From Streptomyces sp. AM 4-1-1 (GTDB lineage Bacteria > Actinomycetota > Actinomycetes > Streptomycetales > Streptomycetaceae), in contig NZ_CP119145.1 of assembly GCF_029167625.1 (NCBI RefSeq), forward strand, positions 6,572,001 through 6,636,000: a DNA stretch of 64,000 nucleotides, read 5' to 3'. Shown here piece by piece: positions 1 through 64,000 of this stretch. Position numbers and translations under genes: made by a program. The first letter of the stretch is position 1. Every line of letters begins with the position of its first letter. The notes under the pieces are model-generated. The model was not told the origin of the DNA and ran no database searches. It saw nothing but the letters and a program-made list of their open reading frames with translations.

Positions 1-1
1 G

Positions 2-1792
2 GTGCCCGGATCGTCGCTCCAGGACGATCTGCGGACACTGGGCTTCGACGTACAGGCCGCCGCCGACGTCACCGAGGCGACCACGCTGGTCGCCGCAGCC
101 CCCGCCGACGCCCGGGTCGCACTCGTCGACCCCCGCTTCATCGGTCACACCCACGCCCTGCGGCTCGGGCTGACCGACCCCCGCTTCCCCGCCGCCGCCG
201 TCGCGGGCGCCCTCACCGCACAGCCCGAGGCACGCCCCGCGCTGCTGCGCGCGCTGCGCGGCGCGACGACCGCGTCCGGCACCGGGACACCCGGCGGCGC
301 CGGCACCCTGGTCGCCGACCGGACCCTGCCCGGCCGGCTGGCCGCCGCGCTGGACGCCGGTGGTGAGGCGGTGCAGCGCCCCGAACTCGGCTCACTGGTC
401 GCCGCCGTACCCACCGACGACGCCGGACGGGCGGCCGCCCGCGCCGCCGTCGACGCGGTCGACGACGAGGCGGTACGGCTGCGCAGCGCCGTGAAGGCCC
501 GCGACGGCTTCTTCACCACGTACTGCATCAGCCCGTACTCCCGGTACATCGCCCGCTGGTGCGCCCGCCGCGGCCTCACCCCCAACCAGGTCACCACCGC
601 CTCACTGCTCACCGCGCTGATCGCGGCGGGCTGCGCGGCGACCGGCACCCGCGGCGGCTACGTGGCGGCCGGTGTGCTCCTCCTCCTGTCCTTCGTACTG
701 GACTGCACCGACGGGCAGCTCGCCCGCTACTCGCTCCAGTACTCCACGATGGGCGCCTGGCTCGACGCCACCTTCGACCGGGCCAAGGAGTACGCCTACT
801 ACGCGGGCCTCGCCCTCGGGGCGGCCCGGGGCGGGGACGACGTCTGGGCGCTCGCCCTCGGCGCCATGGTGCTCCAGACCTGCCGCCATGTCGTGGACTT
901 CTCGTTCAACGAGGCCAACCACGACGCGGTCTCCAACACCAGCCCCACCGCCGCGCTCTCCGACCGGCTCGACAGCGTCGGCTGGACGGTGTGGCTGCGC
1001 CGGATGATAGTGCTGCCGATCGGTGAACGATGGGCGATGATCGCGGTCCTGACCGCCGTCACCACCCCCAGGATCGTCTTCTACGCCCTGCTCGTCGGCT
1101 GTGCGCTGGCGGCCTGCTACACCACCGCGGGCCGACTGCTGCGCTCGCTGACCCGCAGGGCCCGGCGCACCGACCGCGCGGCTCAGGCGCTGGCCGATCT
1201 GGCCGACTCGGGGCCGCTCGCCCGGCTCGTCGCCAGGGCCCCGCGCCCGGGGGGCGGTCTCACCGCACCGCTGCTGGCCCTCGCCGGCTCGCTGGCGCTG
1301 GTAGCCGTCGCCCTCACCGCGCCGTTCGGCAGCGGCCTGACCGTCGGCGCGGCGGCCGTGTACGCGATCACCTCCGGCCTGGCGGTCGCCCGGCCCCTGA
1401 AGGGCGCGCTCGACTGGCTCGTACCCCCGATATTCAGGGCGGCGGAGTACAGCACCGTACTGATCCTGGCCGCCCGCAGCGAGGTCGACGGGGCCCTTCC
1501 CGCGGCCTTCGGGCTGGTCTCGGCCGTCGCCTACCATCACTACGACACGGTGTACCGCATCCGCGGCGGCACCGGCGCGCCGCCCCAGTGGCTGGTGCGG
1601 ACGATCGGTGGGCACGAGGGGCGGACCCTGGTGGTGGCCGTACTCGCCGCCGTGCTCACCGGGCGCACCGACCTCACCGTGGCGCTCACCGTTCTGGCGA
1701 GTGCCGTGGCGCTGGTCGTGCTCGTGGAGTCCATCCGCTTCTGGGTGTCCTCCGGGGCACCCGCCGTACACGACGAAGGAGAACCCGCATGA
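2..1792 (+). CDS. CDP-alcohol phosphatidyltransferase with C-terminal DUF5941-like region (probably 5'-truncated)
   Basis: Transfers a phospho-alcohol group from or to a CDP-activated alcohol, in the membrane. The signature DxxDGxxAR-x8-GxxxDxxxD is complete around residues 233-257 (DCTDGQLAR ... GAWLDATFD). An N-terminal soluble region of about 170 residues precedes it, and many hydrophobic segments follow, consistent with the DUF5941 family. The reading frame is open to the left edge. From memory of the family, PGSSL-type sequence is internal to the protein, so the real start is probably upstream and the GTG at position 2 is only the first start inside the window. It overlaps the next gene by ATGA, so it is the first visible gene of an operon running to 7046. 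Confidence 0.85.
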   Translation: MPGSSLQDDLRTLGFDVQAAADVTEATTLVAAAPADARVALVDPRFIGHTHALRLGLTDPRFPAAAVAGALTAQPEARPALLRALRGATTASGTGTPGGAGTLVADRTLPGRLAAALDAGGEAVQRPELGSLVAAVPTDDAGRAAARAAVDAVDDEAVRLRSAVKARDGFFTTYCISPYSRYIARWCARRGLTPNQVTTASLLTALIAAGCAATGTRGGYVAAGVLLLLSFVLDCTDGQLARYSLQYSTMGAWLDATFDRAKEYAYYAGLALGAARGGDDVWALALGAMVLQTCRHVVDFSFNEANHDAVSNTSPTAALSDRLDSVGWTVWLRRMIVLPIGERWAMIAVLTAVTTPRIVFYALLVGCALAACYTTAGRLLRSLTRRARRTDRAAQALADLADSGPLARLVARAPRPGGGLTAPLLALAGSLALVAVALTAPFGSGLTVGAAAVYAITSGLAVARPLKGALDWLVPPIFRAAEYSTVLILAARSEVDGALPAAFGLVSAVAYHHYDTVYRIRGGTGAPPQWLVRTIGGHEGRTLVVAVLAAVLTGRTDLTVALTVLASAVALVVLVESIRFWVSSGAPAVHDEGEPA

Positions 1793-2541
1793 TCGGCCTC
1801 GTACTGGCAGCCGGTGCCGGACGGCGACTGCGCCCCTACACCGACACGCTTCCGAAGGCCCTCGTGCCGGTCGGCCCCGAGGGGGACGGCACCGCGAAGA
1901 CGGTCCTCGACCTGACGCTGGCCAACTTCGCCGAGGTCGGACTCACCGAGGCCGCGATCGTCGTCGGCTACCGCAAGGAGGTCGTGTACGAACGCAGGGC
2001 CGCGCTGGAGGCCGCGTACGGCGTGAAGCTCACCCTCATCGACAACGACAAGGCCGAGGAGTGGAACAACGCCTACTCCCTGTGGTGCGCGCGTGAGGTG
2101 CTGAAGGAAGGCGTCATCCTTGCCAACGGCGACACCGTGCACCCGGTCTCCGTCGAGCGGACCCTCCTCGACGCCCGCGGCGGTGACCGCAGGATCATCC
2201 TGGCCCTCGACACGGTGAAGAACCTCGCCGACGAGGAGATGAAGGTCATCACCGAGGGCGACCGGGGCGTCCGGCGGATCACCAAGCTGATGGACCCGGC
2301 CACCGCGACCGGCGAGTACATCGGTGTCACGCTGATCGAGCCCCGGGCCGCCGAAGACCTCGCCGACGCCCTGCGCACCACCTTCGAGCGCGACCCCGAC
2401 CTCTACTACGAGGACGGCTACCAGGAGCTGGTCAACAGGGGCTTCACCATCGACGTGGCCCCCATCGGCGACGTGCCGTGGGTGGAGATCGACAACCACG
2501 ACGACCTCGCGAAGGGCCGTGGGATCGCGTGCCTGTACTGA
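1789..2541 (+). CDS. Nucleotidyltransferase (NTP_transferase / phosphocholine cytidylyltransferase-like)
   Basis: Predicted to activate a small phosphorylated alcohol or sugar with an NTP, probably giving the CDP-alcohol used by the flanking phosphatidyltransferases. The N-terminus carries the nucleotide-binding loop LAAGAGRRLRPYT with a following lysine in PKALVPVG. ANGDTVH near residue 110 is the likely metal-binding Asp region. At 250 aa it has the usual length for a single-domain enzyme. The ATG at 1789 overlaps the upstream stop (ATGA) and begins directly at the Rossmann-like strand, which fixes the start against longer open-frame alternatives. The substrate is not readable from sequence; assignment to CDP-polyol synthesis comes from neighbours. 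Confidence 0.85.
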   Translation: MIGLVLAAGAGRRLRPYTDTLPKALVPVGPEGDGTAKTVLDLTLANFAEVGLTEAAIVVGYRKEVVYERRAALEAAYGVKLTLIDNDKAEEWNNAYSLWCAREVLKEGVILANGDTVHPVSVERTLLDARGGDRRIILALDTVKNLADEEMKVITEGDRGVRRITKLMDPATATGEYIGVTLIEPRAAEDLADALRTTFERDPDLYYEDGYQELVNRGFTIDVAPIGDVPWVEIDNHDDLAKGRGIACLY

Positions 2542-3590
2542 CCCGGCTCATCCCCTCCCCGGTCGTCGTCGACATCCGTCGCGGCGCCATGGGGGACCTG
2601 GCGGCGCTCCTCGCCGACCAGCGGATCTCCAACTCCGGCAAACTCGCCATCGCGATCAGCGGTGGCTCGGGACAGGCGCTGCGCGAAAAGCTCGCGCCGG
2701 TGCTGCCCGGCGCCGACTGGTACCCGGTCGCGGACGGCACCATCGACTCGGCGGTCAGTCTGGCCGACGGGATCAAGGGCAACCGGTACGACGCCGTGGT
2801 GGGCCTCGGCGGCGGCAAGATCATCGACGTGGCGAAGTACGCGGCGGCCCGGGTCGGACTGCCGATGGTGGCCGTCGCGACGAACCTCTCGCACGACGGG
2901 CTCTGCTCACCGGTCGCCACCCTGGACAACGACAACGGCCGGGGTTCCTACGGGGTCCCCACCCCGATCGCCGTCGTCATCGATCTGGACGTCGTCCGCG
3001 AGGCGCCCGCCCGCTACGTGCGCTCCGGGGTCGGCGACGCGGTCTCCAACATCTCCTGCGTGGCCGACTGGGAGCTGGCCCACGCGGTCAACGGCGAGGA
3101 GATCGACGGACTCGCCGCCGCCATGGCCCGGCAGGCGGGCGAGGCGGTGCTGCGGCACCCCGGCGGGGTCGGCGACGACGCCTTCCTCAAGGTGCTCGCC
3201 GAAGGTCTCGTACTGACCGGCATCTCCATGTCGGTGGCCGGGGACTCCCGGCCCGCGTCGGGCGCCTGCCACGAGATCAACCACGCCTTCGACCTGCTCT
3301 TCCCCCGGCGCGCGGCGAGCCACGGCGAACAGGTCGGCCTCGGCGCCTGCTTCGCGATGCATCTGCGCGGCGCCGCGCAGGAATCGGTCCTCATGGCCCG
3401 AACGCTCCGCAGGCACCGGCTGCCGGTGCTGCCGAGCGAGATCGGCTTCACCGTCGACGAGTTCGTACAGGCCGTCGCATACGCCCCCCAGACACGGCCG
3501 GGGCGCTTCACGATCCTGGAACACCTCAACCTCTCCACCGACCAGATCAGGGACGCGTACGCCGACTATGCCAAGACCATCAGTAGCTGA
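2529..3590 (+). CDS. Iron-containing alcohol dehydrogenase, glycerol-1-phosphate dehydrogenase-like (AraM/EgsA family)
   Basis: NAD(P)H-dependent reduction of a keto-phosphate such as dihydroxyacetone phosphate to a polyol phosphate is expected. Seen: the dinucleotide motif GLGGGKIIDVAKYAA, the T/S-x-SHDG region (ATNLSHDGLCSP), and candidate metal histidines in CHEINHAFDLLFP and SHGEQVGLG, all typical of the sn-glycerol-1-phosphate dehydrogenase branch rather than ordinary Fe-ADH. 353 aa is normal. The GTG at 2529 overlaps the previous gene by 13 bases, and the protein then begins cleanly before the first conserved strand. Together with the nucleotidyltransferase and two CDP-alcohol phosphatidyltransferases it suggests synthesis of a CDP-polyol or a G1P-based lipid. 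Actual substrate unknown. Confidence 0.85.
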   Translation: MPVLTRLIPSPVVVDIRRGAMGDLAALLADQRISNSGKLAIAISGGSGQALREKLAPVLPGADWYPVADGTIDSAVSLADGIKGNRYDAVVGLGGGKIIDVAKYAAARVGLPMVAVATNLSHDGLCSPVATLDNDNGRGSYGVPTPIAVVIDLDVVREAPARYVRSGVGDAVSNISCVADWELAHAVNGEEIDGLAAAMARQAGEAVLRHPGGVGDDAFLKVLAEGLVLTGISMSVAGDSRPASGACHEINHAFDLLFPRRAASHGEQVGLGACFAMHLRGAAQESVLMARTLRRHRLPVLPSEIGFTVDEFVQAVAYAPQTRPGRFTILEHLNLSTDQIRDAYADYAKTISS

Positions 3591-4353
3591 ACTCCGGCCG
3601 GTCGTTCACCCGGAGGGAGTGAAGGACCGGCGCAGCGGTGAGCACTGGGCCGGGCGCATGTACATGCGGGAGATCTCGCTGCACATCGACCCGTACCTGG
3701 TGAACACCAAGATCACCCCGAACCAGCTGACGTACCTCATGGTGGTCGTCGGGGTCCTGGGCGGCGCCGCTCTGCTGATTCCCGGCCTCACGGGCGCGAT
3801 CCTCGCGGTCGTGCTGTTCCAGATCTACCTGCTCCTCGACTGCGTCGACGGCGAGGTCGCCCGCTGGCGCAAGCAGACCTCGATCACCGGCGTCTATCTG
3901 GACCGGATCGGCCACTACCTCTGCGAGGCGGCCCTGTTGGTCGGGTTCGGCGTCCGCGGCGCGGACGTCTTCCACGACAACGGCGCCACGACGAACTGGC
4001 TCTGGGCGTTCCTCGGCACACTCGCCGCACTCGGCGCGATCCTGATCAAGGCCGAGACCGATCTGGTCGACGTCGCCCGTCAGCGCAGCGGACTGCCCGC
4101 CGTCAAGGACGAGGCGTCCGTGCCGCGTTCCTCGGGTCTGGCGCTGGCCCGCCGGGCCGCGGCCGCGCTGAAGTTCCACCGTCTGGTCGGCGGCATCGAG
4201 GCGAGCCTGTTCATCCTGGTCGCCGCGATCCTCGACGTCGTCCACGGCGACCTGTTCTTCAGCCGCCTCGGCATCGCGATCCTGGCCGGCATCGCGATCG
4301 TCCAGACACTGCTGCACCTCGTGTCGATCCTGGCGTCGAGCAGGCTGAAGTGA
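3568..4353 (+). CDS. CDP-alcohol phosphatidyltransferase, with variant motif (last Asp is His)
   Basis: Second membrane CDP-alcohol phosphotransferase of the operon, 261 aa, with about six hydrophobic segments. The motif reads DCVDGEVAR-x8-GVYLDRIGH near residues 91-115: the first three aspartates are present, but the fourth acidic position, considered the catalytic base in this family, is a histidine. The first enzyme in the operon has a full motif, so the two may use different acceptors, or this one may work with altered chemistry. The ATG at 3568 overlaps the dehydrogenase by 23 bases, and the GTGA at the 3' end couples it to the glycosyltransferase. Confidence 0.85.
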   Translation: MPRPSVAELRPVVHPEGVKDRRSGEHWAGRMYMREISLHIDPYLVNTKITPNQLTYLMVVVGVLGGAALLIPGLTGAILAVVLFQIYLLLDCVDGEVARWRKQTSITGVYLDRIGHYLCEAALLVGFGVRGADVFHDNGATTNWLWAFLGTLAALGAILIKAETDLVDVARQRSGLPAVKDEASVPRSSGLALARRAAAALKFHRLVGGIEASLFILVAAILDVVHGDLFFSRLGIAILAGIAIVQTLLHLVSILASSRLK

Positions 4354-5234
4354 GCACCCCCATGAAACTCGGCGCGGTCATCATCACCATGGGCAACCGC
4401 CCGGACGAACTGCGTGCCCTCCTCGCGTCGGTCGCCGCGCAGGACGGCGACCGGATCGAGGTGGTGGTGGTCGGCAACGGCTCCCCGGTCCCCGACGTCC
4501 CCCCGGGGGTACGGACCGTCGAGCTGCCGGAGAACCTCGGCATCCCCGGCGGCCGCAACGTCGGCATCGAGGCCTTCGGCCCGTCCGGCGCCGAGGTCGA
4601 CGCGCTGCTCTTCCTCGACGACGACGGCCTGCTGCCGAGGACCGACACCGCCGAGCTGTGCCGGCGGGCGTTCGAGGCCGACCCGAAGCTGGGCATCATC
4701 AGCTTCCGCATCGCGGACCCGGACACCGGTGTCACCCAGCGCCGCCACGTGCCCCGGCTGCGCGCGTCCGATCCGATGCGCTCGTCCCGGGTGACGACCT
4801 TCCTCGGCGGCGCCAACGCCGTACGCACCAGGGTCATCGCCGAGGTCGGGCCGCTGCCGGGCGACTTCTTCTACGCGCACGAGGAGACCGATCTCGCCTG
4901 GCGGGCACTGGACGCCGGCTGGCTCATCGACTACCGCGCGGACATGGTCCTCGACCACCCGGCCACCGCGCCCTCCCGGCACGCCGTCTACCACCGGATG
5001 GTGGCACGCAACCGGGTCTGGCTCGCGCGCCGTAACCTGCCCGCCCCGCTGGTCCCCGTCTACCTCGGTGTGTGGATGCTGCTGACCCTGCTCCGCAAGC
5101 CGTCAGGGCCGGCGCTCAAGGCATGGTTCGGCGGCTTCAAGGAGGGCTGGGCCAAGCCCTGCGGGCCCCGCCGTCCCATGAAGTGGCGGACGGTGTGGCG
5201 GCTGACCAGGCTGGGCCGCCCTCCTGTGATCTGA
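4350..5234 (+). CDS. Family 2 glycosyltransferase
   Basis: GT-A fold glycosyltransferase that probably adds a sugar to the lipid or polymer made by this operon. The N-terminus AVIITMGNRPDEL begins the nucleotide-binding domain. ENLGIPGGRNVGIE is the typical GT2 motif, FLDDDGLLP near residues 91-99 holds the DxD-type metal site, and HEETDLAWRALDAGW near residues 176-190 is the usual acceptor-side ED motif. A C-terminal hydrophobic stretch could anchor it to the membrane. It starts at GTG 4350 overlapping the upstream stop. 294 aa, a normal length. Donor and acceptor unknown. Confidence 0.88.
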   Translation: MSTPMKLGAVIITMGNRPDELRALLASVAAQDGDRIEVVVVGNGSPVPDVPPGVRTVELPENLGIPGGRNVGIEAFGPSGAEVDALLFLDDDGLLPRTDTAELCRRAFEADPKLGIISFRIADPDTGVTQRRHVPRLRASDPMRSSRVTTFLGGANAVRTRVIAEVGPLPGDFFYAHEETDLAWRALDAGWLIDYRADMVLDHPATAPSRHAVYHRMVARNRVWLARRNLPAPLVPVYLGVWMLLTLLRKPSGPALKAWFGGFKEGWAKPCGPRRPMKWRTVWRLTRLGRPPVI

Positions 5235-5338
5235 CAGGCTCCCCTCTGAGAACATGAGGCTTGATTTCCTTCCGGCACCTGTCCGCCTGAGCCGCGCCCG
5301 CGACTGGCTGCGCATCTTGAAGACGAAAGTTTCAACTT

Positions 5339-6268
5339 GTGAGTGACACAACCCACGATGGTGCGATCGCGTACAGCACGTCACCATCCGCCGACGAGGG
5401 GCTGAGCGCGGCCGATCTCGCCGCGAAGTACGGCCTCACGGTGAGCGGTGCCCGACCGGGGCTCGGCGAGTACGTCCGTGAACTCTGGAACCGGCGCCAC
5501 TTCATCGCGGCCTTCTCCCGGGCCAAGCTGACCGCCCAGTACAGCCAGGCAAAGCTGGGCCAGCTCTGGCAGGTGGCCACTCCGCTGCTGAACGCCGCGG
5601 TGTACTTCCTGATCTTCGGTCTGATCCTGGGAACCAAGAGGGGGATGTCGCCCTCGGTCTTCATCCCCTTCCTCGTGACCGGTGTCTTCGTCTTCACCTT
5701 CACGCAGAGTTCGGTGATGGCCGGGGTCCGGGCCATCTCCGGCAACCTCGGCCTGGTGCGGGCGCTGCACTTCCCACGGGCCTCGCTGCCCATCTCGTTC
5801 TCGCTCCAGCAGCTCCAGCAACTGCTGTACTCGATGATCGTGCTGCTCGCCATCGTGATCGGCTTCGGCAGCTACCCGAAGCTGTCCTGGCTGCTGATCG
5901 TCCCCGCGCTGGTCATGCAGTTCTTCTTCAACACCGGTCTCGCGATGGTGATGGCCCGGCTCGGCGCCAAGACGCCCGACCTGGCGCAGCTGATGCCGTT
6001 CGTGATGCGTACCTGGATGTACGCGTCGGGCGTCATGTTCTCCATCCCGGTGATGCTCGCGGACAAGCCGTCCTGGATCGCCGACGTGCTCCAGTACAAC
6101 CCGGCGGCCATCTACATGGACCTGATCCGCTTCGCCCTGATCGACGGATACGGCTCCGACAACCTGCCTCAGCACGTCTGGATCGCCGGGCTCGCCTGGG
6201 CCGTGCTCGTGGGTGCCTGGGGCTTTGTGTATTTCTGGAAGGCAGAGGAACGGTACGGCCGTGGCTGA
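5339..6268 (+). CDS. ABC-2 type transporter permease (TagG/Wzm-like polysaccharide exporter)
   Basis: Membrane subunit of an exporter for a lipid-linked polymer or glycolipid. An N-terminal cytoplasmic tail of about 70 residues is followed by about six hydrophobic helices. The LWNRRHFIAAFSRAKLTAQYSQAKLGQLWQ region is typical of teichoic acid and O-antigen ABC-2 permeases. Start is GTG 5339, 104 bases after the glycosyltransferase, so it may have its own promoter; an imperfect TTGAA/TTCAA repeat lies just upstream. The stop overlaps the GTG of the ATPase gene, so the two are co-translated. 309 aa. Confidence 0.88.
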   Translation: MSDTTHDGAIAYSTSPSADEGLSAADLAAKYGLTVSGARPGLGEYVRELWNRRHFIAAFSRAKLTAQYSQAKLGQLWQVATPLLNAAVYFLIFGLILGTKRGMSPSVFIPFLVTGVFVFTFTQSSVMAGVRAISGNLGLVRALHFPRASLPISFSLQQLQQLLYSMIVLLAIVIGFGSYPKLSWLLIVPALVMQFFFNTGLAMVMARLGAKTPDLAQLMPFVMRTWMYASGVMFSIPVMLADKPSWIADVLQYNPAAIYMDLIRFALIDGYGSDNLPQHVWIAGLAWAVLVGAWGFVYFWKAEERYGRG

Positions 6269-7046
6269 GCAGAACACTTCGGGGCGCGTCCCCACCGTCA
6301 TCGCCGACGACGTGCACATCGTGTACCGCGTCAACGGCACGGGCGGAGGCAAGGGCAGCGCCACCGCGGCGCTGAACCGGATAATCCGCCGCGGCAAGGG
6401 CGAGCAGCGCGGAGTGCGGAAGGTGCACGCCGTGCGCGGCGTCTCCTTCACGGCGTACCGGGGCGAGGCCATCGGCCTCATCGGGACGAACGGCTCCGGC
6501 AAGTCGACCCTGCTGCGGGCCATCGCCGGTCTGTTGCCGACCGAGCGCGGCAAGGTGTACACGGACGGGCAGCCGTCGCTGCTCGGGGTGAACGCCGCGC
6601 TGATGAGCGATCTGACGGGGGAGCGGAACGTCATCCTCGGCGGGCTCGCGATGGGGATGACCCGGGAGGAGATCCGCGAGCGGTACCAGGGCATCGTCGA
6701 CTTCTCCGGGATCAACGAGAAGGGCGACTTCATCACCCTTCCGATGCGGACGTACTCCTCCGGTATGGGGGCCAGGCTCCGCTTCGCCATCGCCGCCGCC
6801 AAGGACCACGACGTCCTCATGATCGACGAGGCGCTGGCCACGGGCGACGCCAAGTTCCGCATCCGGTCGGAGAAGCGCATCCGCGAACTCCGCAAGGAGG
6901 CGGGCACCGTCTTCCTGGTCAGCCACAGCAACGGCTCGATCAGGGACACCTGCGACCGTGTGCTCTGGCTGGAGAAGGGCGAGCTGCTGATGGACGGCCC
7001 GACCGACGAGGTCATCAAGGCGTACGAGCGCGAGACGGGCAAATAG
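6261..7046 (+). CDS. ABC transporter ATPase (TagH/Wzt-like)
   Basis: ATP-binding subunit paired with the upstream permease. Walker A is GTNGSGKSTLL (about residues 78-88), the ABC signature region is YSSGMGARLRFAIAAA, and Walker B is VLMIDEALATGD followed by the H-loop VSHSNG. It lacks the long C-terminal carbohydrate-binding domain of Wzt proteins, so substrate selection probably lies elsewhere. GTG 6261 is preferred over an upstream in-frame ATG because it overlaps the permease stop. The last gene of the operon; a strong hairpin follows at 7062. Confidence 0.9.
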   Translation: MAEQNTSGRVPTVIADDVHIVYRVNGTGGGKGSATAALNRIIRRGKGEQRGVRKVHAVRGVSFTAYRGEAIGLIGTNGSGKSTLLRAIAGLLPTERGKVYTDGQPSLLGVNAALMSDLTGERNVILGGLAMGMTREEIRERYQGIVDFSGINEKGDFITLPMRTYSSGMGARLRFAIAAAKDHDVLMIDEALATGDAKFRIRSEKRIRELRKEAGTVFLVSHSNGSIRDTCDRVLWLEKGELLMDGPTDEVIKAYERETGK

Positions 7047-7061
7047 CCGGCCCCGCTCCCG

Positions 7062-7099
7062 CCGCGGCCCGCACCGGATTCCTCCGGTGCGGGCCGCGG
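7062..7099 (+). terminator. Rho-independent-like hairpin after the exporter operon
   Basis: Perfect 17-base inverted repeat (arms 7062-7078 and 7083-7099) with a TTCC loop, 15 bases after the ATPase stop. There is no U-tract, which is common for Streptomyces terminators. Confidence 0.8.
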
Positions 7100-7215
7100 T
7101 CGTCCCCGCCGAAGATCTCCTACCGGCGGATGACGTCAATCTCGGTGGAAGCGGGGAAGGTTGGCGGTGCTCGAACTGTTCTTGCAACCCATGGATCACC
7201 CCGGCGCCCGGCCCG

Positions 7216-7229
7216 ACGTTGTACAACGT
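7216..7229. promoter_or_regulatory. Perfect 14-base palindrome ACGTTGTACAACGT
   Basis: Perfectly self-complementary site in the 389-base gap between the exporter operon and the hopanoid genes, about 150 bases before the first short reading frame. The size and symmetry resemble a dimeric repressor site. No regulator gene is adjacent. The rest of the gap holds the terminator above and a likely promoter near 7341-7358. Confidence 0.5.
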
Positions 7230-7367
7230 AAGCTGTACCGGTGCTGATTCATGGCAGGCGGGGCGACGCCCTCCGGGCAGGCCGCCCCCTGGGGGCCGTC
7301 GTACTCGGCAGAGCGGGCGGCGTGTCCGAAAAGGGATGTTTTGGGTCGGCAGTGTAGAACGGGAGAT

Positions 7368-7439
7368 GTGACGGCAATGACGGATGATCTCCAGCTCCGA
7401 GGTGCCCCCGCCGTCCCCCACCCGGGCGGTTCGCGGTGA
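7368..7439 (+). CDS. Possible 23-residue leader peptide overlapping hpnC
   Basis: A short frame with GTG 7368 (or ATG 7377) preceded by GGGAGA and ending in TGA at 7437-7439, which overlaps the GTG start of hpnC in a GTGA arrangement. The geometry would couple translation of hpnC to this leader. The peptide (MTDDLQLRGAPAVPHPGGSR from the ATG) has no recognisable function. The alternative is that it is simply the 5' untranslated region. No codon-bias test is possible at this length. Confidence 0.35.
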   Translation: MTAMTDDLQLRGAPAVPHPGGSR

Positions 7440-8356
7440 CGCTCTCCCGGCAGACACGTCCGGGCGACCCGGTGACCGGCACGCTCGACAAGGCCGCGGA
7501 CGAGAACTTTCCCGTGGCCCCCTTCTTCCTGCCCCGCGCGTGGCGCGACGACCTGATGGCCGTGTACGGCTACGCCCGGCTCGTCGACGACATCGGTGAC
7601 GGCGATCTGGCCCCCGGCGGCGCGGACGCCCGCCACCTCGGTCTCGGCCCCGGGAGCGGCGACGACCGCCTCGCGATGCTCGACGCCTTCGAGGCCGATC
7701 TGCACCGGGTCTTCGACACCACAGGCGAAGGCCCGCACCACCCGCTGTTGCGGGCCCTGCTCCCCACCGTCCGGCGACGCGCGCTCACCCCCGAACCCTT
7801 CCTCGGGCTCATCGAGGCCAACCGGCAGGACCAGAAGGTCCGCCGCTACGGGACGTACGAAGAACTCCTCGCCTACTGCGAGCTGTCCGCCAACCCGGTC
7901 GGCCGTCTCGTCCTCCAGATCACCGGCACCGCGAGCCCGGAACGCGTCCGCAGGTCCGACGCCGTCTGCACCGCGCTCCAGATCGTCGAACACCTCCAGG
8001 ACGTGTCCGAGGACCTCGGCCGCGACCGGATCTATCTGCCCGCCGACGACATGGCCCGGTTCCACGTGGGCGAGTCCGACCTGGCCGCGCCCTCCGGCGG
8101 AGCGGCGATGCGCTCCCTGATCGCGTACGAGGCACAGCGCGCCCAGGACCTGCTGGACGAGGGCACCGCCCTGGTGGGCAGCGTGCACGGCAGGCTGAGG
8201 CTGCTGCTCGCCGGATTCGTGGCCGGGGGACGCGCCGCGCTCACCGCCGTCACGGCCGCCGGATTCGACGTACTGCCCGGACCGCCCAAGCCCACCAAGC
8301 CCAGCCTGCTGCGCGAGGTGGGAGTTGTTTTGCGAAGAGCGCGTAGAGAGAGGTGA
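7436..8356 (+). CDS. hpnC: Squalene synthase HpnC
   Basis: Trans-isoprenyl diphosphate synthase-fold enzyme of the three-step HpnCDE route to squalene; HpnC converts hydroxysqualene diphosphate to hydroxysqualene. The N-terminus DKAADENFPVAPFFLP is characteristic of HpnC. YARLVDDIGDGD is the first Asp-rich motif, and HLQDVSEDLGRDRIYLP the second. 306 aa matches the family. GTG 7436 is the only start consistent with the conserved N-terminus. First enzyme gene of the hopanoid operon, overlapping hpnD by GTGA. Confidence 0.93.
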   Translation: MTLSRQTRPGDPVTGTLDKAADENFPVAPFFLPRAWRDDLMAVYGYARLVDDIGDGDLAPGGADARHLGLGPGSGDDRLAMLDAFEADLHRVFDTTGEGPHHPLLRALLPTVRRRALTPEPFLGLIEANRQDQKVRRYGTYEELLAYCELSANPVGRLVLQITGTASPERVRRSDAVCTALQIVEHLQDVSEDLGRDRIYLPADDMARFHVGESDLAAPSGGAAMRSLIAYEAQRAQDLLDEGTALVGSVHGRLRLLLAGFVAGGRAALTAVTAAGFDVLPGPPKPTKPSLLREVGVVLRRARRER

Positions 8357-9306
8357 GCCGGACAGTGGAGGGACAGACGACCTTCATGTCGGCGCCGGTA
8401 CAGGCCGCATACAGTTACTGCGAAGCGGTCACCGGACAGCAGGCGCGCAATTTCGCCTACGGGATCAGACTGCTGCCCGCCGAGAAGCGGCAGGCCATGT
8501 CGGCGTTGTACGCGTTCTCGCGGCGCGTCGACGACATCGGCGACGGAGAGCTGCCGCAGGAGACCAAACGGACCCGGTTGGAGAGCACCCGTGCGCTCCT
8601 CGGACGGGTGCGCGACGGCGCGGTCGAGGAGGACGACACCGACCCGGTGGCCGTCGCGCTCGCCGACGCCGCCCGCCGCTTCCGGCTGCCGCTCGGCGGA
8701 CTCGACGAACTCATCGACGGGGTCCTGATGGACGTCCGTGAGGAGACGTACGAGACCTGGGACGACCTCAAGGTCTACTGCCGGTGCGTCGCGGGAGCCA
8801 TCGGCAGGCTCTCGCTGGGGGTCTTCGGTACGGAACCGGGCGCGCCCGGCGCCGACCGCGCCGCCGAGTACGCCGACACCCTGGGGCTCGCCCTCCAGCT
8901 GACCAACATCCTCAGGGACGTCCGTGAGGACGCGGGCAACGGACGCACCTATCTGCCCGCCGACGACCTCGCGAAGTTCGGCTGCTCCGCGGGCTTCCAC
9001 CGGGCCACCCCGCCGCCCGGGTCGGACTTCGCGGGTCTCGTCCACTTCGAGGTCCGCCGCGCCCGCGCCCTGTTCGCCGAGGGCTACCGGCTGCTGCCCA
9101 TGCTCGACCGGCGCAGCGGCGCCTGTGTGGCGGCCATGGCAGGCATCTACCGCCGCCTCCTCGACCGGATCGAACGCGACCCCGAGGCCGTCCTGCGCGG
9201 CCGGGTGTCGCTGCCCGGACACGAAAAGGCGTACGTGGCGGTGCGCGGTCTGTCGGGCCTCGACGCCCGGCACGTCTCGCGCCGGACCACCGGAAGGCGG
9301 GTCTGA
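8353..9306 (+). CDS. hpnD: Presqualene diphosphate synthase HpnD
   Basis: Condenses two farnesyl diphosphates to presqualene diphosphate, the first committed step to squalene and hopanoids. ARNFAYGIRLLP and the Asp-rich motifs SRRVDDIGDGE and LTNILRDVREDAGNGRTYLP are seen, in the order expected for the squalene/phytoene synthase fold. GTG 8353 overlaps the hpnC stop; ATG 8386 (MSAPVQ) is an alternative start. 317 aa. A 160-base gap separates it from hpnE and may hold an additional promoter. Confidence 0.93.
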   Translation: MSRTVEGQTTFMSAPVQAAYSYCEAVTGQQARNFAYGIRLLPAEKRQAMSALYAFSRRVDDIGDGELPQETKRTRLESTRALLGRVRDGAVEEDDTDPVAVALADAARRFRLPLGGLDELIDGVLMDVREETYETWDDLKVYCRCVAGAIGRLSLGVFGTEPGAPGADRAAEYADTLGLALQLTNILRDVREDAGNGRTYLPADDLAKFGCSAGFHRATPPPGSDFAGLVHFEVRRARALFAEGYRLLPMLDRRSGACVAAMAGIYRRLLDRIERDPEAVLRGRVSLPGHEKAYVAVRGLSGLDARHVSRRTTGRRV

Positions 9307-9466
9307 CGCGGATGCGGAACACCACGCGACCCGCGTTCACCGGGTACAACGGGTCCAAACGGTGGACAACCCTCCGTGGATCTCTCGCGTCCCTGACGGG
9401 GGAGAGCAGGACCGTGATGATCAGGATCACCAGTACGACGGCTCAGGGCCGCCCAGGGAGGGACGC

Positions 9467-10867
9467 ATGACGGACGAACCGGCACGGTCCTCGCGCGCGG
9501 TCGTCGTCGGGGGCGGACTCGCCGGCGTCACCGCCGCGCTCCGTCTCGCCGACACCGGGCTTGACGTGACCCTGCTCGAAGGACGACCCCGGCTCGGCGG
9601 CCTCGTCTTCTCGTTCCGGCGCGGTGAGCTGACCGTCGACAACGGCCAGCACGTGTACCTCCGCTGCTGCACCGGCTACCGCTGGCTCCTCGACCGCGTC
9701 GGCGGCGCACGTCTCGCACCCCTTCAGGACCGGCTGGACGTACCGGTCCTCGACATCGGCCGTCCGGGCCGGCCCAGGCTCGGACGGCTACGCCGCACCG
9801 GCCTGCCGGTTCCGTTCCACCTCGCCGCCGGCCTCGCCACCTACCCGCACCTCTCGCTCGCCGAACGCGCGGGCGTCGGACGCGCCGCGCTGGCCCTGCG
9901 ACGTCTGGACCCGGCCGACCCCGCGCTCGACGGCATCGACTTCGCGACCTGGCTCGGCCGGCACGGACAGTCGCGGCGCACCGTCGAAGCCCTCTGGGAC
10001 CTCGTCGGCGTGGCCACCCTCAACGCCACCGCTGCCCACGCCTCCATGGCGCTCGCCGCGACGGTGTTCAAGACCGGGCTGCTCTCCGATCCCGGCGCCG
10101 CCGACATCGGATGGGCGAGCGTGCCGCTCGGCGACCTGCACGACACCCTCAGCCGCCAGGCTCTCGACGCGGCGGGGGTACGGACCGTCACGCGGGCCAA
10201 GGCAGACGCGGTCACCCGCACGGCGGACGGCCGCTGGAGCGTGGCGACCGGCGGCGAGCAGATCGAGGCGGACACCGTCGTGCTCGCCGTGCCCCAGCGC
10301 GAGGCCCACGGACTGCTGCCCGACGGCGCTCTCGACGAACCGGGACGACTGCTCGACCTCGGTACCGCGCCCATCCTCAACGTGCACGTCGTGTACGACC
10401 GCAAGGTGCTGCGCCGGCCCTTCTTCGCCGCGCTCGGGTCCCCGGTCCAGTGGGTCTTCGACCGTACCGACGCCTCCGGGCTCGCGCGTACGGGCGGGCG
10501 CGGCGGCCAGTACCTCGCGGTCTCCCAGTCCGCCGCCCAGGACGAGATCGACCTGCCCGTCGCCGAGCTGCGCGAACGCTATCTGCCGGAGCTGGAGCGG
10601 CTGCTCCCGGCCGCCCGCGGGGCCGGTGTCCGCGATTTCTTCGTCACCCGTGAGCGCACCGCGACGTTCGCTCCCTCCCCCGGCGTCGGACGGCTGCGGC
10701 CCGGGGCCCGTACCCGCGTACCGGGCCTGTACCTGGCCGGGGCGTGGACCGACACCGGGTGGCCCGCGACGATGGAGGGCGCGGTCCGCAGTGGCTTCGC
10801 CGCCGCGTCGGCGGCCCTCTCGGAACTCGGCCGACCGCACGAACATCCGCTGCAGGAGGCGGCATGA
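9467..10867 (+). CDS. hpnE: Hydroxysqualene dehydroxylase HpnE (FAD-dependent)
   Basis: Reduces hydroxysqualene to squalene, the last HpnCDE step. The N-terminus has the FAD dinucleotide motif VVGGGLAGVTAALRLADTG, followed by EGRPRLGGLVFSF and DNGQHVYLRCC, as in squalene-associated amine-oxidase-like desaturases. The C-terminus PGLYLAGAWTDTGWPATMEGAVRSG closes the FAD-binding fold. ATG 9467 has a GGGAGGGA ribosome-binding site; the same frame is open far upstream inside hpnD, but that is a shadow. 466 aa. Overlaps the polyprenyl synthase gene (ATGA). Confidence 0.93.
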   Translation: MTDEPARSSRAVVVGGGLAGVTAALRLADTGLDVTLLEGRPRLGGLVFSFRRGELTVDNGQHVYLRCCTGYRWLLDRVGGARLAPLQDRLDVPVLDIGRPGRPRLGRLRRTGLPVPFHLAAGLATYPHLSLAERAGVGRAALALRRLDPADPALDGIDFATWLGRHGQSRRTVEALWDLVGVATLNATAAHASMALAATVFKTGLLSDPGAADIGWASVPLGDLHDTLSRQALDAAGVRTVTRAKADAVTRTADGRWSVATGGEQIEADTVVLAVPQREAHGLLPDGALDEPGRLLDLGTAPILNVHVVYDRKVLRRPFFAALGSPVQWVFDRTDASGLARTGGRGGQYLAVSQSAAQDEIDLPVAELRERYLPELERLLPAARGAGVRDFFVTRERTATFAPSPGVGRLRPGARTRVPGLYLAGAWTDTGWPATMEGAVRSGFAAASAALSELGRPHEHPLQEAA

Positions 10868-11967
10868 GCAGTACCACCGGAACAAGAGGAGAGTCAGTGA
10901 CCCCGGCGAATCCGGCTTTCGACACCGTGACGGACACCGCGGATGTCACCGCGCTTCTGGAGCGCGGACGGGATCTGTCCGCGCCGGTGCTCCGGGCCGC
11001 CGTCGGCCGGCTCGCACCGCCCATGGACACCGTCGCCGCCTACCACTTCGGCTGGATCGACGCCCATGGCCGCCCCGCCGACGGGGACGGCGGCAAGGCC
11101 GTGCGCCCGGCGCTCGCGCTGCTCTCGGCGGAGGCCGCGGGCGCGAGCGCCGAAACCGGCATCCCGGGCGCGGTGGCCGTCGAACTCGTGCACAACTTCT
11201 CGCTGCTGCACGACGACCTGATGGACGGCGACGAACAGCGCCGTCACCGCGACACCGTGTGGAAGGTGCACGGCCCCGCGCAGGCCATCCTCGTCGGTGA
11301 CGCGCTGTTCGCGCTGGCCAACGAGGTCCTGCTGGAACTGGACACCGTCGAGGCGGGCCGGGCGGCCCGCCGGCTGACCACCGCCACCCGCAAGCTCATC
11401 GACGGCCAGGCCCAGGACATCTCCTACGAGCACCGCGAGCGGGTCACCGTCGAGGAGTGCCTGGAGATGGAGGGCAACAAGACCGGAGCCCTCCTCGCCT
11501 GCGCCGTCTCCATCGGCGCGGTGCTCGGCGGCGCGGACGAACGCACGGCGGACACCCTGGAGGCGTACGGCCACCACCTCGGCCTCGCCTTCCAGGCCGT
11601 CGACGATCTGCTCGGCATCTGGGGCGACCCGGAGGCCACCGGCAAGCAGACCTGGAGCGATCTGCGCCAGCGCAAGAAGTCCCTGCCGGTCGTCGCGGCG
11701 CTCGCCGCGGGCGGACCCGCGTCGGAGCGGCTGGGCGAACTGCTCGCCGCCGACGCCAAGAGCAGCGATTTCGACAGCTTCTCCGAAGAGGAGTTCGCCG
11801 CACGCGCGGCACTCATCGAGGAGGCGGGCGGCCGTGACTGGACCGCCCAGGAGGCCCGTCGTCAGCATGCGGTCGCCATCGAGGCGTTGCATGGTGTCGA
11901 TATGCCGGAACAGGTGCGGGCGCAGCTCACCGCGCTCGCGGACTTCGTCGTCGTACGAAAGAGATGA
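10864..11967 (+). CDS. Polyprenyl diphosphate synthase (farnesyl diphosphate synthase type)
   Basis: Supplies the C15 substrate for HpnD. The first Asp-rich motif is LLHDDLMDGDEQRRHRDT. The second is AVDDLLGIWGDPEATGK, where the usual DDxxD reads DDLLG, a form I associate with actinobacterial hopanoid-cluster synthases. KPAR-like KAVRPALALLSAE and the QAQD motif are present. 367 aa with a 45-residue N-terminal extension. ATG 10864 overlaps the hpnE stop; GTG 10897 is a possible internal start. Chain length (C15 against C20) cannot be settled without modelling. Confidence 0.9.
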   Translation: MSSTTGTRGESVTPANPAFDTVTDTADVTALLERGRDLSAPVLRAAVGRLAPPMDTVAAYHFGWIDAHGRPADGDGGKAVRPALALLSAEAAGASAETGIPGAVAVELVHNFSLLHDDLMDGDEQRRHRDTVWKVHGPAQAILVGDALFALANEVLLELDTVEAGRAARRLTTATRKLIDGQAQDISYEHRERVTVEECLEMEGNKTGALLACAVSIGAVLGGADERTADTLEAYGHHLGLAFQAVDDLLGIWGDPEATGKQTWSDLRQRKKSLPVVAALAAGGPASERLGELLAADAKSSDFDSFSEEEFAARAALIEEAGGRDWTAQEARRQHAVAIEALHGVDMPEQVRAQLTALADFVVVRKR

Positions 11968-12069
11968 TCACCATCTGTATATGACTCGCAGTCGCCGGCC
12001 GGTGCCCCAGGGGCGTCGGCCGACGGAGACCCCAGCACAGCAGAGGACCTACTGCACGAAGGGGAAGCC

Positions 12070-14070
12070 ATGACAGCGACGACCGATGGAAGCACTGGGG
12101 CTGTGAGCCCCCGAGTAACCTCGGCCAGTGAACCGACCAGGACGACAACCGCCGCGGACGACGTGCTCGCCGTCGCGCGGCGGGCCGCGGAACGCTCGGT
12201 GGAGCACATCCTCGGCAGACAGGACGAGCAGGGCTGGTGGAAGGGCGACCTCGCCACCAACGTCACCATGGACGCCGAGGACCTGCTGCTGCGGCAGTTC
12301 CTCGGGATTCAGGACCCGGTCCTCGTACGGGCCGCTGGACAGTTCATCCGTGGTGAGCAACTGGGCGACGGCACCTGGGCCACCTTCCACGGTGGACCGG
12401 GCGACCTCTCCGCCACCATCGAGGCGTACGTGGCGCTCCGGCTGGCCGGAGACCGGCCGGAGGACCCGCACATGGCGCGGGCGTCGAGGTGCATCAGGGA
12501 ACAGGGGGGCATCGCGGCCGCCCGGGTCTTCACCCGGATCTGGCTCGCCCTCTTCGGCTGGTGGAAATGGGACGACCTGCCGGAACTCCCGCCCGAACTG
12601 ATGTTTTTTCCCAAGTGGCTCCCACTCAATATCTATGACTTCGGCTGCTGGGCGCGGCAGACCATCGTTCCGCTGACCATTGTCTCCGCCAAGCGGCCGG
12701 TACGGCCCGCACCCTTCCCGCTCGACGAGTTGCATACCGATCCCGAATATCCCAATCCCTCCAAGCATCTTGCACCCGCAGCCAGTTGGGACGGCATCTT
12801 TCAGCGCCTCGACAAGGCGATGCACCTTTATCACAAGGTCGCACCCCGCTCGGTGCGCCGGGCGGCCATGAACGCGGCGGCCCGCTGGATCGTCGAACGC
12901 CAGGAGAACGACGGCTGTTGGGGCGGCATCCAGCCTCCGGCCGTGTACTCCGTGATCGCCCTGCATCTGCTCGGGTACGACCTCGACCACCCGGTGATGC
13001 GGGCCGGGCTCGAATCGCTCGACCGGTTCACGGTCTGGCGCGACGACGGCGCCCGCATGATCGAGGCGTGCCAGTCGCCGGTCTGGGACACCTGCCTTGT
13101 CACGATCGCCCTCGCGGACGCCGGGCTCGACGCCGACCACCCGGCGCTCGTGAAGGCCGCCGACTGGATGCTCGGCGAGGAGATCGCGCGGCCCGGGGAC
13201 TGGTCCGTACGAAGGCCCCAACTCGCTCCCGGGGGATGGGCGTTCGAATTTCATAACGACAACTACCCCGACATCGACGACACCGCCGAGGTGGTGCTCG
13301 CGCTGCGCAGGGTCCGTCATCCGGAGCCCGCCCGGGTCGAGGCCGCCATCGAGCGCGGGGTCCGCTGGAACCTCGGCATGCAGTCCCGCAACGGGGCGTG
13401 GGGCGCCTTCGACGCGGACAACACCAGCCCCTTCCCCAACCGGTTGCCGTTCTGCGACTTCGGAGAGGTCATCGACCCTCCGTCGGCGGACGTCACCGGG
13501 CACGTGGTGGAGATGCTCGCCTTCGAGGGCCGCTCGAACCACCCCGCCACCCGGCGGGGCATCGAATGGCTCCTCGCCGAACAGGAGTTGAACGGCGCGT
13601 GGTTCGGCCGCTGGGGCGTCAACTACATCTACGGAACGGGCTCGGTGGTGCCCGCGCTGATCGCCGCCGGACTCCCCGCAGCCCATCCGTCGGTCCGGCG
13701 CGCCGTCCACTGGCTGGAGTCCGTCCAGAACGACGACGGCGGCTGGGGCGAGGACCTGCGGTCCTACCGTGAGGAGAAGTGGATCGGCCACGGCGCGTCG
13801 ACCGCGTCCCAGACCGGCTGGGCGCTCCTCGCACTCCTCGCCGCGGGGGAGCGCGACAGCAGCGCCGTACGGCGGGGCGTCAGCTGGCTCGCCGAGACCC
13901 AGTTGCCCGACGGCTCCTGGGACGAGCCGTATTTCACCGGCACCGGCTTCCCGTGGGACTTCTCCATCAACTACCACCTCTACCGGCAGGTCTTCCCGCT
14001 CACCGCACTCGGGCGGTACGTCCACGGCGACCCCCTCGCCGCGCGCGCGGACGTCCGTGAGGCGATCTGA
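12070..14070 (+). CDS. shc: Squalene-hopene cyclase
   Basis: Membrane-associated class II triterpene cyclase making hopene or diplopterol from squalene. The catalytic DxDD box is DIDDTAE at residues 401-407. Repeated QW motifs are visible (for example QDEQGWWKGD, QENDGCWGG, QSRNGAWGAFD, QNDDGGWGED, QLPDGSWDE), with the WG(V)NYIYGTG and FTGTGFPWDFSINYHLYR segments of the family. 666 aa is normal. ATG 12070 has a GGGGAAG site. There is a 102-base gap after the polyprenyl synthase; the stop overlaps the next ATG by one base (TGATG). Confidence 0.97.
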   Translation: MTATTDGSTGAVSPRVTSASEPTRTTTAADDVLAVARRAAERSVEHILGRQDEQGWWKGDLATNVTMDAEDLLLRQFLGIQDPVLVRAAGQFIRGEQLGDGTWATFHGGPGDLSATIEAYVALRLAGDRPEDPHMARASRCIREQGGIAAARVFTRIWLALFGWWKWDDLPELPPELMFFPKWLPLNIYDFGCWARQTIVPLTIVSAKRPVRPAPFPLDELHTDPEYPNPSKHLAPAASWDGIFQRLDKAMHLYHKVAPRSVRRAAMNAAARWIVERQENDGCWGGIQPPAVYSVIALHLLGYDLDHPVMRAGLESLDRFTVWRDDGARMIEACQSPVWDTCLVTIALADAGLDADHPALVKAADWMLGEEIARPGDWSVRRPQLAPGGWAFEFHNDNYPDIDDTAEVVLALRRVRHPEPARVEAAIERGVRWNLGMQSRNGAWGAFDADNTSPFPNRLPFCDFGEVIDPPSADVTGHVVEMLAFEGRSNHPATRRGIEWLLAEQELNGAWFGRWGVNYIYGTGSVVPALIAAGLPAAHPSVRRAVHWLESVQNDDGGWGEDLRSYREEKWIGHGASTASQTGWALLALLAAGERDSSAVRRGVSWLAETQLPDGSWDEPYFTGTGFPWDFSINYHLYRQVFPLTALGRYVHGDPLAARADVREAI

Positions 14071-14735
14071 TGGGAGACGCCCCTGGACCGCACACCCCCG
14101 GCACACCGCTGCTGATCGCCTGCGCGCTCGGCATCGAACACCTCGCCCTGCGCAGCAGCAGGGGCCGGGGCAGGGGCGGCGGCGCACCGGGGCCCGTGAC
14201 CGTGATCCGTACGGGCATGGGACCGCAGGCCGCACAGGAGGCGGTCGGCCGCGTGCTCGGCCAGGACCGGGCGCGCGGCGCCGCGGTCATCGCCTCCGGA
14301 TTCTGCGCCGGCCTGGCCCCCGGCATGCACCCAGGGGACCTGGTGGTCGCCGACGAGACCCGGGACTCCGGCGGATCGACGGCGACCACCGGCACGGGCC
14401 TGCTCGTCGAGGCCCTGGCCAGGGCGGTGCCCGGACGCACCGTCCACACCGGCCCGCTGACCGGGTCCGACCATGTCGTACGCGGACATGAGCGGACCGA
14501 GCTCCGGGCCACCGGGGCGATCGCGGTGGACATGGAGTCCGCCGCCACTCTTCGAACAGCCCTGCGGTCCGGGCCACGCCCGGTTGCGGCCGTACGGGTG
14601 ATCGTGGACGCTCCAGAACATGAGCTCGTCCGAATCGGCACGGTGCGCGGAGGAATATCAGCCTTCCGGGTACTCCGTGCTGTCCTGCCGGCTTTCTATG
14701 AATGGCACCGATCTTTGCTGCTCCCCAGGAGGTGA
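14070..14735 (+). CDS. hpnG: Nucleoside phosphorylase-like protein HpnG
   Basis: HpnG acts after HpnH, removing adenine from adenosylhopane to give ribosylhopane. The sequence has the purine/uridine phosphorylase layout: IRTGMGPQAAQEAVGRVL, ASGFCAGLAPGMHPGDLVVADET, and AVDMESAATLRTA with the conserved ME pair binding the ribose. 221 aa, in the short range for this family. The N-terminal 30 residues are glycine- and arginine-rich and poorly conserved. Directly coupled to shc (TGATG), and hpnH starts five bases downstream. Confidence 0.85.
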   Translation: MGDAPGPHTPGTPLLIACALGIEHLALRSSRGRGRGGGAPGPVTVIRTGMGPQAAQEAVGRVLGQDRARGAAVIASGFCAGLAPGMHPGDLVVADETRDSGGSTATTGTGLLVEALARAVPGRTVHTGPLTGSDHVVRGHERTELRATGAIAVDMESAATLRTALRSGPRPVAAVRVIVDAPEHELVRIGTVRGGISAFRVLRAVLPAFYEWHRSLLLPRR

Positions 14736-14740
14736 GCTAG

Positions 14741-15760
14741 ATGGCCATGCCGCTCCGTCAGTCCATCAAGGTTGCGACGTACCTCTTTGAACAGAAGCTC
14801 CGCAAGCGTGAGAAGTTCCCGCTCATCGTCGAGCTGGAGCCCTTGTTCGCCTGCAATCTGGCATGCGAAGGGTGCGGGAAGATCCAGCATCCGGCCGGAG
14901 TCCTCAAGCAGCGCATGCCGGTCGCCCAGGCCGTGGGCGCCGTGCTCGAATCCGGTGCCCCGATGGTCTCCATCGCGGGTGGTGAGCCACTGATGCACCC
15001 TCAGATCCATGAGATCGTGCGCCAGTTGGTGGCGAAGAAGAAGTACGTCTTCCTGTGCACCAACGCGATGCTGATGCGGAAGAAGATGGACAAGTTCACC
15101 CCGTCCCCCTACTTCGCGTTCGCCGTGCACATCGACGGCCTGCGCGAGCGGCACGACGAGTCGGTCGCCAAGGAGGGCGTGTTCGACGAAGCGGTGGCGG
15201 CGATGAAGGAGGCCAAGCGGCGCGGCTTCCGCGTCACCACCAACTCCACCTTCTTCAACACCGACACCCCGCAGACCATCATCGAGGTCCTCAACTACCT
15301 CAACGACGACCTCAAGGTCGACGAGATGATGATCTCGCCCGCCTACGCCTACGAGAAGGCACCCGACCAGGAGCACTTCCTCGGGGTCGAGCAGACCCGC
15401 GAACTCTTCAAGAAGACCTTCGCGGGCGGCAACCGGGCGCGCTGGCGCCTGAACCACTCACCGCTCTTCCTCGACTTCCTGGAGGGCAAGGCGGACTTCC
15501 CGTGCACCGCCTGGGCGATCCCGAACTACTCGCTCTTCGGCTGGCAGCGCCCCTGCTATCTGATGAGCGACGGATACGTCCCCACGTACCGGGAACTCAT
15601 CGAGGAGACCGACTGGGACAAGTACGGCCGGGGCAAGGACCCGCGCTGCGCCAACTGCATGGCGCACTGCGGTTACGAGCCCACCGCCGTCCTCGCCACC
15701 ATGGGGTCGCTCAAGGAGTCCCTGCGCGCCGCACGGGAGACCATCGGCGGAAACCGGTGA
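14741..15760 (+). CDS. hpnH: Adenosylhopane synthase HpnH (radical SAM)
   Basis: Radical SAM enzyme adding a 5'-deoxyadenosyl group to diploptene. The iron-sulfur cysteines are Cys38, Cys42 and Cys45 in FACNLACEGCGKIQHP. SIAGGEPLMHP is the SAM GGE region. A C-terminal cysteine group (DPRCANCMAHCGYEP) matches the SPASM-like tail of HpnH. 339 aa. An AGGAGGTGAG site lies just before ATG 14741. HpnG, HpnH and HpnO together predict extended, aminated C35 hopanoids. Confidence 0.95.
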   Translation: MAMPLRQSIKVATYLFEQKLRKREKFPLIVELEPLFACNLACEGCGKIQHPAGVLKQRMPVAQAVGAVLESGAPMVSIAGGEPLMHPQIHEIVRQLVAKKKYVFLCTNAMLMRKKMDKFTPSPYFAFAVHIDGLRERHDESVAKEGVFDEAVAAMKEAKRRGFRVTTNSTFFNTDTPQTIIEVLNYLNDDLKVDEMMISPAYAYEKAPDQEHFLGVEQTRELFKKTFAGGNRARWRLNHSPLFLDFLEGKADFPCTAWAIPNYSLFGWQRPCYLMSDGYVPTYRELIEETDWDKYGRGKDPRCANCMAHCGYEPTAVLATMGSLKESLRAARETIGGNR

Positions 15761-15761
15761 C

Positions 15762-16025
15762 GTGACGAACGCCGGAGACCCCGCCGCGCCGGGTCTCCCC
15801 GCGCCGCCGGCCCGGCCATCGGAGGCGCGCCGCACCTCGCGGCGTGTACCAGGCCGGGCCGGCGGCGGTCGGCACGCTGACGCCGGGGAGGGCCGGGACG
15901 CGGTCCGGGGGCCGTCGCCGGCGCGGCCCGCGGAGGAGGAGGGCCTCGGGCCGCGGATTCCGCAGGCGCAACAGATGACGGACATCGGGACAGCACCGGG
16001 GGCCCCGGCCGTCACCGTCAGCTGA
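15762..16025 (+). CDS. Doubtful small ORF where ispG is found in related clusters
   Basis: GTG 15762 opens an 87-codon frame just after the hpnH stop. The product is Ala/Pro/Arg/Gly-rich, with no motif or membrane segment, and shows no resemblance to IspG (no Fe-S cysteines). It may be random open frame in GC-rich DNA or relic sequence filling the 292-base gap before the Dxs-like gene. From memory, comparable Streptomyces clusters carry ispG here. Confidence 0.2.
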   Translation: MTNAGDPAAPGLPAPPARPSEARRTSRRVPGRAGGGRHADAGEGRDAVRGPSPARPAEEEGLGPRIPQAQQMTDIGTAPGAPAVTVS

Positions 16026-16052
16026 GAACCGGACCAGAGAGGGGGCCCGTAC

Positions 16053-17633
16053 GTGACGATTCTGGAGCACATCCGGGGGCCGCACGACCTCAAGGAGCTG
16101 AGCGAAGCCGAACTCGGCGAACTCACCGAAGACATAAGGACGTTCCTGGTCCAGGAGGTCGCCGGGACAGGCGGTCATCTCGGACCCGACCTCGGCGTGG
16201 TGGAGCTTTCCGTGGCCCTGCACCGGGCCTTCGACTCGCCCGCGGACCGCATCCTGTGGGACACCGGCCACCAGAGCTACGTGCACAAGCTCCTCACCGG
16301 GCGTCAGGACTTCTCGAAGCTGCGCCGCAGGGGCGGCCTCTTCGGCTACCCCTCCCGCGAGGAGTCCGAGCACGACGTCATCGAGAACTCGCACGCCTCG
16401 ACCGTGCTCGGGTGGGCCGACGGCCTCGCCAAGGCCAACGAGGTGCTGAAGCGGGACGACCACGTCGTCGCGGTCATCGGCGACGGCGCGCTCACCGGGG
16501 GCATGGCCTGGGAGGCGCTGAACAACATCGCGGCGGCGGGCGACCGTCCGCTGATCATCGTGGTGAACGACAACGGGCGCTCGTACGCGCCGACCATCGG
16601 CGGCCTCGCGAACCACCTCGCCACCCCGCGTACCACCGACGGCTACGAGCGCTTCCTGTCCCGGGCCAAGGGCGTCCTCCAGCAGACCCCCGTCGTCGGA
16701 CAGCCGCTGTACGGATCGCTGCACGGTGCGAAGAAGGGCCTCAAGGACGCCTTCGCACCGCAGGGCATGTTCGAGGACCTGGGGCTGAAGTACGTCGGTC
16801 CGGTCGACGGCCACGACATCGCCGCCGTCGAGTCGGCGCTCCACCGCGCGAAACGTTTCCACGGCCCGGTGCTGGTGCACTGCCTCACCGAGAAGGGCCG
16901 GGGCCACCGGCCGGCACTGGAGGACGAGGCCGACCGCTTCCACACGGTCGGCGCGATGGACCCGCGGACCTGCGCCCCGCTCGCGCCGCCCCCCGCCGCG
17001 TCCTGGACCTCGGTGTTCGGCTCGGAGATCGCCGCGCCGCGCGACGCCGACCGGCTCCGCGCCGAACTGCGCGAGGCGGTCGGCATCGACGTCGCGCCGA
17101 CCGTGATCCGCTTCCCCGAGGAGTCGGTGGGGGAGCCGGTTCCCGCCGTCGACCGGATCGGCGGCATGGACGTGCTGCACCGCGCACCGGACCCGGACGT
17201 CCTGCTCGTCGCGGTCGGTGTCCTCGCCCCCGCCTGTCCGGGGGCCGCCGAACTGCTCGCGGAACGCGGTATCCGCTGCACCGTCGTCGATCCACGCTGG
17301 GTCAAACCCGTCGACGAACAGCTCGCCCCGCTTGCCGCCCGGCACCGCCTGGTGACGGTGGCCGAGGACAACAGCCGTTCGGGCGGGGTGGGCCGGGCGA
17401 TCGCTCAGGCGCTGCGCGACGCCGGGGTCGACGTACCGCTGCGGACCCTGGGAATCCCCGAGCAGTTCATCGGGCACGCGAAACGCACTGAGATACTGGC
17501 CGACACAGGTCTCACCCCGGTCGAGATCGCCGGCCGGATCGGCGAGGCCCTGGCCGCCGGCCGGTCCACCGGGCGGTCCACCGGGCGGGACGGGTCCGCC
17601 GCTGTGAACACGGGTAAGGAGAGCGGGGAATGA
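16053..17633 (+). CDS. dxs: 1-deoxy-D-xylulose-5-phosphate synthase-like protein with large internal deletion (probably inactive)
   Basis: Dxs makes DXP from pyruvate and glyceraldehyde 3-phosphate, but this copy is 526 aa against about 640 for the family. The N-terminal TPP domain is intact: [15 protein letters not shown], then [18 protein letters not shown], which binds Mg-TPP. The C-terminal transketolase domain is also present ([27 protein letters not shown]). Between them, FGSEI at residues 322-326 joins directly to [10 protein letters not shown], skipping about 118 residues. The missing part is most of the pyrimidine-binding domain, including the GIAEQHA motif with the glutamate that activates TPP, and the SHNGMWD segment. 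The frame is kept across the junction near 17030/17031. GTG 16053 matches the family N-terminus. It overlaps hpnO by ATGA. Isoprenoid supply must come from another dxs elsewhere. Confidence 0.85.
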
Positions 17634-19027
17634 AGGACGACGAGCCCAAGGGCTTCGATCTGGCGCAGCTCCTCGCGGAGCGCGGCGCCGAGCGCTACGA
17701 ACTGCACACGAAGCATCTCAACCACCAACTCCCGCGCATGCTCCGCACGATCGGCTTCGACAAGTTCTACGAGCGCGCCGAGGGCGCACACTTCTGGGAC
17801 GCCGACGGCAACGACTACCTCGACATGCTCGCGGGCTTCGGCGTGATGGGGCTCGGCCGCCACCACCCCGTCGTACGCAAGGCGCTGCACGACGTGCTCG
17901 ACGCCTCACTCGCCGATCTCACCCGGTTCGACTGCCAGCCGCTGCCGGGACTGCTGGCGGAACGGCTGCTCACCCACAGTCCGCATCTGGACCGGGTGTT
18001 CTTCGGGAACAGCGGTACGGAAGCCGTCGAGACCGCGCTGAAATTCGCCCGGTACGCCACCGGAAAGCCCAGAATCCTCTACTGCGAGCACGCCTTCCAC
18101 GGCCTGACGACCGGCTCGCTCTCGGTCAACGGGGAGGACGGGTTCCGGGACGGCTTCGCCCCGCTGCTGCCGGACACGGCGATCGCGCTCGGTGACCTGG
18201 ACGCGCTGCGGCGCGAGTTGGCGCGCGGTGACGTGGCGGCCCTGGTCGTCGAGCCGATCCAGGGCAAGGGCGTGCACGCGGCGCCGCCCGGCTTTCTGCT
18301 CGCCGCCCAGGAACTGCTGCGCCGGCACAAGGCGTTGCTCATCGCCGACGAGGTGCAGACCGGCCTCGGCAGGACCGGCGACTTCTACGCGTACCAGCAC
18401 GACGAGGGCGTCGAACCGGACCTGATCTGTGTCGCCAAGGCGCTCTCCGGCGGCTACGTTCCGGTCGGGGCGACGCTCGGCAAGGACTGGATCTTCAAGA
18501 AGGTCTACTCGTCGATGGACCGCGTGCTGGTCCACTCCGCGAGCTTCGGCTCCAACGCACAGGCCATGGCGGCCGGGCTCGCGGTGCTCGCCGTGATGGA
18601 GGACGAGGAGACCGTCGCCAACGCCAGGCGGACCGGTGATCTGCTGCGCGAACGGCTGGCCGCGCTCGTCGACCGCTATGAGCTGCTGCACGAGGTCCGG
18701 GGCCGTGGACTGATGATCGGCATCGAGTTCGGCCGCCCCACCTCGCTCAAGCTCCGCGGCCGCTGGGCCATGCTCCAGGCCGCCCGCAAGGGGCTCTTCG
18801 CGCAGATGGTCGTCGTACCGCTGCTCCAGCGGCACCGCATCCTGACCCAGGTGTCCGGGGACCATCTGGAAGTGATCAAGCTGATTCCGCCGCTGGTCAT
18901 CGGGGAGCCGGAGGTGGACAGGTTCGTCACCGCGTTCACCGCTGTGATGGACGACGCGCACAGTGGTGGCGGCCTGATGTGGGACTTCGGCCGGACACTG
19001 GTGAAGCAGGCGGTCGCCAACCGCTGA
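17630..19027 (+). CDS. hpnO: Class III aminotransferase HpnO (aminobacteriohopanetriol synthesis)
   Basis: PLP-dependent transaminase expected to aminate the oxidised ribosyl-derived side chain to aminobacteriohopanetriol. Seen: [14 protein letters not shown], the PLP phosphate-binding [18 protein letters not shown], the substrate-side [28 protein letters not shown] with the PLP-nitrogen Asp, and [15 protein letters not shown] with the Schiff-base lysine. 465 aa, normal. ATG 17630 overlaps the Dxs-like stop, so expression is tied to that damaged gene. Last gene of the operon; a regulator with its own operator follows. Confidence 0.9.
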
Positions 19028-19114
19028 CCGGTCCGTCCGGTGCGGACAGGGAGGCGCGCGGAAGGGGCCCGTCTCCCGGGGATTCGTCCTTCCGGAATTC
19101 GCCTCCCGGGTTTG

Positions 19115-19143
19115 CCTCTCGGGCAAGAAATTTGCCTGAGAGG
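19115..19143. promoter_or_regulatory. Long inverted repeat upstream of the XRE-cupin gene
   Basis: Twelve-base arms (CCTCTCGGGCAA at 19115-19126; TTGCCTGAGAGG at 19132-19143) match at 11 of 12 positions around a five-base spacer, ending 23 bases before the regulator's ATG. This is the expected position for autoregulation by the XRE-cupin protein. Confidence 0.6.
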
Positions 19144-19166
19144 AAAGTTCCTGGCCCAATGGGGGC

Positions 19167-19775
19167 ATGAACCCTCCGGACACGGCGACCGCCGACGAGC
19201 TTCCCGGAATCGCGCCACGCCTGCGCGATCTGCGCCGCGGCCGTGGTCTCACCCTGGAGACCGCGGCGCAGTGGGCCGGGCTCTCACCCGCCCATCTCTC
19301 CCGGCTCGAAACGGGCCATCGGCAGCCCTCGCTTCCGATGCTGCTCGGGCTTGCCAGGATCTACGGTACGACGGTCTCCGAACTGCTCGGTGAGATGCCC
19401 CCCGAACGTGACGCGATCGTCCGGGGCCGCCGGATGGAGAGGGCCGAGGCCGACGGCTGGACGTACCAGCAGGCCGGTGGTTCCGGACGGGCGATGCAGG
19501 CGCTGCGCGTCCGGGTTCCCTACGGGACGCAGGGCGATCTGGTGCGTGTCCACCCCGGTGAGGAGTGGCTGTACGTGCTGGAAGGGCCGCTCCGGGTGAT
19601 CCTCGGGGACACCGTGCACGATCTGACCGCGGGTGACAGTGCGCACTTCGACTCACTGACCCCGCACCGGATCGCGGCGGTCGACCGCGGTGGTGCGGAA
19701 CTGCTCTTCGTCCACACCCTGCTGCAGAGCCCCGCTGCCGAGCTGTGTCTCGGCAGCGGGGCACATCCTCGCTGA
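19167..19775 (+). CDS. XRE-family regulator with C-terminal cupin domain
   Basis: Helix-turn-helix DNA-binding protein with a small-molecule-sensing cupin barrel. Residues 12-66 form the HTH (RLRDLRRGRGLTLETAAQ ... SPAHLSRLETGHRQPSL). A cupin follows at about residues 110-185 (HPGEEWLYVLEGPLRVILGD, LTAGDSAHFDSLTPHRIAAV). 202 aa. ATG 19167 lies just downstream of an 11/12-matched inverted repeat, suggesting autoregulation. Proteins of this type sit at the end of hopanoid clusters in other streptomycetes, so control of hopanoid genes is plausible but not shown. A hairpin overlaps its 3' end. Confidence 0.88.
   Translation: MNPPDTATADELPGIAPRLRDLRRGRGLTLETAAQWAGLSPAHLSRLETGHRQPSLPMLLGLARIYGTTVSELLGEMPPERDAIVRGRRMERAEADGWTYQQAGGSGRAMQALRVRVPYGTQGDLVRVHPGEEWLYVLEGPLRVILGDTVHDLTAGDSAHFDSLTPHRIAAVDRGGAELLFVHTLLQSPAAELCLGSGAHPR
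19729..19762 (+). terminator. Hairpin inside the 3' end of the XRE-cupin gene
   Basis: Perfect 14-base stem (19729-19742 with 19749-19762), six-base loop, ending 13 bases before the cupin stop codon. It could terminate or attenuate transcription before the small membrane protein, or protect the 3' end of the regulator mRNA. Confidence 0.6.
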
Positions 19776-19833
19776 AGTCGCTGAAGCGTGGCGGGCATCC
19801 CCGTCGCCGCAGCCGTCGAGAGAGAAGGCCGCC

Positions 19834-20001
19834 ATGTCCGAGGAGCACGACCCGCTCACCCCGAAGTCCCTGAAGTACGACCCCATCGAGCGGAAGATGC
19901 CGCGCGGGCTCGTCATCCGGCTGGTCGCCTATCTGGTGGCCGGACACGTCATCGCGGGGTTCATCTATCTGCTGTTCACCGTGGGAATGCACAACCAGTA
20001 G
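19834..20001 (+). CDS. Small single-pass membrane protein (DUF6126-like)
   Basis: 55-residue protein with a charged N-terminus, one membrane helix (about residues 28-50, VIRLVAYLVAGHVIAGFIYL) and a short tail ending HNQ. A GAGAGAAGG ribosome-binding site precedes ATG 19834; the open frame upstream overlaps the cupin gene in another frame and is not used. It matches my memory of the DUF6126 family, which accompanies XRE-cupin regulators in Streptomyces. Function unknown; a membrane partner of the regulator is one possibility. Confidence 0.75.
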   Translation: MSEEHDPLTPKSLKYDPIERKMPRGLVIRLVAYLVAGHVIAGFIYLLFTVGMHNQ

Positions 20002-20041
20002 GGGCTGCCTCGTCGTCCCTGGTGGAAGAGCGCGGCGGTCG

Positions 20042-20848
20042 TCACGCCGCGTCGAGAAGGTGCTCGCGCAGCCGCTCACGAATGCGTGGAGTGATCTTCA
20101 GCCCCTCGGAGAGATAACGGTCGGTGCCGCCCCACGTCTCGTCGATCGCGCCGAAGGCCGCGGAGAGGTACGCGGCGCGGGCGTCGAGAAGCGGACCGAG
20201 CAGTTCCATCACCTCGGCGGACGTCCCGGCCGCCGAGGTGCGGCGCACCCGGTAGCGGTGGTGCGCGTCGTTGGACTTCAGATAGTCGGTCTCGATCGCG
20301 TCCCGCTCGACACCCACGGCGAGCAGTGTGACGGCTGTCGAGAGCCCCGCCCGGTCCTTGCCCGCCGCGCAGTGCAGCAACGCGGGCACGCCGTCCTCGG
20401 CCAGCGTGCGCAGGACGCGGCCGTGCTCGGTGGTGCGGGTGCGGATCATCTCGCGGTACGAGGCGGTCATCCGGTCCACCGCCCTCCCACCGCTCAGGAG
20501 CGAACGCAGCTGTTCGAGGCTGCCGCTGCGCACCATCCGCCAGAACTCGGCGCCGTCGGCGGGGTCGGAGAGCGGGATGTTCAGATGCCGTACGCCGGGC
20601 AGCGCCACGTCATGACCGTCGAGCCGCTGATCCGCGGCGTTGCGGAAGTCGAAGACCGTGTGCAGGCCGAGCCCGCTCAGGAACGCCGTGTCGTCGGCGG
20701 TGGCACCGGCCAGATGCCCGCTGCGGAAGAGACGCCCGTACCGCACCTTCCGCCCGTCGGCTGTCGGCAGTCCACCCACGTCACGGAAATTGCGGACACC
20801 CGCCAGTCGGGGTTCCGCCGACGGGATCTGCGGCGACTGCTGTGTCAC
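20042..20848 (-). CDS. Tyrosine/serine protein phosphatase (dual-specificity fold)
   Basis: Cys-dependent phosphatase, related to the mycobacterial PtpB/IphP group. The P-loop HCAAGKDRAG near residues 159-168 carries the catalytic Cys-x5-Arg. The N-terminal GVRNFRDVGGLPTADGRKVRYGRLFRS and VFDFRNAADQ segments are typical of the family. 268 aa. GTG 20848 is chosen because a perfect AGGAGG lies five bases upstream. Transcribed alone, convergent with the small membrane protein gene. Substrate unknown. Confidence 0.9.
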   Translation of the reverse strand: MTQQSPQIPSAEPRLAGVRNFRDVGGLPTADGRKVRYGRLFRSGHLAGATADDTAFLSGLGLHTVFDFRNAADQRLDGHDVALPGVRHLNIPLSDPADGAEFWRMVRSGSLEQLRSLLSGGRAVDRMTASYREMIRTRTTEHGRVLRTLAEDGVPALLHCAAGKDRAGLSTAVTLLAVGVERDAIETDYLKSNDAHHRYRVRRTSAAGTSAEVMELLGPLLDARAAYLSAAFGAIDETWGGTDRYLSEGLKITPRIRERLREHLLDAA

Positions 20849-21342
20849 AGGGGCCTCCTGGAATGTCGGCTCGGGCGGGCTCGTCGATGCGGGGCCGCCC
20901 GCGACCCTACGACACCGGTCCGGCGGGCGGCCATGGTGCGGCCGTCGTCTTGCCGGAGCCGTCCTGGACTCGTTCCCGCACCCGTTCGCGCACTGCCCCT
21001 GAGCCGTTTCGCCCTATTTGGAGATGAATTGACCGGGGTCACACGGTCCGAGTCGCGGGGGTCGGCTGTCTTCATGATCGCGACATGTCCATATTGGGTT
21101 ATTTGAAGCGCCATGAGGTATTTGCGGCAGTAATAGCCTCGGGCGGGTGAGCGGGATCATATCCGTGACGGTGTGTGGCGGGTGGGCCGAGGGGGAATCC
21201 GGGCGCCGCGCGGAAATTCAAGATCGGTAATCCACGGAGTGTGACGGCGCTTCCGTAACGAAATAGAAGTGCGGATTCCGGAACGCAACCGATGGCTTGT
21301 TCCTGTCGTCCTCACTCGCTTACGGTCACCCTCAATCCGGTC
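20849..21342. other. Gene-free stretch before the riboswitch
   Basis: About 490 bases holding the phosphatase promoter on the minus strand and, further right, the promoter for the riboswitch transcript. Around 21083-21137 the base composition drops to clearly AT-richer than its surroundings. I see no credible reading frame. Confidence 0.6.
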
Positions 21343-21519
21343 GGACCGCCTAATCCTGCCGCCGTCCGGAATTCCCATCTACTCGTACGTGGCAGGAGCG
21401 GGGGACCCAGGTAAGCCGCTGTCCGGAGAAGTCCGGACGGCTCGGGGTGAAGTCGCGCAGCAACGCGGCCGGGCATCTCCAGCCCGAACCCGACAGCTCA
21501 CCTCGCAGGCGTCGGAGAG
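21343..21519 (+). ncRNA. ydaO/yuaA-type cyclic di-AMP riboswitch
   Basis: The leader of the LysM/M23 gene carries the conserved blocks of this class in order: CCTAATCCTGCCG with its partner GGCAGGAGCGGGGGACCCA, CGGGGTGAAGTCG, GCAACGCGGCCGGGCAT, and AGCCCGAACCCGACAGCTCA followed by CCTCGCAGGCGTCGGAGAGG just before the ATG. Known function of the class: binding c-di-AMP, usually switching expression off, upstream of cell-wall hydrolases in actinobacteria. The right boundary runs into the ribosome-binding region. Boundaries are approximate. Confidence 0.9.
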
Positions 21520-21528
21520 GAACGCACC

Positions 21529-22515
21529 ATGCCCTCAACGGGTAAGCACCGTCGTATCAAGACCGGCCCCATCTCCCGTGGCGTCATCGCCGCGGGGACC
21601 GGCGGCGCGGTCATCGCGCTTCCGCTGATCGGCGCCACCGGCGCGCACGCCGCCGAGAAGGCCGCGCCCGCCACCGCGACGCCCGCCGCGGCCTCGCACG
21701 CGGCCCCGGTCGCCCCGGTGGCGAAGAAGCAGTCCTCGACGAAGACCTACTCCGTGGTCTCCGGCGACTATCTGTCGAAGATCGCCGCCGAGCACAAGGT
21801 CAAGGGCGGCTGGCAGAAGCTGTACCAGGACAACCGCCAGGTCGTCGGCGAGAACCCGAGCCTGATCTTCCCCGGCATGAAGCTGACCCTCGGTGCCAAG
21901 TCGGCCGGGTCCGCGGCGTCCACCGGATCGAAGACCCACTCGGCGCCCTCGCACTCGCACTCCTCGAAGCCGTCCTCCTCTCCGGCGAAGAAGCCGTCGT
22001 CGGCGGGCACCTCGGCCTCGAACTCGTCGACCTCCGCCTCGACCTCCTCGTCGACCTCCTCGTCGTCCAACGGGACCGGCACCTCGAAGCCGGCCGACCA
22101 GGGCAGCGCCACCGGTTACATCGCCCCCGTCAACGCCCCCGTGACCACGTCCTACCGGGCCTCCGGCTCCAGCTGGTCCAGCGGCAGCCACACCGGGATC
22201 GACTTCTCGGCCGCCTCCGGCACGAGCGTGAAGGCGATCGCCTCCGGCACCGTCGTCACGGCCGGCTGGGGTGGCGCCTACGGCAACCAGGTCGTCATCA
22301 AGCACGCCGACGGCCACTACTCGCAGTACGGCCACATGTCCTCGCTCTCCGTCTCCGCGGGCCAGAGCGTGAGCGTCGGCCAGCAGATCGGGCTCTCGGG
22401 TGCCACCGGCAACGCCACCGGACCGCACCTCCACTTCGAGGTCCGCACCGGCCCGGAGTACGGCTCGGACATCGACCCGCTCGGCTACCTGCGCTCCCAC
22501 GGTGTCTCCGTCTGA
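21529..22515 (+). CDS. Secreted LysM-M23 peptidoglycan endopeptidase
   Basis: Cell-wall hydrolase cutting peptide cross-links. A signal peptide ends near ATGAHA/AE (residue 41). LysM spans about residues 71-117 (TYSVVSGDYLSKIAAEH ... IFPGMKLTLG). A Ser/Thr/Lys-rich linker leads to the M23 domain with Zn ligands His221 and Asp225 (SHTGIDFS) and His300/His302 (PHLHFEVRTG). 328 aa. Preceded by a c-di-AMP riboswitch, which ties its expression to cell-wall or osmotic state. A strong terminator follows. Confidence 0.95.
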   Translation: MPSTGKHRRIKTGPISRGVIAAGTGGAVIALPLIGATGAHAAEKAAPATATPAAASHAAPVAPVAKKQSSTKTYSVVSGDYLSKIAAEHKVKGGWQKLYQDNRQVVGENPSLIFPGMKLTLGAKSAGSAASTGSKTHSAPSHSHSSKPSSSPAKKPSSAGTSASNSSTSASTSSSTSSSSNGTGTSKPADQGSATGYIAPVNAPVTTSYRASGSSWSSGSHTGIDFSAASGTSVKAIASGTVVTAGWGGAYGNQVVIKHADGHYSQYGHMSSLSVSAGQSVSVGQQIGLSGATGNATGPHLHFEVRTGPEYGSDIDPLGYLRSHGVSV

Positions 22516-22559
22516 TCCGGCCGGAGCCCGTGACCGGTGACCCGGTGAACGGAACCTGA

Positions 22560-22601
22560 GCGAAGAGGGGCGAAGCGCCACGGCGCTTCGCCCCTCTTCG
22601 C
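22560..22601 (+). terminator. Terminator after the M23 peptidase gene
   Basis: Perfect 20-base inverted repeat (22560-22579 and 22582-22601) followed by TTATT, 44 bases after the stop codon. Confidence 0.88.
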
Positions 22602-22705
22602 TTATTCCGGCTTTACCAAAAACTGACCGGGTGGCCTTTCTCACCCCCCGTCAACCCCGTATTACGGTCGCGTAGGTCACATTCGGCGGTGCAAGATATG
22701 CCCTT

Positions 22706-23533
22706 GTGGCAAACGATTCGAGAAACAGGCAGCGTGGCGTCATCGGGTCGTACGCGGCGATTGGCGACAGCTTCACCGAAGGCGTCGGAGATCCGGGCCC
22801 GGACGGCTCCTTCGTCGGCTGGGCGGACCGTTTCGCGGTCCTGCTGGCGGACCAACTCCCGGCCTCCGGCCCGCCGGAGAGTTCGGACGGCGACGGGCAC
22901 GGCGATTTCCGGTACGCCAATCTCGCCGTACGCGGACGCCTCCTCGACCAGATAGTCGAGGAGCAGGTACCGCGCGCCAAGGAGCTCGCCCCCGACCTGG
23001 TGAGCTTCTGCGCGGGCGGCAACGACATCATCCGGCCCGGCACCGACCCCGACGACGTGGCCGAGCGGTTCGAACGCGCGGTCGCCGAGCTGACCCGGTC
23101 GGTCGGTACCGTCCTGGTCACCACCGGTTTCGACACCCGTGGCGTCCCCGTGCTGCGTCATCTGCGCGGCAAGGTCGCCACGTACACCGCCCATGTGCGG
23201 TCCATCGCCGACCGCTACGACTGCCCGGTGCTCGATCTGTGGTCGCTGCGGTCCGTGCAGGACCGGCGGGCCTGGGACACCGACCGGCTCCACCTGTCGC
23301 CGGAGGGGCACACCCGGGTCGCCCTTCGCGCCGCCCAGGTCCTCGGCCTCGATGTGCCGGCCGACCCCGACCAGGAGTGGCCGCCGCAGGCGCAGCGCGG
23401 CACGCTGGAGGTCCGCCGCGACGACATCCACTGGGCGCGCGAGCACCTGGTGCCCTGGATCGGGCGCCGACTGCGCGGCGAGTCCTCCGGTGACCACGTC
23501 GAGGCGAAGCGCCCGGACCTGCTGCCGCTGTGA
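22706..23533 (+). CDS. SGNH/GDSL hydrolase
   Basis: Serine esterase/lipase-fold hydrolase. Block I is YAAIGDSFTEGVGDP with the catalytic Ser, block III is CAGGNDIIRPG, and block V is TDRLHLSPEGHTRVA with the catalytic Asp and His. No signal peptide is obvious, so probably cytoplasmic. 275 aa with a charged C-terminal tail. GTG 22706 sits close to a likely promoter, with little room for a ribosome-binding site, so the mRNA may be nearly leaderless. Substrate unknown. Confidence 0.9.
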   Translation: MANDSRNRQRGVIGSYAAIGDSFTEGVGDPGPDGSFVGWADRFAVLLADQLPASGPPESSDGDGHGDFRYANLAVRGRLLDQIVEEQVPRAKELAPDLVSFCAGGNDIIRPGTDPDDVAERFERAVAELTRSVGTVLVTTGFDTRGVPVLRHLRGKVATYTAHVRSIADRYDCPVLDLWSLRSVQDRRAWDTDRLHLSPEGHTRVALRAAQVLGLDVPADPDQEWPPQAQRGTLEVRRDDIHWAREHLVPWIGRRLRGESSGDHVEAKRPDLLPL

Positions 23534-23599
23534 GCCGCGTCGTCATCGGTGGGCCGGGTTCCGGCGGCATCGGTGACGAGAGCGCCCCTGGCTCTCCGC

Positions 23600-24499
23600 T
23601 CACACGCGGATCACCGGCAGCGCAGGCCGGGGCGGAACGGTCGCGGGCACGCGCTCCAGTACACCGCCGGCGAACACGTCGTACAGCGGCAGCCTCTCCA
23701 GATGCACATAGCCGATGTGGCAGTCGCAGACGGAGAGCGGGCAGGCACGCGGGCCGAGCGCCCGCCGGTAGCTGCCGTCGTACAGATTGCCCAGCTCGGT
23801 CCGGACGAAGTGGCAGCGGCGCACCGTGCCGTCGCCGTCCACCGAGACGACCGACTCACCGGTCCGGCAGGCCGCTCCCGCCGACGGATGCGGGTGGCGG
23901 CTGTACGGGAAGAGAGGATCGAGGGCCGTCCAGCGTTCCGCCTCCTCGTCCGTGTACGAGTGCCCCTCGGCCGCGTTGACCCAGAGGTACACCTCGTCCG
24001 GAAGGGCGGCGCGCAGCCGCCTCGCCTCGCCGAGGTGGCTGTCGAGGCCCACGACACCCACGCTGTGGCGCACCCCGAGCGCGGTCAGTTCCCGGCATGT
24101 GCCGAGGAAGCGCTCGTACGGTGTCTCATCCGGGTGATACGTGCACCACAGGGCGATCTTCGCGCGGGCGGGGTTCTCGGCCGCGGCCAGCCAGCCGGTG
24201 CGGCCGCTGAGGTTGGTCTGTATCGCCACCCGGCGCACCTGCGGCAGCCGCGCCAGATCGACCATCGCGCGCCGGTACCACGACCGGACCAGTCCCTCAC
24301 CCCACGGTGTGAACAGAACCGACAGCCGGTCGCCGGTCTGCGCGGCGGCCCACCCGGTGAACCGCTCCAGCGCGGCCCGGTCGGCGCGCAGTTGCTCCCG
24401 GCTGTCACGCCGCTTGGCGAACGGGCAGTACGGACAGGAGTAGTCGCAGGACGCGAGTGGGCCGCGGTAGAGGATCGTCAGGTCCATCGGCGGGCTCAC
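23600..24499 (-). CDS. STM4011-family radical SAM protein
   Basis: Member of the conserved but uncharacterised STM4011-4015 gene set. The radical SAM motif is ASCDYSCPYCPFAKRRD (Cys-x3-Cys-x2-Cys near residues 18-25). TNLSGRTGWL and WCTYHPDETPYERF follow, with further cysteines near the C-terminus (RRCHFVRTELGNLYDG; CPLSVCDCHIGYVH) that could hold an auxiliary Fe-S cluster. 299 aa. GTG 24499 overlaps the upstream stop; ATG 24487 is an alternative. Last gene of the minus-strand operon starting at 27747. Product of the pathway unknown. Confidence 0.88.
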   Translation of the reverse strand: MSPPMDLTILYRGPLASCDYSCPYCPFAKRRDSREQLRADRAALERFTGWAAAQTGDRLSVLFTPWGEGLVRSWYRRAMVDLARLPQVRRVAIQTNLSGRTGWLAAAENPARAKIALWCTYHPDETPYERFLGTCRELTALGVRHSVGVVGLDSHLGEARRLRAALPDEVYLWVNAAEGHSYTDEEAERWTALDPLFPYSRHPHPSAGAACRTGESVVSVDGDGTVRRCHFVRTELGNLYDGSYRRALGPRACPLSVCDCHIGYVHLERLPLYDVFAGGVLERVPATVPPRPALPVIRV

Positions 24500-25875
24500 T
24501 TCGTCTCGTACGTGGCCATCGCGGCCCGTACGGCGGGGGAGAACAGCTCGGGGCCCAGTGCGTCGGAGTGCGCCAGACCTTCGGGCGAGAGCCGCAGCAG
24601 CCCGGAGGCCGGGGCGGACGGGTCGAGCCAGCCGCGTGCCTCGAAACGCTCCAGCTCGGCCGGGAAGTCGTCGGCGGGCGCCGCGCCGAACCGCTCCCGG
24701 TACTCGGCCACCGGCAGGCCCCGGGCCTGGAGGACCGATTGCAGGAAGTGGCGTCTGCGCGCCTCGCCCCCGTCGACGACACGGCCCACCTCGGCGTGCG
24801 AGAAGTCCTCGGTGGTGGTGTAGGCGTCGATGATCCCGCGCACCTCGCGCGTCTCCACCGCGTAGTCGAAGGAGTAGTGCAGCGTGGAGGTGTACGAGCG
24901 GGCGCCGCAGCCGAGACCGATCATGCCGTCGGTCTGGCAGGCGTGATCGTCCGGTCCCTCCTGCGGGGCGCCGATCCGGCGGAACATCCGCATCGACACC
25001 TGCTCGTAGCCGTGGGCGAGGAGATGATCGCGGCCCGCGCGGTACAGAAGCAGCCGCTGCCGGTCCCAGGCCGCGTCGGTGTCCGCCGTCGAACCGGCGC
25101 CGCCCGCGCCCTGCCGGCCGAGACCGGTCAGCGGACGTACGTACAGCGGGTAGAGGTACAACTCCTCCGGCCGCCAGACCAGTGCGGCGTCCAGCGAGGT
25201 GCGCCAGGTGTCCTCGGTCTGTCCTTCGATGCCGTAGATCAGATCGATGTTGAGGACCGGTACGGAGGTGTCACGGATGCGGCCGAGCGCCGCCTCGACG
25301 TCCGTGCGGCGCTGCGGGCGCACCGCCGCACGCGCCTCCGCGTCGACGAAACTCTGCACACCGATGCTGATCCGGGTGGCTCCCCGGTCGGCCAGCACGG
25401 TCAGCCGGTCGGCGCTGGCGGTCGACGGCGAGGTCTCGACGGACAGCGGCACCGACCGCAGCTCGGCGCCCATCCGCTTCTCCGCGATGTCGCAGAGCCG
25501 GTCGAGCTCACCCGCCGAGAGGTAGGTGGGCGTGCCACCACCGAACGCGGCGGCGGCGAACCGCACCGGCCCGTCGTCGCCGAGTGCGTCCCGGACGGCG
25601 GTCGCCTGCCGGTCGAGGGCGTCGAGGTAGCGGGTGGTCAGCTCGTCGGGCGCGCCGATCCGGGTGAAGAGATTGCAGAAGCCGCAGCGCACCTCGCAGA
25701 AGGGGATGTGCAGATAGAGCGAGAGCGGGTCCTTGCGCTCCGCCGCCCACAGCTCGCGCAGCGCGGGCCGGCCCCCGGGGAGAGCGCTCAGCTCCCGGTA
25801 CGACGTCTTGTGCGGATAGGCGTATACGTAGCTCTGATACGGGCCGGTGGTGCGTGCGCTGTGCTGTGCGGTCAT
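24496..25875 (-). CDS. STM4012-family radical SAM protein (HemW/HemN-like)
   Basis: Coproporphyrinogen-dehydrogenase-like radical SAM protein. LYLHIPFCEVRCGFCNLFTR carries Cys-x3-Cys-x2-C; FGGGTPTYLSAGEL and SIGVQSFVDAEARA are typical of the HemN/HemW superfamily, and the C-terminal half resembles the HemN_C substrate domain. 459 aa. The ATG at 25875 (MTAQHSA) overlaps the STM4013 stop, so the 44-codon upstream extension of the frame is rejected. It pairs with the second radical SAM enzyme, STM4011. Confidence 0.9.
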   Translation of the reverse strand: MTAQHSARTTGPYQSYVYAYPHKTSYRELSALPGGRPALRELWAAERKDPLSLYLHIPFCEVRCGFCNLFTRIGAPDELTTRYLDALDRQATAVRDALGDDGPVRFAAAAFGGGTPTYLSAGELDRLCDIAEKRMGAELRSVPLSVETSPSTASADRLTVLADRGATRISIGVQSFVDAEARAAVRPQRRTDVEAALGRIRDTSVPVLNIDLIYGIEGQTEDTWRTSLDAALVWRPEELYLYPLYVRPLTGLGRQGAGGAGSTADTDAAWDRQRLLLYRAGRDHLLAHGYEQVSMRMFRRIGAPQEGPDDHACQTDGMIGLGCGARSYTSTLHYSFDYAVETREVRGIIDAYTTTEDFSHAEVGRVVDGGEARRRHFLQSVLQARGLPVAEYRERFGAAPADDFPAELERFEARGWLDPSAPASGLLRLSPEGLAHSDALGPELFSPAVRAAMATYETK

Positions 25876-26759
25876 CGGTGTTCCTCCGGCTCCAGGAAGA
25901 AATGGGCGTACGGAACGGTCCAGACGGCCTCGTGACCGAGCCGGTGACCGGTGTAGCCGTCGTCTCCGTACGCCGTGCCGTGGTCGGAACAGACGATGGC
26001 GAAGCAACGGCCGCGGGAGGCGGCGGCTTCGAAGAGCCGGCCGATGTGCCGGTCGACGTACTCCAGCGCGGCGGCGTGCGTGGCGCGCGTGTCACCTGCC
26101 TCGGGTGTGGCGCCGGGCCCGTGGAACCAGTTGGGCTGGTGCAGCGCGGACACGTTGACGAAGAGGAACAGCCGTTGTCCGGCCGGGAGCCGGCCGACGA
26201 TCTGCTCTGCGCGGGCCACCTGCTCCTCGAAGGAGGTCGGTGACGTGACTCCGAATCCGGGCTCCCAGTGGCTCTCCCGGAACATGCCGGGCAGCACGGA
26301 CCCGAGCGGGCCCCGCCGGTTGAAGAATCCGACGCCGCCGACGCACACCGTGTGGTATCCGGCGTCGGCGAGACCCGACGGCAGATCGGGCGCGTCGAAC
26401 ACGAAGGTGCCGTCGGCGGTCGTCTCGCTGCCGGCGAAGCGCGCGGCGAACAGCCGGGGATGCGGGCCCGGTTCGGCGGGCGTGGGGAGGAAGCCCGCGA
26501 AGATCGCCTGGTGCGAGGCATAGGTGAAGCTGCCGGGCGCGTGCCGCTTCTCCCAGGCCCCGCCCGGCAGATGGCGGGCCAGGTTCGGGATGGCCCCGGC
26601 GGCGGCGAGCTCCGCCGCCACGTCGTACCGAAGGGTGTCCAGCGTGATCATCAGCAGGTCATGGCTGCCCACGACGGCACTCATGTCAGGGCCGTGCGGT
26701 TCCGTGGTGCTGGTGCTGGTGCTGGTGCTGGTGCTGGTGCTGGTGTCAGGCGTTGGCAC
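25872..26759 (-). CDS. STM4013/SEN3800-family sulfatase-like hydrolase
   Basis: Alkaline-phosphatase-superfamily hydrolase. The N-terminus LLMITLDTLRYDVA holds the first metal Asp and nucleophile position (Thr). VCSDHGTAYGDDGYTGHRLGHE gives the later DHG and His metal ligands. Two starts are possible: GTG 26759, with GAGGA upstream, adds a Thr-Ser repeat encoded by a hexanucleotide array; ATG 26684 (MSAVVGSHD) starts at the conserved region but lacks a ribosome-binding site. I use the GTG. Downstream of STM4015 and coupled to STM4012. Confidence 0.85.
   Translation of the reverse strand: MPTPDTSTSTSTSTSTSTTEPHGPDMSAVVGSHDLLMITLDTLRYDVAAELAAAGAIPNLARHLPGGAWEKRHAPGSFTYASHQAIFAGFLPTPAEPGPHPRLFAARFAGSETTADGTFVFDAPDLPSGLADAGYHTVCVGGVGFFNRRGPLGSVLPGMFRESHWEPGFGVTSPTSFEEQVARAEQIVGRLPAGQRLFLFVNVSALHQPNWFHGPGATPEAGDTRATHAAALEYVDRHIGRLFEAAASRGRCFAIVCSDHGTAYGDDGYTGHRLGHEAVWTVPYAHFFLEPEEHR
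26706..26747. repeat. Hexanucleotide microsatellite (GGTGCT)6
   Basis: Six exact copies plus a seventh imperfect one. On the minus strand it encodes a Thr-Ser repeat at the N-terminus of the STM4013 protein if GTG 26759 is used. Such arrays can vary in copy number by replication slippage without shifting the frame. Confidence 0.85.
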
Positions 26760-26787
26760 GGTGGGTCCTCGCTGCGTTCGGCACGGT

Positions 26788-27747
26788 TCACTCCGCCACG
26801 GTCGTGTACCGGCCCTCGGGCCCACCGCTGCCCCAGGGCTCCTCACGCTGCGTCAGGTCGACCCGCACGCCGTACGGCTCCAGGGCCTCGGTGACGCGGC
26901 GCTCCATCGGTTCGGTGAGGAAGTGATGGTGCAGGTCGAGCAGTTCGAGATGGGTCAGCGGCTGGCCCTCCAACAGCGCGGCGGCGCCCTCGTCACCCAG
27001 CGTGCCGTGCGACAGGTCGAGGACACGGAGCTGGGCGACGACCGGGGCCGAGGCCATGGCCGCGGCGATCTCGTTCTCCAACTCGCTGTTGCGCAACCCG
27101 AGATGGCGCAGAGTGGGAAAACGGGCGCCGGACAGGAGAGGAGCCAGGTCACCGACTCCGGTGCCCCCGCCGTACGCCGACACACCGAGCCAGAGATCGA
27201 GCCGTTCCAGCGCCGGGAACTCGCTCGCCAGCACTCCCCGTACCGCTTCGGCCGGAAGCCCGCCCGACTCGATGGTGAGCGACCGCAGCCGATCGTGCCG
27301 TACGGGCGGGAAGACCAGGCCCGACCCGCCGCGCACCCCCAGTTCGACGAGAGCGGGGAACGTGTCGAGCAGGGCCGTGACGTCGGACTGCTCGATCCAG
27401 GAGATCTCGCTCTGCTCCTGTTCGATGTCCCCCACGAAAATCGCCTCCAGGGAGGTCAGCCGGTCGGCCGCGGCGATGATCTCGCTGATCGGGTACGACG
27501 AATTCCGGTCGTACGCCTCGCCCCACTGACCGATGATCAGCGCGCGTACCTCCGCCGGGTCCACGGTGCCGAGGAACGACCGGAACTCCTCGTCCCAGGT
27601 CCGTTCGTCCTTCTCGTCGCCGTACGGGTCGACCCAGATCCGCCACGCGACATCGCCCGCGGCGGGCACCGGGACATCGCCGGACGGGGGTGGGAAGTCG
27701 ACGACGGGAAGACCGGAGAACTCGGTCAGATGGGCGACACCGTACAT
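26788..27747 (-). CDS. STM4015-family leucine-rich-repeat-like protein
   Basis: 319 aa, no catalytic motif. The C-terminal half has LRR-like periodicity (FPALERLDLWLG, FPTLRHLGLRNSELEN, VAQLRVLDLSHGTLGDEG, LTHLELLDLHHH), suggesting a protein-binding scaffold. The N-terminus MYGVAHLTEFSGLPVVDFP is typical of the family; the 14-codon upstream extension is rejected. First gene of the minus-strand STM operon. The ATP-grasp-like STM4014 gene that normally accompanies this set is not present between here and STM4013, where only 28 bases are free. Confidence 0.85.
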   Translation of the reverse strand: MYGVAHLTEFSGLPVVDFPPPSGDVPVPAAGDVAWRIWVDPYGDEKDERTWDEEFRSFLGTVDPAEVRALIIGQWGEAYDRNSSYPISEIIAAADRLTSLEAIFVGDIEQEQSEISWIEQSDVTALLDTFPALVELGVRGGSGLVFPPVRHDRLRSLTIESGGLPAEAVRGVLASEFPALERLDLWLGVSAYGGGTGVGDLAPLLSGARFPTLRHLGLRNSELENEIAAAMASAPVVAQLRVLDLSHGTLGDEGAAALLEGQPLTHLELLDLHHHFLTEPMERRVTEALEPYGVRVDLTQREEPWGSGGPEGRYTTVAE

Positions 27748-27805
27748 GGCCCTGGACTCCTGGAACTCGGGAACGGCTGATGCCCGCAAGGTCTATCAAG
27801 CGGCA

Positions 27806-27839
27806 CTGACAACGCCTCGGGCGGGACCGCGATTGTCAG
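27806..27839. promoter_or_regulatory. Inverted repeat CTGACAA...TTGTCAG in a divergent promoter region
   Basis: Perfect seven-base arms (27806-27812 and 27833-27839) 20 bases apart, between the STM4015 operon and the plus-strand gene at 27904. TTGTCA- and CTGACA-like promoter elements coincide with the arms. Confidence 0.4.
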
Positions 27840-27903
27840 ACCCCCGCCGTAGCGTTTTCGTCGTGGGCGGCACAGCGGGTGCGGCCGATGAAGGGGGACG
27901 TCT

Positions 27904-28230
27904 GTGTACCGGCAGGGCGATGTACTGATCATGGCGCTGGAGGAGTCGGCGGTACCCGCGCACGTCGTGGACGCGCCGGGGGAACCACGGGACGGCCGGG
28001 GGCGTTTGGTGCTCGCTCTGGGCGAGGTCACCGGTCATGCGCACGCGATCCCCGGCCCCGGCGGACTGACGCGCGAGGCAGGTCCGTCCGGGCCGATGCT
28101 GCTCCATCTCCCCGAGGGAGGACGGGTGGTGCACGAGGAGCACGCGAGCATAGCGCTGCCCGCCGGATGGTTCCGGGTGGTCCGGCAGCGGGAGTACGCG
28201 CCGGGGGCGGTCAGGATCGTCGCCGACTGA
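27904..28230 (+). CDS. Conserved small protein of unknown function
   Basis: 108 aa, soluble, no recognised domain. It begins MYRQGDVLIMALEE and contains LALGEVTGHAHAI and LPEGGRVVHEEHASIALPAGWFRVVRQREY, which suggests a compact beta-rich fold with several conserved-looking histidines. GTG 27904 has a GAAGGGGGA ribosome-binding site. It precedes a DUF6745 protein by 110 bases in the same direction; I recall this pairing in other streptomycetes, so they probably work together. Confidence 0.75.
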   Translation: MYRQGDVLIMALEESAVPAHVVDAPGEPRDGRGRLVLALGEVTGHAHAIPGPGGLTREAGPSGPMLLHLPEGGRVVHEEHASIALPAGWFRVVRQREYAPGAVRIVAD

Positions 28231-28340
28231 CACCGCCGGGTGCGGTGCGCGGCGACGCGGTCGGGAGGGACGGGACCGTCGGAGCCGGGACGCGGGGATC
28301 AGGGACACGACGATCAGAGATCAGGGGACGGGGACAACCG

Positions 28341-29342
28341 ATGCAGTACACCACCGAATGGCGTGCCGTGGCAGCGGCGACCGGCGCGGCGGACCGCGCC
28401 GCGGCGGAGGACGGGGTGCGGCTCGCCTACCGCACCGCGGGGCTCGCGGAACCGGAACGGATCATCTGGGCGGACTCGCCCAGGTCGGCCGTGGAGGCCG
28501 TGGAGAAGCTCGTCGACGCGGGAAGCCCGGTGCGCGAGCGGGTACGCACCGTGCCCTGGGCCGAGGAGCGCCGCCGGTTGCACGACGAGCTGGGGCCGGC
28601 GGGCTGGTCGGCCCTGTGGGCGGCGACCGGGGCCCAGCTCTGGGAGACCACGGCCGCGCTCGCCGAGCGGATACGGGCCGGAGTGGTCGAGGCGCTCACC
28701 CTGCGCCCGGAGGACGCGGCGGACGTCCGGCTGGTGCTGCTGGACGCGGTGCTCGGCCAGCACGACGCGGCCTGGCTCGCGGCGTTCGACGGCCGGGGCG
28801 ATCGGCTGACCGGTCTCGCCGATGTCGCCAGGAACGCCGGCTGGTGGTGGCCGTACGAGCGTGCCGTGGTGATCAGCGAGCGGCCCGTCATCCTGCACCG
28901 CGACGAGGCGGGCCGGCTCGACCGTGGTGACGGCCCGGCGCTCGTGTATCGCGACGGTTTCGTCCTGCACGCCTGGCACGGTATGCCCGTGGCCTCCGAG
29001 TTCCTGGCCGGACTGCCGTCCCTGACTCCCGAGCGCATACGCGCCGAGGAGAACGCGGAACTGCGTCGCGTGATGTTGGAGCACTACGGCTACGACCGCT
29101 ACCTCGCCGAGTCGGGCGCCGAGCCGGTGCACCGGGACGAGACGGGCGTTCTCTGGCGGATCGCGCTGGACGGCGACGAGGACGTGGTGATGGTCGAGGT
29201 AGTCAACTCCACCCCGGAACCGGACGGTACGCACCGCGTCTACTGGCTGAGGGTTCCGCCGTCGACCAGGACGGCGAAGGACGGTGTCGCCTGGACCTTC
29301 GGGCTCGACGGCCAGGCGTACGCCCCACTGCGTCAGACGTGA
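28341..29342 (+). CDS. DUF6745 domain-containing protein
   Basis: 333 aa, soluble. The segment HRDEAGRLDRGDGPALVYRDGFVLHAWHGMPV with LTPERIRAEENAELRRVMLEHYGYDRYL resembles DUF6745 proteins, whose function is unknown. The N-terminal 130 residues are helical and Ala-rich. ATG 28341 has GGGGACGGGG upstream; the frame is open much further 5' but only as a shadow of the preceding gene. A 10-base hairpin follows the stop. Confidence 0.8.
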   Translation: MQYTTEWRAVAAATGAADRAAAEDGVRLAYRTAGLAEPERIIWADSPRSAVEAVEKLVDAGSPVRERVRTVPWAEERRRLHDELGPAGWSALWAATGAQLWETTAALAERIRAGVVEALTLRPEDAADVRLVLLDAVLGQHDAAWLAAFDGRGDRLTGLADVARNAGWWWPYERAVVISERPVILHRDEAGRLDRGDGPALVYRDGFVLHAWHGMPVASEFLAGLPSLTPERIRAEENAELRRVMLEHYGYDRYLAESGAEPVHRDETGVLWRIALDGDEDVVMVEVVNSTPEPDGTHRVYWLRVPPSTRTAKDGVAWTFGLDGQAYAPLRQT

Positions 29343-29358
29343 CCCGCGCTGACCGGCA

Positions 29359-29384
29359 CCGGCACGCGCGCTGACGCGTGCCGG
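29359..29384 (+). terminator. Hairpin after the DUF6745 gene
   Basis: Perfect 10-base stem (CCGGCACGCG / CGCGTGCCGG) with a six-base loop, 16 bases after the stop codon. Confidence 0.6.
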
Positions 29385-29742
29385 ACCGACCCGGACCGAC
29401 CCGGTCCCCTCCGGTGGACACGGCGCTTCCTGACCCGGCGCTGGAGAAGAGGGAGCGCGGGGAAGCGGTGGAGGCGAGGAACTGCGGGAAACGGGGAAAG
29501 GAAGAGGACAGCGGCGGGCTCACGCCGCGGACCGTGCGGCGGAGCCGTCCTGGTCGCGGCCTGGTGGCGGGCCGGTGCCGCCGACCGGGAGACACCGGCC
29601 CGCCACGGCGGGAGGGACGAGTGGAATGTCGGAGGAGCCCGTGTTCGCGTCGGCGGCCTCGCGACGGTCGTCGGCCGGAGGTGAGACACCGAAGATCGTC
29701 CGGACCCGGAATCCTGCGGTGTGCACGTACGTTGGATTCGGC
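29385..29742. other. Gene-free stretch before the PPOX-type gene
   Basis: About 360 bases of purine-rich then GC-rich sequence. The PPOX frame stays open through the last 170 bases, with a GTG at 29575 and an ATG at 29623, but the translated extension looks like low-complexity filler. No other signal seen. Confidence 0.5.
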
Positions 29743-30255
29743 ATGACGGAATTCGACACGCACTCCGGGTCCGGCAACGGCACGCCTTCCGGCACGCGGC
29801 CCGGGACGGGCTCCGCGGCGGGGGCCGACGACCGACGGGAGACGCTGCTGCGGCTCCTGACCGAGCACGACGGAGGAGTTCTGACCACACTCAAACGGGA
29901 CGGCCGGCCCCAGCTCTCCAACGTCAATCACATGTACTACCCGGGCGAAGGCGTCATCCGGGTGTCCCTCACGGACAGCCGCGCGAAGACCCGCAACCTG
30001 AGGCGGGACCCGAGGGCGAGCTATCACGTCACCAGCGAGGACCGCTGGGCCTGGACGGTCGCGGACTGCGTGGCCGAGCTGTCGCCGGTCGCCGCCGATC
30101 CGCACGACGCGGCGGTGGAGGCGTTGATCAGGCTCTACCGGGACGTCCGGGGCGAGCACCCCGACTGGGACGACTTCCGCCGCGCGATGGTCCAGGACCG
30201 CCGGCTCGTCCTGAGCCTGCGCGTCGAGCACGTGTACGGCCGGCCACGTGGCTGA
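29743..30255 (+). CDS. PPOX-class F420-dependent oxidoreductase
   Basis: Split-barrel flavin/F420-binding enzyme. LTTLKRDGRPQLSNVNHMYYPGEGVIRVSLTDSRAKTRNLRRDPRASYHV is the standard pattern of this family, and YRDVRGEHPDWDDFRRAMVQDRRLVLSLRVEHVYG the C-terminus. ATG 29743 is chosen because conservation begins about 30 residues later and the frame upstream is low-complexity. 170 aa. Substrate not predictable. Confidence 0.85.
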   Translation: MTEFDTHSGSGNGTPSGTRPGTGSAAGADDRRETLLRLLTEHDGGVLTTLKRDGRPQLSNVNHMYYPGEGVIRVSLTDSRAKTRNLRRDPRASYHVTSEDRWAWTVADCVAELSPVAADPHDAAVEALIRLYRDVRGEHPDWDDFRRAMVQDRRLVLSLRVEHVYGRPRG

Positions 30256-30357
30256 GCCCGCCCCGATCGCGCCGGACGCCCCATTGGCCGCTCCCCTCTC
30301 GCACCGCCGTACGACCCGCCCGACAATGAGACGACACCGACGCCCCCAGGAGTTCTT

Positions 30358-31536
30358 GTGACCGGTGCTGACCCCCTGCTCCCGCTCCGCGCCCGGCTGC
30401 GGGCGATACGACCCGCGGCGTTCGGAGCCGATCCCGCGGACGCCCGGATGGAGCGCATCCGGCGCTCACCCAACTTCGTCGACGGCGCGTTCCGGAATCC
30501 GGTCGGGGCCCGGATCCGTCCGTCCGCGTCGATGAGGGAGTTCGCGAAGGTCTACTTCAACAAGGAGGAGCGCGCCCTCCGGGAACCCGCCGGAACCGTG
30601 CCGGTGCACACCACCACCCTCGCCGACCTCGGAGAACCGCCGGCCGACGGACTGCGCCTCACCTGGATGGGCCATTCGAGCGTGCTCGCGGAGATCGACG
30701 GCCGACGGGTGCTCTTCGACCCGGTATGGGGTGAGCGCTGTTCACCGTTCCCCTTCGCCGGTCCCAAGAGGGTGCACCCGACACCGCTGCCGCTGGCCGC
30801 GCTCGGCCCCGTGGACGTGGTGGTCATCTCCCACGACCACTACGACCATCTCGATCTGCCGACCATCCGCGCCCTGGCACGCACGGAGACGGCCTTCGCG
30901 GTGCCGCTGGGGGTCGGCGCGCATCTGGAACGGTGGGGCGTACCCGCCGACCGGCTGTACGAGTTGGACTGGAACGAGACCGCGCGGATCGCCGGGATCA
31001 GCCTGACCGCCACCCCCGCCCGTCACTTCTGCGGGCGCGGACTGCGCAACCAGCAGCACACCCTGTGGGCCTCCTGGGCCGTGGCCGGGCCCGAACACCG
31101 GATCTACCACAGTGGTGACACGGGCTATTTCCCGGGTTTCGAGGAGATCGGGTCCGCGCACGGCCCCTTCGACGCGACGATGATCCAGATCGGCGCGTAC
31201 AGCGACTTCTGGCCGGACATCCACATGACCCCCGAGGAGGGCGTCCGCGCCCATCTGGACCTCCAGGGCGGGAAGCCGGACGGCGTCCTGCTGCCGATCC
31301 ACTGGGGGACGTTCAACCTGGCCTTCCACCCGTGGGCGGAGCCGGCCGAACGGACCATGTTCGCCGCGCACGAGGCACGTGTCGCCGTCGCGGTGCCCCG
31401 GCCGGGCGAACCGTTCGAGCCGGCCGACAGACCAGTGGTGGTCCCCTGGTGGCGACCGGTGGCCGGCCCCGCCGAGGGCGGCTGGTCCGTCTGGCCGCCC
31501 GTCGAGTCGGCCCAGCTGCGTCTCGCGGCCGACTGA
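30358..31536 (+). CDS. MBL-fold metallo-hydrolase (UlaG/NAPE-PLD-like)
   Basis: Zinc-dependent hydrolase. MGHSSVLAEIDGRRVLFDPVWG, then the metal motif ISHDHYDHLD (HxHxDH near residues 158-163), the ATPARHFCGRG histidine, HSGDTGYFPGF with the bridging Asp, and LPIHWGTFNLAFHPWAEP near the end, in the order of the NAPE-PLD-like branch. 392 aa. GTG 30358 with an AGGAG site seven bases upstream. Convergent with mbtH, whose stop lies nine bases beyond. Confidence 0.9.
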   Translation: MTGADPLLPLRARLRAIRPAAFGADPADARMERIRRSPNFVDGAFRNPVGARIRPSASMREFAKVYFNKEERALREPAGTVPVHTTTLADLGEPPADGLRLTWMGHSSVLAEIDGRRVLFDPVWGERCSPFPFAGPKRVHPTPLPLAALGPVDVVVISHDHYDHLDLPTIRALARTETAFAVPLGVGAHLERWGVPADRLYELDWNETARIAGISLTATPARHFCGRGLRNQQHTLWASWAVAGPEHRIYHSGDTGYFPGFEEIGSAHGPFDATMIQIGAYSDFWPDIHMTPEEGVRAHLDLQGGKPDGVLLPIHWGTFNLAFHPWAEPAERTMFAAHEARVAVAVPRPGEPFEPADRPVVVPWWRPVAGPAEGGWSVWPPVESAQLRLAAD

Positions 31537-31545
31537 CGGGAGGGG

Positions 31546-31746
31546 TCAGGCCCGCTCGCGCAGACTGCGGGGACGCAGGTCGGTCCAGACCTCTTCGATG
31601 TGGCCGAGGCAGTCGGCCCGGGGGCCGGAGAATCCGGTGGCGGTCCAGCCGTCGGGAGGATCGCCGGCGGCGGACTCCCAGATCGAGTACTGGTCCTCGT
31701 CGTTGCGTACGACGTGGCACAGCTCCTGGGACGGTGTCGTGGTCAT
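31546..31746 (-). CDS. MbtH-family protein
   Basis: 66-residue chaperone that binds adenylation domains and is often essential for their folding and activity. The signature is VVRNDEDQYSIWE with GDPPDGW and a C-terminal EVWTDLRPRSLRE. ATG 31746 has AAGGAGA upstream and overlaps the NRPS stop. Last gene of the minus-strand half of the NRPS-PKS locus, where it would assist both adenylation domains (31743-34961 and 35864-37777). Confidence 0.95.
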   Translation of the reverse strand: MTTTPSQELCHVVRNDEDQYSIWESAAGDPPDGWTATGFSGPRADCLGHIEEVWTDLRPRSLRERA

Positions 31747-34700
31747 GATGTCTCCTTCAGGGACATGGCGTCGGGATCGGGCAGGGGCGGCAGGCGGTGG
31801 TCCGGGGTCGTCGCCAAGGACGCGAGGGCCCGGGTCATCAGCGTGACCGTGCGCGTAGCGGTGAGGGGAGAGGTCCGTGCCGGGTGGGCGCGGGTCGTCA
31901 GCGTGGCGTGGTCCGCGCTGGGGGCCCGCTGGATCTCCGTGTAGAGGGGGAACGAGGTGTGGTTGACGAAGAGCCAGTCCCCGCACTCCCGTACCGGACC
32001 CCGGTTCCTCCGGTCCAGCACCCGGAAGTCCGTGTAGGTGAGGACCGTGTGGAACAGTGGCCCCCCGTGCCATGAGGTCAATCGGGACAGTGGCACCCGA
32101 CGATGAGGCATCACGGCGCGTTCCTGCTCGAAGACCAGGCGGACCAGATCGGGCCAGCCGAGGTCGTCCGTCAACTCGGCGGTGACCGGGAAGAGGTTCA
32201 GGAACATGCCCATCACCCGGTCGCCCGCACTGTTTTCGGGGCGTACGTGCGACACGAGTCCGACGACCGGCGTGCGGTGCCCGGTGAGCGCGGCCGACGA
32301 CCACAGTTGGGCGGCCATGAAGAGCGACCGCACCGGTACCGAGAGGTCATGAGCGGTCCGCCGCAACGTCTCGAAGGTGTCCGGGGCCAGGAGAGCCGTG
32401 ACCGGTTCGCCCGCCGTGAGACGTCCTGGGCCGTCGTCGGCGACGGGGGCCGGGAGCGGCCCCGGATCGAGACCGTGGAGCCGGGCACGCCAGAACTTCT
32501 CGCTGAGCGGATCGGTCGCGGCCGACCGTTCGCGCTCCAGATGCCCCCAGGTGTCGTCCCACGCGTGTGCCGGGCTTCGCGGCTGTGGCTCGTCGCGGAT
32601 GTCCGCCCGGTAGGCGGCCAGGAGTTCCGCGCAGAGCAGAGCGAAGCTCCAGCCGTCGAGGAGCGCGTGGTGGACGACGAGCGCGAGGTGGTAGGAGCCG
32701 TCGGCGTACGGGAGCAGACGCGCGAGGAGAGGCGGTGCGGTGGTCGTGTCGATCTCGTACACCCACTCCTCACGCCACGCCCGCCGTACGTTCTCGTCCG
32801 GATCGGCCGGTAAGGGCGCCACCTCGGCGACGGAGAGAGGTATCCGCACATGTGGCCGGATGCGCTGGGCGGGTCCCCCGATCGCGTCGAGGTCGAACGA
32901 ACCGCGCAGCACCTCGTGGTGCGAGGCCAGTAGGGCGAGTGCCCGCCGCCAGGCGTCCGGGACGAGAGGACCGGTGAGCCGGACCGCCGCGAGGACCCGG
33001 TAGAGAGTGGGGTCGGTGTCGACCTCGCAGTCGTAGATGATCCCCGCCTGCGTACCGGACACCGGGTGGACGTCCGCCCCCGCTCCGCCGGGTCCCGCCC
33101 CGGCCCCGCCGGACCCCGCTCCCTCCGGCGCCGGTCCCGACGATCCCGTCGACCGGGCCATCTCCCGCACGGTCGGCGTCTCGTACAACTGCGCCACGCC
33201 GAACTCGACCCCGTGTTCGCGGGCACGGGCGACGACTCGGGTGGCCCGGATGGAATCACCGCCGAGGGCGAAGAAGTCGTCGTCGGGCCCGACCCGGGGG
33301 AGTCCCAGGACATCGGCCCAGACCGCCGCGATCGTCTCCGCGAGCGAGAACGGCGGCGTGCCGTCCGCCGCCGGGGCGACGGCTGTGGCGGTGGCGGGGG
33401 AGGAGAGGGGGGACGCGGTCTCCGGCTTCTCGGACCACGGGTCGGGGAGCGCGGACATGTCCAGCTTGCCCTGATGGGTCGTCGGCAGGACCTTCACCCC
33501 CACCACCGCCGCGGGGAGCAGATGGCGTGGCAGACGCAGGGCGAGTGCGGCCCGTACCGCCGCGGGCTCGGACGCCCCTTCGACGCCTTCGACGACGTAC
33601 GCGACGAGCGCGGGTTCGCCGTCCTCGTCCTCGCGCACCACCACGGCGGCCTCGGCGATGCCGGGCAGCGCCAGCAGGGCCACCTCCACCTCGCCCGGCT
33701 CGATCCGGAAGCCGCGCAACTGCACCTGCCGGTCCGCGCGTCCCCGGAACATGAGTTCGCCGTCCGGCGTCATCTCGGCGAGGTCGCCGGTCCGGTAGAG
33801 CCGGCCGCCGGGGACCGGTCCGTACGGGTCGGGCACGAACCGCTCCGCGGTGAGAGCGGGACGGCCCAGATAGCCGTCGGCCAACCCCGCCCCGGCGACG
33901 TGCAGTTCACCGATCTCTCCGGGCGGCACCGGCGCCAGTCGGTCGTCCAGGACGTGCAGCCGGAGATCCGGGAGCGCCACCCCCATGGGGCTGCCCGGAC
34001 GGTCGGCGTCAACGGCGGTCAGCGGCCGAAGAGTGACGTGAACGGTGGTTTCGGTGATGCCGTACATGTTGACCATCAGCGGTGAGACATCCCCGTAGGC
34101 GTCGAACCAGGGCAGCAGACGGGCCGGCCGCAGCTCCTCGCCGCCGAAGACGACCAGGCGCAGTGAGGTCGGGGGGAACGCGACGCGCCGGGCATGGGCC
34201 ATGAGGTACTGGAACGCCGACGGTGTCTGGTTGAGGACGGTGACGCGTTCCCCGGTCAGCAGTCGCCAGAACGCCTCGGGGTCGCGGGCCGTCCGGTACG
34301 GGACGATCACCAGCCGGCCACCGTGCAGCAACGCGCCCCAGATCTCCCACACGGAGAAGTCGAAGGCGAAGGAATGGAACGCGCTCCACACGTCGTCGGC
34401 GGTGATGCCCAGGGGCTCACGGGTCTGCTCGAAGAGCCGTACGGCGTTCGCGTGGGTGATCACCACGCCCTTGGGCGGCCCCGTGGAGCCCGAGGTGTGG
34501 ATCACATACATCGTGTCCCGCGGATCGGGTGTCACGTCGAGATCGTGCGTGGGGGCGTCGGCGACCGACGCCCGGCCCATGTCGACGAACTCGGTGCCGG
34601 GCGCCGCGACCGACGAGCCGTACCGGGGGTCCCCGACGACGAGGGACAGCGCGCAGTCGTCGATGATGTGGTGGAGTCGGCTCGTGGGGTAGTCGGGGTC

Positions 34701-34961
34701 CAGCGGTACGTATCCGCTGCCCGTCTTGAGCACCGCGAGCAGAGCGATGACGAAGTCGGCGCCGCGGCCGGCCATGACGCCGACCAGGGAACCGGGACGA
34801 GCGCCCCGTTCCCGCAGATGGTGCGCCAGCCGATTCGCGGCCTGGTTGAGCTCGCCGTAGGAGAGGGTGCGACCGCCGTCGGTCAGGGCGCCCCGGTCGC
34901 CGTCCTCGGCGGCCCGGTGTTCGAATCCGCGGTGCAGGAACTCCGGTTGTGGGTCCGTCAT
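31743..34961 (-). CDS. Nonribosomal peptide synthetase, A-T-C, predicted threonine-activating
   Basis: 1072 aa. The adenylation domain (about residues 10-520) has YVIHTSGSTGPPKGV near residue 157, NMYGITETTVHVT, YRTGDL and GRADRQVQLRGFRIEPGEVE. By motif alignment to GrsA the specificity residues read D F W N V G M V H, plus the usual Lys, one change from the classic threonine code DFWNIGMVHK. A carrier domain follows (DDDFFALGGDSIRATR, Ser near 569), then a condensation domain (about 620-1060) with intact VVHHALLDGWS near 767. The A-T-C order, with C at the end, is unusual for a stand-alone starter: the C domain would donate this threonyl group to a partner carrier, most simply the A-T protein at 35864. 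ATG 34961 has AAAGGAAA upstream. Confidence 0.93.
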   Translation of the reverse strand: MTDPQPEFLHRGFEHRAAEDGDRGALTDGGRTLSYGELNQAANRLAHHLRERGARPGSLVGVMAGRGADFVIALLAVLKTGSGYVPLDPDYPTSRLHHIIDDCALSLVVGDPRYGSSVAAPGTEFVDMGRASVADAPTHDLDVTPDPRDTMYVIHTSGSTGPPKGVVITHANAVRLFEQTREPLGITADDVWSAFHSFAFDFSVWEIWGALLHGGRLVIVPYRTARDPEAFWRLLTGERVTVLNQTPSAFQYLMAHARRVAFPPTSLRLVVFGGEELRPARLLPWFDAYGDVSPLMVNMYGITETTVHVTLRPLTAVDADRPGSPMGVALPDLRLHVLDDRLAPVPPGEIGELHVAGAGLADGYLGRPALTAERFVPDPYGPVPGGRLYRTGDLAEMTPDGELMFRGRADRQVQLRGFRIEPGEVEVALLALPGIAEAAVVVREDEDGEPALVAYVVEGVEGASEPAAVRAALALRLPRHLLPAAVVGVKVLPTTHQGKLDMSALPDPWSEKPETASPLSSPATATAVAPAADGTPPFSLAETIAAVWADVLGLPRVGPDDDFFALGGDSIRATRVVARAREHGVEFGVAQLYETPTVREMARSTGSSGPAPEGAGSGGAGAGPGGAGADVHPVSGTQAGIIYDCEVDTDPTLYRVLAAVRLTGPLVPDAWRRALALLASHHEVLRGSFDLDAIGGPAQRIRPHVRIPLSVAEVAPLPADPDENVRRAWREEWVYEIDTTTAPPLLARLLPYADGSYHLALVVHHALLDGWSFALLCAELLAAYRADIRDEPQPRSPAHAWDDTWGHLERERSAATDPLSEKFWRARLHGLDPGPLPAPVADDGPGRLTAGEPVTALLAPDTFETLRRTAHDLSVPVRSLFMAAQLWSSAALTGHRTPVVGLVSHVRPENSAGDRVMGMFLNLFPVTAELTDDLGWPDLVRLVFEQERAVMPHRRVPLSRLTSWHGGPLFHTVLTYTDFRVLDRRNRGPVRECGDWLFVNHTSFPLYTEIQRAPSADHATLTTRAHPARTSPLTATRTVTLMTRALASLATTPDHRLPPLPDPDAMSLKETS

Positions 34962-34993
34962 GCTGTTTCCTTTCGGCGCTGGGCCGGTCGTCC

Positions 34994-35677
34994 TCAGACG
35001 GCGCAGGCGGACAGGAACTGAGCCATGCTGTCGGCGGCCAGTCGGACGGCGACCATGGTCTGATCGGTCGAGGAGGACCGGCTCAGCCCTTCCTCGGCCA
35101 TCCGCAGGCACTGGTCGAGCAGTTCGGTGGGCCGCTGCTGCCAGCGCCGGAAGACGAAGACGTACTCCTCGGGCAGCTGTATCGAGAGGCGGTCGATCTC
35201 CTCGACCAGCGCGACGCAGAATTCGTGCCACGACACGAGACCGACGTACAGCCCGAGTCCCGACGCCGCCCGGTCGGCCGTGGACCCGAGCCACAGGTAG
35301 TACCACGGCATACTGCAGGCCGAGGCCGTGAGGTCCAGGGCGGTGACGGGCGGTCCGTCGTAGCGGAGGGCGGTCTCGGCCTCCCGCATCAGACGGCGCG
35401 CGTCGAGCTTCACCTGGGCGAACGCCAGATACGCGTCGGCGTCCGGCCGGGCGGAGAAGCGGGCGACGCCGGTGGCGTATCCGGTGACCTGGGCGTCCAG
35501 TGAGAGGTCGATCAGCCGGAGCAGACGCATCCAGTGCCGGGGTGTCGCCGCGTTCTTCTCGACCAGACGCATGAATTCGTTGTCACGTCCGTGAGGTGTC
35601 TCCGAACAGCGCTCCAGCAGGACTTTCACCTGCGGGAACTCCTCGGGGACGCCGCTGTGCAACCGGTCGGTATTCAT
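34994..35677 (-). CDS. Helical protein of unknown function, possibly TenA/PqqC-like
   Basis: 227 aa, predicted mainly alpha-helical. SACSMPWYYLWLGSTADRA followed by GLYVGLVSWHEFCVALVEEID resembles the LPC-x-W-x-Y-x-E-IG ... SEEF pattern of TenA/PqqC/heme-oxygenase-like folds, but the similarity is weak and I see no sure metal-ligand set. ATG 35677 has GAGGAG upstream. First gene of the minus-strand operon, 32 bases before the A-T-C NRPS, so a tailoring role (oxidation or cyclisation) is plausible but speculative. Confidence 0.75.
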   Translation of the reverse strand: MNTDRLHSGVPEEFPQVKVLLERCSETPHGRDNEFMRLVEKNAATPRHWMRLLRLIDLSLDAQVTGYATGVARFSARPDADAYLAFAQVKLDARRLMREAETALRYDGPPVTALDLTASACSMPWYYLWLGSTADRAASGLGLYVGLVSWHEFCVALVEEIDRLSIQLPEEYVFVFRRWQQRPTELLDQCLRMAEEGLSRSSSTDQTMVAVRLAADSMAQFLSACAV

Positions 35678-35704
35678 CCTCGACTCCTCGTCCGTGTGAA
35701 AACC

Positions 35705-35787
35705 GGGACGCGTTCTTCGCGTCCCTCCGTTCTCACCGTAGGAGCGTCGGCCGACAGGCGTGGAGCACGAGTACCACTTGGTGGAAC
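35705..35787. promoter_or_regulatory. Divergent promoter region of the NRPS-PKS locus with two inverted repeats
   Basis: The 186 bases between the two operons hold a perfect eight-base repeat (GGGACGCG at 35705-35712, CGCGTCCC at 35718-35725, five-base spacer) and a second palindrome at 35771-35787 (GTACCAC-TTG-GTGGAAC, 6 of 7 paired). Their position suits a shared regulator such as the IclR protein downstream, but neither resembles the repeat at that gene's own promoter. Confidence 0.45.
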
Positions 35788-35863
35788 ACCCCCGCATCGG
35801 CATGCGACGGCGGCTGCGAGGGTGGGGTCGGGAATACACCCCCGGAAAGGAAAGTGACGCATC

Positions 35864-37777
35864 ATGAATTCGACGACCGATGCATTCCGCTCCCTCGACG
35901 CGCGGCGCCGGGAACTTCTCCATGAACTCGTGGCGGAACAGGCCCGGCGCACCCCGGACGCGGTGGCCGTCACCATGGCCGACCGGCCGGACCTGACCTA
36001 CGGCGAACTCGTCGGGCGTGCCAGGGCACTCGGCCGACAACTGACGGCCGCGGGCGTCGGTCCCGAAGTGCTGGTCGGTGTCAGCATGCGGCGCGGCCCC
36101 GAACTGCTGGTGGCGCTGCTCGCGGTGGCCTTCGCGGGTGGCGCGTACGTCCCGCTCGATCCGGCGCAGCCGGCGGACCGGCTGGCCATGACGGTCGACG
36201 ACGCGCACCTACGGATTCTGCTGCTCGGGCCCGGCGGATGGGCGGGAGGTGACGCCGCCGCCGGCCCGGAGTCCCTGACGGTCCTGGACGTGAGTCACGG
36301 CGAAGCGGCGGACGGGCCGTGCGGGGTGTCCGCCGCACCGGGGAACACCCTCTACGTCATGTACACGTCCGGTTCCACCGGCCGCCCGAAAGGAGTGTCC
36401 AACAGTCACGCGGGCGTGACCGAATTCCTGCGATGGATGGTCGAAAATTATCCGCTCGACGCCGATTCCCGTGTTCTCGTGAAGACTCCGTTCGGCTTCG
36501 ACGTGTCGGTCATGGAGATTTTCTGGCCGCTGATCTGCGGTGCCCGCCTGGTGCTGGCCCATCCGGAAGGACATCACGATCCCGCGTATCTGGCCGAAGT
36601 CGTCGTCACGGCGGGAATCACCGAAGCGCTGTTCGTGCCGACGCAATTGAGCGATTTTCTCGCGGAGCCCGCGGCAGCGGGGAGCGGCGCCTTACGGCGG
36701 CTGTTCTCGATCGGCGAAGAACTGACGCCCAGCGTCGTGGAGCGTTTCACCCGGATGCTGCCGGACACCGAACTCGTCAACGCCTACGGTCCCACCGAAG
36801 CGGCGATCGTCACGCTGACGCACACGTGCGTCCCCCCGGACACCTCGACCGCACACGTACCGATCGGCCGCCCGGTCGGTCGAAACCGAGCCCATGTCCT
36901 GGCGCCCCGCGACCTGACTCCACGGGCGGACGGCGCTCCGGGCGAACTCTTCCTGTCGGGCCCCCAGGTCGCGCGCGGGTACCACCGAGGTCCGGGGCTG
37001 ACGGCGGAGCGCTTCCTTCCCAATCCCCGTTCCTGCGGCGACCCGGAACACGCGAGGCTCTACCGGACCGGTGACGTGGTCCGGGCACGTGCCGACGGCG
37101 AACTGGAATTCCTCGGCCGTGAGGACCGCCAGGTGAAGGTGCGCGGGAACCGGATCGAACTCGGTGACGTGGAAGCCGCCCTCCTGCGACTGGCCGGGGT
37201 ACGAGGCGCGGAGGCCGCGCGGCGTACCGATCCGGAGGACGGCACCCCCACGCTCGTCGCCTGGGTGGCGGGGGAGGACAGCGGGACCGGTGGCGCGGGC
37301 GGGTTGCGCAAGCAGCTCCTGGATCTGTTGCCCCGTGCCATGGTGCCCGCCCGGATCGTGACTCTGGACAGCTTCCCGGTCCTGAACAACGGCAAGCTCG
37401 ACCGTAAGGCGCTCCCCGACCCCTTCGCGACGGCCGGCCGGCCGGCCATGGCCCGGACCGCGGCGGACCCGTCCGAGGACGACCGTCCGGGAAAACACCG
37501 GGACGCGGTCATGAGGGTCTGGGGCGAACTCCTGGGCGGTGTCGCCGTCGGTCCGGACGACGCCTTCTTCGAACTGGGCGGGGACTCCGCACTGCTCCTG
37601 AGGGTTCGCGCGGAGCTCCGACGGCTGGGCTACACCGGTGTGCGCACGCTCGACCTCATCGAGTACGCCACCCCGGCCCGGCTCGGAGCCTTCCTGGCCG
37701 GGCGGACGGACCCGCGACCACCGGACGACGTCCCCTCGTGGGAGGGCGACGACCCGGACGGGAGGCCGGCCCGATGA
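35864..37777 (+). CDS. Nonribosomal peptide synthetase, A-T didomain, with in-frame TTA codon
   Basis: 637 aa. The adenylation domain has YVMYTSGSTGRPKGVS near residue 166, VNAYGPTEAAIV, YRTGDVV, GREDRQVKVRGNRIELGDVE and NNGKLDRK. Specificity residues by motif alignment read D V M L F I A I V (K), which I cannot assign to a known substrate. The carrier domain is DDAFFELGGDSALLLR (Ser near 573). Codon 277 (36692-36694) is TTA, the leucine codon read only by the bldA tRNA in Streptomyces and rare in housekeeping genes, so translation is probably limited to late growth. ATG 35864 follows GGAAAGGAAAG. The stop overlaps the PKS start (ATGA). Confidence 0.93.
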   Translation: MNSTTDAFRSLDARRRELLHELVAEQARRTPDAVAVTMADRPDLTYGELVGRARALGRQLTAAGVGPEVLVGVSMRRGPELLVALLAVAFAGGAYVPLDPAQPADRLAMTVDDAHLRILLLGPGGWAGGDAAAGPESLTVLDVSHGEAADGPCGVSAAPGNTLYVMYTSGSTGRPKGVSNSHAGVTEFLRWMVENYPLDADSRVLVKTPFGFDVSVMEIFWPLICGARLVLAHPEGHHDPAYLAEVVVTAGITEALFVPTQLSDFLAEPAAAGSGALRRLFSIGEELTPSVVERFTRMLPDTELVNAYGPTEAAIVTLTHTCVPPDTSTAHVPIGRPVGRNRAHVLAPRDLTPRADGAPGELFLSGPQVARGYHRGPGLTAERFLPNPRSCGDPEHARLYRTGDVVRARADGELEFLGREDRQVKVRGNRIELGDVEAALLRLAGVRGAEAARRTDPEDGTPTLVAWVAGEDSGTGGAGGLRKQLLDLLPRAMVPARIVTLDSFPVLNNGKLDRKALPDPFATAGRPAMARTAADPSEDDRPGKHRDAVMRVWGELLGGVAVGPDDAFFELGGDSALLLRVRAELRRLGYTGVRTLDLIEYATPARLGAFLAGRTDPRPPDDVPSWEGDDPDGRPAR

Positions 37778-40700
37778 ACGACGCCGTACTCCCCGACGGT
37801 CCGGCGGGGGAGTCCCCGGCCGGAGACATAGCGGTCATCGGCCTAGCGGGACGCTTTCCCGGCGCTGCCGACCCCGAGCGATTGTGGGAGGCGATACGGA
37901 ACGGTTCGGAGCTGATCAGCCGGCCGACCGACGAGGAGGCGCGTGAGGAGGGCGTCGGCACCGAACTGACGAGTTCCCCCGGATACGTGCCGGCCGCCGG
38001 TGTCCTCGGCGCGGTCGGGCTGTTCGACGCGCGGTTCTTCGGTATCGGCAACCGTGAGGCGGACCTGATGGACCCCCAGCACCGGCTGCTGCTGGAGTGC
38101 TGCTGGGAGGCGCTGGAGGACGCCGGCTGCGTGCCGGACTCCTTCCCCGGGCCCATCGGTGTCTTCGCCGGAACCGGCGCCTCGGACTACCGACTGCTCG
38201 ACGGCGGAACCCGCACACCCGACCTGGGAGGCGCGACCGACTTCGTCCGGCTCATCGCCAACGACCGGGACTTCGCCGTCACTCGCGTCGCCTACCGGCT
38301 GAATCTGCGCGGCCCGGCCATGACGGTGCAGACCGCCTGCTCCACGTCACTGGTCGCGGTCCACCTCGCCGCCCGTAGTCTGCTCTCCGGCGAGTGCGAG
38401 GCCGCCCTCGCCGGCGGGGTGTCGATCCGGCTTCCCCAGCGGGCCGGATACCTGCACGAACCGGGAGGCATCCTGTCGCCCGACGGCCACTGCCGACCGT
38501 TCTCGGCGGACGCCGCAGGCACCGTCCCCGGCAGCGGGGCGGGCATCGTCCTCCTCAAGCGGCTCGAAGACGCCAGGGCGAACCTCGATCACATCTACGC
38601 GGTCCTCAAGGGCTCCGCCGTCAACAACGACGGCTCTGACAAGCTGTCCTACAGCGCCCCGGGCCCCGCCGGGCAGCGTGCCGTCATCACCGCCGCCCAC
38701 ACATCCGCCGGGGTGTCGCCACGCACGATCGGGTACGTGGAGACGCACGGTACCGGCACCGCGCTGGGCGACCCGTCCGAACTGTCCGCTCTCGGCTCGG
38801 CATTCGGCACGGAGCCGGGCAACTGCCCGATCGGTTCCGTGAAGGCGAACATCGGACACCTGGACGTCGCGGCCGGAGTCACCGGGTTCATCAAGGCGGC
38901 CCTCGCACTGCACCACCGTACGGTTCCACCCGCCCTGTACTGCGATCCGCCGAACCCGGACCTCGATCTGAAGGCGTCCCCCTTCCGGCTTCCGCGCACC
39001 GCCGAGGACTGGCCCGCGTCCGACCATCCCCGCAGGGCCGCCGTCAGCTCCTTCGGCGTCGGAGGCACCAACGCCCACGCCGTCCTGGAGGAAGCCCCCG
39101 CTCCCCGGCCGGGCCGTCCCGCGCGTTCCCCCCAGCTGATCCTGCTGTCCGCACGCGGCCCCGAGGCGCTGACCCGGATGACGCGCACCATGGCCGACAC
39201 GGCGCGCGCCGTCGCGCTGCCGGCACTCGCCGGTACGCTGCTGACCGGACGCGCGGCGTTCCCGCACCGCTGGAGCGGGGTCGCCGAGAACGGGGACGAG
39301 GCCGCCGAACTGCTCTCGCGCGCGGAACCCGCCCCGGCGGCGCCCCCGGAGCCTCCCCCCGTGACCTTCCTGCTCCCCGGATTCGGAGAGCAATGGGCAG
39401 GGATGACCCGGGAGATCTACGCCTACGAGCCCGTCTTCCGCCGGGCGCTGGACTTCTGCGCGGAGACGCTTCTCCCCGGCCTCGGCCTGGACGTCCGCGA
39501 ACTCCTCAACTCGCCGCCGGAGGAGAGCGACGAGGCCGCGCACGAGATCCGCCGCACCCAGGTGGCCATGCCGGTGGTGTTCGCCGTGGAGTACTCCCTC
39601 GGCCGGCTGCTGGAACACTGGGGCGTCCGTCCCGACGCGATGCTGGGACACAGCCTCGGTGAATGCGTCGCCGCGTGCCTCGCGGGCGTCCTGTCACCGG
39701 CCGACGGACTGCGCCTGGCGATGCTGCGCGGCCGACTCGTCGGCGGTCTTCCGCCCGGACGGATGCTCAGCGTCCCCCTGCCGGGTGCGGAACTGGCCGA
39801 ACTCCTGGACGGGTCGCTGGGATTGGCGGCCGTCGTGGCACCGGACCGCAGCGTCGCCTCGGGAACGGACGACGACATCGCCCGCCTGGAGTCGCGACTG
39901 CGACGACGCGGTGTCGAGCACCGCCCGATCCCCGTCGACCGTGCGGCCCACTCCCCGGCGCTCGACCCGATACTCGGCGACTTCCGGGCGGCCGTAGCGG
40001 ATCTCCGCCTCTCCCGCCCCCGTGTGCCGTTCCTCTCCAATGTCACGGGCACCTGGATCACGGACGAGCAGGCGGTCGATCCGGACTACTGGGTGCGGCA
40101 ACTGCGGGGGACCGGACGTCTCGTGGACGCCTTCGCGACACTGACCGTGGCCGGCCCCCGGCTCCTGCTGGAGATCGGACCCGGCCGGACGCTCGGAGGG
40201 TGGGCCGCCCGCAACGGGGTGGTCGGCCGGGGGACGCGGGCATTCGCCGGTTACGGGAGGGCCCGTGACCGGGGGAGCGCCTACCGCCGCCTCCTCGTGT
40301 CGGTGGGCCGGCTCTGGGAGGCGGGAGTCGCCGTCGACCGGAACGCGCTCGACGAGGACCACCGGCAGCCCCGGCTGCCCCTGCCCACGTATCCCTTCGA
40401 ACGCACACAGCACTGGATCACGGACGCGACGGCCGACGGGACACCCACGGGCCGCCGTACCGAACCGGAAGCGGCGTCCTCCCCGGCCGGGACGACCGAA
40501 CCGGACGGCCCCGGCGACCGGGGTGCGCCCTCCGTCCCCGACGCTTCCGACGCCCCCGCCGGACCCGGCCTGGAGAAGGCCCTCGCCACGTTGTGGGGCA
40601 CGACGCTCGGCTCTCCCGGGACCGGCCCCGACGACGACTTCTTCGATCTCGGCGGAGACTCGTTGACCGCCGTCCAGCTGGCGGCGGACATCGGACGGAC

Positions 40701-41523
40701 CGTCGGACATCACGTCACGCCCCAGGACCTCCTGGCGGCTCCGACGCCACGAGCCCTGTCCGCGACCATCCGGGAGAAGGCGGACGACGGCGCGGGTGAA
40801 GGCGACGGACGGTACCGCGCCCTGACCCGCCTCCTCGGCCCGGAGCGACGGAAGAGCCCGGGACCGCCGCTCTACCTCGTGCACCCGATAGGCGGCGGAG
40901 CCCTGGTCTACCGGCCCCTCGCCGCGGCGCTCGCGGAGAGCTGTCCGACCCACGGCTTCACCGCGAGGGGCTTCGACGGCCAGGGCGGTGCGCCACGGAA
41001 GGATCTGTGCGAGATGGCGGCCGCCTACGCCGAGGAACTCCTCGCCGACCGTCCCGAAGGGGAGTTCTGGCTCGGCGGTTCGTCCTTCGGAGGCGTGGTG
41101 GCCCTCGAAATGGCACGCGTACTGCGCCTGCGCGGACGGCGACCGGCACTGACCGTCCTGCTCGACTCACCATGGCCGGGGTCGGTCCCCGCGGACGAGC
41201 GCACGTACGAGGCCCAGCGGGAGACACTGCGCGGCACGGCGTCCGAGGACGTGCTCGCCACGCTCGTCCCGCTGCGCCTCGCGCACTACGCGGCACTGTG
41301 CGGCCACCGACCGGGCGCCGCTTCCTACGACGGCCCGGTGCTGTACGTACGGGCCGGCGATCCCGAACCGGACGAGTCCGATCCGCGGTCGGAGGAATGG
41401 CGCGCGGTGGTCCCCGGCATCGACATGACCACCTCGCCGGGCGGCCACGAGTCCATGCTGCGCGAGCCCCATGTCCGTTCTCTGGCGGCGCTGCTCGCCG
41501 ACCGCGCTCCGCGCACCGGGTGA
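37774..41523 (+). CDS. Type I polyketide synthase, KS-AT-ACP-TE
   Basis: 1249 aa, one extension module with release. KS: TVQTACSTSLVAVH (Cys near 189), YVETHGTGTALGDP and KANIGHLDVAAG. AT: LGHSLGECVAACLAG (Ser near 626); the extender-selectivity segment reads VDRAAHSPALDPI, neither the standard malonyl (HAFH) nor methylmalonyl (YASH) form. ACP: DDDFFDLGGDSLTAVQL (Ser near 963). Thioesterase: YLVHPIGGGALVYRPL, GGSSFGGVVALEMA (Ser near 1104), GGHESML for the His. No KR, DH or ER, so a beta-keto product is expected. It starts at ATG 37774 within the upstream stop. With the A-T protein it forms an NRPS-to-PKS handover. Confidence 0.94.
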   Translation: MNDAVLPDGPAGESPAGDIAVIGLAGRFPGAADPERLWEAIRNGSELISRPTDEEAREEGVGTELTSSPGYVPAAGVLGAVGLFDARFFGIGNREADLMDPQHRLLLECCWEALEDAGCVPDSFPGPIGVFAGTGASDYRLLDGGTRTPDLGGATDFVRLIANDRDFAVTRVAYRLNLRGPAMTVQTACSTSLVAVHLAARSLLSGECEAALAGGVSIRLPQRAGYLHEPGGILSPDGHCRPFSADAAGTVPGSGAGIVLLKRLEDARANLDHIYAVLKGSAVNNDGSDKLSYSAPGPAGQRAVITAAHTSAGVSPRTIGYVETHGTGTALGDPSELSALGSAFGTEPGNCPIGSVKANIGHLDVAAGVTGFIKAALALHHRTVPPALYCDPPNPDLDLKASPFRLPRTAEDWPASDHPRRAAVSSFGVGGTNAHAVLEEAPAPRPGRPARSPQLILLSARGPEALTRMTRTMADTARAVALPALAGTLLTGRAAFPHRWSGVAENGDEAAELLSRAEPAPAAPPEPPPVTFLLPGFGEQWAGMTREIYAYEPVFRRALDFCAETLLPGLGLDVRELLNSPPEESDEAAHEIRRTQVAMPVVFAVEYSLGRLLEHWGVRPDAMLGHSLGECVAACLAGVLSPADGLRLAMLRGRLVGGLPPGRMLSVPLPGAELAELLDGSLGLAAVVAPDRSVASGTDDDIARLESRLRRRGVEHRPIPVDRAAHSPALDPILGDFRAAVADLRLSRPRVPFLSNVTGTWITDEQAVDPDYWVRQLRGTGRLVDAFATLTVAGPRLLLEIGPGRTLGGWAARNGVVGRGTRAFAGYGRARDRGSAYRRLLVSVGRLWEAGVAVDRNALDEDHRQPRLPLPTYPFERTQHWITDATADGTPTGRRTEPEAASSPAGTTEPDGPGDRGAPSVPDASDAPAGPGLEKALATLWGTTLGSPGTGPDDDFFDLGGDSLTAVQLAADIGRTVGHHVTPQDLLAAPTPRALSATIREKADDGAGEGDGRYRALTRLLGPERRKSPGPPLYLVHPIGGGALVYRPLAAALAESCPTHGFTARGFDGQGGAPRKDLCEMAAAYAEELLADRPEGEFWLGGSSFGGVVALEMARVLRLRGRRPALTVLLDSPWPGSVPADERTYEAQRETLRGTASEDVLATLVPLRLAHYAALCGHRPGAASYDGPVLYVRAGDPEPDESDPRSEEWRAVVPGIDMTTSPGGHESMLREPHVRSLAALLADRAPRTG

Positions 41524-41620
41524 TCCCGGCGGGGTCGGGAAGGAAAAGTGCCTTTCCGTCACACGTGTCACAGGAATGGTCTATTTCCTCAAGCCGACCA
41601 CATGAACGCGCATCGGTGTC

Positions 41621-41660
41621 GAATGGGATACGGTACGGTAATATCGGCCGGATACCATTC
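41621..41660. promoter_or_regulatory. Long inverted repeat around a TAATAT box upstream of the IclR gene
   Basis: Arms 41621-41633 (GAATGGGATACGG) and 41648-41660 (CCGGATACCATTC) match at 11 of 13 positions; the 14-base centre contains TAATAT, a good -10 hexamer. This is a likely operator over the regulator's own promoter. The surrounding 41524-41757 gap holds nothing else convincing. Confidence 0.6.
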
Positions 41661-41757
41661 TCGCGAAAGCGAAAGAACGGATGAAGAGTGGATCACTTCT
41701 CGCATCCTTCGCAGTCCTAGGGGCTCGTGGCCATGATGATCGAAAAATGGAAGCTCA

Positions 41758-42537
41758 GTGGTGGGAGAAAGCGCTTCGCCCATGGAATCGCCTGCCGGGA
41801 AAGAGGGCGGGACCGGTTATATCGCACGGAAGGAATCTGGAGGTGCCGGAACGCGGACGATTGACAAAGTCGCACGGATTCTGTTGTTCGTGGCGGAGAA
41901 CGGACCGGTGAGTGCGAACGAGGCCGCGCGGCGACTCGAAATGCCGAAAACCACGGTCCATCGCATACTCAAGCGCATGGACGACCGCGGCGTGCTCTCT
42001 CACGCGGACGAGGGGCTGGTCATCGCCGGGCTGTTGAGCAGGGCCGCCGACCGGCTGCTCGTGCCCGAGGGCGACAGGCTACGGCGTATCGTGACCCCCT
42101 ATCTGGTGGATCTCTACATGGCGATGAGAATGCCCGTGGGCATGGCGGTGGCGCGCGGTGACAGGGTGGTTTTCGACGAGGTCATCCGTTCCCGGAGCCA
42201 GCAACTGCTCGCGCGCTCGGCGGAGCGGATGCTCCCCCACGCGGAGGGTGCCGCCGGCCTCCTGCTGACGGCTTATCTGGCTGAAGCGCAATCGGCGAAG
42301 GCTGATCCGGCACGCCTCGTCCAGTTCGCGGAAATACGGCGGGAATCGATGGCGGTCTCGATGGACGAGAAGAATTTCAGCTGTGCCGTCCCTGTCTACG
42401 GGAAGGGGCCACTGCCTCTCGCCGCGATCAGTATCACGGGACCGCGGAGTCCGGGAAGATCGGAAAAGGCGCGACAAGGTGTTCAGCATGTGTCCGCTCT
42501 GATCTCGGCCGATCTTCGTTCCCGAGGCGTCGGCTGA
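41758..42537 (+). CDS. IclR-family transcriptional regulator
   Basis: 259 aa. The winged HTH is at about residues 33-90 (TIDKVARILLFVAENGPVSANEAARRLEMPKTTVHRILKRM), followed by an effector domain (MRMPVGMAVARGDRVVFDEVIRS, LPHAEGAAGLLLTAYL, CAVPVYGKGPLPLAAISITGP). GTG 41758 with GGAAG upstream is used; ATG 41782 is possible. It lies 234 bases after the PKS in the same direction, and its promoter carries a long inverted repeat. The most likely local regulator of the NRPS-PKS locus. Confidence 0.88.
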   Translation: MVGESASPMESPAGKEGGTGYIARKESGGAGTRTIDKVARILLFVAENGPVSANEAARRLEMPKTTVHRILKRMDDRGVLSHADEGLVIAGLLSRAADRLLVPEGDRLRRIVTPYLVDLYMAMRMPVGMAVARGDRVVFDEVIRSRSQQLLARSAERMLPHAEGAAGLLLTAYLAEAQSAKADPARLVQFAEIRRESMAVSMDEKNFSCAVPVYGKGPLPLAAISITGPRSPGRSEKARQGVQHVSALISADLRSRGVG

Positions 42538-42878
42538 CGTCCGGTACGGCCCCCGCCGCGTGCCCGGCCCGATGCCGAGGAGCCGGGTGATGTGGGCCGT
42601 GCCGCGGCCGCGTCGGCCCGCGTGACCCCGCCGGCTCCTTGGGGCCAGCCGTAATCGGCCGTGCGTACGAGTCGCCATACCGGCGTGGGACGGATGGTGG
42701 GTAAGTTCCGGAACAGCCCACCAAGCGTCGCCCGTTCGCGACTACCGTGTGTGTCCGGAGATCAACGCTGGGCTCATCTTTCCGCGGTCGGCCCGCCGTT
42801 GACCCGTACCGGACCGACCACCGCAGGTGTCACCGCCGAACGCCGATTCCTGGTGCCCCATGTACCGAGGACGCTGAA
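42538..42878. other. Gene-free stretch before the conservon
   Basis: 341 bases between iclR and cvnA. The frame of cvnA is open back to 42747 but lacks a start with a ribosome-binding site. No repeat or terminator of note was found. Confidence 0.5.
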
Positions 42879-44957
42879 ATGTCACAACTACGCGCGCCCG
42901 AAGCGCGCACGGAACGCCGGGAGGGCGGGCGTCACGGCCGACCGGGCGCCCGTGCCCTCGCACCGGCTCCCCCCACGCCGGGTGCCGCTCGGACATCGCC
43001 CGAATCGCGGATACGCCCCCGGCTGCTGCGAAGCGCGCTGCTGCCGACCGTCGCCGCGGCGCTGAGCGGCGCCGTCGCCGTCGCCGTCACCGTCCGGGCC
43101 ACCGAGATCCGCCCCTCCGAGGAACTGTGGATCACCCTCGGCGCGTGCGGGGCGTCGGCGGTCGCCGCCGTGGTCGCGGCCTTCCTCGGTGCCAACCGGA
43201 CGGCGACCGCCGTCTTCGGACGCTGCCTGGCGCTTCGTCGCTCCAGTGCCCACGGACAGGCCGAAGTGGGGCGTCTCATGGAGCGGTTGCGCAAGGGAGA
43301 GACGGTGCCCGCCCGGCCGCCGGCCGAGCCCGCGGCCCCCGGTGGAGACGCCTTCGACCTGCTCGCACACGAAATGGCGCGCTCGCACGAGACGGCCCTG
43401 GCGGCGATCACCGAGGCGTCCCTGCCGTCCGGTGGTGACGCGGCACGGGGCGACGGGGACGCGCACCGGGTCGAGGTCTTCGTCAACCTCGCCCGACGTC
43501 TGCAGTCGCTCGTGCACCGCGAGATCCAGCTGCTCGACGAGCTGGAGCACGAGGTGGAGGATCCCGATCTGCTCAAGGGCCTCTTCCACGTCGACCACCT
43601 GGCCACCCGCATCCGCAGGCACGCGGAGAACCTCGCGGTCCTCGGCGGAGCGGTCTCCCGGCGGCAGTGGAGCAATCCGGTCAGCACGACGGAGATCCTG
43701 CGCTCGGCGATCGCGGAGGTCGAGCAGTACCCCAGGGTCAAGCTGGTGCCGCCGATCGACGGCACGCTGCGTGGACACGCCGTCGCCGACGTGATCCACC
43801 TGCTGGCCGAACTGGTGGAGAACGCGACCGTGTTCTCCTCGCCGCACACCCAGGTGCTGCTGCGCGCCCAGCGCGTCACGGCCGGGCTGGCCCTGGAGGT
43901 CGAGGACCGCGGCCTCGGTCTGCCGGTCCATGAGCAGAAGCGGATGAACGCCCTGCTCGCCGATCCCGACCAGGTCGACGTCGCGCATCTGCTCCAGGAC
44001 GGCCGGATCGGTCTCTTCGTCGTCGCGTCACTGGCACACCGCCATGGCATCGCGGTCCGGTTGCAGAGCAACATCTACGGCGGTACGCAGGCCGTGCTGG
44101 TCCTGCCACAGGCCCTGCTCGGCCCGGACGAGGACATCGCACCCACCCCTCAGCCACCGCAGCGGACGCATCAGTCACCCGCTCATCAGCAACAAGCACC
44201 GACACAGCAGGCGCACCGCCAAGAGGGCCGTCAGGCACCAGCACCGTCGCGACAACAGCAGCCGACGCCGGAAGCGGAAGTACCAACCGCGAACCCACGG
44301 CAGCGGCTCGACCATCCCCCGCGGCAGCGGAGCGCCGAGGACCGGCCCCCTCCGTCGGTCCGGCCGCCCGAAGACACACCGACCACGGCCCTCGCCGAGA
44401 CCGGGGGCGCGGGCGGCGACCCGACGAGACCGCTGCTTCCCCGGCGCACCACCCAGGAGCACCTGGCCCCACAGCTCCGGGTACCCCCAGTCCCGCGCAC
44501 GGAGGACGCCTACGCCCCGCACGACCCCGGGCTGATGGCCGCGTTCCAGCGAGGCGTCGGACTCGCCGAGTCGCAGATCGACGGGCCGGACCAGCCGGAC
44601 CGCGGCCCCGGCTCCGACCGGAGCCCTGGGCTGGACGCCCCGGACCGGACGTCATGGCCGGACCGGGGCATCGAGGGGGACCGGGACGGTCAGGAGGCGC
44701 GGCACCGTCGGCAGGCTCGGCCCGTCCCTACCGAGTGGACCGGCCGCACGGCCCAGGACGGCCTGGACGACCGGTCCGTCCCCGCGGCACCCATCGGTCC
44801 GGCCGCCCCGACGGCGTCGGCCGTCCCCGCCGCGCCCGGTGGGGACCTGCCTCCCGCCCCGCTGCCGGTGCGCGGCCGGACCCCCGGCTCCACCTGGCCC
44901 CTGCCGCTCACGGACCCCCACCAAGACCCCCGCGACGAAGACCCCTTCAAGGAGTAG
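42879..44957 (+). CDS. cvnA: Conservon histidine kinase-like protein CvnA
   Basis: Membrane sensor-kinase-like component of a Streptomyces conservon. Two hydrophobic helices lie near residues 50-73 and 84-105. A helical dimerisation-like region is followed by a HATPase fold (HLLAELVENATVFSSPHTQVLL with the N-box Asn, DRGLGLPVHEQ, GRIGLFVVASLAHRHGI). The C-terminal 270 residues are Pro/Gln/Arg-rich and disordered. ATG 42879 with GAGG upstream is chosen over an open frame 44 codons longer. 692 aa. Nitrate/sensor-type kinase activity in conservons is not firmly shown. Confidence 0.92.
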   Translation: MSQLRAPEARTERREGGRHGRPGARALAPAPPTPGAARTSPESRIRPRLLRSALLPTVAAALSGAVAVAVTVRATEIRPSEELWITLGACGASAVAAVVAAFLGANRTATAVFGRCLALRRSSAHGQAEVGRLMERLRKGETVPARPPAEPAAPGGDAFDLLAHEMARSHETALAAITEASLPSGGDAARGDGDAHRVEVFVNLARRLQSLVHREIQLLDELEHEVEDPDLLKGLFHVDHLATRIRRHAENLAVLGGAVSRRQWSNPVSTTEILRSAIAEVEQYPRVKLVPPIDGTLRGHAVADVIHLLAELVENATVFSSPHTQVLLRAQRVTAGLALEVEDRGLGLPVHEQKRMNALLADPDQVDVAHLLQDGRIGLFVVASLAHRHGIAVRLQSNIYGGTQAVLVLPQALLGPDEDIAPTPQPPQRTHQSPAHQQQAPTQQAHRQEGRQAPAPSRQQQPTPEAEVPTANPRQRLDHPPRQRSAEDRPPPSVRPPEDTPTTALAETGGAGGDPTRPLLPRRTTQEHLAPQLRVPPVPRTEDAYAPHDPGLMAAFQRGVGLAESQIDGPDQPDRGPGSDRSPGLDAPDRTSWPDRGIEGDRDGQEARHRRQARPVPTEWTGRTAQDGLDDRSVPAAPIGPAAPTASAVPAAPGGDLPPAPLPVRGRTPGSTWPLPLTDPHQDPRDEDPFKE

Positions 44958-44964
44958 ACGCACC

Positions 44965-45399
44965 ATGGCGAGCGATATGTCACCCAGTCAGGTACCTGAC
45001 CTCGACTGGCTGTTGAGCGGACTGGTCCAGCGCGTGCCGTTCACCCGCAGCGCGGTCCTGCTCTCCGCCGACGGGCTGGTCAAGTCGGTGCACGGCATGG
45101 ACGCCGACAGCGCCGACCACATGGCGGCCCTGGCAGCCGGTCTGTACTCGCTGGGCCGCAGTGCCGGTGCGAGGTTCGGCGACAACGGGGAGGTCCGCCA
45201 GGTCGTGGTCGAGCTGGCCTCGACCCTGCTGTTCGTCTCCACCGCCGGCTCCGGCACCTGTCTCGCGGTCCTGGCGGGCCGTGACGCCGACGCCGCGGTG
45301 CTCGGCTACGAGATGGCCATGCTGGTCAAGAGCGTCCGGCCCTACCTGATGACCCCCGCCAGACAGGCGGCGGGCATGCCGGGCGGCACAGGACTGTGA
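44965..45399 (+). CDS. cvnB: Conservon roadblock/LC7 protein CvnB
   Basis: 144 aa. LDWLLSGLVQRVPFTRSAVLLSADGLV is the usual start of the roadblock/LC7 domain, which binds and regulates the small GTPase of the conservon. It starts at ATG 44965 seven bases after cvnA, with CAAGGAG overlapping the cvnA stop. The stop overlaps cvnC (GTGA). Confidence 0.94.
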   Translation: MASDMSPSQVPDLDWLLSGLVQRVPFTRSAVLLSADGLVKSVHGMDADSADHMAALAAGLYSLGRSAGARFGDNGEVRQVVVELASTLLFVSTAGSGTCLAVLAGRDADAAVLGYEMAMLVKSVRPYLMTPARQAAGMPGGTGL

Positions 45400-45785
45400 A
45401 GGTGCCGGCCCCGCAGGACGGGCCGTTGCTCGACGACGCGGCCGGCCGGCTCATCCGTCCGTACACCGTGAGCGACGGCCGCACCCGGCCGACCACCGTC
45501 CTCGATCTGCTCTCGCTGGTCCTGGCCACGGGAAGTGAGCCGCGGGCTCACCCCCGTATCCACTTCGGCCCCGAACACACCGTGGCTCTCGAACTGTGCG
45601 ACGACCCCGTGTCGGTGGCCGAGATCGCCGCCCATCTGCGACTGCCCGCCGCCGTGACCAAGGTCCTCCTCTCCGACCTGGTGGACTGCGGGGCGGTCAC
45701 CGCGCACCCGCCGGCCTTCCACGACATGCCCACCGACCGTTCCCTGCTGGAGGCAGTGCTCGATGGTCTACGACGACAGCTCTGA
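45396..45785 (+). CDS. cvnC: Conservon DUF742 protein CvnC
   Basis: 129 aa. RLIRPYTVSDGRTRPTTVLDLLSLVLATG is the DUF742 start, and ALELCDDPVSVAEIAAHLRLPAAVTKVLLSDLVDCGAV a winged-helix-like region. GTG 45396 overlaps cvnB, and its 3' end overlaps cvnD by 23 bases. Exact role unknown; a membrane-complex adaptor in the conservon model. Confidence 0.94.
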   Translation: MKVPAPQDGPLLDDAAGRLIRPYTVSDGRTRPTTVLDLLSLVLATGSEPRAHPRIHFGPEHTVALELCDDPVSVAEIAAHLRLPAAVTKVLLSDLVDCGAVTAHPPAFHDMPTDRSLLEAVLDGLRRQL

Positions 45786-46389
45786 CAGCCCCGGAAGCTC
45801 CGAGATCTTTCCCGTCGCGCTCAAGATCCTGATCGCGGGCGGGTTCGGCGTCGGCAAGACCACCTTCGTCGGCGCGGTCAGCGACATCGCGCCCCTCAGC
45901 ACCGAGGAACTGCTGACCCAGGTCAGTGTCGCGACCGACAGCCTCGAAGGCATCGAGTCCAAGACGGCGACCACCGTCGCCATGGACTTCGGCCGGATCA
46001 CCCTCGACGAGCGGCACGTGCTGTACCTGTTCGGCACCCCCGGGCAGGAGCGCTTCTGGTTCATGTGGGACGAACTCTCGCGGGGCGCGCTCGGCGCGGT
46101 CGTCCTGGCCGACACCCGGCGCCTCGCGGAATGCTTCCCCGCCGTCGACTTCTTCGAGCGGCGCGGCATCGGATTCATCGTCGCGGTCAACGAGTTCGAC
46201 GGCGCCCACCGCTACGAACCCGATGAGGTACGGGCTGCCCTCGATCTCGGACCGGCGGTCCCGGTGGTGCTCTGCGACGCCAGGACCGCCAGCTCGTCGA
46301 CCCGGGCGCTCGTCACCCTCGTACAGCACCTCATCAACGCCACCTCCGTACCGGCCGCCTCCTCCGCGAGCCACGGAGTCCGCCCATGA
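45763..46389 (+). CDS. cvnD: Conservon small GTPase CvnD
   Basis: 208 aa Ras-like ATP/GTP-binding protein. G1 is ILIAGGFGVGKTTFVGAVS, G3 is LFGTPGQERFWFMWDE, G4 is VAVNEFDGA. ATG 45763 lies inside the 3' end of cvnC. The C-terminal 20 residues are flexible. Ends overlapping the GAF gene (ATGA), so all five genes form one translationally coupled unit. Confidence 0.95.
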   Translation: MVYDDSSDSPGSSEIFPVALKILIAGGFGVGKTTFVGAVSDIAPLSTEELLTQVSVATDSLEGIESKTATTVAMDFGRITLDERHVLYLFGTPGQERFWFMWDELSRGALGAVVLADTRRLAECFPAVDFFERRGIGFIVAVNEFDGAHRYEPDEVRAALDLGPAVPVVLCDARTASSSTRALVTLVQHLINATSVPAASSASHGVRP

Positions 46390-46976
46390 CCCGCTACACG
46401 ACCGGCCGGCTGCTGCTCACCCCCGCCGATCCCGACGCCGGGGTCCGGGCCCGACGGCTGCGCGCACTGGGGCTCGTCGAGCGGTCCGACGCCTCGTTCG
46501 ACAACTTCGACGCCTTCGCGGACAAGGTGGCCGAAGTGACGAAGACGCCCTTCTCGATGGTCAACTTCATCGACGAGAACCGCCAGTTCTTCGCCGGGCT
46601 GCACACCCCGGACGGCGCGCACTCCGGAGCCGACCTCGGCGCGGCGGCCGCGGGCAGCAGCCGTCGCAGCGGCCGGTATCTGACCCGCGACCGCGGCTAC
46701 TGCCCGCACGTGGTCGTACGGCGCAAGGCGCTCGTTCTGGAGGACGTCTGCGACTACCCCCGGTTCGCGGGCAACGCGGTCGTCGACGACATAGGCATCC
46801 GCTCGTACCTGGGGGCGCCGCTCATCGACCGTACGGGCATCGCCCTCGGCACGGTCTGCGCCGTCGACACCGTGCCGCGCCCCTGGGGGCGTGACGGGCT
46901 GGCCACGATCAAATCGCTGGCGAGAGAACTCCTCGGACACATCGACGGACGTGTGCCGGGGGAGGGGCACGGCTGA
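46386..46976 (+). CDS. GAF domain protein at the end of the conservon
   Basis: 196 aa. A single GAF domain at about residues 30-185 (FSMVNFIDENRQFFAGLHTP, RGYCPHVVVRRKALVLEDVCDYPRFAGN, IRSYLGAPLIDRTGIALGTVCAVD), a sensor module for a small ligand or redox signal. It starts by ATGA overlap with cvnD. Many conservons carry a cytochrome P450 or similar gene at this place; here the partner is a sensor, suggesting signal input rather than a metabolic output. Confidence 0.9.
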   Translation: MTRYTTGRLLLTPADPDAGVRARRLRALGLVERSDASFDNFDAFADKVAEVTKTPFSMVNFIDENRQFFAGLHTPDGAHSGADLGAAAAGSSRRSGRYLTRDRGYCPHVVVRRKALVLEDVCDYPRFAGNAVVDDIGIRSYLGAPLIDRTGIALGTVCAVDTVPRPWGRDGLATIKSLARELLGHIDGRVPGEGHG

Positions 46977-47105
46977 CCCCTGTCGGGTGCCGCGCCCGTC
47001 AGTGGTCCCGCCCCACTCGTACACGGCCCACCGCTCCCGGTCCGCCGGTCCGCGGCTGGTTCGTCCGCCCTGGCCCGTGCGTCCTCCCGGCCCGCTCGCC
47101 CCGGG

Positions 47106-47852
47106 TCAGTCGAGCGCGAACGCGTCCGCCAGCATGTCCGTCTGCGCCGCGAGCAGGGTCTCCCCGCTGTGGCCCATCCCCGCGAACTGGCCCGTAACCT
47201 CCAGGCTGACGGCGCCGTGCAGTTGCGTCCACGCCAGTACGGCCCCGCCCGCGGCCCGGCCCGACGCCTCCGGATCACCGGCCGCTCCGGGCGCGTAGGT
47301 GGCGACCCACTCCGCCACCGCGGTGTCCGTCCTCAGCCAGTCGGTCAGCTGACGCACCACCGGGAGCACCCCGGCCCCCGGGGTTCCCGCCACGAACAGC
47401 GGAAGGAACGGGCCGAGCACCGCGCGGGCCCGGACGAGTGTGTCCTGCGGGGCGGTGTATCCGGGCACCGGAGCGCCCTGGACCAGCAGATAGCGATGTG
47501 GTTCGGCCACGGCCCACGCGCGGTACGCGCCGGCCAGCGCGTGCAACCGCGCCCGCGGCCCGGGCGCCGCCGCGGCGGACGCCTCCGTCGGCCCCGTCGC
47601 GGTGTCGGCCGCCGCGGCGATGGCCGCCGCCGCATCGTCGTACGCGTCCCTGATCAGCGCGCTCAGCAGATCGTCACGCCCCGCGAAGTAGCGGTACAGC
47701 GCCGGGCCGGAGAGCCCCATCTCCTTGGCGACCCGGGTGAGCGCGAGTGCTCCCGCACCGTCCTCGGCGAGTTGCCGGAGCGCCGTTTCCTTGATCTCGG
47801 ACCGCGTCTGCTCCCGGTACCGGGCACGTGGCCCTTGCTGTGTCTGGACCAT
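47106..47852 (-). CDS. TetR-family repressor with WHG C-terminal domain
   Basis: 248 aa. The HTH is at about residues 15-62 (IKETALRQLAEDGAGALALTRVAKEMGLSGPALYRYFAGRDDLL). The ligand domain carries AWTQLHGAVSLEVTGQF, the W-HG signature. Start 47852; divergent from the SDR-like gene, with two matching palindromes between them (47886-47900 and 47930-47944) as probable operators. It most likely represses that gene and itself. Confidence 0.92.
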   Translation of the reverse strand: MVQTQQGPRARYREQTRSEIKETALRQLAEDGAGALALTRVAKEMGLSGPALYRYFAGRDDLLSALIRDAYDDAAAAIAAAADTATGPTEASAAAAPGPRARLHALAGAYRAWAVAEPHRYLLVQGAPVPGYTAPQDTLVRARAVLGPFLPLFVAGTPGAGVLPVVRQLTDWLRTDTAVAEWVATYAPGAAGDPEASGRAAGGAVLAWTQLHGAVSLEVTGQFAGMGHSGETLLAAQTDMLADAFALD

Positions 47853-47885
47853 CGCGGAAACTCCTCGTTACTGGACATCGCGTGC

Positions 47886-47944
47886 GTTATGCACAGTAAC
47901 ACAAGAGCTTGCGGTCGGCCCGACGGGAAGTTATGGTCCATAAC
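47886..47944. promoter_or_regulatory. Two related operators between the TetR and SDR genes
   Basis: GTTATGGTCCATAAC (47930-47944) is a perfect 15-base palindrome. GTTATGCACAGTAAC (47886-47900) shares the GTTATG...TAAC form with the centres 44 bases apart, about four helical turns. Both lie in the divergent promoter region. Confidence 0.7.
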
Positions 47945-47998
47945 GAAAGCGACGGTGAATAACTATCCGTCGTTGTCCCTGACCCGAGGAGCGCATTC

Positions 47999-48946
47999 AT
48001 GACCGCCGCACATGATCTCCAGGCAGTGCTCGGTGCCGGACCCGCAGGTACCGCTCTCGCCGTCGAACTGGCCCGCCGCGGCCACCGCGTCCGGCTCGTC
48101 GACCGGGCGGGCACCGGACCGGCGATCGAGGGGGTCGAGCGGTTCTCCGCCGACGTCTCCACGGCCGAGGGCGCCCGGGCCGCCGTGGACGGAGCGGCCG
48201 TCGTCCATCACTGCGTCAACGTCGGCTACCACCTCCAGACCGAGGTCATGCCACGGATACAGGTGGCCGTCCTCGCCGCTGCCGAAGCGGTCGGCGCCCG
48301 GCTCGTCGTGCTCGACACGCTCTACCCGTACGGGGAGACGCACGGCGTGGTCATGACCGAGGACACTCCGTGGAACGCCACCACCCGCAAGGGCCGGATG
48401 CGCGCCGAACTGGACGCCCGCTACCTCGCCGCACACCGCGAGGGTCGGCTGGGCGTCGTCCTGGGCCGGTCGGCCGACTTCGTCGGGCCCGGCGTCCTCA
48501 GCTCCACGCTGGGCGCCGCGGTCTTCCCGGCGGCGCTGACCGGGGGACAGGTGCCCGCGTTCGGCGACATCGACCTGCCGCACAGCTACACGTACATCGG
48601 TGATGTCGCCGCCGGTCTCGCCACGCTCGGCGAACATCCCGACGCCGACGGGCGCGTCTGGCACCTCCCGACGGCGCCGGCCCTCACCACCCGGGAGATC
48701 TTCACGATGATCGAGGACCGGACCGGCAGGCCGCTCGATCTCACCGCCGTCGAGGAAGCGCGACCGTTCGGGCCGTTCGACGAGACGTTCATGGACGAGT
48801 ACGCCGAGATGTTCTACCAGCACACCGAGCCGCAGATCGTCGACTCCACCGCCGTCGAGGAGGCGTACGGACTCGTGCCGACCCCGCTCTCCGTCGCCCT
48901 GGACACCACTCTCGCCTGGTACGAGGAGTGGCTGACCGCCCGGTGA
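47999..48946 (+). CDS. NAD(P)-dependent epimerase/reductase (extended SDR-like)
   Basis: 315 aa. The Rossmann motif reads VLGAGPAGTALAVELARRGHRVRLVDR, replacing the usual GxxGxxG with GAGPAGTA, which also resembles FAD/NAD binding. LDTLYPYGETHGVVMTEDTP and the RSADFVGPGV segment match extended SDRs, but the canonical YxxxK is not evident (LYPYGE ... TRKGRMRAEL). ATG 47999 follows GAGGAG. Probable target of the divergent TetR repressor. Substrate unknown. Confidence 0.82.
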   Translation: MTAAHDLQAVLGAGPAGTALAVELARRGHRVRLVDRAGTGPAIEGVERFSADVSTAEGARAAVDGAAVVHHCVNVGYHLQTEVMPRIQVAVLAAAEAVGARLVVLDTLYPYGETHGVVMTEDTPWNATTRKGRMRAELDARYLAAHREGRLGVVLGRSADFVGPGVLSSTLGAAVFPAALTGGQVPAFGDIDLPHSYTYIGDVAAGLATLGEHPDADGRVWHLPTAPALTTREIFTMIEDRTGRPLDLTAVEEARPFGPFDETFMDEYAEMFYQHTEPQIVDSTAVEEAYGLVPTPLSVALDTTLAWYEEWLTAR

Positions 48947-49063
48947 CGACGGCCGGGGCGCGGGGGTGCCCGGAACCGTCGTCGCGGGAGTCGTCGGCGC
49001 TCGACGGCCGTGGCCGGACCGGACGTTCCCGCCGGCGAGGACAGTGGACCCCGAGCCGGCCCG

Positions 49064-49981
49064 TCAGGGAGTGAGGAAGCGGGTGATCCGCTCCCGCAGT
49101 CCACTCGCGTCGAGACCGTGCGCCGTCAGATGCTCGTCCAGCTGCCCGTACCGGCGCAGCTCGGCCCGACCCACCCCGAGGCCCAGCACCCGGTGCGGCA
49201 GATCGGCGAGCGCGTCGTTGGCGGCGGCGGTCGACGTACCCGCGAGGTACGGCTCGACGAGCACCACGTCCACGCTCGCCCCGGTCCCGGCCGCCCGCCG
49301 CAGCGCCGCCGCGTCGAACGGCCGCACGGTTGTCGCGTACAGCACGGAGACGTCGAGCCCCTCGGTGGCCGCGAGGACGTCGTCGAGCATCGGCCCGATC
49401 GCGACCACCACCGCGGCGCTCCCTTCGCGCACCGTCAGAAAGCCGCTGCCGCTGCCGCTGCCGCTGCCGGTGACCGGCCGGGGCCGGGCGTTCGCCTGGA
49501 GGGAGAGGCGCACATAGTCCCGGCCGTCCCCGGCCGCCGCCCTGCGCAGCAGGGCCTCGGCCTCGTCGGGGTGGCCGGGGACGTGTACCGCCCAGCCGTC
49601 CAGGGTGTCCATCAACGCGACGTCACCCGGCGACATATGGGTGAAACCGCCGGCCGGCCAGTCGTACGACGCACCGGCGCTGACCAGCACACCGCCCACG
49701 CCCTGATGGCCGAAGTCCAGCTTCACCTGCTCGAACGGCCGCTCCACCAGGAAGCTGGCGAAGGTGTGCACGATCGGCCGCAGTCCGGTCAGCGCGATCC
49801 CCGCGCCCGCCCCGATGAGCAGCTGCTCCCGGATGCCGACGTTGATCACCCGCCGCGGATGGGCCCGCTCGGCGCTGTCGAAGCCGTCCCTGCTGATTTC
49901 GGCCAGCACCAGGGCGAGCCGGGGGTCCTCGTCGAGCAGTCGCGACGTGGTCGCGATGAATCGGTCACGCATCGTGTCCAT
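49064..49981 (-). CDS. Transketolase, C-terminal subunit
   Basis: 305 aa. Pyrimidine-binding and transketolase C-terminal domains of a split transketolase. INVGIREQLLIGAGAGIAL holds the TPP-activating Glu, and HMSPGDVALMDTL and SVLYATTVRPFD follow. A GSGSGSGSG stretch encoded by a CCGCTG repeat array (about 49443-49468 on the plus strand) separates the domains. ATG 49981 (MDTMRDRF) is used; the 49-codon extension upstream overlaps the partner gene. Works with the N-terminal subunit 32 bases upstream. Confidence 0.9.
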   Translation of the reverse strand: MDTMRDRFIATTSRLLDEDPRLALVLAEISRDGFDSAERAHPRRVINVGIREQLLIGAGAGIALTGLRPIVHTFASFLVERPFEQVKLDFGHQGVGGVLVSAGASYDWPAGGFTHMSPGDVALMDTLDGWAVHVPGHPDEAEALLRRAAAGDGRDYVRLSLQANARPRPVTGSGSGSGSGFLTVREGSAAVVVAIGPMLDDVLAATEGLDVSVLYATTVRPFDAAALRRAAGTGASVDVVLVEPYLAGTSTAAANDALADLPHRVLGLGVGRAELRRYGQLDEHLTAHGLDASGLRERITRFLTP

Positions 49982-50013
49982 GGGTCCTGGTCTCCGTCTG
50001 TGGTTCCGGTCGT

Positions 50014-50715
50014 TCAGTTCTTGGGGTCGACCTGGGCGATCACGGCCAGGGGCCGGCCCGGGTGCGGTGCGGTGAACGCCTCGTACAGCGCTTCGTGGTC
50101 CCGGCCGTCCACCGTCCTGGCCACCCATCCGGCGGCCTCGAACCGGGCCGCGCTCCCGCCGGGAGTGCCATGGGTCGCCGAGGCGTTGTCGATCACCACC
50201 GTGTGCAGTTGGTCGAGCCCGGCGGGGGCGGCGTAGGCGATGGCCTCGTGGTTGCTGCCCTCGTCCAGCTCCGCGTCACCGGTCAGCACCCACACCCGAG
50301 GACCGGTCAGCCCCTGGGCCCGCAGTCCGAGTACGGTCCCCACCGCCAGCGGGAGTCCGTGCCCCAGCGAACCGCTCCCGATCTCGGCGCCCGGTACGAG
50401 CGTCCGGTCCGGGTGATGACCGAGCGGCGAGTCGTACGAGCCGAAGCCCGGCAGCAGCTCCTGGTCGAAGAAGCCGCGCGCCGCCAGCACGGCGTAGTAC
50501 GCCATAGGACCGTGTCCCTTCGACAGCAGGAACCGGTCCCGGTCCCGCGCGCCGAAGGTCTCGGGCGAGACCCGCAGGACCCGGTCGTACAGCACCCAGA
50601 GGACGTCCAGGGTGGAGGTGGCGGCGGGGCCGTGCTTCTCGTCGCCCGTCATGAGGCTCATCAGCCGGTTCAGATCGGCGTACCCCGGCACCGGGGCGGT
50701 GGTCGTGTTCGTCAT
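50014..50715 (-). CDS. Transketolase, N-terminal subunit
   Basis: 233 aa with ATG 50715; ATG 50733 and 50742 are alternatives and no strong ribosome-binding site decides. The TPP domain has LSKGHGPMAYYAVLAARGFF, GSGSLGHGLPLAVG and VWVLTGDAELDEGSNHEAI with the GDxxxxEGxxxEA-type Mg-TPP motif, then VVIDNASATHG. Split transketolases of this type often serve special pathways (amino-sugar, C7N or small-molecule biosynthesis) rather than the pentose phosphate route. No such pathway is obvious next to it. Confidence 0.9.
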   Translation of the reverse strand: MTNTTTAPVPGYADLNRLMSLMTGDEKHGPAATSTLDVLWVLYDRVLRVSPETFGARDRDRFLLSKGHGPMAYYAVLAARGFFDQELLPGFGSYDSPLGHHPDRTLVPGAEIGSGSLGHGLPLAVGTVLGLRAQGLTGPRVWVLTGDAELDEGSNHEAIAYAAPAGLDQLHTVVIDNASATHGTPGGSAARFEAAGWVARTVDGRDHEALYEAFTAPHPGRPLAVIAQVDPKN

Positions 50716-50850
50716 GCCGTCAGCGTCCGACATCAACCGCACTTGAGGTCAAACGCCGAGGTGCAGGGGAAGGGATTCGTGATCACCCGGCCAGGTGCGG
50801 TATTCTTCTGGTGCGCGTCCGGCCGGGGAAACCCCAGGTCAGACGGGTAT

Positions 50851-50924
<74 letters not shown>

Positions 50925-50943
50925 CTGGAGACAGTCGCAGATC

Positions 50944-50977
50944 AGAGCCGGTTTCGGAGATGTCCGGAACCGGCTCT
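50944..50977 (+). terminator. Hairpin after the first tRNA-Pro
   Basis: A 15-base stem with one wobble pair (50944-50958 with 50963-50977) and a four-base loop, 20 bases after the tRNA. It resembles in form, and partly in sequence, the hairpin after the second tRNA-Pro copy. Confidence 0.8.
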
Positions 50978-51164
50978 TGGTCGTTGCCGGGGACCGACGC
51001 CGTGGACCATCAGGCACATCTGTCCGTACGGTGACTTCGCCGACTTCGCCGCAAGCCCGGCCCTGCCCGCGGAGCAACCGTCCACTGCCCGCACGGCACG
51101 GGGCAGCTCAGCCGTTTGCCGGAGACGGTGTGACAGGGCCGGGGGCAGCCCCCAGTCTGGACGG

Positions 51165-52361
51165 GTGGGAGACAGCGGCGAGGCGTGCGCGGGGTCCGGT
51201 GGCGAAGTGGCGACGGTGGGGGTGGAGGAGGAGCACTTCCTGGTGCGGGCCGACACCCGTGCCGTGGTGCCGGCCGGGCCGCGGGTGGCGGACCGGGCCG
51301 CCGGGGAGCTGGGGGATCAGGTGTCCAGGGAGTTCACGGACCTCCAGGTCGAGGTGCGCACGACGCCGTGCGCGACGGTGGACGAACTGCACGCCCAGTT
51401 GATGCGGCTGCGCCGGGGGCTGGCCGCGTCCGCGGCGACGGAGGGAGTGCGGGTGTGCCCTTCCGGAACGCCTGTGATCGGGGGCGGTTCCGGGGTGCCC
51501 GTGGGGGATCATTCCCGGTATCGGGCCGGTGTGGATCTGTTCCGGTCGATGATGGACGACTTCGCGGTGTGCGCGCTGCACGTCCACGTGTTTCTGCCGG
51601 ACCGGGACGTGGCGGTCCTGGCCGGCAACCATCTGCGGGTGTGGCTGCCGTTGCTGGTGGAGATGAGCGCGAATTCGCCGTTCCACGACGGCCGGGCCAC
51701 CGGGTTCGTGAGCTGGCGGTCGGTGATGCGCCTGCGCTTTCCCGGTCTGGGGCCGCCGCCGTACGTCGAGTCCTTCGACGACTACCGGCGCACCGCCGTG
51801 GCCATGGCCGAGGTGGGCGGGATGTCCTTCGCCGAACTGCCTTTCTGGGACATCCGTCCGCACCCGCGCCTGCCGACCTTGGAGGTGCGGTGCATGGACG
51901 TCCCCGCTGACCCCGCCGACTCCGCGGCGATCGCGGCTGTCGTGCGTGCGCTGGTGGTGACCGCCGCCCGGCTGGTGGAGCGGGGCGACCCGGGCCCGCG
52001 GCGCAGCGGCGAACTGCTGCGTGCGGCCTACTGGTACGGCACGCGCGACGGCTGGAAGGGACGGGGCATGGACGCGCTTTCCGGACGGATGCTGCCCGCG
52101 ACCGAACGCGCCCGGCGGCTTCTGGACCATACCGGCGCGGCGCTGGAGGAACTGGGCGACCTGGAGAGGGTCATCGCCTTCCTCGACCGGCTGGCCATCT
52201 GCGGGACCGGGGCGCACCGTCAGCGTGCCGCCCACCGGGCAGGCGGCCTCCACGCGGTGGTGGACGACCTGGTGGGATGGACGACGGACCCCGGCACCGG
52301 CCCCGCGCGGCATGGCGACGGCCCCGGCCCTGCGGCAGGTCAGGCGCGAGCCCCCGCCTGA
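51165..52361 (+). CDS. Carboxylate-amine ligase, YbdK/glutamate-cysteine ligase family
   Basis: 398 aa. ATVGVEEEHFLVRADTRAVVPAG is the GCS2 start with the metal/ATP glutamates. ALHVHVFLPDRDVAVLAGNHLRVWLPLL, EMSANSPFHDGRATGFVSWRS and LPTLEVRCMDVPADPADSAAIAAVVRAL follow the YbdK pattern. ATP-dependent ligation of glutamate or another acid to an amine is expected. GTG 51165 is used, with GTG 51219 an alternative. The last 40 residues are Gly/Pro-rich and unlike the family. It lies between the tRNA and a dioxygenase gene. Confidence 0.88.
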   Translation: MGDSGEACAGSGGEVATVGVEEEHFLVRADTRAVVPAGPRVADRAAGELGDQVSREFTDLQVEVRTTPCATVDELHAQLMRLRRGLAASAATEGVRVCPSGTPVIGGGSGVPVGDHSRYRAGVDLFRSMMDDFAVCALHVHVFLPDRDVAVLAGNHLRVWLPLLVEMSANSPFHDGRATGFVSWRSVMRLRFPGLGPPPYVESFDDYRRTAVAMAEVGGMSFAELPFWDIRPHPRLPTLEVRCMDVPADPADSAAIAAVVRALVVTAARLVERGDPGPRRSGELLRAAYWYGTRDGWKGRGMDALSGRMLPATERARRLLDHTGAALEELGDLERVIAFLDRLAICGTGAHRQRAAHRAGGLHAVVDDLVGWTTDPGTGPARHGDGPGPAAGQARAPA

Positions 52362-52698
52362 GCCCGGCGTCCCGGCACCCCCTTCGGAACGCCCGCCGCC
52401 CCGGCGGGAACGGCACCGGTCGGTCCTCGCCGCGAAACGGAGCCGGTGTGCCCGGGCCCGCTGACCTGTTCTCATCTGTCCGGCCGACTCCACCGCGACG
52501 GCTCCCCGTAGCCGTGCCACCCTGAGGGACGAACACGGAACCGCCGTAGGGACCCCCGTCGACGGGCGCGGACGAACCGCCGCCGGGCCGCCCCGAAGCG
52601 TGCGGGCGATGGCGCCCGGACGCGGACGGTGCTTCAGGAGACAGGTGAGGAGCCGGAGTCCGGGGAGCCCGGCTGCCGGTCACGGACGCTGGAGACCC
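52362..52698. other. Gene-free stretch before the 2OG-Fe dioxygenase
   Basis: 337 bases. The dioxygenase frame is open back to 52600, but the translation is Arg/Gly/Pro filler. No clear promoter, repeat or RNA seen. Confidence 0.5.
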
Positions 52699-53601
52699 AT
52701 GGACGACATCGCGAACCCGCACAGCCCGGCGGCCGCCACCACGGCCGCGCCCACGGACCGACCGGCCGGGGCCGTCCGCCCGGCGGACGGCACCCCCGAT
52801 CCGGCCGCCGGAATCACGTCCCCGGGCAGTGGCACGAACGTGCGCCGCGACGGCTACGCCCGTCTGCGCGCCGCCGACCTGGGAGTGGACACCGAGGCCC
52901 TGGCCGGGGACTTCGCCCAGCTCGCCCATGCCTACCAGGGCCTGCCGGCTGACCCCTACGCACCTGACACCAACCGGTTCCGCCGTTACTCCCACGCGGT
53001 CCACCTCCCCTGGAACGGCGAGCTGTCCTTCATCCCCGGCACTCCCGACACCGAATTCGGCACCGTCACCGAGTACTGGCAGGACGAGCACAACCCCGAG
53101 TACCCCCGGGTCCGCCGCAGGCTGCCCGACATCCCGCCGGCGCTGCACGGCAACCGCCTGCTGAACGCCCTCATCCGCGCCGACCTCGACCAGGCACTGT
53201 GGCTGGAGGACCTCCGCCGTGTGCCCGTCTACATCGGCGTCCACATGATCACGCTGGCCGTCCGCAACCAGAAGCAGGTGGCGGTCTCCTCACCGAACTG
53301 CTTGCACCAGGACGGCGGCTCACCGGCCACCTTCACGTTCGCCCACCTCATCGGCTGCCACGACATCAACGGCGGTGAGAACGTCATCGCCACCCCGGAG
53401 AGCGCCGGCCGGCAACCTGACACGCTGCCCGCTCACGCCGTCCACGCCCGCTTCATGATGACCGAACCGCTGGACGGCTACGGCGTGCACGACCACCGCG
53501 TCAGCCACTACGTAGCCCCGGTCAGCCTCGCGAACGGCAAGGACAGCGGCCGACGCGACATCCTCATCATCGGCATCGCCCCCTACACACCCGGGCTGTA
53601 G
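52699..53601 (+). CDS. 2-oxoglutarate/Fe(II)-dependent dioxygenase (amino-acid hydroxylase-like, PF10014 type)
   Basis: 300 aa with a flexible 40-residue N-terminus. NCLHQDGGSPATF carries the HxD iron ligands, YGVHDHRVSHYVAPV the distal His, and RRDILIIGIAPY a likely 2OG-binding Arg. The overall pattern (RRYSHAV, PEYPRVRRRLPDIP, GCHDINGGENVIA) matches the family of the bacterial L-isoleucine dioxygenase. A free amino acid or a small peptide is the likely substrate. ATG 52699 follows GGAGA. Co-directional with the YbdK ligase, suggesting hydroxylation and ligation of the same compound. Confidence 0.87.
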   Translation: MDDIANPHSPAAATTAAPTDRPAGAVRPADGTPDPAAGITSPGSGTNVRRDGYARLRAADLGVDTEALAGDFAQLAHAYQGLPADPYAPDTNRFRRYSHAVHLPWNGELSFIPGTPDTEFGTVTEYWQDEHNPEYPRVRRRLPDIPPALHGNRLLNALIRADLDQALWLEDLRRVPVYIGVHMITLAVRNQKQVAVSSPNCLHQDGGSPATFTFAHLIGCHDINGGENVIATPESAGRQPDTLPAHAVHARFMMTEPLDGYGVHDHRVSHYVAPVSLANGKDSGRRDILIIGIAPYTPGL

Positions 53602-53602
53602 C

Positions 53603-53788
53603 CCCACCGCGGAACTCCTCGGGCAACGGCACCGTGCCGGGCCCCGGCACGCGGAACTGTTCCGCGCTGCCTGGCTCGCCTCCGACGAGGCCGCCGCCAC
53701 CCTGCGCGCCGCCGCCGACGAAGGCGTCCGGCACCGCGCCGCCACCCGTCCGGACCGCACCGAGGACACCCCCCTGGAGGGAAAGTGA
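53603..53788 (+). pseudogene. Start-less 3' gene remnant coupled to lutC
   Basis: About 60 codons in one frame with almost uniformly G/C third positions, running from just after the dioxygenase stop to a TGA that overlaps the lutC GTG (GTGA). No ATG or GTG occurs in the frame, so it cannot be a complete gene. The peptide (HAELFRAAWLASDEAAAT and following) is coding-like, but I do not recognise its family and it does not look like the LutB C-terminus. Confidence 0.5.
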
Positions 53789-54420
53789 CACCGACCGCCC
53801 GCGAGACGGTACTGGGCCGGGTCCGCGACGCCCTCGCCCTCGCACCCGCCCCCAGGACCACCGTGCCCCGCGCGTACCGCACCGGCCGCACCCTCCCGGA
53901 CGACGAACGCCTCGCTCTCCTCACCGACCGGCTCACCGACTACCGGGCCCAGGTCCACGTCTGCACCGCGGACCGCACCGCCGAGACCGTCGCCGCCGTG
54001 CTGCGCGGGCGCGGCGCCCGGCGGATCGGGGTGCCCGCCGGACTCGACGAGAGGTGGCTCACCGCCTACGAGGGCGAGGTCCAGCGGGACGCGGCGGACA
54101 TCCCGGCGCCCCGGCTCGACGCCCTCGACGCAGTGGTGACGGCCTCCGCCGTGAGCTGCGCCGAGACCGGCACGATCTTCCTGGACGGCTCATCCGACCA
54201 GGGGCGACGGGCCCTGACGCTCGTGCCCGACCTGCATGTGTGTGTCGTCGACCTGTCGTCGGTCGAGGTCGGGGTGGCCGAGACGGTCGCCCGGCTGGTG
54301 CCCGGGCGGCCGACCACACTGATCAGCGGACCGTCGGCCACCTCCGACATCGAGCTGGAGCGGGTCGAGGGCGTGCACGGGCCACGCACCCTGGACGTCC
54401 TGATCCGCACCGACGTCTGA
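53785..54420 (+). CDS. lutC: LUD-domain protein LutC
   Basis: 211 aa. The LUD domain spans most of the protein (VCTADRTAETVAAVLRGRGARRIGVPAG, ASAVSCAETGTIFLDGSSDQGRRALTLVPDLHVCVV, LISGPSATSDIELERVEGVHGPRTLDVLI). Part of the LutABC lactate-oxidation complex, but lutA and lutB are not upstream: a dioxygenase and a truncated frame are there instead. GTG 53785 overlaps the remnant's stop. It may act alone or be an orphan left by rearrangement. Confidence 0.9.
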   Translation: MTPTARETVLGRVRDALALAPAPRTTVPRAYRTGRTLPDDERLALLTDRLTDYRAQVHVCTADRTAETVAAVLRGRGARRIGVPAGLDERWLTAYEGEVQRDAADIPAPRLDALDAVVTASAVSCAETGTIFLDGSSDQGRRALTLVPDLHVCVVDLSSVEVGVAETVARLVPGRPTTLISGPSATSDIELERVEGVHGPRTLDVLIRTDV

Positions 54421-54442
54421 GGGGCGGGACGACGGGTGCCGG

Positions 54443-54763
54443 TCAGGGGATCAGCAGCCAGTCCGAACCGACCGCCGCGACCAGGCCCACCGCCAGCAGC
54501 CAACTCCCCAGCCGCGTCCGCCCGTTCCTGCTCAGCTCGATCACGACCCCGCACAGGATCAGCGCGAGTCCGTACACTCCGACGACCAGGACCGACGAAC
54601 GGCTCGCTATCCGCAGCCCGAGCACGACCGCCATCGCCGCCATACCCACCGACGAGAGCGCCATCCGCAGCCGACGCGCCTGACGCGGCGTCAGCCGCCT
54701 CCCGTCGGTCGCGGATTCGGCTGTCTCGGCGTCCACGGTGCGGTCCGGGTCAGAAGTGCTCAT
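54443..54763 (-). CDS. Small multi-pass membrane protein, unknown function
   Basis: 106 aa. A charged 45-residue N-terminus is followed by three hydrophobic helices (LSSVGMAAMAVVLGLRIA, VLVVGVYGLALILCGVVIEL, LGSWLLAVGLVAAVGSDWLL). ATG 54763 is used; the longer frame adds a low-complexity extension. Convergent with lutC. No family recognised. Confidence 0.7.
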   Translation of the reverse strand: MSTSDPDRTVDAETAESATDGRRLTPRQARRLRMALSSVGMAAMAVVLGLRIASRSSVLVVGVYGLALILCGVVIELSRNGRTRLGSWLLAVGLVAAVGSDWLLIP

Positions 54764-54855
54764 GAGGCGCGATCGTAGTGGCTGGTCCCGGCCCGGTTCG
54801 CGGGCCCCGGGAACCCGGCCGCGACCGAGGTGCGGACATGTCATAGATTCGGGGC

Positions 54856-55647
54856 ATGTCCGGTCACATCCTGATCCTCGGCGGTACGGCCGAAGCCCGC
54901 GAACTCGCCGTCGCGCTGGCCGGGAACACGGCCCTGCGCGTCACGACCTCGCTGGCCGGCCGTGTCGAGCGTCCCCGCCCGACCGCGGGCACCGTGCGCG
55001 TCGGCGGCTTCGGCGGCCCCCAGGGGCTCGCCGACTGGCTGCGTACGCACGCCGTCGACATCGTCGTCGACGCCACTCACCCCTTCGCCACCACCATCAG
55101 CGCCAACGCGGCCGAGGCGGCCGCCGCCACCGGAACCGCCCTGTTCGCCCTGCGCCGCCCCGGCTGGACCCCCGGCCCCGGCGACCTCTGGCACCTCGCC
55201 GACGACCTCACCGACGCCGCCGCCCGGCTTCCCGGCCTCGGCGAACGGGTCTTCCTCACCACCGGCCGGCTCGGTCTCGCCGTCTTCGCGACCGCCCCCG
55301 GAGCGGACCGGCTGCACTTCCTCGTACGGTCGGTGGACCCACCGCGGCCACCACTGCCCCCGCACACCGACGTACTCCTGGACCGGGGCCCGTACACCGT
55401 CCGGGGAGAGACCGAACTGCTCCGCGCCCACGCCGTCGACGTCCTCGTCACCAAGGACAGCGGCGGCGCCGCCACCGCGGCCAAGCTCACCGCGGCCCGG
55501 GACCTCGGACTGCCCGTCGTCGTGGTGCGCCGCCCACCGCCGCCCCCCGGTGTGCCGGTGGCGTCCGATGTGCCGGCGGCGCTGCGGCTGCTCGGCGCCG
55601 GCCAGGACCTGGGCGTCAGCCGCGACGCAACAGATAGGTGTCCATGA
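54856..55647 (+). CDS. cobK: Cobalt-precorrin-6A/precorrin-6A reductase CobK
   Basis: NADPH-dependent reductase of corrin ring synthesis (cobalamin). HILILGGTAEARELAVAL is the Rossmann start, VVDATHPFATTISANAAEAA the substrate-loop signature, and VLVTKDSGGAATAAKLTAARDLGLPVVVVRRP the C-terminal motif. 263 aa. Near-leaderless ATG 54856 with CATAGATT close upstream as a possible -10. Its 3' end overlaps the convergent cobF by 32 bases. Confidence 0.94.
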   Translation: MSGHILILGGTAEARELAVALAGNTALRVTTSLAGRVERPRPTAGTVRVGGFGGPQGLADWLRTHAVDIVVDATHPFATTISANAAEAAAATGTALFALRRPGWTPGPGDLWHLADDLTDAAARLPGLGERVFLTTGRLGLAVFATAPGADRLHFLVRSVDPPRPPLPPHTDVLLDRGPYTVRGETELLRAHAVDVLVTKDSGGAATAAKLTAARDLGLPVVVVRRPPPPPGVPVASDVPAALRLLGAGQDLGVSRDATDRCP

Positions 55648-56389
55648 TCCACCCCTTGCGGGCGCGCGCCTCGGCCCGCAGCTCCTCGATCCGCTCCGAC
55701 ACCTCCGCGAGCGGCCCCGAGACCAGGATCTCGTCCTCGGTGCCCACGTACGCGCCCCAGTAGATGTACAGATCCCGGTCCAGATGCCGGGTGAACGCCT
55801 GCCGCGCGTCGAGCATCACCACCACGTCGTCCACCCCCTCCGGCCAGCCCTCGGCGAGCCGCCGGCCGGTGGTGATCTGGACGGGCCGCGCCACCCGGTT
55901 CAGCCCGGTACGGTGCCTCGCCAGCAGCGCGGACACACTGCTGATGCCCGGAACCACCTCGTGTTCGAACGCCACCGTCCCCCGTTCGAGGATTTCCTCC
56001 AGGATGCCGAGCGTCGAGTCGTACAGCGCGGGGTCGCCCCACACCAGGAACGCCCCGCACTCGTCGGCACCGAGATCCTCGGCGATGAACCGCTCGTAGA
56101 GATCCGCCCGCCGCCGTCGCCAGTCGTCCACCGCGGGGGAGTAGTCCGCCGTCGCACGGTCCCGCTCGGGATCACGCGCCTCGACCAGCCGGTACGACGG
56201 GTCCTTCACATGTGCGTCGAGGATGTCCCGCCGCAGCCCGGTCAGATCCGACTTCTCCGCGCCCTTGTCCAGGATGAAGAAGGCGTCCGCCTCGTTCAGC
56301 GCCTTGACCGCCTGGAGCGTGAGCTGGTCGGGGTCGCCCGCGCCGATACCGATGACATATATCTTTCGCACGCCCGGAGTCTGCCTCAT
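55616..56389 (-). CDS. cobF: Precorrin-6A synthase CobF
   Basis: SAM-dependent methyltransferase (tetrapyrrole methylase fold) forming precorrin-6A with loss of acetate. KIYVIGIGAGDPDQLTLQAVKAL, FLVWGDPALYDSTLGILEEI and VVPGISSVSALLARH are diagnostic. 257 aa. ATG 56389 overlaps the DUF309 stop. cobF is found in aerobic-type B12 routes and its product is the CobK substrate, so the convergent pair encodes consecutive steps. Confidence 0.94.
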   Translation of the reverse strand: MRQTPGVRKIYVIGIGAGDPDQLTLQAVKALNEADAFFILDKGAEKSDLTGLRRDILDAHVKDPSYRLVEARDPERDRATADYSPAVDDWRRRRADLYERFIAEDLGADECGAFLVWGDPALYDSTLGILEEILERGTVAFEHEVVPGISSVSALLARHRTGLNRVARPVQITTGRRLAEGWPEGVDDVVVMLDARQAFTRHLDRDLYIYWGAYVGTEDEILVSGPLAEVSERIEELRAEARARKGWIMDTYLLRRG

Positions 56390-56928
56390 CCACCCGTGGG
56401 CCCGGACCGCCGGTCCCGCGGCCGCAGCCTCGGCGCCTCACCGGCCGCGTCCACCGGCCGCGCGTCCGGCGCCGACACCCGCCCGGCCAGCTCCTCGGCC
56501 CAGCCGACCAGCCCGCCGACCGCGATGCCGTGCGAGGCCCCCGGCCCGTCGGCCGGCCGCCCGCTCCGCGCCAGATACCCGGTGAGCGCCCCCGCCCCCC
56601 GCAGCAGCAGCCGCGCCCCGCCCCGGGTGTTGCCCCGGGCCGTGTGCGTCAGCCCCACCGCGAGCTGCGCCAGCCCCCGCCACAACTCCCGCTCCGCTTC
56701 CGGCCCCGACTTCCAGGCGTCCTCGAACACCTCGTGCGCGTGGAACGGCATCCCGGCGTCCAGCAGCCGCTGTGCCTCCCGCACCGTGCCGTCGGGGGTA
56801 CGGACGACCCCCTCGGGCTGGCGCTCCACCCCGGCGGCCCCGTACGGCAAGGGGCGGCCCAGCCCGTCCCGGGGACGCGCGTTGCGCGCCCGGCCCTCGA
56901 CGTCACGGTCCCTGCGAGTCTCGTCCAC
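56386..56928 (-). CDS. DUF309 domain protein
   Basis: 180 aa. GMPFHAHEVFEDAWKSGPEAERELWRGLAQLAVGLTHTARGN is the DUF309 core with its HAHEVFE motif, a helical metal-binding-like domain of unknown function. GTG 56928 starts the conserved DETRRDRDVEGRARNARPRDGLG N-terminus; a GTG 21 codons upstream is less likely. Ends with ATGA overlap to cobF, so the two are co-expressed; divergent from the AAA ATPase gene. Confidence 0.85.
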   Translation of the reverse strand: MDETRRDRDVEGRARNARPRDGLGRPLPYGAAGVERQPEGVVRTPDGTVREAQRLLDAGMPFHAHEVFEDAWKSGPEAERELWRGLAQLAVGLTHTARGNTRGGARLLLRGAGALTGYLARSGRPADGPGASHGIAVGGLVGWAEELAGRVSAPDARPVDAAGEAPRLRPRDRRSGPTGG

Positions 56929-57035
56929 CCACCGATTGTGCCTCGTACCCGCGGTGAACCGTTCGAACGCTGTCCCCGGCACCTCGCGCACGACTATTCT
57001 CTTCAGTCATCCGCACGACTTTGGGGAGAGCAGGC

Positions 57036-59702
57036 ATGAAGCCGTCCCGGCCGCTGTACGAGCGTGAACCGGCACTCGCCATCGCCGCACAAGCCGTGGA
57101 CGACCTCTGCGGAGCACAGGCGGCCGGCGGACTGCTGATCTTCAGCGGCGAGGCGGGGATCGGCAAGACGGCACTGCTCGACGCGATCAGGACGATGGCG
57201 GCCGACCGCTGCACCGTCTGGTCGGCGCGGTGCGGCGAGACCGTCACGTCCGTGCCGTTCCACGTCGTACGCCAGTTGCTCCAGCCCGCACTCGACCGGT
57301 TCCCGTCCGATGAGATCCGCACCCTGTTCGGCGACTGGTACGAGATCGCCGCACCCGCGCTCGGCCTCGCGGTGCCGAGCGGCCCCCAGCCCGACCCGCA
57401 GGGTGTGCGGGACGGGCTCGACCACGTCGTGGGCCGGCTCGCCGCCCGGTTCAGCAACCGCCCGCTCGTCCTGGTCGTCGACGACGCGCACTGGGCGGAC
57501 GGTGAATCCCTCGCCTGGCTGGCCTCGTTCACCGCACGGCTCGGCGAACTCCCCGTGCTGGTCGTGCGGACCCACCGGCCGCAGGAACTCGCCGAACGCC
57601 CGGTGGAGTCGAGGCGCCTCCACGACGGCCGGGAGACCGGCGAGCGGACACCGTCCGGCGGGGCCGGGCCCACCCATGTCGAACTGCGCGCCCTCACCCC
57701 GGACGCCACCGCCGAGCTGACCCGGGCGGCCCTCGGCGAGCACGCCGACGACCCGTTCTGCCGCGAGGTGTGGGCCGTCACCGGCGGCAACCCCTACGAG
57801 GCGGTCGAACTCGTCGCCAAGGTGCAGGACCGTGAGCTGCCCCCGATGGAGGAATCGGCCGGAAAACTGCGCGAGCTGGGCGCGTCCGCGCGGGGCAGCG
57901 GGCTCGTCGCCCGGCTCGAACGGCTCGGGACCAACGCCACCCGGTTCGCCTGGGCCGCGGCCGTCCTCGGTACCGACATCTCCCAGGAACTCGCCGCCAC
58001 CCTCGCCGGAATGAGCCAGGCCGAAGCCGCCGACTGCACCGCCAGGCTCCGTGAGGACCGGATCGTCAGCGGCTTCGACCCGCTGGAGTTCGTCCACCCG
58101 CTGATCGCCACCGCCGTCTACCGCTCCATCCCGTCCGCCACCCGCACCGCCATGCACGGCCGGGCCGCCTGGGCCATCACCCGGGCCGGACTCGGCGCCG
58201 CTGCCGCCTCCCGGCACCTCCTGGAGGTCCACCCGGACGACGACCAGGAACTCGTCGCACAGCTCCGCGACGCCGCCCGCAGGCACCTCGCGGTCGGCGC
58301 CCCGGAAGCGGCCCGGCGCTGCCTGGAACGGGCCCTCGAAGAGCCGCCACGCCCCTCCGACCGCGCCACCGTCCTGTACGAACTCGGCTGCGCCACCCTG
58401 CTCAGCTCACCCGCCACCACCGTGCGGCACCTGCGCGCCGCGCTCGACCTGCCCGGACTCGGTGACGAACTGCGGGTGGACGCCACCTTCCGGCTCGCCG
58501 CCGCCCTGTCCCACAACAACCAGCTCAAGGAGGCGGCGCAGGCCCTGGCCGCCGAGTCCGCCCGCACGGCTCCGGGACCCGGTCTCATGCGGCTCCAGGC
58601 CGCCCACTTCCTCTGGGAGGGAATGCAGCAGGCCGAGGACGACGGCCCGGCCCGGTCCCGCCGGCTCTCCCTCAACGCGGACCATCTGACCGGCCGCGAC
58701 AACGCCGAGCGCGCCATACTCACACTGCGCGCCTTCGACGCGATGCTGCGCGGCGAGAACGCCCAGCTCGTCGTCGACTTCTGCGAACGCGCCCTGGTCG
58801 ACGGCCGCCCGGCACGCGGTCTCGGCTGGACCGACACCGAATGGGGCTTCGAGCTTCCCACCCTCGTCGGCATCACCTACGCCTTCACCGACCGGCCCGA
58901 CCGCGCCGAGGAACTGTTCGGAGAAGCCGTACGCGCCTTCGAGATCTCCGGCTGGAGCGGCGCCCACCTCGCGTTCGCGCACACCCTCCTCGGCCTCGTC
59001 CACCGCCGTCGCGGACGCCTCGCCGAGGCGGAGGGCTTCCTCCGCGAAGGGCTGCGCCTCGCGGACCGTGCGGGCCGTGGACTGCCCGTCCACTGGGACG
59101 CCGCCTGCCTGCTGATCGACACCCTGCTCGCCCGGGGCCGCACCGACGAGGCCCGCGTCATCGCCGACCGGTACTCCTTCGGCCCGCCCTACCCCAGCGC
59201 GATGGTGCTGCCCGACGCACCGTGCGTACGGGGGCGCCTGCTGCTCGCCGAGGGCCGTACGAGGGAAGCGGTCGCCGAGCTGGAGGCGGCCGGGCGCGCG
59301 CTGGAGCCGCGCGGCAGGTTCAACGGTGTCTGGGCACCCTGGGCGGGGGACCTCGCCCGCGCGCTGGCCGACGAGGACCCGGTCCGCGCCGCCCGGCTGG
59401 CGGTCAGCGCCCGGGTGCACGCGGAACGCTTCGGCACGGAGACCGCGATCGGTGAAGCACTGCGCTGCGTCTCCTTCTTCGAGAACCCGAGGGAACGAGT
59501 CCGGCTGCTGGCGGAGTCCGTCCGCCATCTGGAGGCGTCGCCGTCGGCCTACGAACATGCCAGGGCCCGGATCGAGTACGGCACCGCGATCGGATCGCCG
59601 CGCGAACTCAGCCGGGGCGAGAAGCTGGCCAAGGCGTGCGGAGCGGAGACCCTGGTGCTCCGTGCCCAGCAGGCACGGGCGTCGATCCGGTCCGCGGAGT
59701 GA
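57036..59702 (+). CDS. Large AAA ATPase of LuxR-family (LAL) type without a C-terminal HTH
   Basis: 888 aa. The N-terminal ATPase has Walker A SGEAGIGKTALLDAI (about residues 40-52) and Walker B LVLVVDDAHWADGES, as in MalT/LAL regulators, followed by TPR-like helical repeats. The C-terminus ends in ARIEYGTAIGSPRELSRGEKLAKACGAETLVLRAQQARASIRSAE: the helices normally preceding the LuxR HTH are there, but the HTH is absent, because the frame stops 49 bases before the tRNA-Pro. ATG 57036 follows GGGGAGAG. Either a truncated LAL regulator or a non-DNA-binding variant. Confidence 0.85.
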   Translation: MKPSRPLYEREPALAIAAQAVDDLCGAQAAGGLLIFSGEAGIGKTALLDAIRTMAADRCTVWSARCGETVTSVPFHVVRQLLQPALDRFPSDEIRTLFGDWYEIAAPALGLAVPSGPQPDPQGVRDGLDHVVGRLAARFSNRPLVLVVDDAHWADGESLAWLASFTARLGELPVLVVRTHRPQELAERPVESRRLHDGRETGERTPSGGAGPTHVELRALTPDATAELTRAALGEHADDPFCREVWAVTGGNPYEAVELVAKVQDRELPPMEESAGKLRELGASARGSGLVARLERLGTNATRFAWAAAVLGTDISQELAATLAGMSQAEAADCTARLREDRIVSGFDPLEFVHPLIATAVYRSIPSATRTAMHGRAAWAITRAGLGAAAASRHLLEVHPDDDQELVAQLRDAARRHLAVGAPEAARRCLERALEEPPRPSDRATVLYELGCATLLSSPATTVRHLRAALDLPGLGDELRVDATFRLAAALSHNNQLKEAAQALAAESARTAPGPGLMRLQAAHFLWEGMQQAEDDGPARSRRLSLNADHLTGRDNAERAILTLRAFDAMLRGENAQLVVDFCERALVDGRPARGLGWTDTEWGFELPTLVGITYAFTDRPDRAEELFGEAVRAFEISGWSGAHLAFAHTLLGLVHRRRGRLAEAEGFLREGLRLADRAGRGLPVHWDAACLLIDTLLARGRTDEARVIADRYSFGPPYPSAMVLPDAPCVRGRLLLAEGRTREAVAELEAAGRALEPRGRFNGVWAPWAGDLARALADEDPVRAARLAVSARVHAERFGTETAIGEALRCVSFFENPRERVRLLAESVRHLEASPSAYEHARARIEYGTAIGSPRELSRGEKLAKACGAETLVLRAQQARASIRSAE

Positions 59703-59752
59703 GGTAGTGTTGTCCTGCGCGGTCAGCCGGAACATACCGGGGGACACCGCGG

Positions 59753-59826
<74 letters not shown>

Positions 59827-59844
59827 CTTGTGTTCGTACAGGTC

Positions 59845-59878
59845 AGAGGCGGTACCGGAGAAATCCGGTACCGCCTCT
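59845..59878 (+). terminator. Hairpin after the second tRNA-Pro
   Basis: Perfect 15-base stem (59845-59859 with 59864-59878) with a GAAA loop, 18 bases after the tRNA. Confidence 0.85.
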
Positions 59879-59978
59879 CCGCTGTCCGGGGCCGTGCCTG
59901 GACGGTCCTGAGCCGTGATCGGTGAGGGGCGGAGGCCGGTGAGCGCGGCACGCGGTCCGGACGCCGCCCGCGACGGAC

Positions 59979-60386
59979 TCAGACGGACGGGCGCCGGGCC
60001 ACCGGGTGCGGGTACACCGCCAGTGAGAACGAGTGCCCGGCCGGATCGGTGTACACGCGCTCGTCGCGCGGACCGCTGTTGTCCTTGGTGTCCACGGGCC
60101 GGGCACCCAGCCCGATCGCCTCGCGCTCGGCCTCGTCCATGTCGCCGGGGTCCACCAGGATGCGCAGATGGGCCTGCTGAGCGTCCTCCGGGCGCGGCCA
60201 GCTGGGCGGTGCGTAGCCGTGGTCCCGGTGGATCGCCAGCCGGACCCCGTTCGAGCCGGCGACCTCCACGTAGTCGGGGTCATCGTCGATCCGTACCTCG
60301 GCGTCGAGGAGACTCGCGTAGAACTGAGCCAGCTCGACGGGCTCGGAGCAGTCAAGGACAAGGACAGTCGTCTTCCGTACGGTCAT
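59979..60386 (-). CDS. VOC (glyoxalase/bleomycin-resistance fold) family protein
   Basis: 135 aa, one paired beta-alpha-beta-beta-beta unit. TVLVLDCSEPVELAQFYASLLDAEV, LAIHRDHGYAPPSWPRPEDAQQAHLRILV and RVYTDPAGHSFSLAVYP follow the family pattern. Conserved His in the centre and late positions could hold a metal. ATG 60386 is used; ATG 60398 also possible, both without a clear ribosome-binding site. Substrate unknown. Confidence 0.85.
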   Translation of the reverse strand: MTVRKTTVLVLDCSEPVELAQFYASLLDAEVRIDDDPDYVEVAGSNGVRLAIHRDHGYAPPSWPRPEDAQQAHLRILVDPGDMDEAEREAIGLGARPVDTKDNSGPRDERVYTDPAGHSFSLAVYPHPVARRPSV

Positions 60387-60469
60387 GGAGATGCGCATAC
60401 CCGGGAAGCGTCCGGCCACGCTGAGCGACCGCCCGGAACCTCGGGTCGTGTCCCGTCACGGCCTCCCGG

Positions 60470-60943
60470 TCAGGAACCGTCCCCGGCCCCCTCGTCCGTG
60501 ACGTGCACCGCGGCCTCCTCGGCGGACGCGGCGCCGCCATCGATACCGACGTCCCGGGCCACCACGTCGATGTCCCGCCGCTGTCCGGGGTCGTCCAGCG
60601 GAGCCAGCCGTCCGGCACGGTCCTCACCGGCGATCTCGTCGTCCACCGGTTCACCCTCGCCGTCCGGCAGATCTCCCGTACCGTCCCCCTCCGGCGCCCG
60701 GACCTCAGGGGTCTCCTGGGCGAGCCGCTGGTCGAGCGACTCGCCCTCCTGCTGCTCCTCGCCGGTCGTGCCGTACTTCTCCACTCCCAGGGGGCGTTCC
60801 GGCGGCGAGTACCCCTCCTCCATGGTGTCGTCCAGGCTCCGCTCGCCGATCACGTTCTCCATGTCCAGATCATCGTCCGGACGGTTCTGGATGTCCGCGT
60901 GATCAGGCTGGTAGACGTCGTCGCCCCGCGCGTCCTCCGTCAT
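60470..60943 (-). CDS. DUF5709 domain protein (very acidic)
   Basis: 157 aa, strongly acidic and probably disordered. DVYQPDHADIQNRPDDDLDMENVIGERSLDDTMEEGYSPPERP is the DUF5709 signature, known mainly from actinobacteria and linked by some to stress. ATG 60943 follows AAGGAGTGG. Single gene; divergent from the methyltransferase across a 215-base gap with no other obvious feature. Confidence 0.88.
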   Translation of the reverse strand: MTEDARGDDVYQPDHADIQNRPDDDLDMENVIGERSLDDTMEEGYSPPERPLGVEKYGTTGEEQQEGESLDQRLAQETPEVRAPEGDGTGDLPDGEGEPVDDEIAGEDRAGRLAPLDDPGQRRDIDVVARDVGIDGGAASAEEAAVHVTDEGAGDGS

Positions 60944-61158
60944 GGTCCACTCCTTCCGCCGCGATCCGCCGGTCCTGCCGCCCGCATCACGGATATGGGA
61001 TGAAAAGTTCCCTTTGTTCCTTCATTGTCCTCGCCATGCTCCTGCCCGCCCAATGACCGCCAAATCGACATTGGTCTGGACAACTGGCTGGAACAGTCGC
61101 TAGCGTCCTGCCGAGGCAGGTGGACGCCTCGCACCAACAGCCGGAAGGCAGCGGGCAG

Positions 61159-61899
61159 ATGGCGGCAATCCTCTACGACGACCGGTCGGCCGACGCGTAT
61201 CGACTCGCACGGGACATCCCGCCCGGCCGGCTCATCGCCTGGCGTGAGGCCATCGGGGCGGAAGCCGCCCTGGAACCGGGCATGACCGTGCTCGACGTGG
61301 GGGCCGGAACGGGGGCGTTCGCCTCGGCCCTCCACCAGTGGTTCGGCGTGCGGGTACTGGCCGTCGAACCCGCACGGGCGATGCGGGACCTCATCCCCGG
61401 GGCCGAGGGGATCGAGGCCCTGGACGGCACGGCGGAGGCCCTGCCGGTGCCGGACGGCTGCGCCGACGCGGCCTGGCTCGGGTCGGTCGTCCACCATGTG
61501 TCCGATCTGGCGGCGGCCGCGCGGGAGCTTCGCCGCGCGCTGAGGCCCGGGGCGCCGGTGCTCATCCGCAACAGCTTCCCGGGCCGCTGCTCACGCGATC
61601 TGCGGGTGCGGTTCTTCCCGGAGACCGCTCGCGTGGTAGCCGGTTACCCGAGCGTCGAGCAGGTCTGCGCCGCGTTCGCCCCGGCCGGATTCCGCCGGAT
61701 CGCCCTCCACTCGCTTCCTCAGCAGAGTGCGGCGGACCTGGCCGACTTCGCCGGCAGGGTCCACCGGGACGCGGACGCCAAGCTCCGCGGACTCACCGAC
61801 GAGGAGTTCGACCGCGGAATGGAACGGCTGCGGGCGGCGGTGGCGGACGAGCCGGCCCAGTCGGCCACCAGCTGGATGGACCTGCTCGTCCTTGTCTGA
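61159..61899 (+). CDS. Class I SAM-dependent methyltransferase
   Basis: 246 aa. Motif I VLDVGAGTGAFASALHQWF, acidic loop LAVEPARAM, motif II/III GTAEALPVPDGCADAAWLGSVVHHVSD and VLIRNSFPGRC are in order. The C-terminal half (FPETARVVAGYPSVEQV) resembles ubiE/methyltransferase-11 members. ATG 61159 has GGAAGG upstream; GTG 61120 with GAGG is possible. A TAGCGT element sits at 61101. Next to a gamma-butyrolactone receptor gene, so it could be a regulated target. Substrate unknown. Confidence 0.88.
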   Translation: MAAILYDDRSADAYRLARDIPPGRLIAWREAIGAEAALEPGMTVLDVGAGTGAFASALHQWFGVRVLAVEPARAMRDLIPGAEGIEALDGTAEALPVPDGCADAAWLGSVVHHVSDLAAAARELRRALRPGAPVLIRNSFPGRCSRDLRVRFFPETARVVAGYPSVEQVCAAFAPAGFRRIALHSLPQQSAADLADFAGRVHRDADAKLRGLTDEEFDRGMERLRAAVADEPAQSATSWMDLLVLV

Positions 61900-61950
61900 C
61901 TCCGGTCGCCTGACGTCCGATCGCCTGGTGTCCGGTCGCCCGGCGTCCGG

Positions 61951-62613
61951 TCAGGAAACCGCCTCGGAAGCGGCCACCGACGCCAGTGCCTGCTCGGAGA
62001 GGATGCGGCCCCGGTCGGGCGAGAGATCGAGGGCGGCGATGACCGATGGGACCGCGATGGAGGGAAGCACGTGCCGCTGAAGGACCTGGATGCGCCGGCC
62101 GAGGTCCTGGTAGCCGCTGACGATGTGGGACATCGACTGGACACCGGCGAACGATCCGACGTACAGATCGGCCGTCTCCTGGGTGTCCACATGGGGAAGT
62201 AGTTCGCCCTGTTCCCTGGCCTGGTCGAGCAGTTCGCGGGTGGAACCACCCCAGCGAAGAAACGGTCCTGTGCGGTCCAGGCCCTCGGCCCGGGAGTCGA
62301 GCGTCAGCCGGACCCCCGCCCTGACCAGAAGGTCCGTCTGGACCCGGTAGGCATGGACCATTCCGATATCGACGAGTTCTTGGAGTTTGCTGGACTGTGA
62401 CGGCAAATAGGGTTTCAGGTCCTGTTCGGCGACGATGCCGTGGGCGAGGTCTTCCTTGGACTGGAAATGGAAATACAGCGCACCCTTGGTGACGCCGGCC
62501 ACGGTGAGTATCTCCGTGATCGTGGCTGCCTGGTAGCCGCGCCGGTCGAATACCCGAGCGGCTGCTTCCAGGATGGCCCGGCGGGTCCGGACCGCCCTTT
62601 CCTGCATGGCCAC
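61951..62613 (-). CDS. TetR-type gamma-butyrolactone receptor (ScbR/ArpA-like)
   Basis: 220 aa. The HTH is at about residues 6-54 (ERAVRTRRAILEAAARVFDRRGYQAATITEILTVAGVTKGALYFHFQSKEDLAHGIV), followed by the ligand domain typical of this family (QSSKLQELVDIGMVHAYRVQTDLLVRAGVRLT, GWxx-like LRWGGSTRELLDQAREQGELLP). GTG 62613 is chosen for its AAGGAG five bases upstream. Divergent from an AfsA homologue with a probable autoregulatory element between them. Known role of the family: repression of antibiotic clusters until the butyrolactone binds. Confidence 0.93.
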   Translation of the reverse strand: MAMQERAVRTRRAILEAAARVFDRRGYQAATITEILTVAGVTKGALYFHFQSKEDLAHGIVAEQDLKPYLPSQSSKLQELVDIGMVHAYRVQTDLLVRAGVRLTLDSRAEGLDRTGPFLRWGGSTRELLDQAREQGELLPHVDTQETADLYVGSFAGVQSMSHIVSGYQDLGRRIQVLQRHVLPSIAVPSVIAALDLSPDRGRILSEQALASVAASEAVS

Positions 62614-62677
62614 GCTGCTCCTTGCGCTTCTATGTCTTCCGGGCAAGAGTTCGAGGGACGGTCATCACAGTGACCTG

Positions 62678-62701
62678 TAAAGAACCGACCGCCTTGTATC
62701 T
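62678..62701. promoter_or_regulatory. Autoregulatory element (ARE) for the butyrolactone receptor
   Basis: Read on the minus strand, this 24-base site agrees at about 20 positions with the ArpA/ScbR consensus as I remember it: AGATAC at one end, CGGTT then TTT at the other, separated as expected. It lies between receptor and synthase genes. A second short palindrome, GGTCA-TCACAG-TGACC, is at 62660-62675. Confidence 0.65.
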
Positions 62702-62756
62702 TATCGATCGCCAGCGGGGCCGAACGGCCGCCGATGGCCTTTGTCCTGGGGAAAGC

Positions 62757-63719
62757 ATGCAACACGTTACGGTCGTGGACGACGCTCTTCGTGCGAATCA
62801 CCTCGATACGGGGCACCCGGTGCCCATCGAGTTGGTGCACAGGGTACGGGAGGAGGACGCCTTCCCCGTCCGCTGGGCCGAGGCGGGGGAGGACCGGTTC
62901 CTCGTCCACGCGCGGTGGCCGCACGACCACCCCTTCTACGCGCCGCTGCGCGGACTCCACGATCCGCTGATGCTCGTCGAAACCATGCGGCAGTCGGCCG
63001 TCCTGGTCATCCACGCCGGGTACGGGGTCCCGGTCGGTCATCACTTCCTGCTGGCGGAGCTGGAGTTCACCTGCCGGCCGGAAGGACTCGAAGTGGGGGA
63101 CGGGCCCACCGACGTCGAGGTGGAGGTACGGTGCGAACAGCTGCGCAGGCGCGGTGGGCATCCGAGCCAGATCCGCTCCCGCTGGGTGATCCGCGCCGGC
63201 GGGACCGTACTGGCGACGGGTGAGGGTCTGGGCCGGATGACGAGCCCGCAGGCGTACCGCAGACTGCGCGGCGCCGGAATCGTGCCCGTCGTGCCGGGAC
63301 CCGCGCCCCGGCCCATCGACCCCGCGCGGGCCGGCCGCGGCCGGGCCCATGACGTGGTGCTCTCCGCCACCTCCCGGCCGGACACCTGGCGGCTGCGCGT
63401 GGACACCGGTCACGCCACCCTCTTCCAGCGGGCGAACGACCACATACCGGGGATGCTCCTGCTGGAGGCGGCACGGCAGGCGGCGGCCGCGCTGACCGCT
63501 CCCGCGCCGTTCTTCCCGCACGGGGGGAGCATCGTCTTCGACCGGTACGCGGAGTTCGCCGACGCCTGCTGGATCGAGGCCCGGACGACACCCCCGCCCC
63601 CGGACAGTCCGGACGCCGTCGCCGTGCGCGTCACCGGCAGTCAGGACGGCCACCAGGTGTTCGGCGCCACCCTGCTGGCGTCGGCCCCGGCCCGTGAGGC
63701 GGCGACATGCTCCTCGTGA
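62757..63719 (+). CDS. Gamma-butyrolactone synthase, AfsA/ScbA-like (two hot-dog domains)
   Basis: 320 aa. Condenses a beta-ketoacyl group with dihydroxyacetone phosphate in butyrolactone signal synthesis. It has two AfsA domains: HPFYAPLRGLHDPLMLVETMRQSAVLVIHAGYGVPVGHHF in the first and ANDHIPGMLLLEAARQAAAALTAP in the second. ATG 62757 (MQHVTVVDD) has GGGGAAAG upstream; the open frame 5' overlaps the ARE region and is not used. The stop overlaps the start of the reductase gene. Confidence 0.94.
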   Translation: MQHVTVVDDALRANHLDTGHPVPIELVHRVREEDAFPVRWAEAGEDRFLVHARWPHDHPFYAPLRGLHDPLMLVETMRQSAVLVIHAGYGVPVGHHFLLAELEFTCRPEGLEVGDGPTDVEVEVRCEQLRRRGGHPSQIRSRWVIRAGGTVLATGEGLGRMTSPQAYRRLRGAGIVPVVPGPAPRPIDPARAGRGRAHDVVLSATSRPDTWRLRVDTGHATLFQRANDHIPGMLLLEAARQAAAALTAPAPFFPHGGSIVFDRYAEFADACWIEARTTPPPPDSPDAVAVRVTGSQDGHQVFGATLLASAPAREAATCSS

Positions 63720-64000
63720 CGGGTGCCACGGGCACCATCGGCGCAGAGGTGGCCCGTGGGCTGGCGTCCCTCGGGGCGGTGCGCATCCTGGCCCGACGGC
63801 CCGAGGCGGTCACGGCCGACGGGCCGCACGTGGAGATCGTCGAGGGCGACTACGCGGACCCGAGGGCACTGGAGCGGGCCTTCGAAGGGGTGCGGGCGGC
63901 CTTCCTGGTGACGAACCGCCCTGGCGAACCGGACGACGAACGGCTCATCGGCGCCGCCCGCGTCGCCGGCACCCGGCACCTCGTCAAGCTGTCCGCGGCG
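63707..64000 (+). CDS. NAD(P)-binding reductase (NmrA/SDR-like), cut by the window edge
   Basis: First 98 residues only. MLLVTGATGTIGAEVARGLASLGAVRILARRPEAV is the glycine-rich Rossmann start of atypical SDR/NmrA proteins. ATG 63707 lies inside the 3' end of the AfsA-like gene (13-base overlap), so they are co-translated. It may perform the ketone reduction of butyrolactone synthesis (the BprA-like step), an inference from position only. Confidence 0.85.
   Translation, partial: MLLVTGATGTIGAEVARGLASLGAVRILARRPEAVTADGPHVEIVEGDYADPRALERAFEGVRAAFLVTNRPGEPDDERLIGAARVAGTRHLVKLSAA

Follow-up and report, generated by a model that had tools for sequence, protein, structure and literature searches.

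Gene content and domain organization

The window analyzed here, a stretch of 64,000 nucleotides from Streptomyces sp. AM 4-1-1, contains a compact locus of two divergent operons combining nonribosomal peptide synthetase (NRPS) and polyketide synthase (PKS) genes, with the following features:

31546-31746, minus strand: MbtH-like protein of 66 amino acids, an NRPS partner (PF03621, E value of 1.9e-14)
31743-34961, minus strand: A-T-C NRPS of 1,072 amino acids (Pfam, A-domain code, motifs, and homologues in four loci)
34994-35677, minus strand: TenA/heme-oxygenase-fold protein of 227 amino acids (predicted fold)
35678-35863, no strand: intergenic region separating the two divergent operons, presumed to have a shared regulatory role
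35864-37777, plus strand: A-T NRPS of 637 amino acids, predicted to load the second residue (Pfam, code, and T motif)
37774-41523, plus strand: KS-AT-ACP-TE of 1,249 amino acids, predicted to perform one C2-type extension and release (Pfam and catalytic motifs)
41758-42537, plus strand: IclR-type regulator of 259 amino acids (PF09339, E value of 7.6e-9)

Gene starts were fixed from the reading frame and upstream sequence. The minus-strand genes (TenA-like, A-T-C, and MbtH) are packed almost without gaps, and the start of the KS-AT-ACP-TE gene overlaps the end of the A-T gene. A preliminary description of this DNA had claimed six genes, all of which were found where it had placed them, and its domain set was recovered with Pfam: two A, three carrier, one C, one KS, one AT, and one TE domain, in addition to MbtH and IclR. 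The A-T-C NRPS matches AMP-binding, AMP-binding_C, PP-binding, and Condensation; the A-T NRPS matches AMP-binding and PP-binding; the PKS matches KS, AT, PP-binding, and Thioesterase; and the regulator matches the IclR HTH. KR, MT, and R domains are absent from the locus genes by Pfam. A detoxin/rimosamide-like line, which would need a KR, was rejected on this ground.

The KS motifs are intact (ACSTSL, ETHGTG, and NIGH, with Cys, His, and His present), and the same protein has the AT motif GHSLGE and the TE motifs GGSSFGG and GGHESM. Carrier motifs are found in all three synthases (GGDSI at 567 in A-T-C, GGDSA at 572 in A-T, and GGDSL in the ACP). The C domain of A-T-C has the motif HHALLDG at 764 and is atypical, as its Pfam match ends at 356/456.

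Insertion boundaries and flanking genes

The locus is flanked upstream by a metallo-beta-lactamase-fold gene (30358-31536) and downstream by a histidine kinase gene (42747-44957). The kinase gene was used as the query in 20 relatives, and the stretches of four (L154, L155, L156, and L157) were compared. The two flanking genes lie near each other in three of the four stretches, and the gap between the aligned flank parts is 0.81 kb in L155, 0.85 kb in L157, and 3.0 kb in L154, compared with ~11.6 kb in AM 4-1-1. Because the flanks are close together in these relatives, the DNA from the MbtH to the IclR gene is regarded as one inserted unit, and the limits drawn earlier (31546 and 42537) are correct. 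The IclR gene falls within this insertion. The flanking genes have no match in the four related clusters described below (L020, L021, L111, and L115; tblastn, E value of 1e-3).

The compared stretch of the fourth relative, L156 (genome G006), contains no upstream flank gene, and other PKS-like matches (KS and AT, ~6792-11235) adjoin the same histidine kinase; the site may therefore receive different biosynthetic genes. The kinase begins a conservon-like run (42747-46976; sensor kinase ATPase, DUF742, ATP-binding, and GAF proteins) that adjoins the cluster; the compared stretches of the relatives have this run and lack the cluster genes. Upstream of the cluster, radical SAM, sulfatase-like, and DUF6745 proteins are encoded at 23600-29342 and are matched in L154 and L155.

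The earlier statement that no transporter lies beside the locus also holds, as no transporter family was found in 20 flanking open reading frames (20 to 52 kb; 5 have no Pfam match at 1e-5) or in the two direct neighbors. An MFS_1 transporter gene (271-1707, by Pfam) adjoins the related cluster of Actinopolyspora biskrensis (L020).

Conservation and distribution of the cluster

Four related loci were found, two by a C-domain scan (L020 and L021) and two by whole-genome searches with an alignment of the TenA-like protein (L111 and L115). Identities of their products to the AM 4-1-1 proteins (tblastn) are 53% (KS-AT-ACP-TE), 52% (A-T), 42% (TenA-like), 50% (A-T-C), and 45% (MbtH) for L020 and 54%, 54%, 45%, 53%, and 51%, respectively, for L111 (G766, of the same genus as L020); in both, MbtH is located 3' of A-T-C. 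Values for L021 (Streptomyces sp. SID8352) are 59% over 500 residues plus 40% over 529 residues for KS-AT-ACP-TE, 45% for A-T, 41% for TenA-like, 47% for A-T-C, and 37% for IclR, with no MbtH match by tblastn; the IclR match near the cluster is also IclR by Pfam. L115 (G854) matches A-T-C at 46%, A-T at 44%, KS-AT-ACP-TE at 46%, and TenA-like at 36%, with weak matches to IclR (28%, 47 bits, near the cluster) and MbtH (33%, 40 bits, in a stretch without a Pfam match).

Genes for A-T-C, A-T, KS-AT-ACP-TE, and the TenA-like protein thus occur together in five of five loci, AM 4-1-1 included, in Streptomyces, Actinopolyspora, and presumed Amycolatopsis. Because the C domain or the TenA-like gene was the query that led to the related loci, it is the co-occurrence of the remaining genes that is informative. 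A-T-C is encoded on the strand opposite that of A-T and KS-AT-ACP-TE in every one of the five. The split over opposite strands, earlier considered unusual, is thus not peculiar to AM 4-1-1, and various splits of myxobacterial cor-like genes are mentioned in sections of PMC10979478.

Among the matches listed, relatives of the two large synthases that are ~47 to 55% identical over their length occur in Actinopolyspora, Amycolatopsis azurea, and Streptomyces filamentosus, and the A-T-C protein is 99% identical to protein P0128 of Streptomyces sp. DT24. Of 80 C-domain loci, at least 2 (L020 and L021) also carry, in the stretch examined, genes for the TenA-like protein and the PKS. The locus of Nonomuraea lactucae (L022; C domain, 37%) was rejected as a family member, having no PKS or TenA-like match. 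The PKS gene has no near match in plasmid records.

The cluster is intact and rare. In overlapping samples, each drawn from a larger group, one genome with a close TenA-like copy was found among 392 of the genus (AM 4-1-1 itself; 12 others have weak matches only, with a best E value of 4e-13), one among 394 of the class (where a weak match was also found), and one among 396 of the phylum. Such copies are present in 2 of 10 genomes of the genus to which A. biskrensis belongs, a third (G770) giving only an E value of 1e-17 and no PKS in its stretch, and in 3 of 390 of its family.

Two departures from the common gene set were observed. In L021, the AT of the KS-AT-ACP-TE protein (1651-5169) is without GHSxGE and without a Pfam AT match at 1e-5, while KS, ACP, and TE are kept; that copy may therefore need an AT in trans or be decayed. 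In L115, the TenA-like gene is followed directly on its 3' side by an additional stand-alone A domain (9895-11457), whose code, DFWCMGMVHK, is of Thr type.

A decayed or silent cluster yielding no product is highly improbable for AM 4-1-1. The degenerate AT of L021 would agree with decay, as would third-position GC in the three large open reading frames, which is on the low side (0.82 to 0.86, versus 0.85 to 0.95 for other listed open reading frames at 20 to 51 kb, although the ranges touch). Against this, the catalytic motifs of AM 4-1-1 are intact, and full-length synthase homologues with 46 to 56% identity are present in several actinobacteria.

Substrate predictions

A-domain codes were extracted by scripted motif alignment and read with the position rules for such codes. 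The first A domain, in A-T-C, has the code DFWNVGMVHK, upholding the earlier Thr-type prediction. This code is one change from DFWNIGMVHK, which is given in the Thr/Dhb section of PMC12283262 together with N-methylated Thr forms. The other four A-T-C proteins have DFWNVGMVHK or DFWCVGMVHK, so that the code is of Thr type in all five loci, and A-T-C probably loads L-Thr.

The second A domain, in A-T, has the code DVMLFIAIVK, and codes at this position vary in the other loci (DVLTFVAVAK, DVMTVIVVAK, DVWIFVAIVK, and DVVFLITVVK). Its best solved relative is linear gramicidin synthetase, which does not settle the substrate, and the code suggests a hydrophobic pocket, with nothing more specific assignable. 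HAFH and YASH at the AT selectivity site mark extender selectivity; the AT of this locus reads RAAHS there, which is neither.

Similarity to coralinone biosynthesis

The architecture of the locus is already known from coralinone. Sections of PMC10979478 describe CorA of Corallococcus exiguus SDU70 as a 5-methylpyrazinone synthase with the organization A-T-C-A-T-KS-AT-ACP-TE, which as a single protein makes coralinones in Escherichia coli BAP1 and in vitro. Leu-Val-SNAC and malonyl-CoA are converted by its KS-AT-ACP-TE portion in isolation, and the dipeptidyl β-keto acid is proposed to decarboxylate, cyclize, and oxidize spontaneously; a count of 110 myxobacterial clusters with cor-like genes, divided in various ways, is also given. 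The AM 4-1-1 locus has this minimal domain set, with no more and no fewer domains, predicting two amino acids, one C2 unit, and TE release. The preliminary description could match the locus to no described system, a conclusion that finds no support, as its domain set is identical to that given there for CorA. The two differ in that CorA is one protein, compared with three on two strands in AM 4-1-1; in that Leu is preferred by CorA, compared with a Thr-type starter code; and in the TenA-like, MbtH, and IclR partners of AM 4-1-1, CorA as described needing no TenA-like protein.

The similarity is one of architecture rather than descent. A one-protein version of 2,865 amino acids with the same domain set in the Corallococcus interemptor genome (L143) served as a stand-in for CorA itself, being CorA-like by architecture. 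In a midpoint-rooted tree of 27 chosen KS-AT rows, AM 4-1-1 belongs to a 10-row clade of actinobacterial KS-AT-ACP-TE proteins (100/99; two rows are identical) and does not group with L143, which is placed in the other half. The A-T-C protein is matched to the Corallococcus protein only to residue 728, before most of the C domain. As the KS-AT falls outside the CorA-like group, function is argued here from architecture and not from orthology: the locus appears to be of the coralinone type and may work like CorA, and it is not filed as an orthologue.

Proposed pathway and product

With a confidence slightly above even, we propose that the locus is a split coralinone-type assembly line making a 3-(1-hydroxyethyl)-5-methyl-6-R-pyrazin-2(1H)-one. 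A-T-C would load L-Thr, as its code suggests, and its terminal C domain would condense Thr with a residue X on the separate A-T protein. KS-AT-ACP would then add one unit, probably malonyl, and the TE would release the Thr-X β-keto acid. By analogy with the proposal for CorA, this acid would decarboxylate, and ring closure of the free Thr amine onto the ketone, followed by oxidation, would give the pyrazinone. The calculated [M+H]+ of the predicted product would be 169.0972 for Ala, 197.1285 for Val, and 211.1441 for Leu, taken as candidates for X. MbtH would support the A domains, IclR probably controls both divergent operons, and the TenA-like protein may be an added tailoring enzyme for ring closure or oxidation or for chemistry on the Thr part. 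The order of steps read from the genes in the preliminary description (Thr on A-T-C, a second residue on A-T, one C2 unit, and TE release) agrees with the biochemically demonstrated CorA pathway (sections of PMC10979478). The dipeptidyl β-keto product predicted there fits the CorA intermediate but stops early, the CorA end product being a 5-methylpyrazinone.

The same line could have a different outcome if the TE or the TenA-like protein directed the chain to an N-threonyl tetramic acid (the amide nitrogen attacking the thioester), to a lactone closed by the hydroxyl of Thr, or to release as an open-chain dipeptidyl methyl ketone. Such a fate is possible, though we consider it rather unlikely. 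In its favor, the TenA-like protein is present in all five loci and absent from CorA; the Thr-type starter code is invariant, so that the Thr hydroxyl may matter, and the stand-alone Thr-type A domain of L115 directly adjoins the TenA-like gene. However, CorA yields pyrazinones with the same domains (PMC10979478, in part), pyrazinone closure is chemically easy because the N-terminal amine is free, and the insertion is without a separate cyclase gene.

A further alternative is that the KS-AT-ACP-TE product is an intermediate for trans-acting NRPS partners outside the cluster, as in pepstatin biosynthesis. The pepstatin cluster, as portrayed in parts of PMC12081711, likewise encodes its NRPSs in discrete genes and has a single KS-AT-ACP gene lacking a KR, and its proteins are proposed to be used in trans and iteratively; it differs in its longer acylated peptide, the F420 reductase PepI, and a separate PepE for release. 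This alternative is quite improbable, as the AM 4-1-1 PKS carries its own TE, the edges of the insertion are sharp, and the flanking open reading frames scanned (20 to 52 kb) yielded no additional NRPS or PKS.

Trisubstituted pyrazinones are also made in Streptomyces by the ichizinone cluster (Streptomyces sp. LV45-129), which according to portions of PMC12144821 combines NRPS, type I PKS, and MbtH. Its products are tetrapeptides, it has four NRPS genes, a monooxygenase, a cyclase, and transporters, and its PKS, described there as lacking an AT, is the proposed supplier of β-amino acids.

An open-license literature search turned up no split line that starts with Thr and has a conserved TenA-like enzyme. 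If the pyrazinone proposal is correct, 5-methylpyrazinone lines, demonstrated in a myxobacterium, extend to actinobacteria in a form that starts with Thr, is divided among several proteins, and includes an additional dedicated enzyme. Pyrazinones often serve as bacterial signals (PMC10979478, in part), which makes this cluster, rare, sharply delimited, and equipped with an IclR regulator of its own, a compact test case.

The TenA-like protein

The 227-amino-acid protein is predicted to have the TenA/heme-oxygenase-like fold common to TenA, PqqC, CADD, and HDO proteins, with only 5 to 14% identity to these among the 50 matches listed. The label TenA-like used previously is consistent with the predicted fold, but the protein has no Pfam or NCBIfam match; no Pfam family is matched even at an E value of 1, PF03070 (TENA_THI-4) included. 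Three of the nine members of an alignment including TenA-like relatives (A5) match PF03070. No TenA relative was recovered from PDB sequences, whether the query was the protein itself or its alignment. In a set of 5.8 billion proteins (E value of 1e-3), the query matched only itself; this search needs shared five-residue words, and the result is not evidence of uniqueness because copies with 36 to 45% identity exist in the other four loci. An alignment search of the C. interemptor genome gave nothing at an E value of 0.01, a low-sensitivity search that shows little.

The preliminary description listed the TenA-like gene but underrated its weight, since it is present in five of five loci yet no part of CorA. 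As CorA needs no such protein, this conservation suggests extra or different chemistry. An HDO-type diiron oxidase was considered and rejected: the fold fits, but the metal motif of three His and three acids, E-H-E-H-(D/E)-H in parts of PMC11363339, is absent from the five cluster copies, in which the only invariant residues in the motif comparison are two His (48 and 151) and one acid (E195).

Distant TenA-like relatives of the AM 4-1-1 protein share regions with A-T-R genes. The A-T-R (ATRed) pyrazine synthase of Xenorhabdus indica, as outlined in sections of PMC7586950, is similarly a small NRPS releasing an amino-carbonyl compound that gives a pyrazine; it differs in its reductase-domain release and in having no PKS. 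A specific role for the TenA-like protein as a pyrazine oxidase is weakened, since the A-T-R-linked kin travel with further enzymes and CorA works without one. A broader suggestion, speculative and in our view unlikely, is that a new class of enzymes begins with the TenA-like protein, with a heme-oxygenase fold but no metal, and dedicated to the small amino-carbonyl compounds that minimal NRPSs release. Here it would close or aromatize a Thr-derived dihydropyrazinone in a PqqC-like, cofactor-free reaction with O2, and its distant kin would carry out similar ring or oxidation reactions next to A-T-R synthetases. An open-license literature search found no role assigned to a TenA-like family recurring near small NRPSs, and the gene provides a clean handle on this enzyme family.

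The AM 4-1-1 genome contains a second set of such genes at ~6.777 to 6.786 Mb (G000:C1; L114, 4676-12851), with an A-T-R NRPS, a TenA-like paralogue, an FAD-type oxidoreductase, a HisF-like protein, and an ADH encoded together in a single run. Comparable sets are found again in other regions of the genus and of that of A. biskrensis: TenA-like and FAD-type genes occur together in 11 of 18 regions, a count that leaves out two more distant TenA-like matches on G102:C673, and 8 of the 18 also have a HisF-like gene.
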